DNA from: Bremia lactucae
Taxonomy: Eukaryota; Oomycota; Peronosporomycetes; Peronosporales; Peronosporaceae
Direction: 5' to 3'
Length of the DNA: 64,000 nt
Assembly (NCBI RefSeq): GCF_004359215.1
Contig: NW_027152213.1
Span: forward strand, 881,535 to 945,534
The notes under the pieces were generated by a model. That model did not search any database, had not been told where the DNA came from, and was given only the letters and a program-made list of their open reading frames with translations. Below, one piece after another: positions 1 to 64,000 of this stretch. Position numbers and translations under genes: made by a program. The stretch's first letter is position 1; each line of letters opens with the position of its first letter.

Positions 1-2
1 AA

Positions 3-1302
3 CTCCTTGCCATGAAATATGCACTGGCTAAGTTTAGGGTCTATCTCCGAGGAGATAGACCGTTCATCGTATATACGGACCACGCGTCATTACGCACGGC
101 CGTAAACAGCCCACACCTCTCGCAAAGAATGGCGAGGTGGCTATCCTTCTTCGCGGAGTATGATTTCCCCGTCGAATATAAACTAGGACGACTTAATGTC
201 GTCGCTGATGCGTTATCACGCCGACCCAATTTCGAGTCAGCAGTGCACTCCAACAGTGAAAATAATCTTACTGTTGCAACACTCACAACGAGTGTTCCGT
301 CATCAACCTTAATTGATGACATAAGGAAAGTCTACAAAGAAGATAAGGACCTTCTTTGTTTGATGGATCATTTAATGAATACATCCGATAAATCTTTTAA
401 AGATCTACCAGCTTTATATCGATCGTCATCCGATCGATACACAACACGTAACGGCTTATTGTATTACACAGCCGTTACCGGCGACACTCCACGTGTCGTC
501 GTCCCGACTCACAATGATTTGCGCTTGCGCATCATGTATGAGTGTCACGATGCTCCAACAAGTGGACATCGTGGACGTGAGAAGACTTACCTCACAGTAA
601 GTCGCGACTTTTACTGGCCTCGCCAGTATCAGTTCGTGCGCAAGTACATTCGTGTTTGCAAAGAGTGTCAACGGGTGAAGCCTAGCCCTTCATCCCGTGA
701 CCCTCGCCAACCTCTATTCCTTCCGGCAGAATGTTGGCAGTCCGTATCTATGGACTTCGTCTTCGGATTTCCCGAAGACGAACACAAAAACAATGGAATC
801 CTTGTTTTTGTAGACAGATTCAGCAAGATGGTACATCTTGCTGCGGTACCAGAGTCAATTACGACTCCGGGTTGTGCCGTGTCTTTAACGACACGGTATT
901 CAAACTCCATGGGTTACCCCGTGAATTGGTCTCAGATAGAGATCCTAGATCACGGCGGAGTTCTGGCAATCCGTGTTCCGATCTCTCGGAACACGGCTGA
1001 CTATGTCAACATCCGATCACCCAGAAACGGATGGTCAAACAGAACGCGTAAATCGCGTCCTCGAAGAGATACTTCGAGGTTACGTCCAATCGTTTCCGAA
1101 TTGGAGCGAGTCTTTATTGATGGTCGAATTCGCCATCAATAATTCGGTGCATGCGTCTACAACGCATACACCGTCGTTTGTGAATGGCTTACGCTATCCT
1201 CGCATTCCCACCCAATTAGACGGATCATCTAGTTTAAGGGGGAGGGTAGACTCGCACGAGCAAAACCAATTCTGGCTCATGCTCATCACGCGTCGAAGTT
1301 AA
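3..1302 (+). pseudogene. Gypsy pol fragment: RNase H C-terminus and integrase, frameshifted
   Basis: The frame open from the window edge gives the end of RNase H (YTDHASLRTAV, then the VVADALSRRP motif near 200-225). The integrase HHCC zinc finger follows (ECHDAPTSGH ... CKEC, about 535-670). The first catalytic block is MDFVFGFPED ... VFVDRFSKM near 750-830. The frame is lost at about 880. The next integrase block (HGLPRELVSDRDPR) is in a second frame at 905-955, and the last (HPETDGQTERVNRVLEEIL) in a third frame at 1015-1075. At least two indels therefore separate the DDE residues, so the enzyme cannot be made without repair. It would cut and join cDNA ends during insertion. Confidence 0.9.
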
Positions 1303-1309
1303 CAACGAC

Positions 1310-2270
1310 GTGAGTGATGTCGATGTCGAAGAGATCGACATCGAAGACGAGAATGATCTCATGGCAGTACGCACAAAGCGTACTGGCAAAACAAATGAGT
1401 CAGCAGAAGCAGTTCTGCTAACTCGAAAATCAATAATCCGTTTTGTTAAGGATTCCATTGCTAACGCAGTGGACCGACAGAAACGGAATGCAGACAAACA
1501 TGGAAGAGCAAATGTTCATTCATTTAAAATTAATGATCTAGTGCTACTCTCTACGGTAAACTTATCTAAGCGATTAGTCACTAATGTGGGTAGCAGTAAA
1601 CTACTCATTGGTCCTTTTCGTGTACTGCATCGCAGAGACAATGCGTACACAATAGAATTGACACGTAGGATGCGAACGCATCTTGCGTTTCACGTTGGTC
1701 GGCTTCGCCTGTACCATCTGTACGCGGTTTCTTCCGGGAACGGATCTGACCACCCTTTTCAAGAATCCCTAAAAGATTCTTGTGATCACGAGCCAGATTC
1801 TCATGCTGAATCTGGAGATTCTCATGTCGGGTCCGAAGATCCTCGAAACCGCGATGAGCTGAAGACAGCTCATCACGAAGAGCGTGATATTTCCGTTCGT
1901 TCTCTAACATGGAGTACGCACTCTTCGCACGGTCTTCCAACCGTTCGATATGGTGAGCCTGCACCGTCTGCTCTAACGAGCGACGCTTGCCGCGCTCGTG
2001 GTCAAGTCCCTCCTCCAAATCATGGAGGAAGCGATCGAGTTTGTCGATCTTCGACTCTAGATCCGCCACATGGGTCGGATCTAATTTTCCCTCCCCCGCC
2101 ACAACCACTTGTGGATTCATACGGGTGGTCAACGTTTCCTTGTGGAACGTATTCAGAACCACCGTGATGTGAAGGGGCAGCGAACGAGTAATCTTGTTTG
2201 CTGGCGCGGTTATCCACCTTCACATGACAGCTGGGAGCCTCGTTCCCAGCTGATTGTTGAGGGTTGAGGG
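1310..2270 (+). pseudogene. Gypsy integrase C-terminus, linker and chromodomain (copy A)
   Basis: The open frame 1310-2167 carries the integrase tail, including the GPFRV barrel start near 1610 and FHVGRLRLYH near 1690-1715. A low-complexity linker of about 130 residues rich in Ser, Pro, His and Asp follows. The chromodomain lies at about 2133-2267 in a different frame (FLVERIQNHRDV ... [17 protein letters not shown]), so one indel separates it from integrase. In this family the chromodomain is thought to steer insertion toward modified chromatin. The aromatic and SWEP positions typical of gypsy chromodomains are present. Confidence 0.85.
1605..2162 (-). other. 185-codon antisense open frame with coiled-coil character
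   Basis: Antisense to the integrase-chromodomain linker there is an uninterrupted frame. Its middle (ADLESKIDKLDRFLHDLEEG, then LENERKYHALRDELSSAHRG and RHENLQIQHENLARDHKNLL) is strongly heptad-like. A related frame, broken by one shift, exists antisense in copies C (44608-44074) and D (55722-55188). The frame may be kept open only because sense and antisense are coupled by the many palindromes. The basic tail RKKPRTDGTG is simply the complement of the conserved integrase tail. No known protein was recognised, and I treat it as possible rather than proven coding. Confidence 0.3.
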
Positions 2271-2527
2271 CCTCGTCCGTCAGTATGACGAGACCAATCC
2301 GATGGATCAGAGGGTTCATCGGAAAACATGTGCCGCTGGTGCTTGTAAGTCTTTGCAAAACGTCAATCGCATCGCGCATCTCGATAGAGATGCGACCCCC
2401 TCCCCAGGCCGAAGAAAGCCAATAGACATCCTCTTTTACTCGCTTCGTGTTGTCAACACAACACGGACAGGGATCGCCCCACGTGGGGCATGGAAGTCCT
2501 GCCTCACGTGACAACTGATGCAATAAT

Positions 2528-3347
2528 TTATACCTTTCTCAACCTTAACGCGAATCGCGTTAAGTGTTTGAAGCCAGGCTTCGCGTCCAATATATGTGAC
2601 ATTGCGAATGAACGAGCTCCAGGCTTGGATAAGCGAGACTTTATCTCGCTTATTGTTGCCACTATATCATCGATGCTTGAAAAGAGCGTCGAGATAAAAA
2701 TTTTCTCAGCGCGAAAGTTCTTCGCGCTGGGATCAAGGTCATGTAGCTTTGTCGCAATAAATAAGGGATATTTATTCTGAGAAGTAGTCTCTCTTGACAA
2801 GCAATTAATTAGCTGTTTGGGCAAAAGCCACGGCTTTTTCTCAGGAGCAAGACGAGACATTTTAGTGTCTGGGATCCCCTAAGTGGTACCCACTGAAGCA
2901 GGGGTACCACAAGAACTTTTATTACGATGGCTTACGCCATCGGCATCACCACGCACAGAAATATGTGCGGGTGACGGCACAGGAGACGGTGCTGGCGATG
3001 AGGAATCATCCTCATCGTCGGAACCGAACATGCTGTACCGAATACTACTAGCACGTCTACTCGAATCACCTCCTCATTCGAAGGCTCATAGTCAGCCGCC
3101 TTACATGACCAGGCGACTGTTCTGTTCTCCCCGAGTCGGCCATTTCGTCCGACTCGCATTCGTAGTCGACCTCCAAAGAGGGGTCGCATTCACGTGGTGA
3201 CTCATCACGTGCACCCGCAACATTCAGAGTTGCGGGAGAAGATGACACTACGGCAGACGGAACGTCTGCCGCATGAGATAATAATGCGTCGCCCGCGGCT
3301 GCATGAACAGCAGCCGAAGGAGCGCACTTTTCGCACCCCGCATGCAT
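2528..3347 (-). other. Antisense accessory frame (asORF), copy A, broken
   Basis: Reading from the 3' LTR back toward the chromodomain, the minus strand carries an alanine-rich start and an acidic stretch (DPSLEVDYECESDE) at 3347-3066. This is followed by MSRLAPEKKPWLL ... PLF at 2860-2740 and RNVTYIGREAWL near 2610-2570. The same blocks, in the same order and strand relative to the element, occur at 45800-44950, 56880-56000 and, more distantly, antisense to the minus element at 7645-8480. Frameshifts break this copy. Function is unknown. It lies outside gag and pol, in the place where some plant gypsy elements carry antisense genes. Confidence 0.5.
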
Positions 3348-3463
3348 GCGATAGAATTAAAAATGATGATTCCGACCAATCAACATCGTTTTAATAAAGT
3401 AGTCTTATAGTGACCACTCTACTCAATGACAGTCAGAGTGATTGTCGTTTAAGGGAAGGGTGA

Positions 3464-3896
3464 TGTAATGGGGTGTATCGTTACATGTAATTAATACTTA
3501 AAGGTTGTTAATTAATATATTATCTAAAGGGTAGATAATATTTGCAGAAATTTCTTTACATGGTAATATTCTAAAAGCTTATACATTGGTAGATATAGAC
3601 CATTATATCTACTTTCTCTGCGGTCCAGTCAGCGCTGGACGTGCGCGAAGAGAAGCAGATAAGACTTTAGTACATGTTTTGTATTAGTTTATAATTTAGT
3701 TAGTATTAAGTAGATAGACAAGAAGAACTTAATTTTATTAATACAGTTTTTGATTAACCTTTTAGAGCAAGTGTTTTAAGAAGCGTTTTCCTCTGCACGT
3801 ACTAGTGTACGTGAAGTGACGTGAGGCACCACTCGCGCTGAGGCAGTGCGAAGTGGACTTGTACTGGAGCAGTACAAGTCAGTAGTGCCCCGTACA
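3464..3896 (+). repeat. 3' LTR of family I copy A
   Basis: It begins TGTAATGGGG directly after a purine tract (AAGGGAAGGG) and ends near CCCCGTACA. It matches the LTR at 61731-62170 over its length, including the internal landmarks 'tggtagatatagacc', 'gcgctggac' and the hairpin cluster near 3790-3895. That cluster includes an inverted repeat of CACGTAC and one of CTTGTACT. The terminal inverted repeat of the family is about 10 bp. The last bases are slightly altered here (ccgtacaca instead of ccgttaca). Confidence 0.85.
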
Positions 3897-4850
3897 CAGA
3901 GCATTACTGAGCGCCAGCGCAAGCTGCTTTTCATGGTTTCCGCTGATCAGAGTCCATATTACCCGCATTTTGACTAAGCATGGGCAATCTCCGGTGCTTT
4001 ATGTCCCTGCGCGCGTGAGGACCACCTGGGACCAATTTTTTTGCGAAAACGAATGACATGAGACCTGGGATGCGATAGTTACATATTCTCCCGATGAGCT
4101 CACGGACGGCAAATTACTAGCTTTCAAGCCTTGACTAAAATTCTGCTGTGGAGGCAATGTTGAAAGCGGCGATAATTGCGTTAATGGCTGAATGCGTGGG
4201 TCCATATCACTGCAACTTGGACTCAAGGCAGCAACAAACGATGAATTGTCCGATATTCATGGCAACACAGTACTCGTGCCGGTCGGAGCAAGCTCTTTAA
4301 GGTCTGGACGAAGAAACGTCGTAAAAAAGCCACGCTCCACGCAACTCCGGACGTGCGTCTACAGCTCGAAGGAATCGCTCCAGTCTCGCTCGTCTATAAT
4401 GTAACAGATCCGGATCATCTCCAAGCAGATACGAAATTCATCCACCGTTTGGAAATCGAGGTAGCGCTTCCTGCAATGCTGAGCCTGCGCTCCACCAAGT
4501 AGGTATACAATTGACGAAAGTCAGTGTATCGTCTCATGACCGTGTAGAGCACCATGGGTGGTATATCGGGTACACATTATCATCTGCTGCCGTGGCATCA
4601 ATGGTCTCACTGCAATTGATTCCCGCGTCAGATTTATATAGCCCGCAAACGATACCAACTAGCTTGCAGCAGTATGAATTAGCTTGCATCAGCAGCAATA
4701 GCAGATTATGTCAAGCACCTCATTTGATATCCAAGCTAGTATTTTTTTTGAGTTGCACGAGTAATCTGCAGATCACGACTCGCTTTGCTACCGGCCTGAA
4801 TCGGCTGCAGCGCGCGTGAGGCATTAGTAGTCACAGATTGCATTCGACTG
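3897..4850 (+). pseudogene. Decayed host-like coding fragment, family not identified
   Basis: No retroelement motif is seen here. Pieces of good coding appearance occur in different plus frames. About 4192-4300 reads ISLQLGLKAATNDELSDIHG. About 4300-4500 reads LEGIAPVSLVYNVTDPDHLQ and then HRLEIEVALPAM. About 4560-4760 reads SGTHYHLLPWHQWSHC and then YVKHL. The pieces are in order but separated by frameshifts and stops, as expected of a former single gene trapped between transposons. I cannot name the protein family with confidence. The His and Cys-rich stretch suggests a secreted or enzyme domain. Confidence 0.35.
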
Positions 4851-4949
4851 GGTCTTAAGCAAAAAAATGCGCCTATCAGTTACGAGATGACGTTACAGTT
4901 TGACAGTAACTTATTTTTTGCATGGGGTGGAAATAACCTTTACCTAGTT

Positions 4950-5202
4950 TTATTGATTAATTCATTACATTAAAGCCAGTAGATGAAAGGTCGCTATGAA
5001 AGAAGTTAATATATTAATACAGTTTATTTTTTTCCTATTCTAAAGTTATAGAGTTTACCTTTAGTAGCTAAGACTTCTTAGCTACTTGAAACCTTTCTCT
5101 GCGCGTCATGTACGTGAAGTAGTCGAGGCACCCAACCTTCACTGTAATCAGTGAAGGTTGACTAATACTGTTATCAGTACTAGCAAAAGGTGCCCCGTTA
5201 CA
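4950..5202 (+). repeat. LTR 3' end (gypsy, plus orientation), truncated
   Basis: The segment ends GTGCCCCGTTACA at 5202. It carries the family's hairpin cluster: a CCTTCACTG/CAGTGAAGG inverted repeat at 5136-5160 and a paired TACTG motif at 5166-5180. The left part shares 'ttaatatattaatacagttt' with the LTR-like segment at 17820-17850. The LTR start is not recognisable, so the left limit is approximate. Confidence 0.6.
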
Positions 5203-5229
5203 TATATGGCAAAAAAGGTTTGAGTTTGC

Positions 5230-6960
5230 TTCTACATTTCTTCTGTATTGCCTCCCCTCTTTGCATCTCAAATTTCGCAAAGTTATAGCTTTGGTTGGCG
5301 CATAAAGAATGAAAAGATGAAGTCTTTCGAAAATGGTGACATAGAGAATAAAGCTTCTGCATGTTTGTCTTCGCTATCAGCAATTGTGTCACGCGTATGT
5401 CGTAACCATTCAATCGCTTACCAAGAACTCTTACCAGTTTCCTTACATATTAGAGCTGATGCCAGCAAGCTTTCGGCTATATCGCCTCCACCAAGCCTTG
5501 TCCCTGCACCGTTAATGGAATGCGCGGGTGTATGAGTGGCCTATCGGAGCATGACTAGCGTCAAACTTAACAGCTGGGAGCGTTGTGCTCTAGCGCTATG
5601 GTGTTTCGGACACACATTTCGCCAAACGTCTTTAATGACGCGATTGAGACGTTCAGTCTGACCGTCGGTCTGCGGATGATTCGCTGTGGAAATGTCCAAT
5701 CTCGTGCCAAGTGCCCGAAAGATTGATTTTTGAACTTATCCATGTCGGGGACAAATACCACAGGCAAACGCGTTGTCGAAACATACGATCAGTAAACATC
5801 TTAGATATACTTCACCAGCAATGGTATCTGGTACAGCCGCTAATTGAGTCATTTCGCTTAATCGCTCAACAAAGACCAATATGCCTATGTTGCCTTCCGA
5901 ATCCTTCGGGAGGCCGAAAACAAAATCTATTCTAATAAATTCCCAACGCCTGATGGGTACGTGCAAATTAACAAGTGGCACAGTTGTATGTGCTGAGGTA
6001 CATTTCGCGTGTGCAAACATAGCTACTGACCCATTTTTAAAGTTTCGGCCACCACTGAACCAGTACCATGTGCCTCAAAGAGGATCCGTTTCATGATATT
6101 AATTTCTTGTCATGAGGCACTTCGATTTGCAAGGGGTTCGCTATATCAGCACGAAAAGGCTATAACCGGTATAATATGGATGTATCCTGCACTCAATTGT
6201 GCCGATAACTTAATGTCCGAATTTGTGAATTTATTCTTTTCAAGAGCTTGTAACAAAGCTGCGCACTGTTTATTCTTGGCACATGCCTCACGGGATGTGT
6301 CAAATTGGAGACTAAGCAGTCGCAACATGAGCTAGCTTATAGTCATGTCCGCGTGATGACGCATCGGCCAAATCACTTTGCTTTCTAAGCTTATACTAAA
6401 CCTCAAAGTTTTATTAAGCAAAAAATGAAAGCCATTGGAGAAACTTCTGTGAGAGGTGAGTCGACTTAGCCGCCGTACGCAAAGATGCATGATCTGTATA
6501 AATCACAAAAGGCTTAGAGCCAAGCAACACTGTGAATATCCCAAGAGCATACTTCTAACAAGTGACTCGTTGTCATAACCGGAGTAGTTCTTTTCGGCAG
6601 CAATAGACTGCCGAAAAAACGCAATTACATCTGTTTGTAAACGCACTGCCAATTGCAAAGTCTGATATGTCACAGACGACACTGAAAGGCCGATTAGCAT
6701 AAGGCAGAACCAAAATCGCAGCATGAGTTTGACTTCCCTTTTTCGCTTTAAAAGCGTCAATTTCGTTGCTAATCCAGCATTCGTATTCTTATACTGGAGA
6801 TTGGATAATGGCCGAGCCAAATCAGCGTAATTTTTGCTGTATCGATGCAAGTAATTTGCAAGGCCAATCCATTCCCACAATTCCTTCTGGATCTTAGGAA
6901 CTGGTCAGTCTACTACGGCTCTACCTTAGCGGGATCCGCTTTAAGGCTCCAGGCCTTAGA
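5230..6960 (-). pseudogene. Family III gypsy pol relic: RT end, RNase H, integrase
   Basis: Read on the minus strand, about 6900-6800 gives the RT thumb (WIGLANYLHRYSKNYADLARPL). RNase H remnants follow to about 6480. The integrase core is at 6020-5740 (RIDFVFGLPKDSEGNIGILVFVERLSEM). The DGQTER-containing block is near 5690-5600, and the integrase tail is at about 5530-5240. Many frameshifts and stops are present, and it is more decayed than the family I copies. A parallel relic lies at 50280-51850. The stretch 6020-6480 holds only weak integrase and RNase H remnants. Confidence 0.75.
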
Positions 6961-7092
6961 GCTTTGGCCTTGTAGCACTTTGTGATCTCCACGACCGTAT
7001 GGACTCAAAACCTCCGAATTCCGATATTTTTTTTGACCCGTAGCAACTGTTCATACTCAATGGAGAAATCACGTCAGATGAATAGCTACTTG

Positions 7093-7581
7093 TGTAACGG
7101 GGCAGCTATCGCTAGTACTGATAACAGTACAAGCCGACCTAAACTGAAAACAGTCAAAGTGAGGCGCCTCGATAACTTCACGACACTGACGTGCAGAGGA
7201 TGATATAATACCTACTAGAGGTTGATACTAAGGCTTTAGTATAGAAAAAAGTAAAACTGTATTATGGTATAATGTTTCTACGTAACGATTTTCTATCAAC
7301 TGACTTTACATATTAATTGCTATTTTTGTATAGCGCCTCCTTGCGCATCGCCCAATCGTGTCTTGTAATGATTGGTAGGGTTACTTCAAACTTAAATCAA
7401 TTAATCAAAAGAACTAATGTCTAATTGCGTCAAAATTGCCAAATCTGGTAATATTAGAACTATTAAGTCAAAATTAATAAAATATAAAAACACTTGTACT
7501 TCTTTAATTATTTTCCTCTCATAGTTTTTTTTATGACATCTCTTATAGTAAATAATTTATGTAACAAGACACCCCGTTACT
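7093..7581 (-). repeat. 3' LTR of minus-strand family I-type element (copy B)
   Basis: On the minus strand it starts AGTAACGGGGTG (first base changed from T) right after the purine tract GGGGAGGCAAG, and it ends GCCCCGTTACA at 7093. The paired TGTAAC/GTTACA at its start is conserved. Its middle part aligns with the LTR in the two inverted-repeat arms. The element body lies at higher coordinates. Confidence 0.75.
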
Positions 7582-7644
7582 TGCCTCCCCTTAACTAACA
7601 GTCATATAGTGACTGATGTAGAGATGACTCTACACCAATAGGGT

Positions 7645-8480
7645 ATGACGAGTCATATAACGCCACCATTACTCTCAGTTGTCACGTCCAAACCCTTAGG
7701 TTTGACAGAGGCCCTGGGCAAATCGGAGGCTTTAATATTGGTCACCAAGTCGGACAATGACGCCGACTCGTACCAGTCACCTACAAATGAAGTAGGGGAT
7801 GTTGAGCTCCCCAAAAGAGACACATGAACGTCTACTGAGACATTTGCATCACTTGCAGCTATGCAGCTGCCTACTTTGCGGCTTAACAGGCTACGCGCAC
7901 TGGTTTAATACCATGCGCAAAATACAAGTTGGAATTGATATGAAACGAACAAGTGCTAATTTACAGTAAGACACAATATTACTCACTTTCACTTATAATG
8001 GTTCACCAGGAACGAAGTGATCGTAAAAGGGAACTAAGATAAGATTGCTACTGGTGATGCTAGCGGGGACGGAGTGATGTTATAGGTAACTCCGAGTGAA
8101 ATGATACTTTGACTGCTAACATTAATCACCGGGGGGGGGGCGCAATGCGTTGCGGTTCGCTTCCAAAGAAGCCCTGGTCGCCCTCTATGGGCAACCTAAG
8201 TCGCTGGGTTGGTCTGACCAGCGAACGCTACAAGATGCCGTTATTCGATCCATCCAGGCTTCACAAGCCTAGGAGAAGGAAACTGAAGTTTCATCGACGC
8301 TTTTTCCAGCATCGATGGTACACTTGCAAGCGTGCAAAGGATGTAACTCCTTTGTCTTGAGCTTGAGAAGTATTAGTTCAATATGTGCAAAGCATAGCCC
8401 GCGAGGCATGGCTTGACAATCTGGATACTACCCGCAACCGGTTTAAAAGACGGACTGTGGTCAGTGCACACTAAAGCTGC
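7645..8480 (+). other. Antisense accessory frame (asORF), copy B version
   Basis: On the plus strand, antisense to copy B, three blocks follow in order. The first is an acidic stretch (TKSDNDADSYQSPTNEVGD, 7770-7800). The second is PKKPWSPSMGNL ... RYKMPLFDPSRLHKP (8170-8270). The third is LVQYVQSIAREAWLDNL (8375-8420) in a shifted frame. These match blocks of the asORF in copy A (EKKPWLL ... PLF ... and IGREAWL), although the DNA has diverged strongly. Several stops interrupt it, so it is not translatable as a whole. Confidence 0.45.
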
Positions 8481-8794
8481 ACCGTTTGTCCAGAGAGGCA
8501 GGCTTGTCTTGTCTCTCGTGGGAGTGGTCATGTCCCTGCTGCTTTAAGAATTTAGTACACGCTCCTAAAAAAGCCTACTCCCTAAATGACCCTTTTTAAA
8601 GGTACGCGTTCGCGCGAACGCGTCAAATACTGACGTCTCGTTATAACTATTTGTGCACTACCAATTTTGTGTGAGACTGGGAAGCAGTCTCCTGCCGCTA
8701 CCAAAAGGCCGCAAGCCAATAGGCAATCTCGCGAAATGGTAGGAATTTTGATTCATAAAATGACAGCTGATGCCATTACCGGCCATCGCTGTAG

Positions 8795-9142
8795 CTAAAG
8801 AGAAGAATGTGAGCCATCTTGCCATTCTAGGCGAGAGGTGCGGTTAGTATAGGTGAAGAGATTGAGATTTACAATCCTTTTACGAGCGCGTCCGTTCTCA
8901 AAGGACCCTACATGAAGAGGATGCGTTTCGTCGGATTGTCGAATAAGACCTGAAAGATCTAACATTATTTGGGAACGAGGTTCCCAGCTATCATGGGAGG
9001 GTAGATACCCTCGCCAACGAACTAGGTTACTCGTTCGAATCCTCTTCACCTCGCGGTAGCCCAATAAGATTTCGATCAGAAACTGCTTTTCTCCACTCAT
9101 ATCCGTCAGAGGATGGGAAGAGGGTGGGAAAATCGGGCTCAT
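8795..9142 (-). pseudogene. Gypsy chromodomain and 3' end of pol (copy B)
   Basis: The open minus frame reads EKQFLIEILLGYREVKRIRT, then SNLVRWRGYLPSHDSWEPRSQIMLDLSGL, a recognisable chromodomain close to that of copy C ([12 protein letters not shown] ... [11 protein letters not shown]). The frame continues about 45 residues past the domain. Upstream (9180-9390) the linker is broken by shifts. Confidence 0.8.
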
Positions 9143-9389
9143 TTCATACGTCGAACCCGAGTCATCACGATGACTTAAATCGCGACACCGTCGTCGCTAG
9201 CAACAACGTCGGCAATGCTTGTCGCGAACAGTTGCAAATCGTGCGCAAGTTGCAGTCGATCAACTAACGGACGCATCAGTTTCTTCGAGACGAGCTGGTA
9301 ACAGCTCGACAAAGTTTTTTTCCTTGAAGGAGTAAGTAAGAAGTCTTGTTCGTTGTTCGTGGGAACCAGACTCTGTCCCGAGATCATCA

Positions 9390-9880
9390 GCTTTGACTCG
9401 GGTCATCAGTCTTTGGCGGATGTCTTGGACCGTGCTGGTTTGATTCGGATCCGGAAGAAGCCTCGTACTGATGGTACGTCCAACGTAAAACGTAGGATGC
9501 GTACGAATCCTTCGAGGCAGATCGATTATATACGCATTGCTTTGGCGGTGGAGTACACTGAACGGTATATACCCGTCACTACATATTTAAGTAAATTTAC
9601 CGTAGACAATAGGACTAGATATTTTACTTTAAATAGAAGAACGTTTGCTCTTTCATTATTGCCTAAGATTCGTTTTTTTGGTCTCCCGCATCAGCGATGG
9701 AATCTTGCACGAAACGGACCACTGCTTCTCGAGCGAACATGAATTCTCCTGCTGGCTCGGTATTGTTTTCAGTGCCCCCGATGCTCACTGCGGATCCTTT
9801 CTAGTGAAGACATCATTGTTCTCACTAACAATTTTCTTTTGTTGCTGAGTATACAGCATCGTAGTTATCGAAGTCAGCAA
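9390..9880 (-). pseudogene. Integrase C-terminal region (copy B), decayed
   Basis: On the minus strand, 9760-9640 corresponds to the segment REAVVRFVQDSIADAGD of the integrase tail. 9560-9440 corresponds to the barrel end and the YHQY motif before the linker. Stops and shifts interrupt it. The rest of integrase resumes beyond the Copia insertion at 13600. Confidence 0.6.
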
Positions 9881-9905
9881 GAGCGTTCTCGCAATAACTG
9901 AGTTT

Positions 9906-10343
9906 TGTTGAATTACGTTATCCAATGAGCTTAAGATGGGCTTACGGTCAAGATTACAAACCGGAAAGTAAGTTGTATTTTGAGTTAATCTCGATCCTAC
10001 CGTTAACTCTATCCTACCGGTATCTCTTTCCTATTGTTCGCTGCGCCCCATTTCCCACATATATGGACCACCATAAAATGGGGGACGTCACTGACTGGCA
10101 GTAAGGTGCTAGTGAACCCCAAACACCAGTTCCTGAAGGTTTTACTTTTTGTCGTTGCCGGGTATCGAACCGGTGACCTGCAGTTAGCACCATCATGCCT
10201 TACCCGACTGAGCCACAACACACGATATTTTCCACACACAAATTCTCCGTATCATTCTCGTCATACGATCCCTTGCCATATTTCCCTTATACACGCATAT
10301 GCATAAAGCGCAACACTTTCGATAAACTCATCAATCTTCAACA
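9906..10343 (-). repeat. Copia 1 3' LTR
   Basis: 438 bp with TG...CA ends and a 7-bp terminal inverted repeat (TGTTGAA). It is preceded on the minus strand by the purine tract AGCAAGGGAGAG. It contains the tRNA-like module listed separately. It differs noticeably from the partner LTR (427 bp), especially inside that module, so the insertion is not recent or the LTRs have been exchanged. Confidence 0.95.
10152..10222 (-). promoter_or_regulatory. tRNA-like module with Pol III A and B boxes in Copia LTR
   Basis: On the minus strand TGGCTCAGTCGG (10215-10204) fits the Pol III A-box consensus at every position, and GGTTCGATACC (10171-10161) fits the B-box. The spacing is that of a tRNA gene. Flanking GTTG/CAAC could form part of an acceptor stem, but the T stem is imperfect, so this is a tRNA-derived module rather than a working tRNA. 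TTTT follows about 90 bp downstream. Confidence 0.6.
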
Positions 10344-10375
10344 CTCTCCCTTGCTGTGCACTCGAAGTGATGCCC

Positions 10376-11397
10376 TTACGCTGTCATGCCGAGTCCCATG
10401 ATAAACTTGGTGTGCTTATCTCTTGGAAGAGCTTTGGTTAACCCGTCCGCGATCATTTCTTCAGTCGGCTTGTACTCCACTGCAATTACCTCACTCGACA
10501 CCTTCTCACGCAAGAAATGAAACTTGATGTCGATGTGCTTCGTGCGCGAATGGTAGACAGGATTCTTGGCAAGCGCAATACATCCTTGATTGTCTTGAAA
10601 GATTGTCGTCGCCGTATCAGTATTGTACTCCAAGTCCTTTATCAGATTTCGAAGCCAGACTGCCTCTTAATTTGCGCTGTATAGACTCATGTACTCTGCT
10701 TCCTTGCTTGATGTCGCTACGGTTGACTGTCGCTTAGGATTCCATGAGATCGTGCCGCCGTTCAGGAATTGCACGTATCTTGTCATTGAACGCCGCGTGT
10801 CTAAGTCGCCTGCCCAGTTTGCGTCTGCAAATCCAATAAGCTCTCCCTTGTTAACGCCGCTAAACACAATGCTAATATCTTTAGTCGTCTTCAAGTACTT
10901 AAGAATTCGCTTGGCCGCCACCTAGTGTGACTTCTCGTAGCGCTCACAGAACTTGGCAATTTCGCCAACCGCATGCGCGATGTCTGGTCGTGTACAAGTC
11001 GCGATGTACATTAATGCACCCACCAGTTTGCGATACGGAAATTTCGGTACAAATGCTAACTCTTCAGGCGTCTTCACCAGTTTCGAGTTGTTGTCCGCTG
11101 GTGTGTGCACGTCCTTGCAATTCTCGATTCCATTATTTTCCGAGAGTTGCCTGATATATGCTGGTTCATCTTGATCAAGTGTTCATCGCGCTTGCGGTGA
11201 ATCTCGATTCCTAAGCAGTACTTGTGATCCCCAAGCTCTTTGATGCTGAACTCTTGCTTAAGCGCACACTTAATGTCCGTAATGTGCTCCTTAGTCTTGC
11301 CGAACAGCATTAGATCGTCCACGTAGATTACAATGATGCTGTATTCGCCGCTTGACACTCGAATAAACACACACGGATCTGCTGAAGTGCTTTTCAA
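10376..11397 (-). pseudogene. Copia 1 RT catalytic block and RNase H, with in-frame stops
   Basis: The minus frame 11397-11074 carries the RT active site IYVDDLMLFG (near 11325) and KYCLGIEIHR. Later frames carry the RT end (RKLVGALMYIATCTRPDIAHA, 11030-10960), the RNase H start (GFADANWAGDLDTRRSMTRY, 10830-10770) and its end (YHSRTKHIDIKFHFLREKV, 10555-10500). Stops at about 10922 (TAG) and 10669 (TAA) and a frame break near 11100 interrupt it. The first half of RT is absent. Copia 2 has the same two stops. Confidence 0.9.
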
Positions 11398-11403
11398 TCC
11401 TTA

Positions 11404-13109
11404 ATTTTCCAGAGTTCGATTCATGCGCTCTGCCATGCCATTCTGCTCAGGATTGTATGGAACTGTGGACTCTTGCTTGATGAACTTCTCCTTGCGGAAG
11501 TTGTTCATTGCCGTGTTCCGGTACTCGCCACCGTTGTCACTTCGAATTATATTGATCTTAGTCAAAGATGCTATCTTGATCTCCCGATAAACCTTGCGAA
11601 CGCGCTCATGACTTCACTTTTCTTTCGCAACGGATAAACCGTCACGTACCGGCTCTTCATCATGATGAAACTCACAATGTACTTGAAGCCGGATCTTGAA
11701 GCTAAGGGTGATTGGTCCAAGTACGTCGGAGCACACGATGTTGTCAAAACGCGCACTCTCCCTGAGTCCCTTGTCTTCCTCGCTTGCCTTGAATGACGTG
11801 CGTAGTGGCTTAAATGTCGCGCATACGTCACCCACGACGTCGGTTTTCATTTCCGCGCCTTTGATCCTTCCGTCCTTGATCATATCATTAATCGTCCCGT
11901 ACGATGCGTGGCCCAGTCTTCTGTGCCATAGATCGCTCTCGTACGCGGCTACGTGACACTCCGCACCAACCTCAACGTTGAGGTACATCAGGAAGCCCTG
12001 CTTCCTTCCAGTGGCAACTGGTGTCCCGCCCCGCTTCACGACGCACTCGTTGCGGGTGATCTCTACTGTCATTCCTCGCGCTGATGCAGCCGTAAGCGAG
12101 AATAAATTCTTTGACAGATCTTCGACATGGAGAGTGTTTTCGAGGCGAGCGTCGATCCAAGCATGTCCGGTCCAAACGCGCAGCTTCACCGTTCCGTGAC
12201 CGATAACCTTGAGCTTCACATTACTCTTCGCGCTTGATATACTGCGCGCCTGGCACACTTCCTCATACTCCACAAAAGCTTCCCGGTCCTTGCACATGTG
12301 TGCAGATGCGCCACTATCCATAACCCAGCAGTCGCTGACGGACCCTTCCCTAGCATTAAATGCGACGTTGGAGTGGTCGTGTCCTCCATCTTGTGTTTCT
12401 CTTGGTCCACGACTTAAACGGCAATCCCTAGCATAGTGGCCGACCTTGCCACAGTTAAAACACGCTCCTGAAGGTTTATTAGCACGCCGTTCTTGCTGCT
12501 TCTTGGGGTGCTGCTTGCCGTTTCTTTTACATGTGTAAAGGGCCGTTGCTTCTTCCACCCGTGCCGTGTCCTTGTGCCGCACTTCCTCAGCAATCAACTT
12601 GCTCACGAGGTTGCTGAAATTAAAACTTGACACCGACATGCGAAACGCCTGACCTAAGCTCTCGTAGCTTGCAGGCAGACTCCTCAGCATCACCGCACAC
12701 ACGTCCTCTTCACTTTACCCACAGTTAGCGCTATTCATCTTCATCACTAGATCTTCAAGCTCTGTCACGTGACTACTGATGCTTGAAGCTGTATACTTGA
12801 ATGAGGCAAACTTCTCCTTAAGCCAAAGTAGATTTGCCATGTCTTGTGTGCGATGAAACTTTGCCAGACTTCCACACGCATCTCTCGCCGTTGTCGCGTC
12901 AATAATATGCATCAATCGCGCGTCACTCGGATTCAGCGCGATCGCAGCGTGCGCTTGCTGCTCCTTTACTGCATTCGGAGCGTCTACACCGGAGACAGCT
13001 CCCCACAACCCCTTGGACATATGGTAAATCTTCATCTTGTAGCTCCATAATACGTAGTAGGAGCCATCAAGGGCTCAATTTTAAAACCGAAGTCGTTGCT
13101 TGGGCTCAT
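11404..13109 (-). pseudogene. Copia 1 gag-protease-integrase, partly open
   Basis: Gag appears to start at the ATG at 13109, inside the primer binding site, but a 1-bp indel near 13070 and a stop at 12715 break it. The long frame 12702-11614 has the gag end and then the CCHC knuckle CFNCGKVGHYARDC (about 12460-12420). Protease DSGASAHMC lies near 12320-12290, and the pre-integrase motif LWHRRLGHASYGTI near 11920. The integrase D (SDVLGPIT), D (RSDNGGEY, near 11540) and E (QNGMAERMNRTL, near 11435) are split by a frameshift near 11700. The coding ends abruptly at LEN-stop (11404), the deletion junction. Confidence 0.9.
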
Positions 13110-13113
13110 AACC
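13094..13113 (-). other. Copia 1 primer binding site, half initiator-tRNA type
   Basis: The minus strand reads GGTTATGAGCCCAAGC immediately after the LTR. Its complement resembles the anticodon arm of initiator methionine tRNA, with loop CTCATAA and flanking GGG/CC. Drosophila copia is known to prime from an internal cut of that tRNA, so the same style of priming is inferred. Confidence 0.55.
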
Positions 13114-13540
13114 TGTTGAATTACGTTATCCTATGAGCTTGAAGATGGGCTTTTGCAAACCGGAAAGTAAGTTATATTTTGAGTTTATCTCGATCCTACC
13201 GTTAACTCTATCATACCGAAATCTATTTTCTATTGTTCGCTGCGCCCCCTTTCCCACATATGTGGACCACCATAAAATAGGGGACGTCACTGTCTGGCAG
13301 TACAGTGCTGGTGAATCCCAAACACCAGATCTCGAAGATTTTACGTTTTATCGTTGCCGGGTATCGAACCGGTGACCTGTGGGATGGCACTGCCACTTTT
13401 ACCCGACTGAGGCACATAGCATGATTTTCACCACACTATTTCTCCGTAATATTCATGTCATACGATCCCTTGCTATATTTCCCCCATACACGCATATGCA
13501 TAAAGCGCAACACTTTCGATGAACACATCAATCTTCAACA
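13114..13540 (-). repeat. Copia 1 5' LTR with tRNA-like module
   Basis: 427 bp ending in TTCAACA on the plus strand. A-box TGCCTCAGTCGG (13414-13403, minus) and B-box GGTTCGATACC (13370-13360, minus) are retained. The bases between them differ from those in the other LTR, while the boxes are nearly unchanged. Confidence 0.9.
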
Positions 13541-13545
13541 AGTTT

Positions 13546-15410
13546 GCCCTCTTCAGTATTGATTGAATCAACATTGGCATCCTTCGCATTGACTGTTGAG
13601 TCAATGCGGGATGAGCAAGAGCTAAATAGTTCTTTGCTCTAGCAAGTCTCTCCCCCCTTGGATAAAAGTCACTCTCAAACAAGACGGGTACACGGGGATG
13701 GCGTAAGGCATTCACGAAAATAGTGTATGCTTTGTTGATGCATGCACGGACTGTTGGTGGCAAATTATTCCATCGGCAACAATTCGCTTCAACTCGCAAA
13801 CGAGTGGATGTATCCGCGAAGTTTCTTCGAGGATACGATTTGCACGTTCTGTCTGACCAGCTGTTTCCGAATTATCAGAATTGGGCATTTTGAATTGTTC
13901 ATAACACAGATTGCCAAAATTCCGCCGTGAACCGGATGTCTCGATCTGAGACCAGTTCACTGGGTAACCCATGTAGTCGAAGACACGAGCACAGCCTTCG
14001 GTTTTGATCGACTCCGGGACTTAAGCAAAATGTACCATCTTGCTGAAACGATCAAGAAACACAAGGATACAATTATTCTTGTGGAAATCGTCGGAAAATT
14101 CAAAAGCGAAGTCCATAGATACGGACTACCAACACTCTGTCGGTACAGGCAGGGGTTGTATTGGGATTAAGCACTGGGCCTCACCCGTTGATAAACTTGC
14201 AAGCACGAGGACGAATTCATACTGTCGTGGCCAGTAGAAGTCGCGGCTTGTCGTGAGATAAGTTCTATTACGTTCACGATGCCCACTTATTGGTGCATCG
14301 TGGCATTCATACATGATGCATTAATCAAATCATTATGGAAGGGGATGACGACACGAGGTGTGTAGCCAGCAAAGGCTATGTAATACATTAAAAAAAACCA
14401 TTGCGTGTTGTGTATCGATCCGTTGAGGGATCGATACAATTTCGACAATCCTTCTAAGGATTGTTTAGGTGATTTTTAAAGATAATCCATTAACCCTTTA
14501 AGAGCCTTATATTCATGATTGTGTTTTCTAACGTCGCCAAGTAATGTTGACGACGGAACACTTATTGTTGTAATAGTGGGCGTATCCTCACTATTAATTT
14601 GCGCAGCCGGCTCATACTCGGTCCAGCGCGAAAGGACATCAGCGACGACATTAAGTCGTCCTGGTTTATGTTTGCACGGAAATGTTGGACTCCGCGAAGA
14701 AAGCCAACCATACGATATCCTGCGGGAGGTGTGGACTATTTACGGCCCTGCGTAAAGACACATGGTTTGTATAAATAATGAACGGTCTATCTCCCAAGAG
14801 ATAGTCCCTAAACTTAGCCAGTGCATATTTCATGACAAGATATTCCTTGTCATGCCAAGGGTATTTGCGTTGAGCTGGTTGAAGCTGACGTGACTGATAG
14901 CAGACGATGCGCTCTGCGCCGTCTGTGTTATATTGCATTAACGCACAGCCAATTGCGAAATCGCTGGCGACATATAGCACATGTGAAGGTCGGTCTTGAT
15001 CTGCAATCGCCAAAATGGGCGATTGCATCAAGCTTTGCTTGATACTATCGAAGGGACGCTGACAATTAGCGTTTCAGAACCACTTTACATTTTTCTTCAA
15101 CAAAGAAGAAAGATGTACTGTCATTTCGGCACAATTGTTGGTGTACTTGTGCAAATACGCCGCTAAGCCGAGGTACTTTCGAAGCCCCTTTACATCGACT
15201 GACATAGGCCAGTCGGTGATCGCCTGAATCTTTTCCGGGTCAGGGCGTACGCTGCGTTTACACACGATGCACCCAAGAAGGGATATTTCACTTGCAGCGA
15301 AGATTCATTTCTTCACATTTGCATAAAGTTATGCTTACGCACAAGTGTTTATTTCTTATCTGTTAGTCTTCATCTAAAAACATTAAGAAATATCTACGAT
15401 GTACTTTAAT
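13546..15410 (-). pseudogene. Gypsy copy B integrase, RNase H and RT end
   Basis: Minus strand, high to low: RT end and connection (VKGLRKYLGLAAYLHKYTNN, 15200-15130); RNase H start (VLYVASDFAIGCALMQYNTDGAERIV, 14990-14900); RNase H end (YALAKFRDYLLGDRPFIIYT, 14830-14760); integrase HHCC start (YECHDAPISGHRERNRTYL, 14314-14255); integrase core near 14110-14020; the DGQTER-like block (SETAGQTERANRILEE) near 13870-13825. Many stops and shifts occur. Below 15411 it is homologous to, but not identical with, 29104-30483. Confidence 0.85.
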
Positions 15411-15424
15411 GTCCGACTTTCCTT

Positions 15425-16860
15425 TTATATCTCATTTATAGCGAAGACGTCATCTAAATGACTCGGTGCAAAAGTTCGTACCGGTCTTAACAGATTGGTT
15501 ACACATCTGTTAAATGTCGCAGGGGCATTACTAAGTTCTTGTGGCATCACTAGCCACTCCTGTAGCATTCTGCTTGGGGTGCTTACTGCTGTGAACGGGA
15601 TATCCTGTTCACGCATAAGGATCTGATAGTCCTCCCATCAGATGCATTGACGTAAAGATTGTACTGTTTGACATACCATCAATAATTACGTCTTTTCATG
15701 GTATCGGCATTTGGGCCGGTATCGGTGCAGCGCTCAGTTGATTGAATTTATGCCCATTCCGCCACCCTCCTGTTGCTTTGCGCACACAGAAGGTCGGAGA
15801 GCTATGTGGGGAGGTTGACTGCGTCACATGGCCCGCTGCTAAGCGTTCGGCAAAGAATTTGTGGATCGCTAATACTTATTTCACGAGGCAATGGGCAATG
15901 CTTCATAACACCGTATTTTGAACCTGGTATGAGATCGTTTTCGTGTCGAGTACCTTTTATCCTTCGGTAACTCGCACGGTACTGATTCAGGAAAGACATC
16001 CTTAGATTCTATTAAATTCTTATACAGAGGGTTTGTCAAAGACTCCCAGAACTGAAATTTAAAACGTTTACTCCGAGTCTTCTCATCGAGGACACTTTCG
16101 GCCATCGATGAGCTGCTGAGAACTCGTTCGTTCTCAGGAAATACTATTGCCGACCGAATATCGGACACATATTTGTCATCTGGGACAAGTACGCAGATCT
16201 GCTTGACTTTGCCACTCTGCAGAACACACAAGAACCCTTTCGGCTTTAGCATTGGCAATTGAGTTATCTTCGAAATTAACTCCGGCGGCGCTATCAGATC
16301 AAGTATATAAGCGTCTACACATGATTCGTTGTTTGCTAAGACATTTGATCTCCCAGTTTCCTCTTTGGAGCTTATTTCCAAAGGTACCTGGATCCTTTGA
16401 CGACAGGTTTCTGGGGACTTATTCCTGCATATTCTTGAGGACTTCTTCTCTCAAGTTTTATCAGGGAGTATCCTCCCCAACTGCTTCTAGCTGTGGTTGC
16501 TCAATCACAGCGAGATCCTCCACGATCGACTCTCCAGTCGATCTAGGATTTTTCGCACTAACTCTTATAGACAGGCGTTGGATATTTTCTTGGATGTTGC
16601 TTTTGCAGCAGGCATCCTTGTTTCGAACCACTCAACTTATTCGAATGGTCGAACTTTGACGCTGCCTGTGCTTGTGCAAAGCCGTCGAGATCTTACTCCA
16701 CAGTGTAATGGGTAATAACAATGAGGCATTTTGCAGTCGTGCAAACGACCAAACCACAAGTGAGACCATCGCACTCACTCGTAGGACATCCACACGCTTG
16801 TGGATGCTCCAAGACGTTCGTGAGATCGCCATCTGATGAACGAAAGGCAGTAAGCCTACA
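15425..16860 (-). pseudogene. Gypsy family I protease-RT fragment (left arm)
   Basis: The open minus frame 16381-15881 gives the linker between protease and RT (APPELISKITQLPML, VLSSSSMAESVLDEK, DVFPESVPCELPKDK). The RT palm follows in other frames (MLQEWLVMPQELSNAPATFN, 15570-15500; PSHLDDVFAINE, 15465-15430). The RT catalytic DD is visible as SHLDD. Protease-proximal sequence reaches about 16860, where it joins asORF-type sequence. It is identical to 27654-29089 on the other arm. Confidence 0.85.
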
Positions 16861-17647
16861 AATGGTGCAGCTTATAGCGTGCACCAACTACAGACCATCT
16901 TCCAAACCTATTACGTAACGTAACCATTTTGTCAAGCCAGGTCTCGCGGCCGATGCTTTGCACATTCTCTATAAATGTTTCCCAAGCTTGAAAAAGGAAG
17001 TTGCTTCCTTGGCACGCTTACAAGTGTATTATCGACGCCGGACAAAGGCATCGATGAAGAGTTTAGTATCATCCTCACCCGGCTTGTGAAGCCTGGATGA
17101 GTCCAACAACGGAATATTTTATCATTCGGTAGTCACACCAAACCAACGAATTAAGTTGCCCTTGGAGGGCAACCCGGGTATCTATTCGGGAGTGGACCGC
17201 AACGTGTCGCGGTTCCTCTCCCAATAGTTAATGTTAGCATTTGAGCTAGCAGTACGCTCGAAGTGATCTTACGATGAATTTGTTCCTAGTGATGCATGTT
17301 AATATAGCCAGATTTCATATCATGAATGGACCCATCACAAGATGACTCCACACCAAGACGTTCAGACGTTCAGGCGTTCAGACGTTAAGCAGCGTCGCAA
17401 ACAACTCTGGATGTCACGCCAGAGCCCACTACAAACAAAAGTTGGCTTTGAATTAAACCAACAAGGGCTTCCTTACAGAGATGGACACAATAATACATTC
17501 TGTCACTTTACATCAGTCAATATAGTGCCTGTTGGTTCAATATTCGAAAATATTTGTCAAGTTATTAAATAATAATAAATTTATTATTCTTTGAGTTTTT
17601 TCTTATAGGAATTGACCTTTTGTTATTCATCTCATAGAAATAATATT
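16857..17647 (-). other. asORF-type 3' region (left arm)
   Basis: The minus strand reads FIENVQSIGRETWLDKM (near 16980-16925) preceded by KLFIDAFVRRR (near 17065). These are the asORF blocks seen at 8375-8420 and 2570-2610. It adjoins an LTR at 17648, as expected for the 3' end of an element, yet it is fused directly to protease sequence of an element in the opposite orientation. Four copies of an 8-bp unit (AGACGTTC-like) lie near 17357-17390. The segment 17400-17640 is otherwise AT-rich and featureless. Confidence 0.45.
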
Positions 17648-18030
17648 TATGTGGCGGGGTGACGCCGCCCTCATACTAAAGCAAGACAACAATTCTATTG
17701 CTTGGTTGATTTAAGATTAAATCACCCCACCCGAGTCGATACTAGAAGCATGAATGAGCGGTGCGCAAGGGATCGCAATACATGGTTTGATATTAAAATA
17801 TTAATGTCAGTAGATAAAAACAAACTTAAATATATTAATACAGTTTTACTTTTTCTCTATACTAAGCCTTGAGTATTGGCCTTTAGTAGCTAGTTAAACC
17901 TTTTTTAAAATATGAAGCACAGCCCACCATTTTAGCTGTTTACGTTAAGTATTCAGCGACAGCTCACCTTCACTGTTATCAGTGAAAATTGGCGAGTACT
18001 AGCAGTGCTAGCGAAAGGTACCCCATTTCA
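17648..18030 (+). repeat. LTR of family I subgroup (left arm)
   Basis: It starts TGTGGCGGGGTGACGCCGCC and ends GTACCCCATTTCA. It contains the CTTCACTG-type hairpin cluster near 17965-18010. The mirror copy is at 26484-26866. After it, 18050-18225 holds a scrap of another LTR in reverse orientation. Confidence 0.6.
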
Positions 18031-18293
18031 CTTGAGCTGTTTTTGTGATCTATGTAACGCGGCTCCTTTCGTGTAGGCGAGGTGCCTCCGAATACTTCAT
18101 TTACACGACGTGCAGAGGAAGGATCTAAGTTGCTAAGCGTGGGTTAAAAACAATGTTTTAATACTGAGAAAAGCTTTATAAAGGTGAAGGCAATGTAGGT
18201 GGGCGCTACTATAGTAGCCACGCGTTACTTAAGCCCAGACCTTCAAGCACAGTGAGGAAGCGGTTTGACGTCTTCTCTCACGTGCAGTGAGGT

Positions 18294-18611
18294 AGTTGGC
18301 ATAGACCATTATATCTACATGCTCCGAGGTCCACTCATCGCTGGACGCGCGCAAAGAGAGAGAGAGAGTAGACTTTTGTTACATGTTAAGTATTAGTATA
18401 TAATTAAGTAAGTATTTATCGATAGAAAACCAGAAGGAATTAATTGTATTAAATATAATTGTCTTTTAACCCTTTTTAAAGCAAGTGCTTCAAAGAGAGT
18501 CTTCCGCTGCACGTATTAGTGTACGTGAAGTGACGTGAGGCACCACTCGCACTGAGGCAGTGCGAAGTGGATTTGTACTGAAGCAGTACAAGTCGGCGGT
18601 GCCCCGTTACA
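18294..18611 (+). repeat. 5' LTR (5'-truncated) of family I gag element, left arm
   Basis: It ends GTGCCCCGTTACA at 18611, followed by CCTGATAGCACTTTTG as the likely primer binding site. It matches 61860-62170. The first 120 bp of the LTR are missing and replaced by a scrap of a family II LTR in reverse orientation (about 18208-18293). A short GA-repeat run lies at 18354-18371. Confidence 0.75.
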
Positions 18612-18662
18612 CCTGATAGCACTTTTGTAGTCCGTCCGAGGACCACAGTTCTATCATCTAGC

Positions 18663-19462
18663 ATGAACATGTTGGATGATAATGGAAATACGCATCACGT
18701 TTCGCGTGATAGCTACTCCTTTCTAAGTGACATTGAAAGGAGTGTGGTCGAACGAATGAGTCGACCGTAGGGAATGAAGCCATCTTGGCCATGCTGTCCG
18801 GTTTGGACAGAGATGCCCTCCATCCAGCCATCGCCAAGTTCATACAGCATGAACTTGACGAGGCGAAGGAGAAGGTAGCCTTGCTTAATCAGCAAGGCTT
18901 TCAACAGGCAGAACTGTTGATGTTGCAACAGGTTCAGACCCCTGTTCTGGGATGACGCACACGAGTCGTCCCGAAACCTTAAAGATTGACATCTCTTAGT
19001 ATAGGGGAGTCGACCAAGACTCCCCCTTCAGATGGTTTGTCGAGTTGGACGATGCGATAAGGGCTCGTCACATCGTCGACGAGCAAATGCAAGTCGAATC
19101 TGCTCAATTAAATTTGGCAGGTCGTGCCGAAACTTGGGCATTAGGCCTTAAGTTGCGCGACCCATATATCTTTGGGTCGCTAGAGGCTTTTAAAGCCCGG
19201 CTCAAACAGACATTTGAACCGCCTAGGGCTGAGTTCAGAGCTCGATCAGAGCTTCTGAAACTCAAGCAAGACAAGCGTGATGATCACGCTTATGCCCAGC
19301 ACGTACGACTCTTAGCATGTATCACAATCAACCCAGTACATAAACACATGTTAATTACGGTGTTCATGCAAGGTCTTACGGTTGGTCCAGTGAAGACCCA
19401 CCTGTTCCGCTTGGAACTGGATACGCTTGAAGAGCCAATATCCGTTGCGAAACAGGAGGACT
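18663..19462 (+). pseudogene. Gypsy family I gag (left arm), truncated
   Basis: The N-terminal part MLDDNGNTHHVSRDSYSFL is followed by a frameshift near 18770. The open frame from 19045 carries the capsid-like core (ELDDAIRARHIVDEQMQVES, AETWALGLKLRDPYIFGSL, FKARLKQTFEPP). The frame stops matching at the n (19463), where LTR sequence begins. Gag forms the particle that packages element RNA. The fuller version is on the opposite arm. Confidence 0.85.
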
Positions 19463-19463
19463 N

Positions 19464-19940
19464 GTACTTAAGGGGATGGTCAATTACTAAATAATAGTAA
19501 TTAGACCCAACACTCGGGTGTGGTGCACATTTGTGACCAACCCTTGTGGATGTGATGCACATGGGTGCATTCACATTAGGAGGGATGACGCCCAGCGTCA
19601 TCCGTGATGACGGCTAGCGTCATCCGTTACGCGAGGTATCTATAAAGATACGCTCGCAATACATATTAAATGATATCTATAGAGATAACATTTTAATTGG
19701 TAAAAATAGGTATTTGTATTTAATTCTATTAAATATAAATCAGTCTGAAAACTACTTCCTACTTGGTAAGTGCGCACGAGGAGACGGATTACCGCTCCCG
19801 TGACGACACTTAACCAGAGTTCTTAGTGTGTTGGGTGAGGTCGCTAACGCGCCCACCACAACTGCCTCACTGCACGCAAGAGAAGCAGGTTTAACCGCTT
19901 CCTCGCTGTGCTAGGGTGTGTGCCTAAGTAGAGCGTGGCC
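19464..19940 (+). repeat. Family II-type LTR fragment after the n
   Basis: It begins GTACTTAAGGGGATGGTCAATTAC. It continues with the landmarks TTAGACCCA, CTCGGGTGTGG, GACCAACCCTTGTG and GATGTGATGCA, which are also present in the LTR at 31440-31742 (reverse) and the scrap at 61583-61730. The start of the LTR is missing because the sequence begins right after the n. Confidence 0.65.
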
Positions 19941-20297
19941 GCATTACGACGTGCCCGCCTACAGCGTTTGTACTGGCTGCTGCTACCTAGGAGACGCTTT
20001 CGTCAAATAAAAAAAATATCAAAGCGTATTCCCGAGCGTCGACACGCCATGTTCTTGTTGCGGACGTACAGTGCCGAATCCTGGCGATCTCTTGCCATTA
20101 TTAGCCCCATACCGGCGTTAATAAATGGAGCGCCAGTGTACTTAGGAAAAATCAGAAGTCTGTTTACATATGGTAACTTAGCTTTGAAATTAGCTAATCA
20201 TGTAGAGTTATATCATACTGAGGGGAGATTAACGGTTCTTATATAAAAAACATTATAAATGACCCTTAGACGCGACTTGCTTATAGGCTCGTAATAT
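19941..20297. other. Intergenic stretch downstream of the PH gene
   Basis: A 103-codon plus frame (19935-20246) spans it but shows no recognisable family and starts in LTR sequence. I see no convincing gene. It should contain the 3' untranslated region and polyadenylation region of the minus-strand PH gene. Confidence 0.4.
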
Positions 20298-22274
20298 CTA
20301 CACCATCTTGCCACTCTGTCGTAGAGTATGTCCATACTGCTGCTCCAATTGTAAGTTCTCGATGTGACCTGACGTAATACCCTGCGATACCATACGAATG
20401 CTGCAGTAAATAACACTAGCCCACTCCATGCGTTCAATTTCTGTGCGCATTTGAAGCACCAATTTGTCCGAGGGTGAGCGCGCCACTACGATACACAAGT
20501 CTCGTCGGGGAAGGTGCACCAAATTCAAGTAACATCCATAGAGCGAGAAATGTTTGCGATGCTCGAGCTGAACAGAAGCCGTTTTATCTCCACTTGTTGA
20601 CGGTGGCACTTGCTTGTAGTAATGAATTTCCCCATTTGTCACGACCACCATGCGTCTTTTCCAGTTCTCAAAGCCCGAGCGAGACTTTTTAATTAGTTCG
20701 CCCCGCTTGTACGGAGGAAGTAAGAACTCCAGCTGTAATGGGAATGAAGAGGCTCGCAATATCTGACGGGCCACAGCACATGATTCACGAAGGATGCTAC
20801 GACCTTCAATTGAAACAAGTTGACTACCGACAGCAATACCGTGATAACGATGACTTGAAACGACTATCAGTGCCTCTGTGCGCTTTTGCAGTTCAATATC
20901 AATATCCTCCGACCGTTGAAAGCGCACCCCAATCTTGCCTAAAGGAATTTCTTCGGCACGCTTTACGACAAGGGACAAGCCTGTAACAGTATCCTTGTTG
21001 CCAGCAAGTCGACCTAATGCCATTTGTGCCTCTTGCAACGCCTCAATCCACAAATGCATGGACTGTTCATTGTGAGCATTTAAGTGCATTTCAAACTTGC
21101 CATCCTTGGAGGTCAGAACGAAATAGTTTTTACGTCCATCGGGACACTGTGCCATCCCAGGACTTACGATTGTGTCCTTCAATGGCACATTACCCTTTTG
21201 CTCACGCTGATTCTCCGAGTAATATAATAGCCGCCCCTGTTCAATCCGAAAGAAACGATTCTTCCAATTTTTATTGACATGGCCACGCTTCAGCAACAAA
21301 CCTTCCATATGTATGTACGACGTCGGATCGTCATAGCGTTTCCACTGGTGAATACTTACCGTGTCGCGCACGCAAAACTTGACGGTTTCACTAAGCGGAT
21401 CCCATGGCTGAGTAGGAACAGCACCCGCTGCTTGTAGTCGGGCCATCCATCTGGTCATCATGCGCTCTGATGGCGCTGTGATCATTAACATGCGCTGCGA
21501 TGTCGAAATCACAAATACACACTTGCGGTCTATTAAATTTGTCTGCACTGACACGTCTGCCCTCGATCCGAATCCAATATCCATTGACCCTTTTAACTTC
21601 TTTCCAGTTTCATCCGTGTAGTATGATAAGACGCCATCTTTGCGTAGCACAAAGAAGCGCCAGTTCCACGTCTTGAATTGCTGGCCACACTTCTCGAGCC
21701 AGCCCTGCATTACCACGCCCATCCCGTTGTCTTGAGGAAGCAAATCCGTGTCTGGATTATGCGCAGAGTGGCGATGACCTTGATGCTTGCTCAATTCCAC
21801 CACACCTTGGTGAATCTTGGCCACAGAAGCATTCACATTTTGCCCTTCCAAAATCGTAGATGGACCCGATACGCTTGCCCACGTGAACCGACCTATTGGG
21901 CGTTGGGCAGCTACCTTTTTCGGTTCCGCCGTTGTGGTTTTCGACCGTGTACTTCTTGTGGGAAGCGCGGGGGGCAGCGCATAGTCATCGTCGACTCCGA
22001 CGGATACATTCGAGCCCTCTGAGCTCAGCTCAAGCTGATAATTTGCTTTTTCATCAGGTAGAAAGCGAACTTCCTGCTTTCCTTTATAGCTTGGCCGGTT
22101 ATGTAGCTGCGCTCGTTGATTAGTCGATTCATTGCAGCTCTGCATGTCGTATGTCGTGTGGCGACGATGAGATTTGGACACTTGCAATTGCTGATGGCTA
22201 GGCGGATCATCTGCCTTATTGCCAAACACTGCTGACTGCGACGCACCAAGGCCTAGCCACTTTTTTATGCCCAT
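20298..22274 (-). CDS. Triple PH-domain protein with a PDZ-like insert, 658 aa
   Basis: A single uninterrupted exon with an ATG at 22274. PH domain 1 spans about residues 188-285 (GWLEKCGQQFKTWNWRFFVL ... WMARLQAAG). PH domain 2 spans about 322-418 (EGLLLKRGHVNKNWKNRFFR ... HLWIEALQEA). PH domain 3 spans about 522-628 (KRGELIKKSRSGFENWKRRM ... MEWASVIYCSI). Each has the closing alpha-helix with its Trp. Residues about 434-519 (GKIGVRFQRSED ... AVGSQLVSIEGRSIL) resemble a PDZ-type or similar peptide-binding fold. Residues 1-185 are polar and probably disordered. PH domains bind phosphoinositides or proteins at membranes, so a membrane adaptor is inferred. It is a host gene: no hairpin packing like that of the elements, and no frame damage. 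Confidence 0.92.
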   Translation of the reverse strand: MGIKKWLGLGASQSAVFGNKADDPPSHQQLQVSKSHRRHTTYDMQSCNESTNQRAQLHNRPSYKGKQEVRFLPDEKANYQLELSSEGSNVSVGVDDDYALPPALPTRSTRSKTTTAEPKKVAAQRPIGRFTWASVSGPSTILEGQNVNASVAKIHQGVVELSKHQGHRHSAHNPDTDLLPQDNGMGVVMQGWLEKCGQQFKTWNWRFFVLRKDGVLSYYTDETGKKLKGSMDIGFGSRADVSVQTNLIDRKCVFVISTSQRMLMITAPSERMMTRWMARLQAAGAVPTQPWDPLSETVKFCVRDTVSIHQWKRYDDPTSYIHMEGLLLKRGHVNKNWKNRFFRIEQGRLLYYSENQREQKGNVPLKDTIVSPGMAQCPDGRKNYFVLTSKDGKFEMHLNAHNEQSMHLWIEALQEAQMALGRLAGNKDTVTGLSLVVKRAEEIPLGKIGVRFQRSEDIDIELQKRTEALIVVSSHRYHGIAVGSQLVSIEGRSILRESCAVARQILRASSFPLQLEFLLPPYKRGELIKKSRSGFENWKRRMVVVTNGEIHYYKQVPPSTSGDKTASVQLEHRKHFSLYGCYLNLVHLPRRDLCIVVARSPSDKLVLQMRTEIERMEWASVIYCSIRMVSQGITSGHIENLQLEQQYGHTLRQSGKMV

Positions 22275-22790
22275 AGCCGCAGCGACTTGAGATACTCGAG
22301 TAGTAAAGTTACTAAAAAAGAAGTGAATCCAGCAGTACGGCAGCGTAGAGAGCGTCGTTCATCAGTCATATGTCTCAAGACAGAATGACTTCAATTGTTA
22401 AGGGAAACTACTTTATGCAGCCTATCACTTCCTCAAAAAAAATTAAGATGATAATTTTTCAAGTTTATTAAAAGTGAGAGGCTACAGCGCGGCACATGCA
22501 CACGATTTCCTGACATATGTCGCGGGGCAGCCCGTTACATGATTATTATTGCCTAATACGAGGAAAGACAAAGACCATAATCTTGATTACTAGTATTGTC
22601 AATAACAAAACAAATGGTATTATTCTAGCAGTAACGTGGTATTTCTGTTCATTGGTTATCAACCTCACCAATCGCGGTGAGCAATGAGTTGCTATATAGG
22701 ATGACGACGCCTTAACCGTGTCATCTCTTATCAGTCCCGGCTTTTGAAAGCCACTGAGTTACCCTGTACATTACAAATAGCTACTTTCAA
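22275..22790. other. Upstream region of the PH gene
   Basis: It presumably holds the promoter of the minus-strand PH gene. No core motif can be assigned. An LTR-end-like string (GCGGGGCAGCCCGTTACATG) near 22523-22541 marks the start of transposon-derived sequence. Confidence 0.35.
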
Positions 22791-23060
22791 TGAAGATGCA
22801 CTTGTCAAGTATCGAATGTACCTGTTAAGCACCGACCATTTGTAGTTTATATGGACCACGCATCATTGCGGACCGCAATAAACTCACCGTACCTCTCGCC
22901 TAGAATGGCAAGATGGCTCACATTCTTCTCTGAATAAAGTCAGAACCATAAGATGGTACTAGTGCGTAGGACTCATATATCAAACAGTGAAACGAGGCAC
23001 TGCCGACTTGTACTGCTTCAGTACAAGTCCAATTCGCACTGCCTCATAAGGATCTGATAA
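22790..23060 (+). pseudogene. Gypsy RNase H scrap and LTR hairpin scrap
   Basis: 22840-22940 encodes VYMDHASLRTAINSPYLSPRMARWLTFFSE, the end of RNase H, closest to the family II version at 35060. It is followed at 22990-23045 by the LTR hairpin CTTGTACTG...CAGTACAAG. Both are small orphan pieces. Confidence 0.65.
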
Positions 23061-23143
23061 AATACATCCATCAGATCCATAGACGAAAAGATGGTACTCT
23101 TAGACATACCATCTATGATTACGTCTTTTATAGGTATCGGCGT

Positions 23144-23778
23144 TTAAGCCGGTTCCGTTGCAGCATTCAGTTTGTTGAATGCGTGCACTATCCGCCATTC
23201 TACTGGTCTTTCGCACACAGAAGGTCGGAGAGCTATGTGGGAGGGTTGACTCCTTAGATGGCCCGCTTTTAATCGATCGATAAAGAATTTATCGATCGCA
23301 AGTACTTGTTCACGAGGCAGTGGCCACTGCTTCATGAGACAGTATTTCAAGCCCGATTTGAGCTCGATTACATGTCGAGTGTCTTTATCCTTAGGCAATT
23401 CGCATGGAACTGTTTCAGAACTTCATCCTTGAATTCAATCAAATCCTTGTATAAAGGATTTGTCTTAAGTGACTCCCAGGATCGAGTAGTAAATCTCTCA
23501 ATCCGAGTCTTCACACCGAGGACACTTTCGTCCATCGATGAGCTGCAGAGAACCCCTTCGTTACCTGCAAAAATTACCGCTGACCGAATATCGATTTCGT
23601 ATCCGTCCTCTGTGACGAGTACGCGGATCTGTTTGATTCTATTGCTATGCAGATCTCTAAAGGACCGATTGGATTCTAGGGTTGGTAATTGAGTTATCTC
23701 CGAAATTAACTTCGGAGGCGCATACAGATCAAGAGTATAAGCGCCTCCTCTTGATCCGTCATTAACCAAGACATTCAA
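23144..23778 (-). pseudogene. Gypsy RT N-terminal part
   Basis: The minus frame 23778-23368 has the pre-RT segment (LDLYAPPKLISEITQLPTLE, SSSMDESVLGVKTRIERFTT). The next frame, 23398-23144, begins the RT fingers (HVIELKSGLKYC, RPVEWRIVHAFNKLNAATEP). A frameshift separates the two near 23385. It is close to 40970-41490 and 63250-63800. Confidence 0.85.
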
Positions 23779-24523
23779 TGTCTCGGTTTCTTCTAAGATT
23801 TACCCACAGGCTGCCGAGGGATCAATCCCTCGGAATACTGAAGTCTAGTCACTTCAGCATTAGCTATATTTAAGGTGAATTCACCTCAAGTACGTGGGGA
23901 CTTATTCCCTCGACGCCTTCCGACTGTGATTGCGCTATCACAGTCGGGTCCTCTACGGTCGACTCTCTACTCGACCTAGGATCATCGTGTTGTTTATTTT
24001 GGACAACCGGTATCTTCCTTGGATGTCGCCCGCTAGGCGTACATTCATGTCTCAGACCACTCGGCTTATTCGAGTGGTGGACCTTCAGCGCTGCCTGTGC
24101 ATTCACACAGCCGCCGACAGCTGACTCCACACGTGATTAGTAATCACGCTGTGATCTTGTGCAGCCGTACTTACGACTGTACCACAAGTGGGCCAACGCA
24201 CTCACTTGTAGTACATCGACACGCTTGTGGACGCTCCAAGACGTTCATCAGATGGTCATCTGATGAACAAGTGGCAGGCATCTTTACGGATCGATGCTGC
24301 CAGCTGATTCTTAACTAATTATTTCTGAGCCAAGGTAAACCTAGGATAACATCAAATTCATCATCCAATCCATTACGATGAAATCAGCATCATACTGTAA
24401 ATCTTTTAACGTGTAGTGAAATCTCACTGCGCGTTTCATCACTATTTTCGATGCGCCTGTCGCTAGACACACCGGCATCCTCGTGAGGAATGTCGCGCTC
24501 AACATATCTGAGCCTACGACCCT

Positions 24524-24889
24524 CTAGCGAATGGCGACGAATAAAGTTTTCGACGCCCCACAGTCCACTACGGGTCTGAGTGACAAAGCATTTGTCACTT
24601 TTAACTTCAAGGTGATGAGGGATACCTCATCGCCAGGTGCAGAGACCCATAATGACAGTGTGGCTGGAACAACTTTCGTCAAGAGATTTGCCAATTCTCT
24701 TAAATTTGCTGGATCAGTAGGGCGTCGCGCCCCTACTGACTCCGACCGTTTTTGGCGGTCCGCCTCGCTGTTGCGATTTTGCAACAATGTCGGACCCGCG
24801 ACCGTTGCCCTTTTTGACATTCGGTCCATAATTACGTTCAGTACCTCTCGGTACTGAGCGTGGGGCACTGCACTCATGATCGTAGTGTC
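24524..24889 (-). pseudogene. Gypsy protease frame overlapping the gag end
   Basis: The frame is open for 117 codons and reaches SLRPVVDCGASKTLFVAIR, the protease active-site region (DCGAS for the usual DSGAS). It overlaps the gag frame by about 170 bp and lies one base downstream of the gag phase. A +1 shift would therefore be required to make gag-pol. The same overlap exists at 36951-37256. The continuation (TGAS ... DDEFDVI ... PWL) is found at 37310-37460 in another copy. Confidence 0.6.
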
Positions 24890-25469
24890 CTAACTTTTGA
24901 CAGCGATTGCCTTTCTGCAATCGCTTATTGTTCGAAAAGCGAGGTTTCTCGCTTTCGACATAAGAGAGATCCATAGGTTCTGGACCTCCAAGTTCGTGTC
25001 GTCTTGGAGGATCATATGATGACGAACTAGCTTGAGCCTTTCTCAAGCTAAAGTCCTCCTGTTTCGCAACGGATATTGGCTCTTCAAGCGTATCCAGTTC
25101 CAAGCGGAACAGGTGGGTCTTCACTGGACCAACCGTAAGACCTTGCATGAACACCGTAATTAACATGTGTTTATGTACTGGGTTGATTGTGATACATGCT
25201 AAGAGTCGTACGTGCTGGGCATAAGCGTGATCATCACGCTTGTCTTGCTTGAGTTTCAGAAGCTCTGATCGAGCTCTGAACTCAGCCCTAGGCGGTTCAA
25301 ATGTCTGTTTGAGCCGGGCTTTAAAAGCCTCTAGCGACCCAAAGATATATGGGTCGCGCAACTTAAGGCCTAATGCCCAAGTTTCGGCACGACCTGCCAA
25401 ATTTAATTGAGCAGATTCGACTTGCATTTGCTCGTCGACGATGTGACGAGCCCTTATCGCATCGTCCAA
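24714..25469 (-). CDS. Gypsy family I gag, capsid and nucleocapsid part, 251 aa open
   Basis: Longest gag frame in the window. The capsid-like part is about residues 1-140. A linker with GGPEPMDLSYVE follows, then one CCHC-like knuckle (NRCQKLGHYDHEC, about residues 186-198) whose first Cys is replaced. A basic Gly-rich tail follows. An upstream gag N-terminus (25851-25560) is out of phase because of one indel. The frame above 25051 is identical to the left-arm copy at 19045-19462. Confidence 0.8.
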   Translation of the reverse strand: MDDAIRARHIVDEQMQVESAQLNLAGRAETWALGLKLRDPYIFGSLEAFKARLKQTFEPPRAEFRARSELLKLKQDKRDDHAYAQHVRLLACITINPVHKHMLITVFMQGLTVGPVKTHLFRLELDTLEEPISVAKQEDFSLRKAQASSSSYDPPRRHELGGPEPMDLSYVESEKPRFSNNKRLQKGNRCQKLGHYDHECSAPRSVPRGTERNYGPNVKKGNGRGSDIVAKSQQRGGPPKTVGVSRGATPY

Positions 25470-25902
25470 CTCGACAAACCATCTGAAGGGGGAGTCTTGG
25501 TCGACTCCCCTATACTAAGAGATGTCAATCTTTAAGGTTTCGGGACGACTCGTGTGCGTCATCCCAGAACAGGGGTCTGAACCTGTTGCAACATCAACAG
25601 TTCTGCCTGTTGAAAGCCTTGCTGATTAAGCAAGGCTACCTTCTCCTTCGCCTCGTCAAGTTCATGCTGTATGAACTTGGCGATGGCTGGATGGAGGGCA
25701 TCTCTGTCCAAACCGGACAGCATGGCCAAGATGGCTTCATTCCCTACGGTCGACTCATTCGTTCGACCACACTCCTTTCAATGTCACTTAGAAAGGAGTA
25801 GCTATCACGCGAAACGTGATGCGTATTTCCATTATCATCCAACATGTTCATGCTAGATGATAGAACTGTGGTCCTCGGACGGACTACAAAAGTGCTATCA
25901 GG

Positions 25903-26220
25903 TGTAACGGGGCACCGCCGACTTGTACTGCTTCAGTACAAATCCACTTCGCACTGCCTCAGTGCGAGTGGTGCCTCACGTCACTTCACGTACACTAATA
26001 CGTGCAGCGGAAGACTCTCTTTGAAGCACTTGCTTTAAAAAGGGTTAAAAGACAATTATATTTAATACAATTAATTCCTTCTGGTTTTCTATCGATAAAT
26101 ACTTACTTAATTATATACTAATACTTAACATGTAACAAAAGTCTACTCTCTCTCTCTCTTTGCGCGCGTCCAGCGATGAGTGGACCTCGGAGCATGTAGA
26201 TATAATGGTCTATGCCAACT
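25903..26220 (-). repeat. 5' LTR of minus family I gag element (right arm)
   Basis: Mirror of 18294-18611. On the plus strand it begins TGTAACGGGGCAC at 25903. Its hairpins around 25918-26010 are the same cluster as in the other family I LTRs. Confidence 0.75.
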
Positions 26221-26483
26221 ACCTCACTGCACGTGAGAGAAGACGTCAAACCGCTTCCTCACTGTGCTTGAAGGTCTGGGCTTAAGTAACGCGTGGCTAC
26301 TATAGTAGCGCCCACCTACATTGCCTTCACCTTTATAAAGCTTTTCTCAGTATTAAAACATTGTTTTTAACCCACGCTTAGCAACTTAGATCCTTCCTCT
26401 GCACGTCGTGTAAATGAAGTATTCGGAGGCACCTCGCCTACACGAAAGGAGCCGCGTTACATAGATCACAAAAACAGCTCAAG

Positions 26484-26866
26484 TGAAATGGGGTACCTTT
26501 CGCTAGCACTGCTAGTACTCGCCAATTTTCACTGATAACAGTGAAGGTGAGCTGTCGCTGAATACTTAACGTAAACAGCTAAAATGGTGGGCTGTGCTTC
26601 ATATTTTAAAAAAGGTTTAACTAGCTACTAAAGGCCAATACTCAAGGCTTAGTATAGAGAAAAAGTAAAACTGTATTAATATATTTAAGTTTGTTTTTAT
26701 CTACTGACATTAATATTTTAATATCAAACCATGTATTGCGATCCCTTGCGCACCGCTCATTCATGCTTCTAGTATCGACTCGGGTGGGGTGATTTAATCT
26801 TAAATCAACCAAGCAATAGAATTGTTGTCTTGCTTTAGTATGAGGGCGGCGTCACCCCGCCACATA
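26484..26866 (-). repeat. LTR of family I subgroup (right arm)
   Basis: Mirror of 17648-18030. Orientation is minus, so with respect to it the asORF-type region at 26867-27657 lies where the element's 3' non-pol region should be. Confidence 0.6.
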
Positions 26867-27657
26867 AATATTATTTCTATGAGATGAATAACAAAAGGTC
26901 AATTCCTATAAGAAAAAACTCAAAGAATAATAAATTTATTATTATTTAATAACTTGACAAATATTTTCGAATATTGAACCAACAGGCACTATATTGACTG
27001 ATGTAAAGTGACAGAATGTATTATTGTGTCCATCTCTGTAAGGAAGCCCTTGTTGGTTTAATTCAAAGCCAACTTTTGTTTGTAGTGGGCTCTGGCGTGA
27101 CATCCAGAGTTGTTTGCGACGCTGCTTAACGTCTGAACGCCTGAACGTCTGAACGTCTTGGTGTGGAGTCATCTTGTGATGGGTCCATTCATGATATGAA
27201 ATCTGGCTATATTAACATGCATCACTAGGAACAAATTCATCGTAAGATCACTTCGAGCGTACTGCTAGCTCAAATGCTAACATTAACTAATGGGAGAGGA
27301 ACCGCGACACGTTGCGGTCCACTCCCGAATAGATACCCGGGTTGCCCTCCAAGGGCAACTTAATTCGTTGGTTTGGTGTGACTACCGAATGATAAAATAT
27401 TCCGTTGTTGGACTCATCCAGGCTTCACAAGCCGGGTGAGGATGATACTAAACTCTTCATCGATGCCTTTGTCCGGCGTCGATAATACACTTGTAAGCGT
27501 GCCAAGGAAGCAACTTCCTTTTTCAAGCTTGGGAAACATTTATAGAGAATGTGCAAAGCATCGGCCGCGAGACCTGGCTTGACAAAATGGTTACGTTACG
27601 TAATAGGTTTGGAAGATGGTCTGTAGTTGGTGCACGCTATAAGCTGCACCATTTGTA
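26867..27657 (+). other. asORF-type 3' region (right arm)
   Basis: Mirror of 16857-17647. The plus strand reads KLFIDAFVRRR near 27450, FFQAWETFIENVQSIGRE near 27515-27570, then TWLDKMVTLRNRFGRWSVV. The block at 8375-8480 (VQSIAREAWLDNL ... TRNRFKRRTVV) is clearly the same protein segment. It is interrupted by stops. Confidence 0.45.
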
Positions 27658-30483
27658 GGCTTACTGCCTTTCGTTCATCAGATGGCGATCTCACGAACGT
27701 CTTGGAGCATCCACAAGCGTGTGGATGTCCTACGAGTGAGTGCGATGGTCTCACTTGTGGTTTGGTCGTTTGCACGACTGCAAAATGCCTCATTGTTATT
27801 ACCCATTACACTGTGGAGTAAGATCTCGACGGCTTTGCACAAGCACAGGCAGCGTCAAAGTTCGACCATTCGAATAAGTTGAGTGGTTCGAAACAAGGAT
27901 GCCTGCTGCAAAAGCAACATCCAAGAAAATATCCAACGCCTGTCTATAAGAGTTAGTGCGAAAAATCCTAGATCGACTGGAGAGTCGATCGTGGAGGATC
28001 TCGCTGTGATTGAGCAACCACAGCTAGAAGCAGTTGGGGAGGATACTCCCTGATAAAACTTGAGAGAAGAAGTCCTCAAGAATATGCAGGAATAAGTCCC
28101 CAGAAACCTGTCGTCAAAGGATCCAGGTACCTTTGGAAATAAGCTCCAAAGAGGAAACTGGGAGATCAAATGTCTTAGCAAACAACGAATCATGTGTAGA
28201 CGCTTATATACTTGATCTGATAGCGCCGCCGGAGTTAATTTCGAAGATAACTCAATTGCCAATGCTAAAGCCGAAAGGGTTCTTGTGTGTTCTGCAGAGT
28301 GGCAAAGTCAAGCAGATCTGCGTACTTGTCCCAGATGACAAATATGTGTCCGATATTCGGTCGGCAATAGTATTTCCTGAGAACGAACGAGTTCTCAGCA
28401 GCTCATCGATGGCCGAAAGTGTCCTCGATGAGAAGACTCGGAGTAAACGTTTTAAATTTCAGTTCTGGGAGTCTTTGACAAACCCTCTGTATAAGAATTT
28501 AATAGAATCTAAGGATGTCTTTCCTGAATCAGTACCGTGCGAGTTACCGAAGGATAAAAGGTACTCGACACGAAAACGATCTCATACCAGGTTCAAAATA
28601 CGGTGTTATGAAGCATTGCCCATTGCCTCGTGAAATAAGTATTAGCGATCCACAAATTCTTTGCCGAACGCTTAGCAGCGGGCCATGTGACGCAGTCAAC
28701 CTCCCCACATAGCTCTCCGACCTTCTGTGTGCGCAAAGCAACAGGAGGGTGGCGGAATGGGCATAAATTCAATCAACTGAGCGCTGCACCGATACCGGCC
28801 CAAATGCCGATACCATGAAAAGACGTAATTATTGATGGTATGTCAAACAGTACAATCTTTACGTCAATGCATCTGATGGGAGGACTATCAGATCCTTATG
28901 CGTGAACAGGATATCCCGTTCACAGCAGTAAGCACCCCAAGCAGAATGCTACAGGAGTGGCTAGTGATGCCACAAGAACTTAGTAATGCCCCTGCGACAT
29001 TTAACAGATGTGTAACCAATCTGTTAAGACCGGTACGAACTTTTGCACCGAGTCATTTAGATGACGTCTTCGCTATAAATGAGATATAAAAGGAAAGTCG
29101 GACGTTGTAGTACGCCGTACTCACGTCCGAAAGATCTCACACTTATGCGTAAGCACAAAGTTATGCAAATCACAAGAAGTGGATATTCGCTGCAAGCAAA
29201 ATACTACTTCTTGGGTGCATCTTGGGTAAAGAAGGTGTGCGCCCTGATCCGAAATATGAAGGCAATCACCGAATGGCCTGTGCCAGCCGATTCAAAGGGA
29301 CTTCGAAAGTTCCTCGGCTTAGCGGCGTACTTACATAAGTACATCCGCTATCATGCCGAAAAGACAATACATAATTCTTCTACATTCAAGAAAATGTAAA
29401 AAGTTCATGAAACGCTGATTGTCAGCGTTCCTTTGAGGGCATTAAGCAAAGCTTGTTTGGAATTCCCAATCCTGGCGATTGCTAGTGGTCTATGACGCCA
29501 GCGATTTTGCAATCGGTTGTGCGTAAATGCAATATGATATAGACGGCGCAGAGCGCATTGTCCTCACCATGAAATATGAAGTAGCTAATTTTAGGGTCTA
29601 TCTCTTGGGAGATAAACCGTTCATCGTAAATACGGACCATGCGTCTTTACGCACGGCTGTAAACAGTTCGCACCTCTCGCAAAGGATGGCGAGAGTGAAG
29701 TATAAACCAAGACGACTTAACGTCGTCGCTGATGCCTTTTCGCGCCGGCCCAATTTTGAACAGGCTACGCAAATCAACAGTGAGCATAAGACCACTGTTT
29801 TCTCAATAAGTGTACCGTCGTTAACATTACTTGACGACGTTAGATAAGCTTATCAAGAAGATAAGGCTCTTAAAGGGTTGATGGATTACCTTACAGATCC
29901 ATTCCAATAATCCTAGAAAGATTTTTGACATTGTATCGATCCTCAACAGATCTATATAGAACACGCAATGGTTTGTTTTATTAAACAGCCATTGCTGGCG
30001 ACACACCTCGTGTCGTCATCCCTACCCCAAAAAATTTGCGATTACGCATTATGTATGAGTCCCTCGATGCACCAAAAAGTGGTCATCGTGTACATGAGGA
30101 GACTTATCTCATGATAAGTCGCGCCTTTTACTGGCCACGCCAGTGTGAGTTCGTCCGCAGGTACGTACGTGCTTGCAAATTTTGTCAACGGGTAAAGCCC
30201 AGTACCTCGTCCCGTGCTCCATTAAAACCTCTGCTTGTTATGGCAGAGTGTTGGCAAAATCCGTATCTATGGGTGATGTCTTCGGATTCCCCGAAGACAA
30301 CCAAAAGAATTATTATATTCTCGTTTTCGTTGATCGTTTTAGCAAGATGGTATATTTTTGTGCCGTCCCGGAGTCGATCACAGACAAAGGCTGTGCTCGT
30401 GTCTTTGCTGACACGATAGTTCGACTTCATGGGTACCCCGTGAGCTGGTCTCAGATCGAGACCCTTAATTTACAGCGTAAATG
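27658..30483 (+). mobile_element. Family I gypsy pol, plus strand (protease to integrase core)
   Basis: Open pieces: protease-RT linker 28133-28633; RT palm 28898-29089 with SHLDDVFAI; RT thumb 29260-29399 (RKFLGLAAYLHKYIRYHAEK); RNase H 29480-29800; integrase HHCC region 30036-30200; integrase core to 30483, where it is cut by family II gag in the opposite direction. Frameshifts and stops make it inactive. Beyond 29103 it diverges from the mirrored element at 13546-15410. Confidence 0.85.
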
Positions 30484-31438
30484 TTTCGTGCTTTTGCACA
30501 TATAACATCTATGGATGTTCTTATGCTGTTCCACAGCTTGAAGTGCTTCTTCTCCTTTCTTACAAGGCTTAGATCAATGGGTTACGGCCTATTAGACGGT
30601 ACTTATGTGTCGAAGAGCTTGTACGGTAACCAGGCGCGCTAGCACGAGCAGACTTAAAGTCTAATTCAGCGCGTAGCGCTATGGTAACTGCATTTTTCAA
30701 AGTAGCAGGGTGGGATTGGAATAATTTCGTCTGAGCAACTTCCTCAGTGAGACCCCCCACAAAGATTGTTTCGGCAATTGCTTCTTGTACCGGGTCTTGA
30801 TGCATAGATGCAATGAGAGTTCTCAACTCCAGGACATATCCCCCTAGGGCTCGTTTACCCTATCGAGTCGCTATGAGCCGTGATGCATGCGAAAAACCAG
30901 ATCAGGCGGTGCAAACATGCCGGTGATTTGCTACTTCAGTGAATGCCATGAGGAAAAAAAGCGTCGTTTGTGGACGTGCTGCACGGGAGTGCCCACTCCA
31001 TCGCTCTACCTCCGAGCTTAAAATTAGCCATAGCCACCTATAGTAGTTCTGTTAAGAAAAGGCAGAGTAAATGGACATTTGCATCTGCTTGATCCAAAAA
31101 GGTAGATTTTCTCCCACTTTTCCTCAAATGGCTTCACATTGACAACTAAAAAGCAAGCCTTAGGCTTTGAATCAGGTACAGAGATGTACCGAGTTGGCAT
31201 AGAAGCCGCAAGGTCTGTCAAAATCAAAGAAGATTCATGTTGCATGAAAACTTCAAGCCTTGCATGCAGGACCTCTGGTCCCTGGGGCATAATGACTCTA
31301 TATGTTGAAGCCCGAATAAAGCTTTGAGCTGGTCATACGCTATGTGTTGCGCCTCTGAAAGATCTGGAAATGTTTCCATTTCAGTGAAAGCTTAGTCTTA
31401 TGTAGACTTAGGCGTAGATTGACTACGAGTGCTTCCAG
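30484..31438 (-). pseudogene. Family II gypsy gag, decayed
   Basis: Minus strand: an N-terminal part (31290-31024: LEVFMQHESSLILTDLAASM, SVPDSKPKACFLVVNVKPF) and a capsid-like part (30826-30569: QDPVQEAIAETIFVGGLTEE, SHPATLKNAVTIALRAELDF). It matches the better-preserved gag at 48440-47300. A primer site CCTGGAAGCACTC follows the LTR at 31440, so gag is in the correct place after an LTR. It ends at the junction with plus integrase at 30483. Confidence 0.75.
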
Positions 31439-31439
31439 G

Positions 31440-31742
31440 TGTAGCGGAGAAACGTCGCTCCTTGAGTCAGAAGAAGACTTATAGACTTAAAGAGTTTTTA
31501 GTTAGATAGATCTAATTGAGCATATCTTTCTAGATACCTTGCGTAACGGATAACGCAAGGCGTCATCCCTTCTAATGTGAATGCACCTATTTGCATCACA
31601 TACACAAGGGTTGGTCACAAGTGTGAACCACACCCGAGTAGTGGGTCTAATTACTTTACTAATTTACTGATTATCCCCTTAAGTACACCAAGTGTACTTT
31701 ACGGGGACTGTGTAACACTACGGCAAATTTAGTTTGTTACAC
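31440..31742 (-). repeat. Family II LTR shared by two element bodies
   Basis: On the minus strand it starts TGTAACAAAC right after a purine tract (GGGGGAGAATGG) and ends CTCCGCTACA right before a primer site. It is therefore at once the 3' LTR of the pol body at 31743-36880 and the 5' LTR of the gag at 30484-31438. Length is 303 bp. Confidence 0.75.
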
Positions 31743-31872
31743 CATTCTCCCCCTTATAGAACGAATTTAGATTTTTAATTCGTCAAAGAGGTGCGAGGAA
31801 CTGCGAGCTGCTTAACATGCCGTTAGCTCTCTCAGTCCCTCTAGCGACCTGTGCTTCCATACACGGTGCCAA

Positions 31873-32600
31873 ATATGCCACCTAAAAGGGCCACGTTGGT
31901 GGGTCGTCTGCGTAGACACCTGCTCAACCTCGCACTAAGCGCACGCACCGCGTTAACACGTCGGCGACGTCCAATGCCTTAGTCGAAACGCCGACAGCTA
32001 CTGCTGCTGTCGCGTTAACAGGGCTTAAGAAATCACCTCTTTTTAACAGTGAGGATGTTGATCCGTCGCTCATTGTCGACTACAATGAGTCGACACCGTT
32101 GCCGTCACCTCATAGTAGTGATGCGGACAACGAATTCATGAGGAAGGATGATGGCGCATTATTGCTCATCCAAACTTCTCTCATGGCTCACAACATGGAA
32201 ACAGCAACAATTACGAATGATGTCTCGTCGTCTGCGCTGGATAGCGCAGCGACAGGTAACGAGAGCGCTGCCCATAAATGCGCAGCCGCTTTTTCGTTGG
32301 GTAAATCCACAACGCCTTATGCTCCGACCATTATCCATAATGGTTCTCACATAAAGCATTTTTAGCCTAAAGCTCTGCCGACGACACTTGAACGTGCTCA
32401 TTCGGTGTCAAAAGCCAGTCGGTTTGAACGTCGCTATGTGAAGGTGGCATATCACTGATACCTTCTCCATTTAAAATGGCCTCGTTTAAACGGGCCAAGA
32501 GCGTCGCTCTTAGAGTGCGGCCTTCTAGACGCTCATAAATATTATGGCGTCTTTAAACCATGGAAGGCTCAGAGAATATCGCTTAGTCATATTTTCCCGA
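31873..32600 (+). other. Antisense accessory frame of family II
   Basis: On the plus strand, antisense to the element, the frame open up to 32365 reads ...FNSEDVDPSLIVDYNESTPL and continues to a stop at 32363. The block DPSL-x-VDY-x2-ES parallels DPSLEVDYECESDE of the family I asORF, at the equivalent place between chromodomain and 3' LTR. A coding-looking continuation follows to about 32600 (ERRYVKVAY, CGLLDAHKYYGVFKPWK). Candidate only. Confidence 0.4.
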
Positions 32601-32794
32601 TCCCAATTGTGTTGCGTTAAGATGAAACGGTTGACCACCACGAGGCGGAATTCACGCACCGCATTCTTCCGCATTCCGATGCGATGGAACAGCGGTCGCA
32701 ACAAATTTCTCCCGCTTGCGTGTGAAGGAAATTAGGGGCGGTACTGTACCCTCTATTGCTTCCCATAACGCTGCTTTTGCTAGTCCATTTGAGA

Positions 32795-33085
32795 CTAGGG
32801 CAGCAGGCGCAGCTGGTGCTCCTTTTCATTGGCAATTATTAAGTCGGGCAGATCAATACGAAGGGTATCGATCGGTTCCCAAGAGTCGTCACACTTCGGG
32901 TAACCTCTCCATTGGACGAGGACCTGATACCATTGCCCCACGGAGCGGTGGGCAAGCAAGCTACTAACAAGAAAGCGTTGATTCCCACCCGCCTCCATTA
33001 GTGCAGGCGGCGCCTGATAGGAGCGGCGATCTCGCCATCCTAGTCGTGGCTGCCTTACCTTCTTCCGTTCAGTCGCCGGCGTCAA
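32795..33085 (-). pseudogene. Family II chromodomain
   Basis: The frame reads GGNQRFLVSSLLAHRSVGQW, then VLVQWRGYPKCDDSWEPIDTLRIDLPDLI. The W-R-G-Y-P and SWEP landmarks identify a gypsy chromodomain. It is preceded by a linker frame at 33363-33082 containing a weak coiled coil. Confidence 0.8.
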
Positions 33086-33589
33086 GCGGTGCTAAACGAC
33101 GTATTGTGAATCTCGACAGTCAAGTCTTGCAACTGACCTCGGATCTTTATGATGTCTGAGCGAAGGTTCGTCAGCGTTATGAACACCTGAAAACTCGCTT
33201 GGACCTTCTGGGTAAGATAATAAGGAGGGATCCGCGTTACTTGCGTGATCTCCCTCACTCTCCGAGTCCTACTCGTGGTGGGAGGAGTCGGTCGGCTGAT
33301 AGTTTTCCGCGGTCTCCGTCTCCCTGACCCGAACGACGCTCGACTCACAGTCGGCGTCATCATCGGTCTCCTTAGACGGATCGGGGTATGTTACCTCATT
33401 TGGGTCTACATACCGTTTAGACGACCCATGTAAAATACGGAATGCATCTTTATATACGGGAGAAAGGTGAGCCTATAATTAAGGTCTCCATCCTCTTCTA
33501 CCTAGTAAAGAGCCCAATTAAACGCGGCAACAACTTCGTAGTAACTCCATGTAGTACAGAAATTGCTTTTTTGGGTAGGGTAGCAGAAC

Positions 33590-34740
33590 TTAATAGTACT
33601 TTGCCACCCACTCTAAAGCGTTCAATATTTTTGCGACCATTTCGGTCCGCATATTTTTTTGTTTGTCCGGTGCGTTTGCATTTGCGACACGGACTTTACG
33701 TGTGATGGCTAGTCGCTCATCCACCAAGCGTTGAACCTTACTCACGCTTTTAGCATCAAACTTGTGTATGATACCGCCAACAGGTCGGTCATAAGGCGTA
33801 GTTTTATTGACTACTGCCAATTTGACAGGGTCACTAGGGCAAGTATCTGTCTTTGAGATGATACCTTCATGGTCATCGTCATATGGACGAAACTATGTAC
33901 TTCTTTCGCACCGAGCATAGTTAAGGCCTTCCCACTAAGACTCGGGCTGCGCACAAACGAGACTGGCATCCGAGAACGGCGTAGTCTATGTATAAGAAAT
34001 AGTGTGTCACCAGTACTAGCGTGGACTGTTATTTATTGCGAACTCCACAAAAAACAATTGCTTGCTTCATTTTATTGAAGTTGTCATAGCTCGTAAGATA
34101 TTCGCCACGACCCGATTGGCACGTTTTGTTTGGCCTTCGGTCTGGGGATGATCTGCGGTCGACATGTGGGGCTTGCTACTTAGCAGTTCGAACACATTTC
34201 GCCATCCCGTGTCGTCGGTATACACGATCCAGGAACAAGAGAGCTGCCTCCTTGCCTGTGATCGATGTCTTACATGGTGCTAAATGCACAATTTTGCTCA
34301 GTCTGTCTAGAAAGACGACGAGCCCGTCCGACCCTTATGATCGGGCAACATGCGAAACATGAAGTTTAGACTTACTGACTTCCAACAGTTGGTTGGAATC
34401 GGTAGCGGCTTCAGTGGCGCACTGCTGGACGATGCAGGCTATATGTGCTGACACTGCTCGCATAAGCGAATATAGATGGCCACCCATCTACATAGGTGTC
34501 GCCACCAAAATTCCTCTGACACTCGTAAGAATGCCTTTTCACGGCCCACATGCCCTTTTGATGGCGCATCATGAGACTCGTGAAGGACTATCAGCTTAAT
34601 ACCTGTGTCATCAGGCACAAAGATTCTCAAGGGATCACAAGGATACAGCTGATGCCACAACAGGCCATCACTGTAGCTAAAATAGCTTTCAGGTGCAACG
34701 GAAGGGTCACATTTCGTCCTTTCGTCCACCAAAGTGATCC
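33590..34740 (-). pseudogene. Family II integrase
   Basis: The open frame 34732-34439 has the HHCC finger (VLHESHDAPSKGHVGREKAF ... RLCEQCQ). The core follows with frameshifts: a catalytic-block match VVFLDRLSKIVHLAP near 34320-34270, and a second-block match SADHPQTEGQTKRANRVV near 34165-34110. The tail 33820-33590 carries VQRLVDERLAITRKVRVANA. Inactive. Confidence 0.75.
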
Positions 34741-34749
34741 AACAGCAGG

Positions 34750-35335
34750 CGATAATGGTCGTCCTGACTGTAGCTCTCTTCTATTTCAAAGGCCAATGAG
34801 CTTGTCACGTGGTATGCCTTCATGGCTGCCAATCTTGACGGCTGAATTTGTGCTTTCGCACTAGACACACTTTCCTGGTGTCTTACCTCGAAGTCTTGTC
34901 TGCGCGATAAAGCGTCAGCCAAGATATTCGACTTACCCGGCTTGTATTCAACTTTGAAATTAAATTTAGAGAAGAATGATAGCCATCTGTCATTCTAGGC
35001 AAGAGGTGCGGTGAGTTTATTGCGGTCCGCAGTGATGCGTGATCCCTATAAACCACATATAGTTCGGTGCCCAATAGGTGCACACGAAACTGAAACATGA
35101 GTATACTTTATTGAAAATAGCTCTTTGCATGCACAGGGTAATTCAGTTCCGCGGCTTTTTAGAAGCCGGGACTGGTAAGAGATGACACGGGCAACGCCGT
35201 CGTCATCCTTCTGCATTTGCACGCCGCCGATTGCAAATTACTTGCATCGCAGACGACGCCAAAGGGCTTATCCGCGTCAGGCAATGCCAAGATCGGTGCC
35301 TCCACAAGAGACTGCTTCACTGATGTGAACCCATC
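34750..35335 (-). pseudogene. Family II RNase H
   Basis: The minus frames at 35098-34883 and 34922-34707 give FQFRVHLLGTELYVVYRDHA, SLRTAINSPHLLPRM and MADALSRRQDFEV, the RNase H end and its usual connection to integrase. The N-terminal part of RNase H at 35335-35100 is frameshifted. Confidence 0.75.
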
Positions 35336-35668
35336 TTATTGTTCTTTTAGCCAAACCCATTCTGTGTCCGTTTCTTAGGAGATCAAAAAATGTTTTAGTT
35401 TGCTCAGCGTTATTCTTGCTACACGTATGCAAGTAATTAGCGAGTCCCATAAATTGGCGCAAATCCTTCGCATGCCGTGGGACTGGCCATTCCATTAACA
35501 ATTTTACCTTGTCTGGGTCTGCTCGTACGCCATGTGTACCTACGATTCAACCTAGCACAGGTATCTCAGGGACCCTTATGACGCACTTTTGGAAGTTGGC
35601 GCACAATTGGGCGTCCTTCAAAGTCTGCAATACAGCGTCGAAATGGATTTTGTGCGACTCAATTCCTC

Positions 35669-36463
35669 TTAGCCCGTCTTCAGCCTATTATGCACGAATA
35701 CATTGTCGAAGTAATGGGGCGCGTAGGCACGGTGCTGACGCATCACGTGAGCCACCACCCAGTTGAATGTCGCTGGTGCGCTTTTCAAACCTTGGGGCAT
35801 CACAAGCCACTCCCAAAGCATACCGCTTAGAGTGCTTACTTTCTTTTTGGCTACATCGGACTCTCTCACGAGTACGTGATAGTAGCCATCCTTCAAATCC
35901 AACGCGGAAAAGATAGTTGAATTTCCCATGGAGTTCAACAAGACATCTTTCCGCGGGATTGGCGTTTGCGCCGGTATGGTCGCCGTGTTCAGCTTATTAT
36001 AAGCATGAACCACGCGCCATCCACCTGTGGCTTTACGCACACAAAAGGTCGGGCTGCAGTGAGGCGATTTGCTCTCACGCACATGTCCCGCCTTGGCTCG
36101 TTTGTCGAAGAACTCATCGATATAATCGACTTGTTCTTTCGGCAACGGCCATTGCCTGGTCACACAATACTTGGTGCCAGGTTCGAGGTCTATCTCGTGC
36201 CCGATGCCCCTATCTGCTGGTAGGCGGCTCGGCACTTCTTCTGGGAACACATCACGATGTTTCCACAGAACCTCAAAGAACGGACTGTCTCTCAAGGCAT
36301 CCCAGCCTTGAGCAGCGTACCGCTTCTTTTTGTCCGTTTCTAGGACGCTCTCGTCCATTGTGGACGACGAGCAGCAGTCCACCAAGTTCTCTTCTGGAAC
36401 TGGCGTGACTATTTCGTGGATCTTTCCTTCCTTTAATTCGGCAAGGAACAGATCCCACGACAT
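35669..36463 (-). CDS. Family II gypsy reverse transcriptase, 264-aa open portion
   Basis: The best-preserved RT in the window. Segments in order: pre-RT linker (SSSTMDESVLETDKKKR); fingers (HEIDLEPGTKYCVTRQWPLP); SPTFCVRKATGGWRVVHAYN; QTPIPRKDVLL; FSALDLKDGYYHVLV; MLWEWLVMPQGLKSAPATFN; active-site region HYFDNVFVHN. The active-site second Asp is Asn (FDN instead of FDD), so the enzyme is probably dead even though the frame is open. The frame shifts after residue 264, near 35669. Confidence 0.85.
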   Translation of the reverse strand: MSWDLFLAELKEGKIHEIVTPVPEENLVDCCSSSTMDESVLETDKKKRYAAQGWDALRDSPFFEVLWKHRDVFPEEVPSRLPADRGIGHEIDLEPGTKYCVTRQWPLPKEQVDYIDEFFDKRAKAGHVRESKSPHCSPTFCVRKATGGWRVVHAYNKLNTATIPAQTPIPRKDVLLNSMGNSTIFSALDLKDGYYHVLVRESDVAKKKVSTLSGMLWEWLVMPQGLKSAPATFNWVVAHVMRQHRAYAPHYFDNVFVHNRLKTG

Positions 36464-36894
36464 CTCCGGGAGATTTACTATCTCCTCGGCAGATTAAAGA
36501 CTTGCCGGAGCACCTCAACTGAGGATGCCTCCGCAATTTCGTCTTTGACGGCCTCGAACACCTCGTTCGAAGGCCCGTCCTCTTCATTGAGACTGATCCA
36601 AAGGTCACTCCTTTAGATGTGCCTTTGATCGTCCTAATCTGTCGAGTACTCGTTTTCGAGTTACCACGACCCTTTTCTGGGAAGCGGGTGTCATTACACT
36701 CCTGGCTAACGCATCCCTTCCAACCGCACCAGGCTCTTGGTACTGTGCCGGTTTATGCGACGCATGACTTCTTGTCAGCTCGCCGTCTACTGCCACAGGC
36801 TCTCGGCTCTGTGCAGGACATTCGGACGCATGACTACTTGTCATCGTCCTATTCACTACCTCAGTCTCCACGAGCTAAGTAGGAATTGGTGACG

Positions 36895-37985
36895 TTTGAC
36901 ATATCGTCAACGCACCCCACGCTCAGTACCGAGAGGTACTGAACGTAATTATGGACCGAATGTCAAAAAGGGCAACGGTCGCGGGTTCGACATTGTTGCA
37001 AAATCGCAACAGCGAGGCGGACCGCCAAAAACGGTCGGAGTCAGTAGGGGCGCGACGCCCTACTGATCCAGCAAATTCAAGAGAATTGGCAAATCTCTTG
37101 ACGAAAGTTGCTCCAGCCACACTGTCATTATGGGTCTCTGCATCTGGCGATGAGGTATCCCTCATCACCTTGAAGTTAAAAGTGACAAATGATTTGTCAC
37201 TCAGACCCGTAGTGGACTGTGGGGCGTCGAAAACTTTATTCGTCGCCATTCGCTAGAGGGTCGTAGGCTCAGATATGTTGAGCGCGACATTCCTCTAACG
37301 AGGATGCCGGTGTGTCTAGCGACAGGCGCATCGAAAACAGTAATGAAACGCGTTGTGAGATTTCACTACACGTTAAAAGATTTACAGTACGATGATGATT
37401 TTATCTTACTGGATTTGGATGACGAATTTGATGTTATCCTAGTTTTACCTTGGCTCAGAAATTATTAGTTAAGAATCAGCTGGCAGCATCGATCCGTAAA
37501 GATGCCTGCCACTTGTTCATCAGATGACCATGTGATGAACGTCTTGGAGCGTCCACAAGCGTGTCGATGTACTACGAGTGAGTGCGTTGGCCCACTTGTG
37601 GTACAGTCGTTAGTACGGCTGAACAAGATCACAGTGTGATTACTAATCACCCTATGGAGTCAGCTGCCGGCGGCTGTGTGAATGCACAGGCAGCGCTGAA
37701 GGTCCACCACTCGAATAAGCCGAGTGGTCTGAGACATGAATGTACGCCTAGCGGGCGACATCCAAGGAAGATACCGGTTGTCCAAAATAAATAACACGAT
37801 GATCCTAGGTCGAGTAGAGAGTCGACCGAAGAGGACCCGACTATAATAGCGCAATCACAGTCGAAAGACGTTGAAAAAATAAGTCCCCATGTACTTGAGG
37901 TGAATTCACCTTGTATATAGTTAATGCTGAAGTGACTAGACTTCAGCATCCCGAGGGATTGATCCCTCGGCAGCCTATGGATATA
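36895..37985 (+). pseudogene. Family I gypsy gag end and protease, plus strand
   Basis: The frame 36951-37256 contains the gag-protease overlap and SLRPVVDCGASKTLFVAIR. The protease end (TGASKTVMKRVVRFHYTLKD, DDEFDVILVLPWLRNY) is at 37325-37468 after a stop and frame change. The protease-RT linker runs to about 37985. There the sequence switches to Copia gag inside the string GGATATA-c-GCAGCG. The matching intact linker is at 63250. Confidence 0.85.
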
Positions 37986-38066
37986 CGCAGCGCACGCCGC
38001 GATCGCGCTGAATCTGAGTGACGCGCAGTTGATGCACATTATCGACGCGACGACGGCGGGAGAGGC

Positions 38067-39095
38067 GTGGGGAAGGCTGGCGAAGTTTCATCGCACACAA
38101 GAGTTGGCGACAATCGACTTTGGCTTAAGGAGAAGTTTGCGTCGTTTAAGTATACAGCTTCAAGCATCAGTGGTCACGTGACAGAGCTTGAAGACCTAGT
38201 CATGAAGATGAATAGCACTAACTGCGGGCCAAGTGAAGAGGACGTATGTGCGGTGATGCTGAGGAGTCTGCCTGCAAGCTACGAGAGCTTAGGTCAGGCG
38301 TTTCGCATGTCGGTGTCAAGTTTTAATTTCAGCAACCTCGTGAGCAAGTTGATTGCTGAGGAAGTGCGGCACAAGGACACGGCACGGGTGGAAGAAGCAA
38401 CGGCCCTTTACACAAGTAAAAGAAACGGCAAGCAGCACCCCAAGAAGCAGCAAGAACGGCGTGCTAAGAAACCTTCAGGAGCGTGTTTTAACTGTGGCAA
38501 GGTCGGCCACTATGCTAGGGATTGCCGTTTAAGTCGTGGACCAAGAGAAACACAAGAAGGAGGACACGACCACTCCAACGTCGCATTTAATGCTAGGGAA
38601 GGGTCCGTCAGCGACTGCTGGGTTATGGACAGTGGCGCATCTGCACACATGTGCAAGGACCGGGAAGCTTTTGTGGAGTATGAGGAAGTGTGCCAGACGC
38701 GCACTATATCAAGCGCGAAGAGTAATGTGAAGCTCAAGGTTATCGGTCACGGAACGGTGAAGCTGCGCGTTTGGACCGGACATGCTTGGATCGACGCTCG
38801 CCTCGAAAACACTCTCCATGTCGAAGATCTGTCAAAGAATTTATTCTCGCTTACGGCTGCATCAGCGCGAGGAATGACAGTAGAGATCACCCGCAACGAG
38901 TGCGTTGTGAAGCGGGGCGGGGCACCAGTTGCCACTGAAAGGAAGCAGGGCTTCCTGATGTACCTCAACGTTGAGGTTGGTGCGGAGTGTCACGTAGCCG
39001 CGTACGAGAGCGATCTATGGCACAGAAGACTGGGCCAGGCATCGTACGGGACGATTAATGATATGATCAAGGACGGAAGGATCAAAGGCGCGTAA
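38067..39095 (+). CDS. Copia 2 gag-protease-preintegrase, 342 aa open
   Basis: An open frame from within gag to a stop at 39093-39095. It includes the gag C-terminal part (SSISGHVTELEDLVMKMNST), the knuckle CFNCGKVGHYARDC (38483-38524), protease CWVMDSGASAHMC (38617-38655) and pre-integrase DLWHRRLGQASYGTIND (39013-39063). At 38228, where Copia 1 has a stop, this copy reads Pro, so it keeps the older state. The final stop (GGCGCG-TAA) is private to this copy. Confidence 0.9.
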   Translation: MGKAGEVSSHTRVGDNRLWLKEKFASFKYTASSISGHVTELEDLVMKMNSTNCGPSEEDVCAVMLRSLPASYESLGQAFRMSVSSFNFSNLVSKLIAEEVRHKDTARVEEATALYTSKRNGKQHPKKQQERRAKKPSGACFNCGKVGHYARDCRLSRGPRETQEGGHDHSNVAFNAREGSVSDCWVMDSGASAHMCKDREAFVEYEEVCQTRTISSAKSNVKLKVIGHGTVKLRVWTGHAWIDARLENTLHVEDLSKNLFSLTAASARGMTVEITRNECVVKRGGAPVATERKQGFLMYLNVEVGAECHVAAYESDLWHRRLGQASYGTINDMIKDGRIKGA

Positions 39096-39545
39096 ATGAA
39101 AATCGACGTCGTGGGTGACGTATGCGCGACATTTAAGCCACTACGCACGTCATTCAAGGCAAGCGAGGAAGACAAGGGACTCAGGGAGAGTGCGCGTTTT
39201 GACAACATCGTGTGCTCCGACGTACTTGGACCAATCACCCTTAGCTTCAAGATCCGGCTTCAAGTACATTGTGAGTTTCATCATGATGAAGAGCCGGTAC
39301 GTGACGGTTTATCCGTTGCGAAAGAAAAGTGAAGTCATGAGCGCGTTCGCAAGGTTTATCGGGAGATCAAGATAGCATCTTTGACTAAGATCAATATAAT
39401 TCGAAGTGACAACGGTGGCGAGTACCGGAACACGGCAATGAACAACTTCTGCAAGGAGAAGTTCATCAAGCAAGAGTCCACAGCTCCATACAATCCTGAG
39501 CAGAATGGCATGGCAGAGCGCATGAATCGAACTCTGGAAAATTAA
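39096..39545 (+). pseudogene. Copia 2 integrase core, frameshifted
   Basis: The D of DVLGPIT (39220), the D of RSDNGGEY (39405-39425) and the E of NGMAERMNRTLEN (39505-39543) are in different frames. The same frameshift near 39245 (LGPITLSFKI versus SGFKYIVSFIMMKSRYV) exists in Copia 1. The coding ends at TAA in AAAATTAAGG, the deletion junction. Confidence 0.85.
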
Positions 39546-40570
39546 GGATTCAAAAGCACTTCAGCAGATCCGTGTGTGTTTATTCGAGTGTCAAGCGGCG
39601 AATACAGCATCATTGTAATCTACGTGGACGACCTAATGCTGTTCGGCAAGACTAAGGAGCACATTACGGACATTAAGTGTGCGCTTAAGCAAGAGTTCAG
39701 CATCAAAGAGCTTGGGGATCTCAAGTACTGCTTAGGAATCGAGATTCACCGCAAGCGCGATGAACACTTGATCAAGATGAACCAGCATACATCAGGCAAC
39801 TCTCGGAAAATAATGGAATCGAGAATTGCAAGGACGTGCACACACCAGCGGACAACAACTCGAAACTGGTGAAGACGCCTGAAGAGTTAGCATTTGTACC
39901 GAAATTTCCGTATCGCAAACTGGTGGGTGCATTAATGTACATCGCGACTTGTACACGACCAGACATCGCGCATGCGGTTGGCGAAATTGCCAAGTTCTGT
40001 GAGCGCTACGAGAAGTCACACTAGGTGGCGGCCAAGCGAATTCTCAAGTACTTGAAGACGACTAAAGATATTAGCATTGTGTTTAGCGGCGTTAACAAGG
40101 GAGAGCTTATTGGATTTGCAGACGCAAACTGGGCAGGCGACTTAGACACGCGGCGTTCAATGACAAGATACGTGCAATTCCTGAACGGCGGCACGATCTC
40201 ATGGAATCCTAAGCGACAGTCAACCGTAGCGACATCAAGCAAGGAAGCAGAGTACATGAGTCTATACAGCGCAAATTAAGAGGCAGTCTGGCTTCGAAAT
40301 CTGATAAAGGACTTGGAGTACAATACTGATACGGCGACGACAATCTTTCAAGACAATCAAGGATGTATTGCGCTTGCCAAGAATCCTGTCTACCATTCGC
40401 GCACGAAGCACATCGACATCAAGTTTCATTTCTTGCGTGAGAAGGTGTCGAGTGAGGTAATTGCAGTGGAGTACAAGCCGACTGAAGAAATGATCGCGGA
40501 CGGGTTAACCAAAGCTCTTCCAAGAGATAAGCACACCAAGTTTATCATGGGACTCGGCATGACAGCGTAA
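39546..40570 (+). pseudogene. Copia 2 RT catalytic block and RNase H, with stops
   Basis: VIYVDDLMLFGK (39610-39650), KYCLGIEIHRKRDEHL, RKLVGALMYIATCTRPD (39910-39965), GFADANWAGDLDTRRS (40110-40160) and YHSRTKHIDIKFHFLRE (40390-40440) identify RT and RNase H. A frame break near 39830 and stops at 40022-40024 and 40277-40279 are at the same places as in Copia 1. Confidence 0.9.
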
Positions 40571-40602
40571 GGGCATCACTTCGAGTGCACAGCAAGGGAG
40601 AG

Positions 40603-40965
40603 TGTTGAAGATTGATGAGTTCATCGAAAGTGTTGCGCTTTATGCATATGCGTGTATAAGGGAATATGGCAAGGGATCGTATGACGAGAATGATACGGAG
40701 AATTTGTGTGTGGAAAATATCGTGTGTTGTGGCTCAGTCAGGTAAGCATGATGGTGCTGACCACAGGTCACCGGTTCGATATCCGGCAACGACAAAAAGT
40801 AAAACCTTCGGGAACTGGTGTTTGGGGTTCACCAGCACTGTACCGCCAGACATTGACGTCCCCCATTTTATAGTAGTCCACATATGTGGGAAAGGGGGCG
40901 CAGCGAACGATAGGAAAGAATTAACGGTAGGATAAAATTAACGGTAAGATTGAGATAAACTAAAA
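40603..40965 (+). repeat. Copia 2 3' LTR, truncated, with tRNA-like module
   Basis: It begins TGTTGAAGATTG after AGCAAGGGAGAG. A-box TGGCTCAGTCAG is at 40730-40741 and B-box GGTTCGATATC at 40773-40783, spaced as in a tRNA gene. The LTR breaks off about 75 bp before its expected end and joins gypsy RT sequence. Confidence 0.85.
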
Positions 40966-40969
40966 ATAT

Positions 40970-42130
40970 AGCTTCGGAGATAACTCAATTACCTACCCTA
41001 GAATCCAAACGGCTCTTTAGAGATCTGCATAGTAATAGAATCAAGCAGATCTGCGTACTCGTCATAGAGGACGGATACGTAATCGATATTCGGTCAGCGG
41101 TATTTTTTGCAGGTAACGAAGGGGTTCTCAGCAGCTCATCGATGGACGAAAGTGTCCTCGGTGTGAAGACTCGGATTGAGAGATTTACTACTCGATCGTG
41201 GGAGTCACTTAAGACAAATCCTTTATACAAGGATTTGATTGAATTCAAGGATGAATTACTGAAACAGTTCCATGCGAATTGCCTAAGGATAAAGATTCTC
41301 GACATGTAATCGAGCTCCAACCGGGCTTGAAATACTGTTTCATGAAGCAGTGGCCACTGCCTCGTGAACAAGTTCTTGCGATGGATAAATTCTTTATCGA
41401 TCGATTAAAAGCGGGCCATCTAAGGAGTCAACCTACCCACATAGCTCTCCGACCTTCTGTGTGCGAAAGACCACAGGAGGGTGGCGGATAGTGCACGCAT
41501 TCAACAAACTGAATGCTGCAACGGAACCGGCTCAAACGCCGATACCTAGAAAAGACGTAATCATAGATGGTATGTCTAAGAGTACCATCTTTCGTCTATG
41601 GATCTGATGGATGGGTTCTATCAAATCCTTATGCGTGAACGGGACATCCCGTACCCAGCAGTGAAAGCTCCCAGTGGGATGCTCTGGGAATGGCAAGTTG
41701 TGCCACAGGGGGCTTAGTAACGCCTCTGCAACATTCAGCAGATGCGTAACGATCTGTTGAGACTGGTGCGAGAATTCGCACCGAGTTATTTTTGATGATG
41801 TGTTCGTCCATAGCCGGGACATGGACGGAAACACGGACGTGAAAGTTCATAAAACTCACATTCGTCAGGTTCTTACACTTATGCGAAAGTATAAGTGTAA
41901 GCGAATCTTAAGAATTGTATATTCGCTGCAAGCGAAATACCACTTCTTGGGTGCATCGTCGGTAAACACGGCGTGCGCCCTGATCCCGAAAAGATCAAAG
42001 CAATAACCGAATGGCCAGTTCCAGTCGATGTCAAGGGACTAAGAAAGTCCCTTGGATAAGCGGCGTACTTGCACAAGTACTACCGTAATTATGCAGAGAT
42101 GACAGTTCATCTCTCTCGTCTTTTGAAAAA
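40970..42130 (+). pseudogene. Copy C reverse transcriptase
   Basis: Pre-RT (SSSMDESVLGVKTRIERFTT, 41130-41190); fingers (LPKDKDSRHVIELQPGLKYC, 41275-41335); VHAFNKLNAATEPAQTPIPR; palm (MLWEWQVVPQG, 41675-41710); FDDVFVHSRDMDG (41790-41825, one base inserted before DD); LGLAAYLHKYYRNYAE-like thumb near 42060-42100 with stops. Clearly inactive. Confidence 0.85.
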
Positions 42131-42189
42131 AAGACGAGAAATGGTTATGGAACGCTGATTGTCAGCGTTCCTATGAAGGTATCAAGCAA

Positions 42190-42660
42190 AGCTTGATGCA
42201 ATCGCCCATGTTGGCGAATCCATATCAAGACAGACCATTCCAGGTGGTCTGTGACGCCAGCGATTTCGCAATCGGCTGTGCGTTAATGCAATACGATGCA
42301 GGCGCTCGGAGCGCGTCGTTAATTACCACTCGCGTCAGCTGCACCCAGCTGATCGCAATTACCCAGTGCATGACAAGAAACTCCTTGCCATGAAAAATGC
42401 ACTGGCTGAATTTAGGGTCTATCTCCTCGGAGATAGACCGTTCATCGTTTATACGGACCATGCATCACTACGCACGGCCGTAAACAGCCCACACCTCTCG
42501 CAAAGAATAGCGAGGTGGCTATCCTTCTTCAAGGAGTATAATTTTTCCATGTAATATAAACCAGGACGACTAAATGTCGTCGCTCATGTGTTATCACGCC
42601 GACCCGATTTCGAGACGGCTGCGTATTCCAACAGTGAATTTTTTTCTGCTGTTGCTACAC
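42190..42660 (+). pseudogene. Copy C RNase H
   Basis: FQVVCDASDFAIGCALMQYD (42240-42300), then a frameshift, then LAMKNALAEFRVYLLGDRPF and IVYTDHASLRTAVNSPHLSQ (42385-42500), RIARWLSFFKEYNF and a stop. The DNA encoding VYLLGDRP contains the perfect hairpin at 42416-42439. Confidence 0.85.
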
Positions 42661-43680
42661 TCATTTCAAGTGTTCCGTCATCAACCTTGTTTCATTAAAA
42701 AAAAGAAAGCTTTCGCAGAAGATAAGAGCCTTCTGCGTTTAATTGATCATCTGGTGAACCCATCCGATAATTCATTTAAAGACTTATCGGCTTTATATCG
42801 ATCGTCATCCGATCGATACACAACATGCAACGGCTTATTGTATTACACAGCCGTTGCCGGCTACACTCCACGTGTCGTCGTCCCAACTCACAATGATTTG
42901 CGCTTGCGCATCAGGTATGAGTGTCACGATGCACCAACAAGTGGGCATCGTGAACGTGAGAAAACTTATCTCACAGTAAGTCGCGACTTTTACTGGCCCC
43001 ACCAGTATCAGTTCGTGCGCAAGTACATTCGTGTTTGCGAAGAGTGTCAACGGGTGAAGCCTAGCCCTTCATCCCGTGACCCTCGCCAACCTTATTACTT
43101 CCTTCTGGCAGAATGTTGGCAGTCCGTATTTATGGACTTCGCCTTCGGTTCCCCGAAGACGATCACAAAAACAATTGAATCCTTGTTTTTGTAGACAGAT
43201 TCACCAAAATGGTACATCTTGTTGCAAAACCAGAGTCGATCACGGCTCCAGACTGTGCCCGTGTCATTATCGACACGGTATTCAGACTCCACGGTTGACC
43301 CCGTGAACTAGTCTCCGATAGAGATCCACGGTTCACGGCGGAGTTTTAGCAATCCGTGTTCCGAAAGATCGGAACACGGCTGACTATGTCAACTTCTGAT
43401 CATCCAGAGACAGATGGTCAGACGAAACGCGTAAATCGCGTCCTCGAAGAGATACTTCGAGGTTATGTCCAATCATATCAGAATTAAAGCGAGTTTATAC
43501 CGATGTTCGCGTTCGCCATCAACAATTCGGTGCATGCGTCGACAACGCATACACTGTTTTTCGTGAATGGCTTACGCCATCTACGCATAGCCACCCGATT
43601 AGAGGGATCCTTTAGTTAGAGGGGGGGGGCTTGCAGAGGCAAAGCCATTTCTGGCTCATGCACATCACGCGTCGAAGTTA
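42661..43680 (+). pseudogene. Copy C integrase
   Basis: The open frame 42574-43194 has the HHCC finger (YECHDAPTSGHREREKTYL ... CEECQRV, 42915-43060) and the first core block (CWQSVFMDFAFG), with a frameshift right after FAFG. The HGxPRELVSDRDPR block near 43285-43330 and the TDGQTKRVNRVLEEIL block near 43410-43465 are in other frames, with stops. Confidence 0.85.
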
Positions 43681-43799
43681 CAAACGACGCGAATGATGTC
43701 GATAGCTTCGCAATCGACATCGCAGATAAGAAAGATCTCATGGCAGTGCGAACAAAGCGCACTGAAAAGACAAAACAAATGAGTCAGTAGAGGAATTTC

Positions 43800-44745
43800 T
43801 GCTGGCTCGAGTATCAGTAGTTCGTTTCGTACAGCATTCTATTGCTTACGCAGTATACCGGCAGAAACGGAACGCAGACAATCATGAAAGAGCAAATGTT
43901 CTTTCATTTAAAATTAATGATCTAGTACTAGTGTCTACGTTAAACTTACCTAAGCGTGTAGTCACGAATGTGGGTAGAAATAAACAACTACTCAAGTTCA
44001 TTGGGCCATTCCGTGTACTGGATCGCAGGGGCAATGCGTACAATAGAATTGCCACGTAGGATGCGAACGCATCCTACGTTTTACGTTGGTCGGATCCGCC
44101 CGTACCATCAGTACGCGGTTTCTTCCGAGGACGGATCTGATCACCCTTTTCAAGAATCCCTAAACGATTCTTGTTGTCACGAACCAGATTCTCATGTTGA
44201 CTCTGGTGATTTCTCATGCCGAATCCGAAGTTCCTCGAAATCGCGACGAGATGTCGACAGCTCGTCACGAAGAGCGTGACATTTCCGTTCGTACCTTAAC
44301 ATTAAGTACGCACTTTTCGAACGGACTTTCAACCGTTCCATACGGTGAGTTTGCACCGTCTGTTTCAACGAGTGGAGCTTACCGCTCTCGTGATCAAGAC
44401 CCTCCTCCAATACATGGAGGTAGTGGTCGAGTTTGTCGATCTTCGACTCTAAATCCGACACATAGGTCGGAACTAAATTTCCTTCCTCCACCACAACCAT
44501 TAGTGGATTTCCACGGTGGTCAACGTCTCCTTGTGGAACGTATCGTAAACCACCGTGATGTGAAGGGGCAGCGAACGAGTTATCTTGTTCGCTGGCGCGG
44601 TTATCCACCTTCGCATGACAGCTGGAAGCCTCGTTCCCAGCTGGTTGTTGACGTTGAGGGCCTCGTCGTCAGTATGACGAGACCCATCCGATGGATCAGA
44701 AGGTCCATCGGAAAACACGCGCCCCTGGCGCATGTAAATTGATTG
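43800..44745 (+). pseudogene. Copy C integrase tail, linker and chromodomain
   Basis: The integrase tail near 43840-44060 is frameshifted (FIGPFRVLDRRGNAYN). The frame 44194-44742 contains the Ser/Pro linker (MSTARHEERDISVRTLTLST, PPIHGGSGRVCRSSTLNP) and the chromodomain at 44518-44667 ([40 protein letters not shown]). The chromodomain itself is intact. Confidence 0.85.
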
Positions 44746-44899
44746 CAAAACGTCAATCGCATCGCGCATCTCGATCGAGATGCGAGTCCTTCCCCAGGGC
44801 GAAGAAAGGGAATAAACATCTCATTTTACTCGTTTCGTGTTGTCGACACAACACGGATAGGGATCACCCCACGTGAGGCATGGAAGTCCTGCCTCACGA

Positions 44900-45800
44900 G
44901 ACACCCGATGCAGTTTAAATTGTGCACCAGTTGGAGTTCGGTTTCAAACTTAACGCGAATTGCGTTAAGTCTTTAAAGCCAGGCTTCGCGTCCAATGTCT
45001 TTGACATTGCGAATAAACGCGCTCCAGGCTTGCATCAACGAGATTTTATCTCACTTGTTGCTGCCACTATACCATCGTTGCTTAAGAAAAGCATCGAGAT
45101 AAAAATCTTCCTCAGCGCGAAAATTCTTCGCGCTGGGATCAAGGCCATGTAGCTTTGTCGCAATAAAGAAGGGATATTTTTTATGAGGAGCAGTCTCTCC
45201 AGAAAAGCTACTGACTAGCCGTTCGGGCAAAAGTCACGGCTTCTTCTCAGGGGCAAGACGAGACATTTTATTGTCTGCGCTTCCCTGAGTGGTACACATT
45301 GAAGCAGGGGTACTACAAGAACTTTAAATACGATGGCGTAAGCCATCGTCATCACCACGACAGGAATATGTGCGGGTGACGGCACGGTAGACGGTGCTGG
45401 CGATGAGGAATCATCCTCATCGTCGGAACCAATCATGCTATAGCAAACGCTATAAGCACGTCTATACGATTGAGCCCCCTCATTCGAAGGCTCATAGTCA
45501 GACGCCTAACGATGATTGGGCGACTGTTCTGTTATCCCCGAGACGGCCATTTCGTCCGACTCGCATTCGTGGTCGACCCCCAAAGAGGGGTTGTAATCAC
45601 GTGGCGAATTACAACGTGCATCCGCAACATCTAGTGTTGCGGGAGGAGATGATACTACGGCAGACGGAACGCTTCCGCAAGGGACAATAATGCGTCGCCC
45701 GCGGCTGCATGAACCGCAGCCGAAGGCGCCGCACTATTCGCATACCGCATGGACTTGTTAACCATGCGATCAAATAAAAATGATGGTTTTGACCAATAAA
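44900..45800 (-). other. asORF in copy C, broken
   Basis: Minus strand: MVNKSMRYANSAAPSAAVHA (45765-45705); acidic part DDEDDSSSPAPSTVPSPAHI (45425-45365); MSRLAPEKKP (45268-45239) then a stop; PFFIATKLHGLDPSAKNF (45175-45120); AFIRNVKDIGREAWL (45022-44978). Blocks and order match copies A and D. Frameshifts and stops interrupt it. Confidence 0.5.
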
Positions 45801-45881
45801 AATCTTTTTTAATAAAGTGGTCATATAGTGACCACTCTACCCAATGACAGTCAGATTGATTGTCGTTAAAGGGAGGGGGGA

Positions 45882-46198
45882 TGTAACATGAAATTAACAC
45901 TTAAGGCTGTTAGTTAAAATATTATCTAAACGGTAGATAATATTTGGAGAATATTACGTTACATGGTAATATTCTAAAAGCTTATCCATTGGTAGATATA
46001 GACCTTTATATCTACTTGCTCTGCGGTCCAGTTAGCGCTGGACGCGCGTAAAGAGAAATACTGATAAGATTTAATTACATGTTTGTATTAGATTATAATA
46101 AAGTTTGTATTGAGTGATAGACAAGAAGAACTTAACCATATTAAATACAGCTTACTTTAACCCTCTATAAAGCAAGTGTTATAAAAGAGAAGACTTCC
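45882..46198 (+). repeat. 3' LTR of copy C, truncated
   Basis: It starts TGTAACATG after GGGAGGGGGG. The usual GGGGTGTATCGTTAC between the first TGTAAC and ATG is missing, as if the terminal hairpin had collapsed. It breaks off near 46198, about 120 bp before the normal end, at family II sequence on the minus strand. Confidence 0.8.
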
Positions 46199-48440
46199 TG
46201 GCGTAGAGACAAGACGCCTCTCAGAGGCCGGGACAATCACGTCCCCAAATTTTCCAGCTTGTAATGGCTCAGTACCAGACATGGTGTCTTAGTCGACATC
46301 CGACAAGGCGTTAGATGACTCAATTTCCTTGTCCAGCGAACGTTTACGTGTTACTTCACGTGCAATGAAAGGGTTTGACCCGAAATGCTCCGGCGAACTG
46401 CCAAAAGTGTCACTAATGACACTCAGTATGGTGGTACCTCGGCCTACCACACTCGCTGGACGTAGACGTGCCACTTCACGTATCTCAGGAGTATTGCACC
46501 CTTGAGGTCCTGGCGAACCGCGAATAGTGTCACTATTGACACTCAGCATGGTGCCACCTCGGCCGACCACACTTGGTGGACTTATTCGTGTACTCCACGT
46601 ATTATAGGGATATTGCACCCTTGATGATTCGGCCTTAGGCCAACAATGCTTTCAGCATTCAGTGAATCGTTATTACAACGAGTGTCACTCGACAGAGTAC
46701 GTGCCGTTCCACCCCCTTTTTCTGAGTCGAGCTCAGAATTAATGTTTACAACATTGGAGTTAATTATCTCAGACATTCTCAAATCTAAAGCACTGACAGA
46801 CTCAGTAAGTTATCCGCGCCAATAGCGCTTTTGTTGCCTAGCAAAGGTGGGTTTATAACTCTTTAAAGCTTTGCTAACAACATTACGCGTGGTGCCTAAG
46901 GTCTTAGACCTCCAATAGATTCATAACTCATGGCGTCCAAGCCAGGTCATACCAAAGATGAGATTATATATCGAATCCAAATCAAGAACGAGACAGCATT
47001 TCATAATGTCAAAGTCCAGAACCTTTTGCCTAAGCTTAAAGGAACTGGAGGAACAGTGCACGAGTCCCATTTGCTAAGCTAACAGTGATTGTATCAGATT
47101 CATGCGCTTTAAGGGCCTCAATGTATTGTTGATCAAGCATAATTGCAAGACGCCCCTGAGTCAATTAAAATTGACAATGGCTTATCAAAGCCCTTCACAG
47201 TCGCTAGATGAAATAACAAGCTCGGCTTGTACTCACGCCCCGTGCCATTACGCACCGAGCTAATTGCGGCTATGTCCTGTTTACAATCATCTCCTACAGG
47301 CTCAACAGAGCCTAGGTCTTCCACAGTAGGGCGCCCCGCACCTACTTGGTATCGACGTTTTCGTGCCTCGTATCAAATTTCTGGTATAGGTCGGAATCGG
47401 TGCTCTTTCGAGATATACACGTGTTTCGTAGGGGTAGGCCGGACGAAAACGTTTCGTGCTTCCGCACATATAACATCTACGGATTTTCTTATTATGTTCC
47501 ACAGCTTGAAAAGCCTCTTCTTCTTCCTCGACGAGGCATATATTCATGGGTTCTGTTCTATTAGACGGTACACATGTGCTCGAAGCTTGATCGGTAAACA
47601 GGCGTGCTGACACAAGCCGACTTAAAATCGAACTCATCGCGTAGCGCTATGGCAACTGCCTCTTCGAAAGTAGCAGGATGAGACCGGAATAATCCCGTCC
47701 GGGCAACGACCTCATTAAGACCCCACATAAAAACTGATACGACAATTGTTTCGCACCGGGTCTTGATGCATAGATGCAATGAGGTCCTTAACTCCTCGAC
47801 AAAGTCCTCTAGAGTTCGTTTACCCTTTTGAGTCACTAGGAGCCGTGCTTGTTAGCGATAAGCCTGATCAGGCGGTGCAAACATGCTGGTCGTTTGCTGT
47901 TTCAGCGAATCACATGAGGGAAAAGCGTCGTTTATGGACGTGGTGCACAATAATGCCCACTCAATGGCTCTACCACCGAGTTTGTTAATGGCCATAACAC
48001 CTTTTGTCGTTATTTTAAGATCAAGGCGGAGGCAATGAACATATCCATCTGCTTAATCCAAGAAAGGAGATTTTCTCCCTCTTGCCCCTTAAATGTCTTT
48101 GCATTGACGACTAGAGGGCGAGCAATCGGCTCAGAATCAGGCACAGAGATGTATCTGGCCTACCAGGGAGGATTTATATCGCATGAAGGCTTCAAGACTT
48201 GTATGCAGGACCTCTTTTTCCTCGGATATAATGAACTCTACATGTTTAAGCCCTAATGCATTTTTGAGCTTGTCATGAGATGCGCGTTGCGCCTTTGAAA
48301 GCTCTGGAAACTCTTCCATTACAGTGAAGGTTGTCTTACAAAGACTCAGGCGTAGATTGACTAAGAGTACTACCAGGTGTAGCGGAGCTACCTCGCTCCT
48401 AAAGTCAAAGGAAGACTTTAGACTCAGAAAGTCTCTCAAT
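46199..48440 (-). pseudogene. Family II gypsy gag and protease, minus strand
   Basis: Gag N-terminus (48439-48137: ELSKAQRASHDKLKNALGLK); capsid-like part (47836-47561: RTLEDFVEELRTSLHLCIKT, RSHPATFEEAVAIALRDEFD); a Cys motif (RRCYMCGSTKRF, 47517-47480); protease (KPLSILIDSGASCNY, 47175-47133); then a spacer and a Ser/Gly-rich linker (46782-46289). Gag is in several frames. The protease keeps the DSGAS triad. Confidence 0.8.
46340..46700 (-). repeat. 120-bp tandem repeats in family II linker
   Basis: Two clear units and one diverged unit of exactly 120 bp (for example 46441 and 46561 both begin GGCC-x-ACCACACT). They encode about 40-residue repeats containing SVVGRG, LSV-x-SDT and EVAR/EVTR. 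Each unit contains the hairpin AGTGTCA...TGACACT. Confidence 0.8.
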
Positions 48441-48798
48441 TTTATAGAATTAGTAGGTTTAACAACTCAGGGAATCTTACAAGCGTGTAAGCTTAATATA
48501 ATTCTAGTTCAAGGGATATAGGAGTTCGTAGAACCAAGTGGCAACTAGTGCCCAAAGGCTTCTATCTCCTACAGATCAATGCGCAAGCTTTAGGAAGGCA
48601 CTAAACCCTTTAAGATCAAAAGAAGAACTGTACTTTATGTCAGCATTTAAATCTAAATATTATCCTAGTTAATTAAAAATTGATTCCGGCCGCCAAATTT
48701 ATATCTGGCGGCGACCACATTTGTTACCCATAATAAATGGAATTCAAGTAAGTTACTATTTCAGAATAAGATAAAAGGGTATTTTACACATAAAGTTA
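48380..48798 (-). repeat. LTR preceding the family II gag (approximate limits)
   Basis: On the minus strand it ends CCGCTACA, followed by the primer site CCTGGTAGTACTC at 48379 and then gag. Its upper limit is placed near 48798 because AAGGGTATTTTAC-x-CATA recurs at about 50015-50030. Scattered similarity (GGTTCGTAGA, CAAGTGG, TGGCGGC) to 49490-50030 suggests a second, diverged LTR of the same type there. Confidence 0.5.
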
Positions 48799-49359
48799 AT
48801 GTACCACAACAACGGTTCTCCAATTGATGTGTGTTCCATTACACGCGTACTTACTTCATTTATCTTTGGAATTGTTTTAAGTGGCACCACCGGGAAAGTT
48901 ACATGTCTCAGACTTTTTAAGTCGATTCTTTGTCTATTAATGGATAGAATTTATCGCTCTGAACAGTTGACATACTGCGGTAAGCGCTATAACGCTCGGT
49001 TTGACATCTTATTGTCAGCAATTGACTTCTTGCATCATTTTACTTTCAAGTTTCAAGTATGTTTTCAAATCACCCGGCTCCAGAATCATCGGTCTGCATT
49101 CTTTTCAAATGCATTTCACCATCCTTTCATGGCATATCTGGTTCGCGTCACTCCTTCTTTTCATTTTAGACAGCATTTGAACAGACCTCTGCACTATCTT
49201 TTACTAAACTATTCCGTACACAAGGCACCTTTAACTAATTTATGCCGGATTTTTGTTGAAAGACTTAGACAGCTTTACCGTTCGCACTATAAAAAAAGCT
49301 TGCTAGTTGCACCTATATCACCTAGATTCTTACTTAATTCAAATATGGATACTTATTGA
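48799..49359 (+). CDS. Orphan 186-aa open frame between two LTR-like segments
   Basis: The longest intact frame in an otherwise decayed stretch. The product starts MYHNNGSPIDVCSITRVLTS. It is rich in Phe, Leu, His, Arg and Cys, and has one hydrophobic run near residues 15-30 and basic C-terminal parts. No family is recognised. It may be a chance frame in element leader sequence. 49360-49489 holds nothing recognisable. Confidence 0.3.
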   Translation: MYHNNGSPIDVCSITRVLTSFIFGIVLSGTTGKVTCLRLFKSILCLLMDRIYRSEQLTYCGKRYNARFDILLSAIDFLHHFTFKFQVCFQITRLQNHRSAFFSNAFHHPFMAYLVRVTPSFHFRQHLNRPLHYLLLNYSVHKAPLTNLCRIFVERLRQLYRSHYKKSLLVAPISPRFLLNSNMDTY

Positions 49360-49489
49360 TTGAAGAGCGGATCGGTGGTCACTTTCAATGATATCTTATA
49401 TTGTACAGATTATGGAAAAATCAGTGGAACAAAATTCAATAATGAAATATTAAACCTTGCAGATAGTATGTTAAAAAAAGCTTAATTAC

Positions 49490-50040
49490 CTCACTCTTTA
49501 AGTAAGAGGAAGACTTGTACATCTACAGAATTAATAAAGGCAACAGATCGAAGAGTTTCACAAGCTCGTAGAGCTTAAAGAGTTATGTTTTACGAACTCA
49601 ATGGTTCGTAGATTCAAGTGGTACTAAGGCCCATGAGTATGTACCTTTGGAAGGTTTTGTACTCTTACTAATGAAATCGCAAGGGAACCAAGCTTAGTTT
49701 ATGTTTCTGAATTGTATAATTCTGCCAACATATCTAAAAACAGATTCTGTGGTTTGAACATACGCAGATAGTTAATTTCTAGCGGATCTTAAGTCCACCT
49801 CCTTACAGCACTCGGGCAAGATACTAGAATAGTAAAGAAAGGCACTGCAAATTCTCGCGATCGATTTTATATGCAATCAAGTATATTATTCGAGCTGTCG
49901 ACGAGTTGTCGATTCGCCTTAGCACCACTTTATTTTACCTGGCGGCTGCCACGTAAACTATCTATTAATAAAAGAAATTTAACGAAAATACCTAAATTAA
50001 TGAAGAAAAGGGTATCTTACGCATAGTGTAAATTGTGGCG
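49490..50040 (-). repeat. Second LTR-like segment
   Basis: It shares motifs in order with 48400-48798 (TACGAACTC...GGTTCGTAGA, AAGTGGTACTA, TGGCGGC, ATTAATAAA, AAGGGTATCTTACGCATA). It is diverged and its limits are not sharp. 50041-50280 shows nothing further beyond AT-rich relic sequence. Confidence 0.35.
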
Positions 50041-50279
50041 TCCTTACGGTTTAGCAACCCACAGTCTAATGGGTGTGATAACGTGTACCTTATAACCCCC
50101 ATCAGACGGTTGAAATCGAGTTCTGCATTTCTTCTTAGAGGTTTGATACTCAACAGCTAAATCCACGGTTGTTTTGGCATATATTTTTTCGTATGACAAC
50201 TAAACGTGGATCTTCGATTCCTCGCTACCTTTTAAAGACGGAAAGTATTAGGACTTTGATAGACGTACTCCGTACCTAA

Positions 50280-51850
50280 GCAAAAATAAGGAGTCCCCAC
50301 CCAACACGCTTTCGCGTAAATACGAATCCTGCCGGACTCCAAAATCCGTTCCCAGAACATTGGTACATCCTTATCTTAAAATTCAACAACGCATAGGTGC
50401 TTCCGTCAAAGCGTTGGCGGTGCAATAGCACAAAAAGGCCATTTTCGATTGAGTATCGATGCAACCCCGCACGTAGTCATCTCGACATTTACCGTCCAAA
50501 TGTTATACTCATTGCTTCCGATAGCTTGTAGCAAAGCCACACACTGTTCATCATTGGCATGTGCCAATTGAATCAAGTAATGGAGTGGTGACGTTACACG
50601 TGTGAAATGAGCCAGATCCTAATCTCGCCTGCATGATAATGCATCAACCAAAGCATTTTTTTTCAGGCTTTTTTTTTCACCTAAAAAGTTTTATTCAGCA
50701 AATGAAAATCAATCGAGCCATTCTCTGCGAGAGATGAGGCGACTTAGTCGCAGAACCTAAAGGCTCATGATCTGAATAGACTACAAAAAGCTAAGAGACT
50801 TGCAGATGTACCCTGAATTTGACAAGAACATACTTCATAGTAAGCATCTTCTCGCCACGAAGTATGCTCAGTGTCGTCACAGACAAGCTTGAAAGACCGA
50901 TCAGGATTGGCAGAGCCAAAATCGGGGCATGGGCGAGGCTATCCCTTACTGTATTCAAAACGTCATTCTATGTGCTATTCCAGCATCATTTTGATTTCTT
51001 AACGTAGATTTGATAATGGCCGAGCCATATCCGCGTAATTTTTTGCTACATTTGTGCATATAGTTGGCTAAACTCTGCTACTCACTCAGGTCTTTTGGTT
51101 CTTAGGAACCGGCCAATTAACAACGGATTTAATTGTAGCAGGTTCTGCTCCCAGGCCTGCTTTTCCAAAGACTAACCCTAAGAAGAAAAAATCTTTTGCA
51201 TTGAAGACGTATTTAGATACGTTGTCATACAGCTTATTTGTTCGAAGGCACTTACACACTTCGCAGAATGGGTTTCCACATCAGACCGCCACTTTTCCGT
51301 CTAGCTATGAATTAAACAGCAAATAAGTATGTGAATCTTCTAGATGATGACGCAATAATTGTGTCACTAGATGTTCAAAATAGCATTAAAAAGCCCTAAA
51401 GCGTAACTAGCCAATCCTACAGCATCCCACTAAGGCTGCTTACCGCTGTAAGCGGATGTCAGTAGCTTGCATGAGCAGCTGATAGTAATAATTGACTAAG
51501 TGAAGCGAACCGTTCCCTCACCAAAACTTTAGGAGAAGCAGCCATTCTAGGAATTGGTGTCTGTGCCGGTATAGTAGCATCATTAAGCTTACTGTAAGCA
51601 TGTACAAAGCATTTACCGTTTTGTTTATGACATAACATGTTGGTGTCGAATCATTCCAGCCTCGTGCTTAACACAGAAGAATTCATCAATGACGTCACAC
51701 TGCTCGTTTGGTGAACGCCAGTAAAATATCTGATTCCAGTAACCAAGTCAATGTAATGATGCACACTTCTATGCGGACGGTTAATTGTGACACACCACGT
51801 CTCGGAATTTTGGAACTTAAGAAGAGAATCGATTCGAAGGATCGTTAATG
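50280..51850 (-). pseudogene. Family III gypsy pol relic
   Basis: Minus strand: RT finger region (near 51790-51700: RSVHHYIDLVTGIRYFTGVH); VHAYSKLNDATIPAQTPIPR (51605-51545); MLWDWLVT near 51435; RT thumb and RNase H scraps (51080-50560). It is as decayed as the relic at 5230-6960 and of the same lineage. Confidence 0.6.
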
Positions 51851-51872
51851 ATCGCTGATCCACTCCACACAT

Positions 51873-52135
51873 TTAATGCGTGCTGGGCATAAGCGCGAAC
51901 ATCACGCTGTCATGCTTGAGTTTCAGAAGCTCCGATCGAGCTCTGAACTCAGCCCTAGGAAAATTAGAGGTCTGTTTTTTTAGCCGAGTTTTAAAAGCCC
52001 CTAGCAACCCAATGACATATGGGTCGCGCAACATAAGGTCTAGCGCCCAATTTTTGCCACAGCCTGCCAAATTTGATTGAGCAATGCGACTTGCATTTGC
52101 TCGTCGACAATGTGACAAGCACTTATCGCATCTGC
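51873..52135 (-). pseudogene. Family I gag fragment, minus strand
   Basis: NLAGCGKNWALDLMLRDPYV, IGLLGAFKTRLKKQTSNFPR and AEFRARSELLKLKHD correspond to the gag core at 19105-19275. It is directly joined at about 52138 to plus-strand protease-RT linker sequence, so gag and pol point in opposite directions. Confidence 0.8.
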
Positions 52136-52139
52136 CAAC

Positions 52140-53240
52140 TTGACGAATCCAGTATCAGGCAGATCTACGTACTCGTCACAAAGGACGAATACGTTGCCGA
52201 TATTCGGTCAGCGGCAATAATTGCAGAAAACGAACGAGTTTTTAGCAGCTCATCGATGGGCGAAAGTGTTCGCGATGTGAAGACTCGGATTGAAAGTTAT
52301 ACTTCTTAATCCTAAGGGTCACTTAAGACAAATTCTTTATACAAGGATTCAATTGAATACAGGGATGTATTCCCTCAAGCAGTTCCATGCGAGTTGCCTA
52401 AGGATAAAGGCACTCGACAAGGATCGAGCTCAAACCGGGCTCGAAGTACTGTGTCATCAAGCAGCGGCCACTGTTTCTTGAACAAGTAATTGCGATCGAT
52501 AAATTCTTTATCGATCGATTAAAAGCAGGACATGTAAGGGAGTCAGCCTCCCCACATAACCCCCCCAACCTTCTGTGTGCGAAAGGCCAAAAGAGAGTGG
52601 CGGATAGTGCACGCATTCAATAAACTGAATGCTACAATGGTACCGGCTCAGACACCGTGACCTAGAAAAGACGTAATTATAGATGGTATGTCTAAGAGTA
52701 CCATTATTTCGTCTATGGATCTGACGGATAACTTTTATCAGACCCTTACGCGTGAACGTAGATACCGTACACGGCAGAGAGCACTCCCAGTGGGATGCTC
52801 TGGAAATGGCTAGTGATACGTCAGGGGCTTAGTAACGCCCCTGCAACATTTAACAGATGTGTAACAACTCTGTTAAGACCGTTGCGAGAATTCGCACGAG
52901 AAATTTGACGATGTATTCATCCATAGCCGGTTTATGGACGGAAAGACGTACGTACAAGTTCATGAAACTCACGTTCGTCAGGTTCTTACACTTATGCGAG
53001 ATCATAAGTTGTACGCAAATTTCAAGAAATGTATGTTCACTGCAAGCGAAATGCACCTTCTTGGGTGAATCGACGGTAAACACGGTGTGCGCCCTGGTCC
53101 CGAAAAGATCAAGGGAATCATCGACTGGTCAATCCCAGTTAATTTTAAGGGACTAAGAAAGTCCCTTGGATAAGCGGCGTACTTGCACAAGTACTACCGT
53201 AATTATGCAGAGATGACAGTTCATCTCTCTCGTCTTTTGA
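52140..53240 (+). pseudogene. Copy D reverse transcriptase
   Basis: QIYVLVTKDEYVADIRSAAI and SSSMGESVRDVKTRIE (52155-52290), VPCELPKDKGTR (52385-52420), WRIVHAFNKLNATMVPAQT (52600-52655), FDDVFIHSRFMDGKTYVQVH (52905-52965) and HLLG near 53060, in several frames. The catalytic DD is present but the gene is shattered. Confidence 0.8.
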
Positions 53241-56200
53241 AAAAAAGACGAGAAATGGTTATGGAACGCTGATTGTCAGCGTTCCTATGAAGGTATCAAG
53301 CAAAGCTTGATGCAATCGCCCATGTTGGCGAATCCATATCAAGACAGACCATTCCAGGTGGTCTGTGACGCCAGCGATTTCGCAATCGGCTGTGCGTTAA
53401 TGCAATACGATGCAGGCGCTCGGAGCGCGTCGTTAATTACCACTCGCGTCAGCTGCACCCAGCTGATCGCAATTACCCAGTGCATGACAAGAAACTCCTT
53501 GCCATGAAAAATGCACTGGCTGAATTTAGGGTCTATCTCCTCGGAGATAGACCGTTCATCGTTTATACGGACCATGCATCACTACGCACGGCCGTAAACA
53601 GCCCACACCTCTCGCAAAGAATAGCGAGGTGGCTATCCTTCTTCAAGGAGTATAATTTTTCCATGTAATATAAACCAGGACGACTAAATGTCGTCGCTCA
53701 TGTGTTATCACGCCGACCCGATTTCGAGACGGCTGCGTATTCCAACAGTGAATTTTTTTCTGCTGTTGCTACACTCATTTCAAGTGTTCCGTCATCAACC
53801 TTGTTTCATTAAAAAAAAGAAAGCTTTCGCAGAAGATAAGAGCCTTCTGCGTTTAATTGATCATCTGGTGAACCCATCCGATAATTCATTTAAAGACTTA
53901 TCGGCTTTATATCGATCGTCATCCGATCGATACACAACATGCAACGGCTTATTGTATTACACAGCCGTTGCCGGCTACACTCCACGTGTCGTCGTCCCAA
54001 CTCACAATGATTTGCGCTTGCGCATCAGGTATGAGTGTCACGATGCACCAACAAGTGGGCATCGTGAACGTGAGAAAACTTATCTCACAGTAAGTCGCGA
54101 CTTTTACTGGCCCCACCAGTATCAGTTCGTGCGCAAGTACATTCGTGTTTGCGAAGAGTGTCAACGGGTGAAGCCTAGCCCTTCATCCCGTGACCCTCGC
54201 CAACCTTATTACTTCCTTCTGGCAGAATGTTGGCAGTCCGTATTTATGGACTTCGCCTTCGGTTCCCCGAAGACGATCACAAAAACAATTGAATCCTTGT
54301 TTTTGTAGACAGATTCACCAAAATGGTACATCTTGTTGCAAAACCAGAGTCGATCACGGCTCCAGACTGTGCCCGTGTCATTATCGACACGGTATTCAGA
54401 CTCCACGGTTGACCCCGTGAACTAGTCTCCGATAGAGATCCACGGTTCACGGCGGAGTTTTAGCAATCCGTGTTCCGAAAGATCGGAACACGGCTGACTA
54501 TGTCAACTTCTGATCATCCAGAGACAGATGGTCAGACGAAACGCGTAAATCGCGTCCTCGAAGAGATACTTCGAGGTTATGTCCAATCATATCAGAATTA
54601 AAGCGAGTTTATACCGATGTTCGCGTTCGCCATCAACAATTCGGTGCATGCGTCGACAACGCATACACTGTTTTTCGTGAATGGCTTACGCCATCTACGC
54701 ATAGCCACCCGATTAGAGGGATCCTTTAGTTAGAGGGGGGGGGCTTGCAGAGGCAAAGCCATTTCTGGCTCATGCACATCACGCGTCGAAGTTACAAACG
54801 ACGCGAATGATGTCGATAGCTTCGCAATCGACATCGCAGATAAGAAAGATCTCATGGCAGTGCGAACAAAGCGCACTGAAAAGACAAAACAAATGAGTCA
54901 GTAGAGGAATTTCTGCTGGCTCGAGTATCAGTAGTTCGTTTCGTACAGCATTCTATTGCTTACGCAGTATACCGGCAGAAACGGAACGCAGACAATCATG
55001 AAAGAGCAAATGTTCTTTCATTTAAAATTAATGATCTAGTACTAGTGTCTACGTTAAACTTACCTAAGCGTGTAGTCACGAATGTGGGTAGAAATAAACA
55101 ACTACTCAAGTTCATTGGGCCATTCCGTGTACTGGATCGCAGGGGCAATGCGTACAATAGAATTGCCACGTAGGATGCGAACGCATCCTACGTTTTACGT
55201 TGGTCGGATCCGCCCGTACCATCAGTACGCGGTTTCTTCCGAGGACGGATCTGATCACCCTTTTCAAGAATCCCTAAACGATTCTTGTTGTCACGAACCA
55301 GATTCTCATGTTGACTCTGGTGATTTCTCATGCCGAATCCGAAGTTCCTCGAAATCGCGACGAGATGTCGACAGCTCGTCACGAAGAGCGTGACATTTCC
55401 GTTCGTACCTTAACATTAAGTACGCACTTTTCGAACGGACTTTCAACCGTTCCATACGGTGAGTTTGCACCGTCTGTTTCAACGAGTGGAGCTTACCGCT
55501 CTCGTGATCAAGACCCTCCTCCAATACATGGAGGTAGTGGTCGAGTTTGTCGATCTTCGACTCTAAATCCGACACATAGGTCGGAACTAAATTTCCTTCC
55601 TCCACCACAACCATTAGTGGATTTCCACGGTGGTCAACGTCTCCTTGTGGAACGTATCGTAAACCACCGTGATGTGAAGGGGCAGCGAACGAGTTATCTT
55701 GTTCGCTGGCGCGGTTATCCACCTTCGCATGACAGCTGGAAGCCTCGTTCCCAGCTGGTTGTTGACGTTGAGGGCCTCGTCGTCAGTATGACGAGACCCA
55801 TCCGATGGATCAGAAGGTCCATCGGAAAACACGCGCCCCTGGCGCATGTAAATTGATTGCAAAACGTCAATCGCATCGCGCATCTCGATCGAGATGCGAG
55901 TCCTTCCCCAGGGCGAAGAAAGGGAATAAACATCTCATTTTACTCGTTTCGTGTTGTCGACACAACACGGATAGGGATCACCCCACGTGAGGCATGGAAG
56001 TCCTGCCTCACGAGACACCCGATGCAGTTTAAATTGTGCACCAGTTGGAGTTCGGTTTCAAACTTAACGCGAATTGCGTTAAGTCTTTAAAGCCAGGCTT
56101 CGCGTCCAATGTCTTTGACATTGCGAATAAACGCGCTCCAGGCTTGCATCAACGAGATTTTATCTCACTTGTTGCTGCCACTATACCATCGTTGCTTAAG

Positions 56201-56451
56201 AAAAGCATCGAGATAAAAATCTTCCTCAGCGCGAAAATTCTTCGCGCTGGGATCAAGGCCATGTAGCTTTGTCGCAATAAAGAAGGGATATTTTTTATGA
56301 GGAGCAGTCTCTCCAGAAAAGCTACTGACTAGCCGTTCGGGCAAAAGTCACGGCTTCTTCTCAGGGGCAAGACGAGACATTTTATTGTCTGCGCTTCCCT
56401 GAGTGGTACACATTGAAGCAGGGGTACTACAAGAACTTTAAATACGATGGC
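53147..56451 (+). repeat. 3,305-bp identical block, second copy
   Basis: See 42033-45337. It covers the RT end, RNase H, integrase, chromodomain and most of the 3' region, stops and frameshifts included. Shared damage shows that the identity is not due to selection on protein. Confidence 0.95.
53300..54795 (+). pseudogene. Copy D RNase H and integrase
   Basis: Same sequence and same defects as copy C (RNase H 53354-53668; HHCC finger 54029-54174; first core block 54225-54270 followed by a frameshift; TDGQTKRVNRVLEEIL block near 54524-54579). Listed separately because flanks and history differ. Confidence 0.85.
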
Positions 56452-56880
56452 TTACGCCATCGTCATCACCACGCACAGAGATAAGTGCGGGTGACGGCAC
56501 GGGAGACGGTGCTGGTGATGAGGAATCATCCTCATCGTCGGAACCAACATGTTATAGCGAGCGCTATTAGCACGTCTATCCGATTGAGCCCCGTCATTCG
56601 AAGGCTCGTAGTCAGCCGCCTGACGACGTTCAAACGACTGTTCTGCTCTCCCCGAGTCGGCTGTTTCGTCCGACTCGCATTCGTAGTCGACCTCCAAAGA
56701 GGGATCGCACTGACGTGGTGACTCACCACGTGCACCCGCAACATCTAGTGTTGCGGGAGAAGATGATTCGACGACAGACGAAAAGTCTGCCGTAAGATAC
56801 AATCATGCGTCACCCGCGGCTGCATGAACCGCAGCCGAAGGTTCCGCCCTATTCGCTGACCGCATGGACTCGTTAACCAT
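55960..56880 (-). other. asORF in copy D
   Basis: The minus frame 56802-56452 is open for 116 codons: ESSSPATLDVAGARGESPRQ, CDPSLEVDYECESDETADSG, AADYEPSNDGAQSDR. Below 56451 it is identical to copy C (EKKP, FYLDAFLKQRWYSGSN, AFIRNVKDIGREAWL near 56130-56090). This is the best-preserved acidic part of the asORF in the window. Confidence 0.5.
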
Positions 56881-56999
56881 GCGATAGAATTAAAAAGGAT
56901 GGTTTTGACCGATCAACATCGTTTTCACTTAAGTGGTCTTATAGTGACCACCCTGTTCAATGACAGTCAGGCGGGATAATGAAAACGTTTTAAGTTGTC

Positions 57000-57199
57000 A
57001 ACATCAATCTTTGTTTTTTATTTAATTAAATAAACAGACGGTGTAATATTATCGCTGCAATGCAACTCCGCCAATTTGTAAAAAAAGACGTTTTAATGAA
57101 GAATCTTCAAGATAGAAGGTTCAAAATGCCAGTGTAATATTCTTTTATCATACTTTTGTAGCAGCTTTAGCTTTTGTGTTGTACAATTTCAAGACATTG
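57000..57199 (+). promoter_or_regulatory. Upstream region of the TMEM14 gene
   Basis: Host-type AT-rich sequence between the end of copy D and the gene. A pyrimidine-rich string ending TTTTGTAG at 57154-57161 could be a 3' splice site of an upstream 5'UTR intron. No core promoter motif is assigned. Confidence 0.35.
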
Positions 57200-57523
57200 A
57201 TGGCGCAACATCCGACGTACATGATGGCGGGTTTGCTCACAGTTGGTAGCGTACTCGGTTATCTGAAGTCCAGAAGCATTCCATCACTGGTGGCGGGCGT
57301 ATCACTCGGTGCGGGATTTGGTGTTGCGGGCTACCTGCTGCAAAAAGGCGACATGACAAATGGACATGGTGTGGCCCTACTCGTATCGTCGATCACCATG
57401 GGCGCCATGGGTATTCGTGCTGTGCGCACTAAGAAGCCATTGCCTGTCACAATTGCTTCACTGGGAACTATATCGGCTGCTTACCATGCTCATCGTTTTA
57501 ACGAGTGGCTCGACCAGGAGTAG
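57200..57523 (+). CDS. TMEM14/FAX family small membrane protein, 107 aa
   Basis: Starts at ATG 57200 (MAQHPTYMMAGLLTVGSVLG). The frame is open upstream to 57176 but without an ATG. Three or four hydrophobic helices are visible: residues about 8-22, 27-47 (SLVAGVSLGAGFGVAGYLL), 56-72 and 80-98. The motif Y-L-K-S-x-S-I-P-S-L-x-A-G is the signature of the Tmemb_14 family. Members sit in mitochondrial or plastid envelope membranes and are linked to fatty acid or porphyrin transport, and the cargo here is unknown. The gene is intact and of normal length. It converges on the VIP1 gene with 139 bp between stop codons. Confidence 0.88.
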   Translation: MAQHPTYMMAGLLTVGSVLGYLKSRSIPSLVAGVSLGAGFGVAGYLLQKGDMTNGHGVALLVSSITMGAMGIRAVRTKKPLPVTIASLGTISAAYHAHRFNEWLDQE

Positions 57524-57662
57524 CACAGCCCCTAATTTCCAGAAAAAATTCTTGAAAGTATCTAAATGAACAACTTCGATGGTGCCAGACATATTTCGCT
57601 TTGACTCATATTTCGCTTTGAATCATATACTGTATTGGTATAAACGTAAACCAATAATTATG

Positions 57663-60600
57663 TTAGACAGAAGTGCTTTGAACAGATGAGACACAGGCCG
57701 CTAACATGTCTTCAAACATGACCCCAGTCATATTTCTAGTGAGGTAAATCATATCCTCTACTCCATCCGCTCCGTCAGGAGAGTCTGCAAGTCCATCTTT
57801 AACACCGGGTGAGAACGAAATTTCCACGCGAAAGCGTTCCTCGCTGTCCTCGGGCAGCGAAGGAGTTTCAAAAACACGAATTACGACGTGCGCGAGGTAA
57901 TTAATTTCAGCAACGCGGTCTAACGCACGCCCGCTACTGTCGGAGATGAGCTTTGACTCGCGAAAAATGTACTTGCGCAGCGTCATGTGATCACTGACGT
58001 TGATTCCCATACGCTTTAAAATTTCATTACTGTATTGTTCTTGTTCAAGCGAAATGACATACTCACCATCCTCGCCGCCTTCATGCCGAGACCGCCATGA
58101 TGGACACTGAAAACGCAGTACATTCAACAGCGTGTGAAGGTGACTCTCACTCGTAAAGTAAAGACGCGTGCGAATTTGTGTACCCGGACTCTTAATCTGA
58201 AGCTCTTTTGCAAACGACGGATCTAATCGATAACCATTATGCTCAATGTCCTGATCAGCAAGATCGACGGCGCTCTCGTCAACAATATTTCCATTTCCAT
58301 AAAGACTTCTTGAAGAAAAAGGCGTTTGCTCGAGTCCTGCCGATGCTGACATGACAGTCACAATATCGGCTCGAATCTTTGCGCACAGCGCTTGTGAAAC
58401 ACGGTTGCCAATTGATTGCTTTTCCGAAATATCCATCCCATACTCTTGTGAAACGTAGCATCGAGCAAGCGCCTCGGCGAGCTTAAAGAGTTCAAGACCG
58501 CATTTCCAGCCAACGTTGGAGTTGTGAAGCAAATCATACTTAATGCAGTCATGCACATCAGGTATTTTGCTCAAGTTAAAAGTGTCCGTCTTAGTTGAGT
58601 AAAAGTCACGATAGATTTTATTCCAGCGCTCGTACATTAAAGAAAATGTTTCACCCATGTACAGCGGAGAGGTTTCATCTGCTTCTACAAAAGCAAACCA
58701 AAAAGAAGACGATAGTGTTAAATGTATGCAATAAATATGTCTCTGTATTATGCTCTGTCCACTTACGTTTGTCCAGCACATGCTCCGCGATTTCAGTCCG
58801 GAGCTTGCGAACAAGCTCTAGCAGACGAACTAGTGCTTCTTTCGGATTTTTTATAATTTCCAAAGCTTGGATAACTGATTTTGTATTTAGTGGAGCAATT
58901 GCAGCCTTCATTTCTTCCATGGAAGAATAGTCTCGCTGCAGTAACGCCTTCAGCTTAATTTTAATAAGCTGCATCTCTTCGTTAGCATCGGCTTGCCCAG
59001 AGTGATCTAGCATTTTATTTGCATCTAAAGATGACACAGTCATGGTCAGCATGAGCTAAACAATGTTATAACAGCATGAATATACCTCTTCCAAGAGTTG
59101 TAACGAGGCTGACAAGAATAGGAGTGAGATCTCCGTCCAGTTCCAAAAAACCTTTCGCAAATGCAGCTGCAGTCACTTGCACGCGTCCTTCGTCTGATGT
59201 GAAAATTTTTAGATCGTGACGAAACGTTGAGTGCAAGCGAAGTAAGCCCCCTTCTTCGCCTTCAATCGGATACAACTTGTTTCTAAATAGCTTTCCTAGC
59301 TCTTCTCCTTGTTTCATACCACGTTCTGTGACGTCACCTCCCCACTTTAAAATCATAAGAACCCTCGGCTTGTCGGTTCCTTCTCGCACATCAGTATTTG
59401 CTGCGGCAGCCGCCGCGTAGCTTTTGTGCGGTTTGAACTGTACCTTTCGATTTATGCCAGCAAACTTCCATCGCTCCAACACGCGCTTCATCTGTAATAG
59501 CTTTTCAAAACTGTCACCACCCTCAACTTCCCACACCGCATCCTTCAAGCCGACACCAGGGGCGTAAGCCTTTATTAGGCTACGCACGAGGTCAAGCAGC
59601 TCCTGAAGATCAGCAACCGCCTTGACTTTCACCTCATCATATTTGTCATCACTCCGCCGCTTCTCATAAAAGTCGACAAGGTCTTGTTCCCAAACAACAG
59701 TTTTAAGCTTCTGCTTAGGAGTGCGGTCACCATGACGTACCACAGCAATCACGCAACGCAAGGTCTCGCTACTCTCGTCATCCGGCAAATTACTAGTGCT
59801 ACTGGCACTAGCTACGCTTAATTCAGAGACATCTGAGCCTGACCTCGGTCGAGGATGAGTATGGTCACGCCACTCATTACTTCCAACACTGGGCTCTGTA
59901 GCATACTGTGGGCACATCTGCGTACCCAATGAGTTGGCACGGCGTTGGCGAAAGTATCGCGAACGCAAGGCCGACACTAAATAATTATGCAAAATAAGCC
60001 CACAATCATCATAATACTTTTTCGAGTTCTTGACAAAACTCCAACCGTTTACATCACATACGTAGGAATTGCCTCGAACACGCAGCAAGTCAAGCCCGCA
60101 CACCGTCTGCTGGAACGCGATGCACACTTTTCGTGCCATTTCCTTCTCCGTCGAATTCAAAATGACCGGATAACGCACTTCTTTGCCCACTGAGTCACGT
60201 AACACACGGCCATCGAGCACCGGCGACTTCCGAGCCTCTGCGTGTCCATAACTCGATCCAACAGTGTATACTTTGACGTCCGTCCCTTGCGTATTCAAAA
60301 ACTCTTCGTAGATGTACGAGCCATCGCGTCTAACATGATTAACATCCGGGTAGAACTCACTGGATCGATCCCCAATCTTTCGAAAAAGACGTTTGCTGCC
60401 TCCACCAGCACTTGTCGGATAGTAAATGTAAATGTTGTGGTCCTCCGCGTCTGCAGGTTTCTCTACAAACGGTTTGTTGATGCGGACACCATTAATTTCG
60501 ACGTAATTGTCATGCTCAATAAGCTTATCTTGATTTCCATCCGGAAGATCTCGATTCACAACAACGTGACGCGGTACCTGGATGCCATGTCGCGTGAGCA

Positions 60601-60949
60601 GCGCGTATACTTTGCGGCGATCAAAGAGCACGTGTTGCATACTCAACTCATTGACTAGTACAGGACGTACGCGATTCACATACTCCTCAGCCTTCTTTAG
60701 TGGAAAACCAGTCGAATAGAATGAAATTAACGCGTCACACTCCGGCCACCTCTCCACAGGATGATTGATGATCGTGTCATCATCAAAAACGAGAACGTCA
60801 AACTGCCGCTTCTTCTCAAGACGATACAAGATTTCGCGCATAGGCTTCGATCGCGTCTTCTTCTCCATCGCACATACGCCCACCACGTACTTGGACATGA
60901 TTGGCGGTGACGAGCACGAAGTTGACGTTCTCACTAAGAGTGGCTGCAT
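57663..60949 (-). CDS. VIP1/PPIP5K-type inositol pyrophosphate kinase-phosphatase, three exons, 1047 aa
   Basis: Exons: 60949-59086, 59024-58767 and 58684-57663. Joined length is 3,144 nt, an exact multiple of three ending in TAA. The N-terminal ATP-grasp kinase is about residues 20-330 (YVVGVCAMEKKTRSKPM; FVEKPADAEDHNIYIYYP; YIYEEFLNTQGTDVKVYTVG; DVNGWSFVKNSKKYYDD). A Ser-rich linker spans about 345-395. The histidine acid phosphatase-like domain starts at RHGDRTP (405-411) and includes LKWGGDVTERG and the late motif LYFTSESHLHTLLNVLR. The family makes and trims 1-InsP7 and InsP8, controlling phosphate sensing and growth. All key motifs are present. An in-frame Met at residue 18 is an alternative start. 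Confidence 0.93.
58685..58766 (-). other. Intron 2 of the VIP1 gene, 82 bp
   Basis: Donor GTAAGT (58766-58761) and acceptor TTTTGTAG (ending 58685). Splicing joins DK|Q|ADETSPLYM and removes a stop-terminated read-through. Confidence 0.9.
59025..59085 (-). other. Intron 1 of the VIP1 gene, 61 bp
   Basis: Donor GTATAT (59085-59080) and acceptor CATCTTTAG (ending 59025). Splicing joins VTTLGR|DANKMLD, the expected continuation of the phosphatase-like domain. The size is typical of oomycete introns. Confidence 0.88.
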
Positions 60950-61582
60950 GGGTTCGAATATGAGTGATGAAAGGTTATTTATTCAAACTAATTTTGCTGA
61001 ACGAGTTTGCGGCCCGGTCTCATCAAAATTAAAAAGTCCAGCGGGGATTGTTCTGAAGCCAAAATGATGCGTTCATGAGGCAAAAAGCAGTTGAGAATCT
61101 GCCCAATGAACGGTCGAGCTATTAATACACCTCGAGATGTGATGCGACTGAGAACAACACTTTAAGAAGCAGCATGAAAGATTGATGGCTTGAAAATGCG
61201 ACAATGAGAAGGCAATGCGAAGACGTCGACGAGTCACTATCATGTTTTTTTAAATAGCGTTCGCGACAAGACAGCCGTCGTGGTGACTGCCGGTTATTGT
61301 TTCGGCCAACCAATTTCGAGTGTCCTGTGTATTTCTGATAAAAATATCAAATCATGCGAAACCAATTTATTTGGGTAGGACTATTCCCGATTGTCTACCT
61401 ACAGAACTTTTGATCTGAACGCTAGCGATGAGAAATTAACAGATTTATAGGCATGAAAGCAATCTTTTAAGCAACACGAAAACGCGAGATGGTCCAAGCG
61501 AGCAGAAACTCGGAGCGCACACAGTACTATTCTCTTGCATGAACGATTAAATGAGTGGAGTAGCAACGGACTAAAAGGCCTA
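60950..61582. other. Upstream region of the VIP1 gene
   Basis: Presumably the promoter and 5' untranslated region of the minus-strand VIP1 gene. Only short unrelated open frames occur (for example 61313-61122, 61593-61399), with no recognisable product. Confidence 0.4.
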
Positions 61583-61730
61583 ATGTTACACACCCTTTAA
61601 GTACTTAGCGGGAAGTCACTTACTTCATATGAAGTAACATGGCCTGCCACTGGGTGAGGATCACATGGTGACCCACCCTTGTGTAGGTGATGTACATAGG
61701 TACTTCCACATTGAAAGGTATAACGTCCAA
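61583..61730 (+). repeat. Family II LTR scrap
   Basis: TGTTACACACCCTTTAAGTA, CACCCTTGTGTAGGTGATG and CATTGAAAGGTATAACGTC follow the order seen at 19464-19600. It is interrupted at 61731 by the family I LTR. Confidence 0.6.
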
Positions 61731-62170
61731 TGTAACGGGGTGTATCGTTACATGAAACTAATACTTAGAGGTTGTTTATTAATATATTATTTGAAAGGTA
61801 GATAATATTTGTAAAATATTACTTTACATGGTAATATTCTAAAAGCTTATCCATTGGTAGATATAGACCACTATATCTACTTCCTCCGCGGTCCAGTCAG
61901 CGCTGGACACGCGCAAAGAGAGAAACAGATAAGACTTTATTACATGTTTTGTATAAGTTTATAATTAAAATACTATTAAATAGATAGAACAGAAGAACTT
62001 AATTATATTAAATACAGTTTTACATTAACCCTTTTTAAAGCAAGTGTTTTAAAGAGAGTCTTCCCCTGCACGTACTAGTGTACGTGAAGTGACGTGAGGC
62101 ATCACTCGCACTGAGACAGTGCGAAGTGGACTTGTACTGAAGCAGTACAAGTCAGTAGCGCTCCGTTACA
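61731..62170 (+). repeat. 5' LTR of family I copy E
   Basis: 440 bp, TGTAACGGGGTG...CTCCGTTACA, complete. A primer site CCTGGCAGCACTTAG follows. It contains the hairpin cluster of the family at 62068-62155 (CACGTAC...GTACGTG, CGCACTG...CAGTGCG, ACTTGTACTG...CAGTACAAGT). Confidence 0.9.
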
Positions 62171-62227
62171 CCTGGCAGCACTTAGTAGTCCGTCCAAGGA
62201 CCACAGATCCATCATCTAACTTGGACA

Positions 62228-62568
62228 TGTTAGATGATAATGGAAATACGCATTACGTTTCGCGTGATAGCTACTTCTTTCTAAGTGACATAGGAAGGAG
62301 TGCGGTCAAACGAATGAGTTCGATTTTAGGAAACGATGCCACCTTGGCCATGCTGTCTGGTTTGGACAGAGATGCCCTTCATTCAGTTATTGCCAAGTTC
62401 ATTACAACATGATTTTGACGAGGCGAAGGAGAAGGTAGCCTTGCTTAATCAGCAATGCTCTCAACAGGCAGAACTATTGAGGTTACAACAGGTACAGACC
62501 CCTGTACCTGCGATGACGCACACGCGTCGTCCCGAAACCTTAAAGATTGACATCTCTAAGTATAGGGG
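62228..62568 (+). pseudogene. Gag N-terminal part of copy E
   Basis: MLDDNGNTHYVSRDSYFFLS, SILGNDATLAMLSGLDRDAL, then after a frameshift near 62403 DEAKEKVALLNQQCSQQAEL with coiled-coil character and RPETLKIDISKYRG. It is the best copy of the gag start in the window. Confidence 0.85.
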
Positions 62569-63249
62569 GCTCAAATATGTTGAGCGCGACATCCCTCCAA
62601 CGAGGATGACGGTGCGTTCAGCGACAGGCGCATCGATAACAGTAATGAAACGCGTAGTGAAATTTCACTACACGTTAAAAATTACAGTACGATTATGATT
62701 TCATCGTACTGGATTTGGATGAGAAATTTGATGTCATCCTAAGAAAATATGAGCCAAGAATCAGCTAGCAGCATCGATCCGTAAAGATATCTGCCACCTG
62801 TTCATCAGATGGCCATCTAATGAGCGTCCACAAGCGTGTGGACGTACTACGAGTGAGTCCGATGGCCTCACTTGTGGTACGGTCATTAGTACGACTGCAC
62901 AAGATCACAGTGTGATTACTATACACCCTGTGGAGTCAGCTGTCGGCTGCTGTGCGAATGCACAGGCAGCGCCGAAGGTCCACCACTCGAATAAGTCGAG
63001 TGGTCTGAGACATGAATGAACGCCTAGCGGGCGACATCCAAGGAAGATACCGGTTGTCCAAAATAAACAACACGATGATCCTAGGTCGAGTTGAGAGTCG
63101 ACCGTAGAGGACCCGACTGTGATAGCGCAATCACAGTTGGAAGACGTTGAGGGAATAAGTCCCCACGTACTTGAGGTGAATTCACCTTAAATATAGTTAA
63201 TGCTGAAGTGACTAGACTTCAGCATACCGATGGATTAATCCCTCGGCAG

Positions 63250-63806
63250 CATTTGGATATATCCCAGGAAGAAACCGAGACATTGAATGTCTTGGTTGAT
63301 GACGGATCAAGAGTAGGCGCTTATACTCTTGATCTGTTTGCGCCTCCGAAGTTAACTTCGGAGATAACTCAATTACCAACCCTAGAACCCAAGCAATTCT
63401 TGAGAGAACTGCATAGTAATAGAATCAAACAGATCTGCGTACTCGTCACAGAGGACGAATACGTAACCGATATTAGGTCAGCGGTAATTTTTGCAGAGAA
63501 CGAACGGGTTCTCAGCAGCTCATCGATGGACGAAAGTGTCCTCGATGTGAAGACTCGGATTGAGAGATATACTACTCAATCCTGGGAGTCACTTAAGACA
63601 AATCCTTTATACAAGGATTTGATTGAATTCAGGGATGTATTCCCTGAAGCAGTTCCATGCGAGTTGCCTAAGGATAAAGGCACTCGACATGAGATCGAGC
63701 TCAAACCGGGCTCGAAGTACTGTGTCATGAAGCAGTGGCCACTGCCTCGTGAACAAGTACTTGCGATCGATAAATTCTTTACCGATCGAGTAAAAGCGGG
63801 CCATGT
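63250..63806 (+). pseudogene. Protease-RT linker and RT start of copy E
   Basis: The plus frame from about 63250 reads LVDDGSRVGAYTLDLFAPPK, SSSMDESVLDVKTRIERYTT, DVFPEAVPCELPKDKGTRHE and VMKQWPLPREQVLAIDKFF without a stop up to the gap. This part could belong to a less damaged pol. Confidence 0.8.
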
Positions 63807-64000
63807 NNNNNNNNNNNNNNNNNNNNNNNNNNNNNNNNNNNNNNNNNNNNNNNNNNNNNNNNNNNNNNNNNNNNNNNNNNNNNNNNNNNNNNNNNNNNNN
63901 NNNNNNNNNNNNNNNNNNNNNNNNNNNNNNNNNNNNNNNNNNNNNNNNNNNNNNNNNNNNNNNNNNNNNNNNNNNNNNNNNNNNNNNNNNNNNNNNNNNN
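63807..64000. other. Assembly gap (run of n)
   Basis: All bases are n. The remainder of copy E is not represented. Confidence 1.

Follow-up and report, generated by a model that had tools for sequence, protein, structure and literature searches.

Short perfect hairpins are densely packed in Ty3/gypsy-type elements of Bremia lactucae and may be kept by selection for folding

We analysed a stretch of 64,000 nucleotides from the Bremia lactucae contig NW_027152213.1 (positions 881,535 to 945,534), hereafter the window, in which host genes and Copia segments are found together with several hairpin-rich elements. The PPIP5K gene at 59069-60982 shows 84-88% identity to the best named proteins of Phytophthora, Plasmopara and Peronospora and 99% to one further protein, and the host is, as judged from its sequence, a Peronosporaceae-type oomycete. 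The hairpin-rich material comprises copy A, a member of family I (1-3950, plus strand) with RNase H, integrase, a downstream frame and a 3' region; copy B, a relative (13971-16850, minus strand); a gag and early pol part (23045-25144, minus strand); copy F (28200-32200, plus strand); segment G, a gag region (36250-37980, plus strand); copy C, which runs from RT to the 3' end (40950-46100, plus strand), and its close relative copy D (52050-56800, plus strand); and segment E, the 5' part of an element (61700-63800, plus strand), with N from 63807 onward. Domain matches in copy A were PF17917, PF17921 and PF09337; copy C matched PF17919 above the cut-off and RVT_1 below it, and the protein relatives in Phytophthora and Peronospora carried RT, RNase H and integrase-type domains, many of them with rve. 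By RT, RNase H, H2C2-type integrase and pol order, the hairpin-rich elements can be assigned to Ty3/gypsy (Metaviridae-type), and repeats in the window hint at LTR parts. At gathering score, no Rfam family matched within the window. Open frames of 158-204 aa lie opposite the downstream ORF (44192-44668, 55306-55782 and 1605-2219, minus strand) and are possibly a by-product of palindromic sequence. Elsewhere in the window, hairpins of 10-12 bp occur outside the gypsy segments (5063-5086, 5133-5160 and 6591-6617), and a 120-bp tandem repeat of 1.9 copies (46392-46624) adjoins a stretch at 46.6-48.6 kb with a fold excess of 8-10%.

A sequence-only reading of the window had named seven hairpins in copy A, and all of them are present on the plus strand: 38-61 (10 bp, loop 4), 335-358, contained in a hairpin at 334-359 (9 bp, loop 8), 417-439 (9 bp, loop 5), 448-478 (9 bp, loop 13), 577-595 (5 bp), 584-603 (7 bp) and 971-996 (11 bp, loop 4). 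Two others on the same strand lie at 756-782 (11 bp, loop 5), within the integrase coding sequence, and at 784-811 (10 bp, loop 8). Over its whole length, copy A contains 71 perfect stems of at least 6 bp (loop 3-16), and 26% of its bases sit in stems; the 33 stems that reach at least 8 bp are 33 different sequences. Five sub-ranges of 1-3950 held 15-21 stems per kb, with a similar density in coding and non-coding parts, and the excess extends beyond RNase H-integrase. For the first two 2-kb intervals, dinucleotide shuffles gave 7.6 and 7.4 perfect stems of at least 6 bp where the native sequence has 38 and 37; for stems of at least 8 bp, the shuffles gave 1.0 and 0.4 and the native sequence has 17 and 16. 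When stems of at least 6 bp with loops of 3-20 were counted per segment, the eight gypsy segments of the window had 13.2-19.0 perfect stems per kb (2.9-3.8 in dinucleotide shuffles), a count unaffected by the mixed strand of segments B1 and B2m, and the seven Copia and host segments had 3.4-5.9 (3.0-4.4 in dinucleotide shuffles). As a protein-preserving control, we used a synonymous-codon shuffle in which neither the protein nor the codon counts change. In the RNase H/integrase zinc-binding open frame of copy A (3-872, plus strand), we observed 8 stems of at least 8 bp for a mean of 0.43 and a maximum of 3 in 1000 shuffles, and at the family I locus L035 9 such stems for a mean of 0.58 and a maximum of 4. 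The inverted-repeat density that the reading had seen in copy A is thus above that of codon-preserving shuffles. Its remark that Copia and host genes show no such density was also borne out: two Copia frames, a PH-domain gene and PPIP5K lay near the codon-shuffle null, with 0-1 stems of at least 8 bp each and, for 6-bp stems, 3 vs 2.4 and 4 vs 2.2 (Copia), 9 vs 7.4 (PH) and 7 vs 7.0 (PPIP5K). Overall, the hairpin excess is real and extreme in the hairpin-rich gypsy elements.

We then considered the shape of this signal. For inverted repeats of 7 bp, the count per kb and gap length was 0.50-1.25 at gaps 3-10, 0.43 at gaps 0-2 and about 0.16 at gaps 11-17, and it was near the background of 0.05 from gap 18 on. 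No comparable excess was found for 7-bp direct, mirror or complement repeats, all of which stayed at or below 0.19 per kb per gap length. Across 26 kb, stems of 6, 7, 8, 9, 10 and 11 bp with loops 3-10 numbered 101, 67, 59, 39, 20 and 9 (34.8, 8.6 and 2.2 for 6, 7 and 8 bp in shuffles of the same set), and none of these 295 stems reached 12 bp. One 12-bp stem is known, in the 3' region of copy C (45917-45945).

With the first 1140 bases of copy A as a query, the genome gave at least 41 matches at 93% or more, a lower bound from a search in which 40 candidates were scored. N occurs in 26 of the 30 family I loci L009-L038 (500-1500 bases in 24 of them), so the open frames of more than 1000 aa found in such loci do not show intact elements. 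Many family I matches in L016, L017, L021, L024, L029, L031 and L033-L038 stop exactly at query position 1111 or start exactly at 66, and the stretch adjoining these ends is N in many loci and not in others; L024:1501-3692 holds two family I integrase segments head to tail, covering query 1-1111 and then directly 62-1140. Copy F as a query returned seven identical copies over 1141 bp, that is, copy F itself (29500-30640) and six further genome copies, together with 33 copies at 77-82%, which constitute family J. In the copy F region, at 29.1-32.2 kb, no plus-strand frame of at least 150 aa was listed; the identical copies may reflect a recent burst, perhaps involving an element that others mobilise. 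All 19 family J loci examined were hairpin-rich, as was copy F. Twelve further gypsy integrase loci had 45-61% identity to the family I frame (first-listed match). Among them, L079, L085 and L086 carried 7-9 stems of at least 8 bp vs about 0.3, eight loci carried 0-1 and L076 carried 3, the counts of L080 and L083 resting on less sequence because of their N stretches (847 and 176 N). In an integrase tree (midpoint-rooted, without support values), the hairpin-rich elements formed two separate clades. Sixteen loci from an rve search (L001-L008 and L039-L046) were possible gypsy controls; none of them matched the family I frame at E 0.001, and their 6-bp stems were 0.85 to 2.3 times the shuffle.

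Of six comparisons of hairpin positions between one hairpin-rich clade and the other, that of J75 with L086 showed agreement above chance, and the other five were at chance level. Occupancy in family J was at least 0.3 for 14 of 24 family I helices, and 11 of 24 family J helices had an occupancy below 0.3 in family I. All 32 aligned copies (copies C and D and 30 family I loci, copy A among them) have an intact hairpin 417-439. In family J, the stretch of copy A hairpin 334-359 is paired in another register (326-353), and the stretch 784-811 forms a different hairpin, 784-805; the ten residues encoded there are identical in L009, L035 and JL058 and differ in JL064 and JL070. Pairings were thus little conserved while hairpin density stayed high. 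The sequence-only reading had held that the hairpins covary between copies. The pair changes that it listed do occur, including the one at 14412-14437, which sits in a minus-strand copy, and hairpin 448-478 shows two pairs with paired changes between families, but as a statistic covariation is weak both within and between families. Among family I copies, there were 6 two-sided changes vs 1.4 expected, and the 4 Watson-Crick ones are one variant in four copies; among family J copies, there were 19 (11 Watson-Crick) vs 21.2 expected. Between families, there were 35 two-sided Watson-Crick changes vs 17.6 expected in 16 overlapping ordered contrasts, and the matched two-sided rate was 0.030 vs 0.026 in the offset control. 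Strong covariation as a general claim was rejected on the within-family and matched/offset counts. Stem differences between families were one-sided in 404 cases and two-sided in 60; since two-sided changes do not clearly exceed independence within families and do so only modestly between them, the hairpins mostly turn over and do not covary.

Selection on RNA folding is ordinarily expected to favour G-U over A-C replacements. We found no preference for G-U over A-C in stems among private changes (83 vs 86), shared changes (4 vs 11) or changes between families (13 vs 20). Overlapping contrasts gave 265 vs 323, and pooling the shared and between-family changes gave 17 G-U vs 31 A-C (p 0.06). The window snapshots gave 7 vs 13, a weaker split than the private, shared and between-family count because segments B1 and B2m are of mixed strand.

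The fold excess over shuffles was calculated on 300-nt fragments. On the sense strand, it was 44 and 42% for copy A, 38% for L034, 37% for copy C, 27% for J75 and 24% for copy F, and two Copia and two host genes gave -2 to +4% on both strands. Against synonymous shuffles, three L035 fragments reached 43-46% (z -5.7 to -7.9), and the seven control fragments gave -7 to +9% (PPIP5K) and -4 to +4% (Copia). The hairpin-rich loci L079, L085 and L086 had a fold excess of 9-16%, with only 8.7% in L085, and L078, L083 (which holds 176 N) and L084, from gypsy families poor in perfect hairpins, had 12.6-18.9%. Perfect-hairpin density and fold excess are therefore different traits, and self-folding may be more general in the gypsy elements here, unlike in Copia. 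In the test made for strand bias, the mean difference in fold excess over 49 family I-type fragments was -0.06 kcal/mol (p 0.95), and the fold excess is strand-symmetric in this test. Sixteen family J fragments leaned by 1.77 to antisense (p 0.19), and in the piece-by-piece folding comparison above, sense was slightly ahead of antisense, by 3-8 points, in 4 of 4 family I/C pieces. With a load shared equally by the two strands and no regard for G-U, the object of any selection would not simply be a folded sense mRNA; strand symmetry and the indifference to G-U suggest that both strands, or DNA, matter.

Constraint on the stems was estimated from one 1.1-kb and one 1.5-kb region. On older branches, hairpin-breaking substitutions numbered 15 vs 36.4 expected at random sites, with 12 gains vs 9.3; on terminal branches, they numbered 66 vs 73.9, with 33 gains vs 20.0. 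Private changes broke hairpins 48 times vs 72.0 expected in family I and 118 times vs 131.8 in family J, and created them 12 times vs 18.1 (I) and 34 times vs 44.5 (J), with no excess. Degenerate sites in stems differed less than elsewhere, with Mantel-Haenszel odds ratios of 0.35 for family I vs J, 0.37 for I vs F and 0.50 for I vs C/D, and non-degenerate sites showed no stem deficit in the same three comparisons. Outgroup-based rows weigh more, because comparisons without an outgroup are inflated by survivorship. Three outgroup branch rows, picked afterwards from eight for their non-overlapping branches, gave changed degenerate sites of 6/83 in stems vs 14/110 elsewhere, 3/54 vs 20/142 and 3/70 vs 17/115. 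Summed, these amount to 12/207 vs 51/367 (Fisher p 0.003), and the corresponding non-degenerate counts are 29/474 vs 69/1025 (p 0.74). All eight degenerate rows went in the same direction (61/533 vs 286/1163, with overlapping branches), and p was at or below 0.05 in only two of them, the F branch (0.016) and the I side (0.0006). These results support a lower rate of change at degenerate stem sites on older branches. Private degenerate changes in stems were reduced in family I (OR 0.32) and not in family J (0.94), and private non-degenerate changes were reduced in family J stems (OR 0.65, p 0.02). A contrast between hairpins constrained when active and free when dead is not clean, because family I private changes also break fewer hairpins and those of family J hardly do. 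For the 3' region, copy A and six other family I loci were compared with copy C, with no outgroup. Copy C stems differed from family I at 7/185 sites vs 89/688 elsewhere in the downstream ORF, and at 0/151 vs 18/261 after the ORF; in the reverse comparison, family I stems showed mild conservation only, differing from copy C at 20/310 vs 105/1078 (p 0.09), and after the ORF at 3/123 vs 15/289 (p 0.29). Single-copy comparisons in this region were mostly non-significant.

Several explanations have to be weighed against these observations. The sequence-only reading had offered a copying process that turns imperfect palindromes into perfect ones, as would happen if the nascent strand snapped back during reverse transcription (template switching) and one arm were rewritten as the reverse complement, functionless palindromes building up with time. 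Such copying accounts for strand symmetry, pure Watson-Crick pairing and short-loop dependence, for the restriction to elements that use their own RT, for the non-coding hairpins and for the twofold excess of two-sided Watson-Crick changes between families; the terminal-branch gains would fit as well, and parts of two studies document template switching in yeast coding genes and RNA genes (PMC8604942; PMC8794818). However, its expected footprints were found only at control level. Clusters of at least three changes matching a nearby inverted copy numbered 4 of 2858 (two of them alignment-gap artefacts) vs 4 mirror, 3 complement and 12 direct, and in a second set 2 of 1217 vs 1 mirror, 1 complement and 32 direct. 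Mismatches were gathered on one arm in 51 of 152 hairpins vs 46.3 +/- 5.3 expected, row I10, which reads N upstream, being left out (with this row included, same-arm cases numbered 62 and mixed cases 112), and neither arm was favoured (312 changes left, 348 right). Reverse-complemented loops were seen by eye at 38-61 vs 42416-42439 and at 45330 vs 56444; each is explicable by two single changes, and the intermediate loop is common for 38-61. Unbiased arm copying should also yield many two-sided changes, against the 404 one-sided and 60 two-sided differences observed, and private hairpin gains were not in excess. Template switching with multi-nucleotide footprints was not supported, since neither the clusters nor the one-arm gathering exceeded control. 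A slow reverse-transcription bias with single-base footprints would escape these tests, and copying as the source of the hairpins is, in our estimate, fairly unlikely. Stems change more slowly on older branches, individual hairpins turn over and no conversion footprints were seen; on balance, this points to selection for being folded and away from a copying artefact, without deciding the matter.

Selection on a structured RNA, the other explanation given by the reading, stood in part: constraint was supported by the degenerate stem sites and by the depletion of breaking changes, but a conventional sense-RNA structure did not agree with strand-equal folding and the lack of a G-U preference. In its ordinary form, the transcript would be selected to fold for translation, packaging or stability, as in viral genome-scale ordered RNA structure (GORS). 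In its favour, the elements show a very high fold excess, poorly conserved pairings and fewer degenerate changes in stems, features that part of PMC7642675 also describes for GORS. Against it, G-U was not favoured over A-C in any count, from 7 vs 13 to 265 vs 323, and the fold excess was strand-equal over 49 fragments, though sense was ahead in 4 of 4 family I/C pieces; we consider it improbable. Alternatively, single-stranded cDNA could be the selected molecule, hairpins in minus- or plus-strand DNA protecting it or pacing strand transfer. The Watson-Crick-only, strand-symmetric pattern agrees with this, as does the slight lean to A-C on the sense strand, which reads as G-T on the minus strand (17 vs 31, p 0.06), but the lean is non-significant and cDNA and RNA are not separated by these results, and we regard such selection as quite improbable. 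That the hairpins arise by chance, or from base composition, codon usage or protein repeats, is extremely improbable: the dinucleotide and synonymous shuffles rule out chance and base composition, direct, mirror and complement repeats are not in excess, and the 33 long stems are all different.

Our preference, tentative and held with some doubt, is that selection maintains a strand-symmetric self-folded element, perhaps shielding it from annealing and RNA silencing. A Ty3/gypsy clade in Bremia lactucae carries a genome-scale load of perfectly Watson-Crick hairpins, mostly of 6-11 bp and with short loops, in coding and non-coding sequence alike. Which bases pair is largely indifferent, hairpins being replaced between families while their density stays high, and selection would keep the load while the element replicates. 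The hairpins may serve to keep the single strands of the element, its transcripts in both orientations and perhaps its cDNA, folded against annealing with each other or with small RNAs, and the stems would be held near one helical turn so that they form no Dicer or dsRNA-binding substrate. Selection against such annealing would produce the strand symmetry and the indifference to G-U, and a ceiling near one helical turn would escape double-strand-RNA enzymes. The fuller version, in which the lineage was selected, perhaps twice, for self-complementarity of both strands, and hairpins of at most about one helical turn act as armour against annealing, evading RNA silencing without becoming a Dicer substrate, is rather unlikely as it stands. 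We infer both the selection for folding and the shielding function, whereas density, specificity, loop range, the rarity of stems of at least 12 bp, the protein-preserving excess, strand symmetry and the slower change of stems on older branches were computed. The host genome yielded five matches to the Piwi domain and two open frames that carry paired RNase III matches, and RNA silencing is likely to be present. A group of four equally scoring Piwi-domain matches, two per strand, within 30 kb (G000 C118:698027-727928) represents a putative Argonaute gene cluster. In Phytophthora infestans, small RNAs in both orientations are described along two gypsy elements in part of PMC3522703.

These observations indicate that perfect, covarying-looking hairpins need not imply a conserved RNA structure. 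Since one genome holds hairpin-rich and hairpin-poor gypsy families together with Copia controls, the question of armour versus reverse-transcription by-product is directly testable. The sequence-only reading knew of no described element with this property, and our searches of open-licence PMC papers likewise showed no such retrotransposon. Related kinds are known, namely GORS in RNA viruses, which is the nearest, and nematomorph coding palindromes; nearest in form are the latter and template-switch palindromes. Maize Sireviruses (Copia), as presented in part of PMC10760457 (citing Bousios 2016), are also LTR retrotransposons with many palindromes and a link to small-RNA biology. There, one recurring motif is the most abundant, the hairpins are concentrated in Copia LTRs, and Ty3 elements have no obvious peak (PMC10760457, same part); here, unlike in Sireviruses, unrelated stems (33 of 33 different) extend across all gypsy sub-ranges and the two Copia segments are at background. 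Template switching, through arm homogenisation or spacer inversion, also turns short imperfect inverted repeats into perfect ones, coding DNA included, according to parts of PMC8604942 and PMC8794818, but the clustered one-arm changes described there were not above control here. Nematomorph mitochondrial coding palindromes, in the portion of PMC6649704 that concerns them, are likewise perfect inverted repeats in functional coding sequence; relatives have gained and lost them, with degenerate codons used for pairing. They reach up to 284 bp, and their authors consider repeat conversion (PMC6649704, same portion), whereas here almost no stem reaches 12 bp (none at loops 3-10 in 26 kb), changes are mostly one-sided and conversion footprints were not found.

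The likeness to GORS goes further. In the relevant sections of PMC7642675, the fold excess of GORS runs genome-long from many successive stem-loops, pairings are poorly conserved between relatives, paired sites change less, and the effect is thought to come from being folded and not from particular structures. Here too, folding exceeded that of shuffles, pairings were not conserved and synonymous change was reduced, with 6 of 8 rows non-significant when taken alone. The same sections give genome-mean fold excesses of 7.5-10.7% for HCV, about 15% for SARS-CoV-2 and 23.4% for the highest vertebrate virus mean, with a local peak above 50%. Family I, J and F pieces of 1.8-2.7 kb average 24-44%, above these virus genome means, with fragment length and shuffling differing between the studies. 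In contrast to the strand-specific folding of a single-stranded RNA genome, the excess here was strand-equal and lacked a G-U preference. Genome-scale self-folding, described in RNA viruses, would thus also be a property of a transposable element, one whose host has silencing genes. Overall, where GORS belongs to RNA viruses, the elements described here would be LTR retrotransposons with perfect Watson-Crick stems and a strand-symmetric excess.
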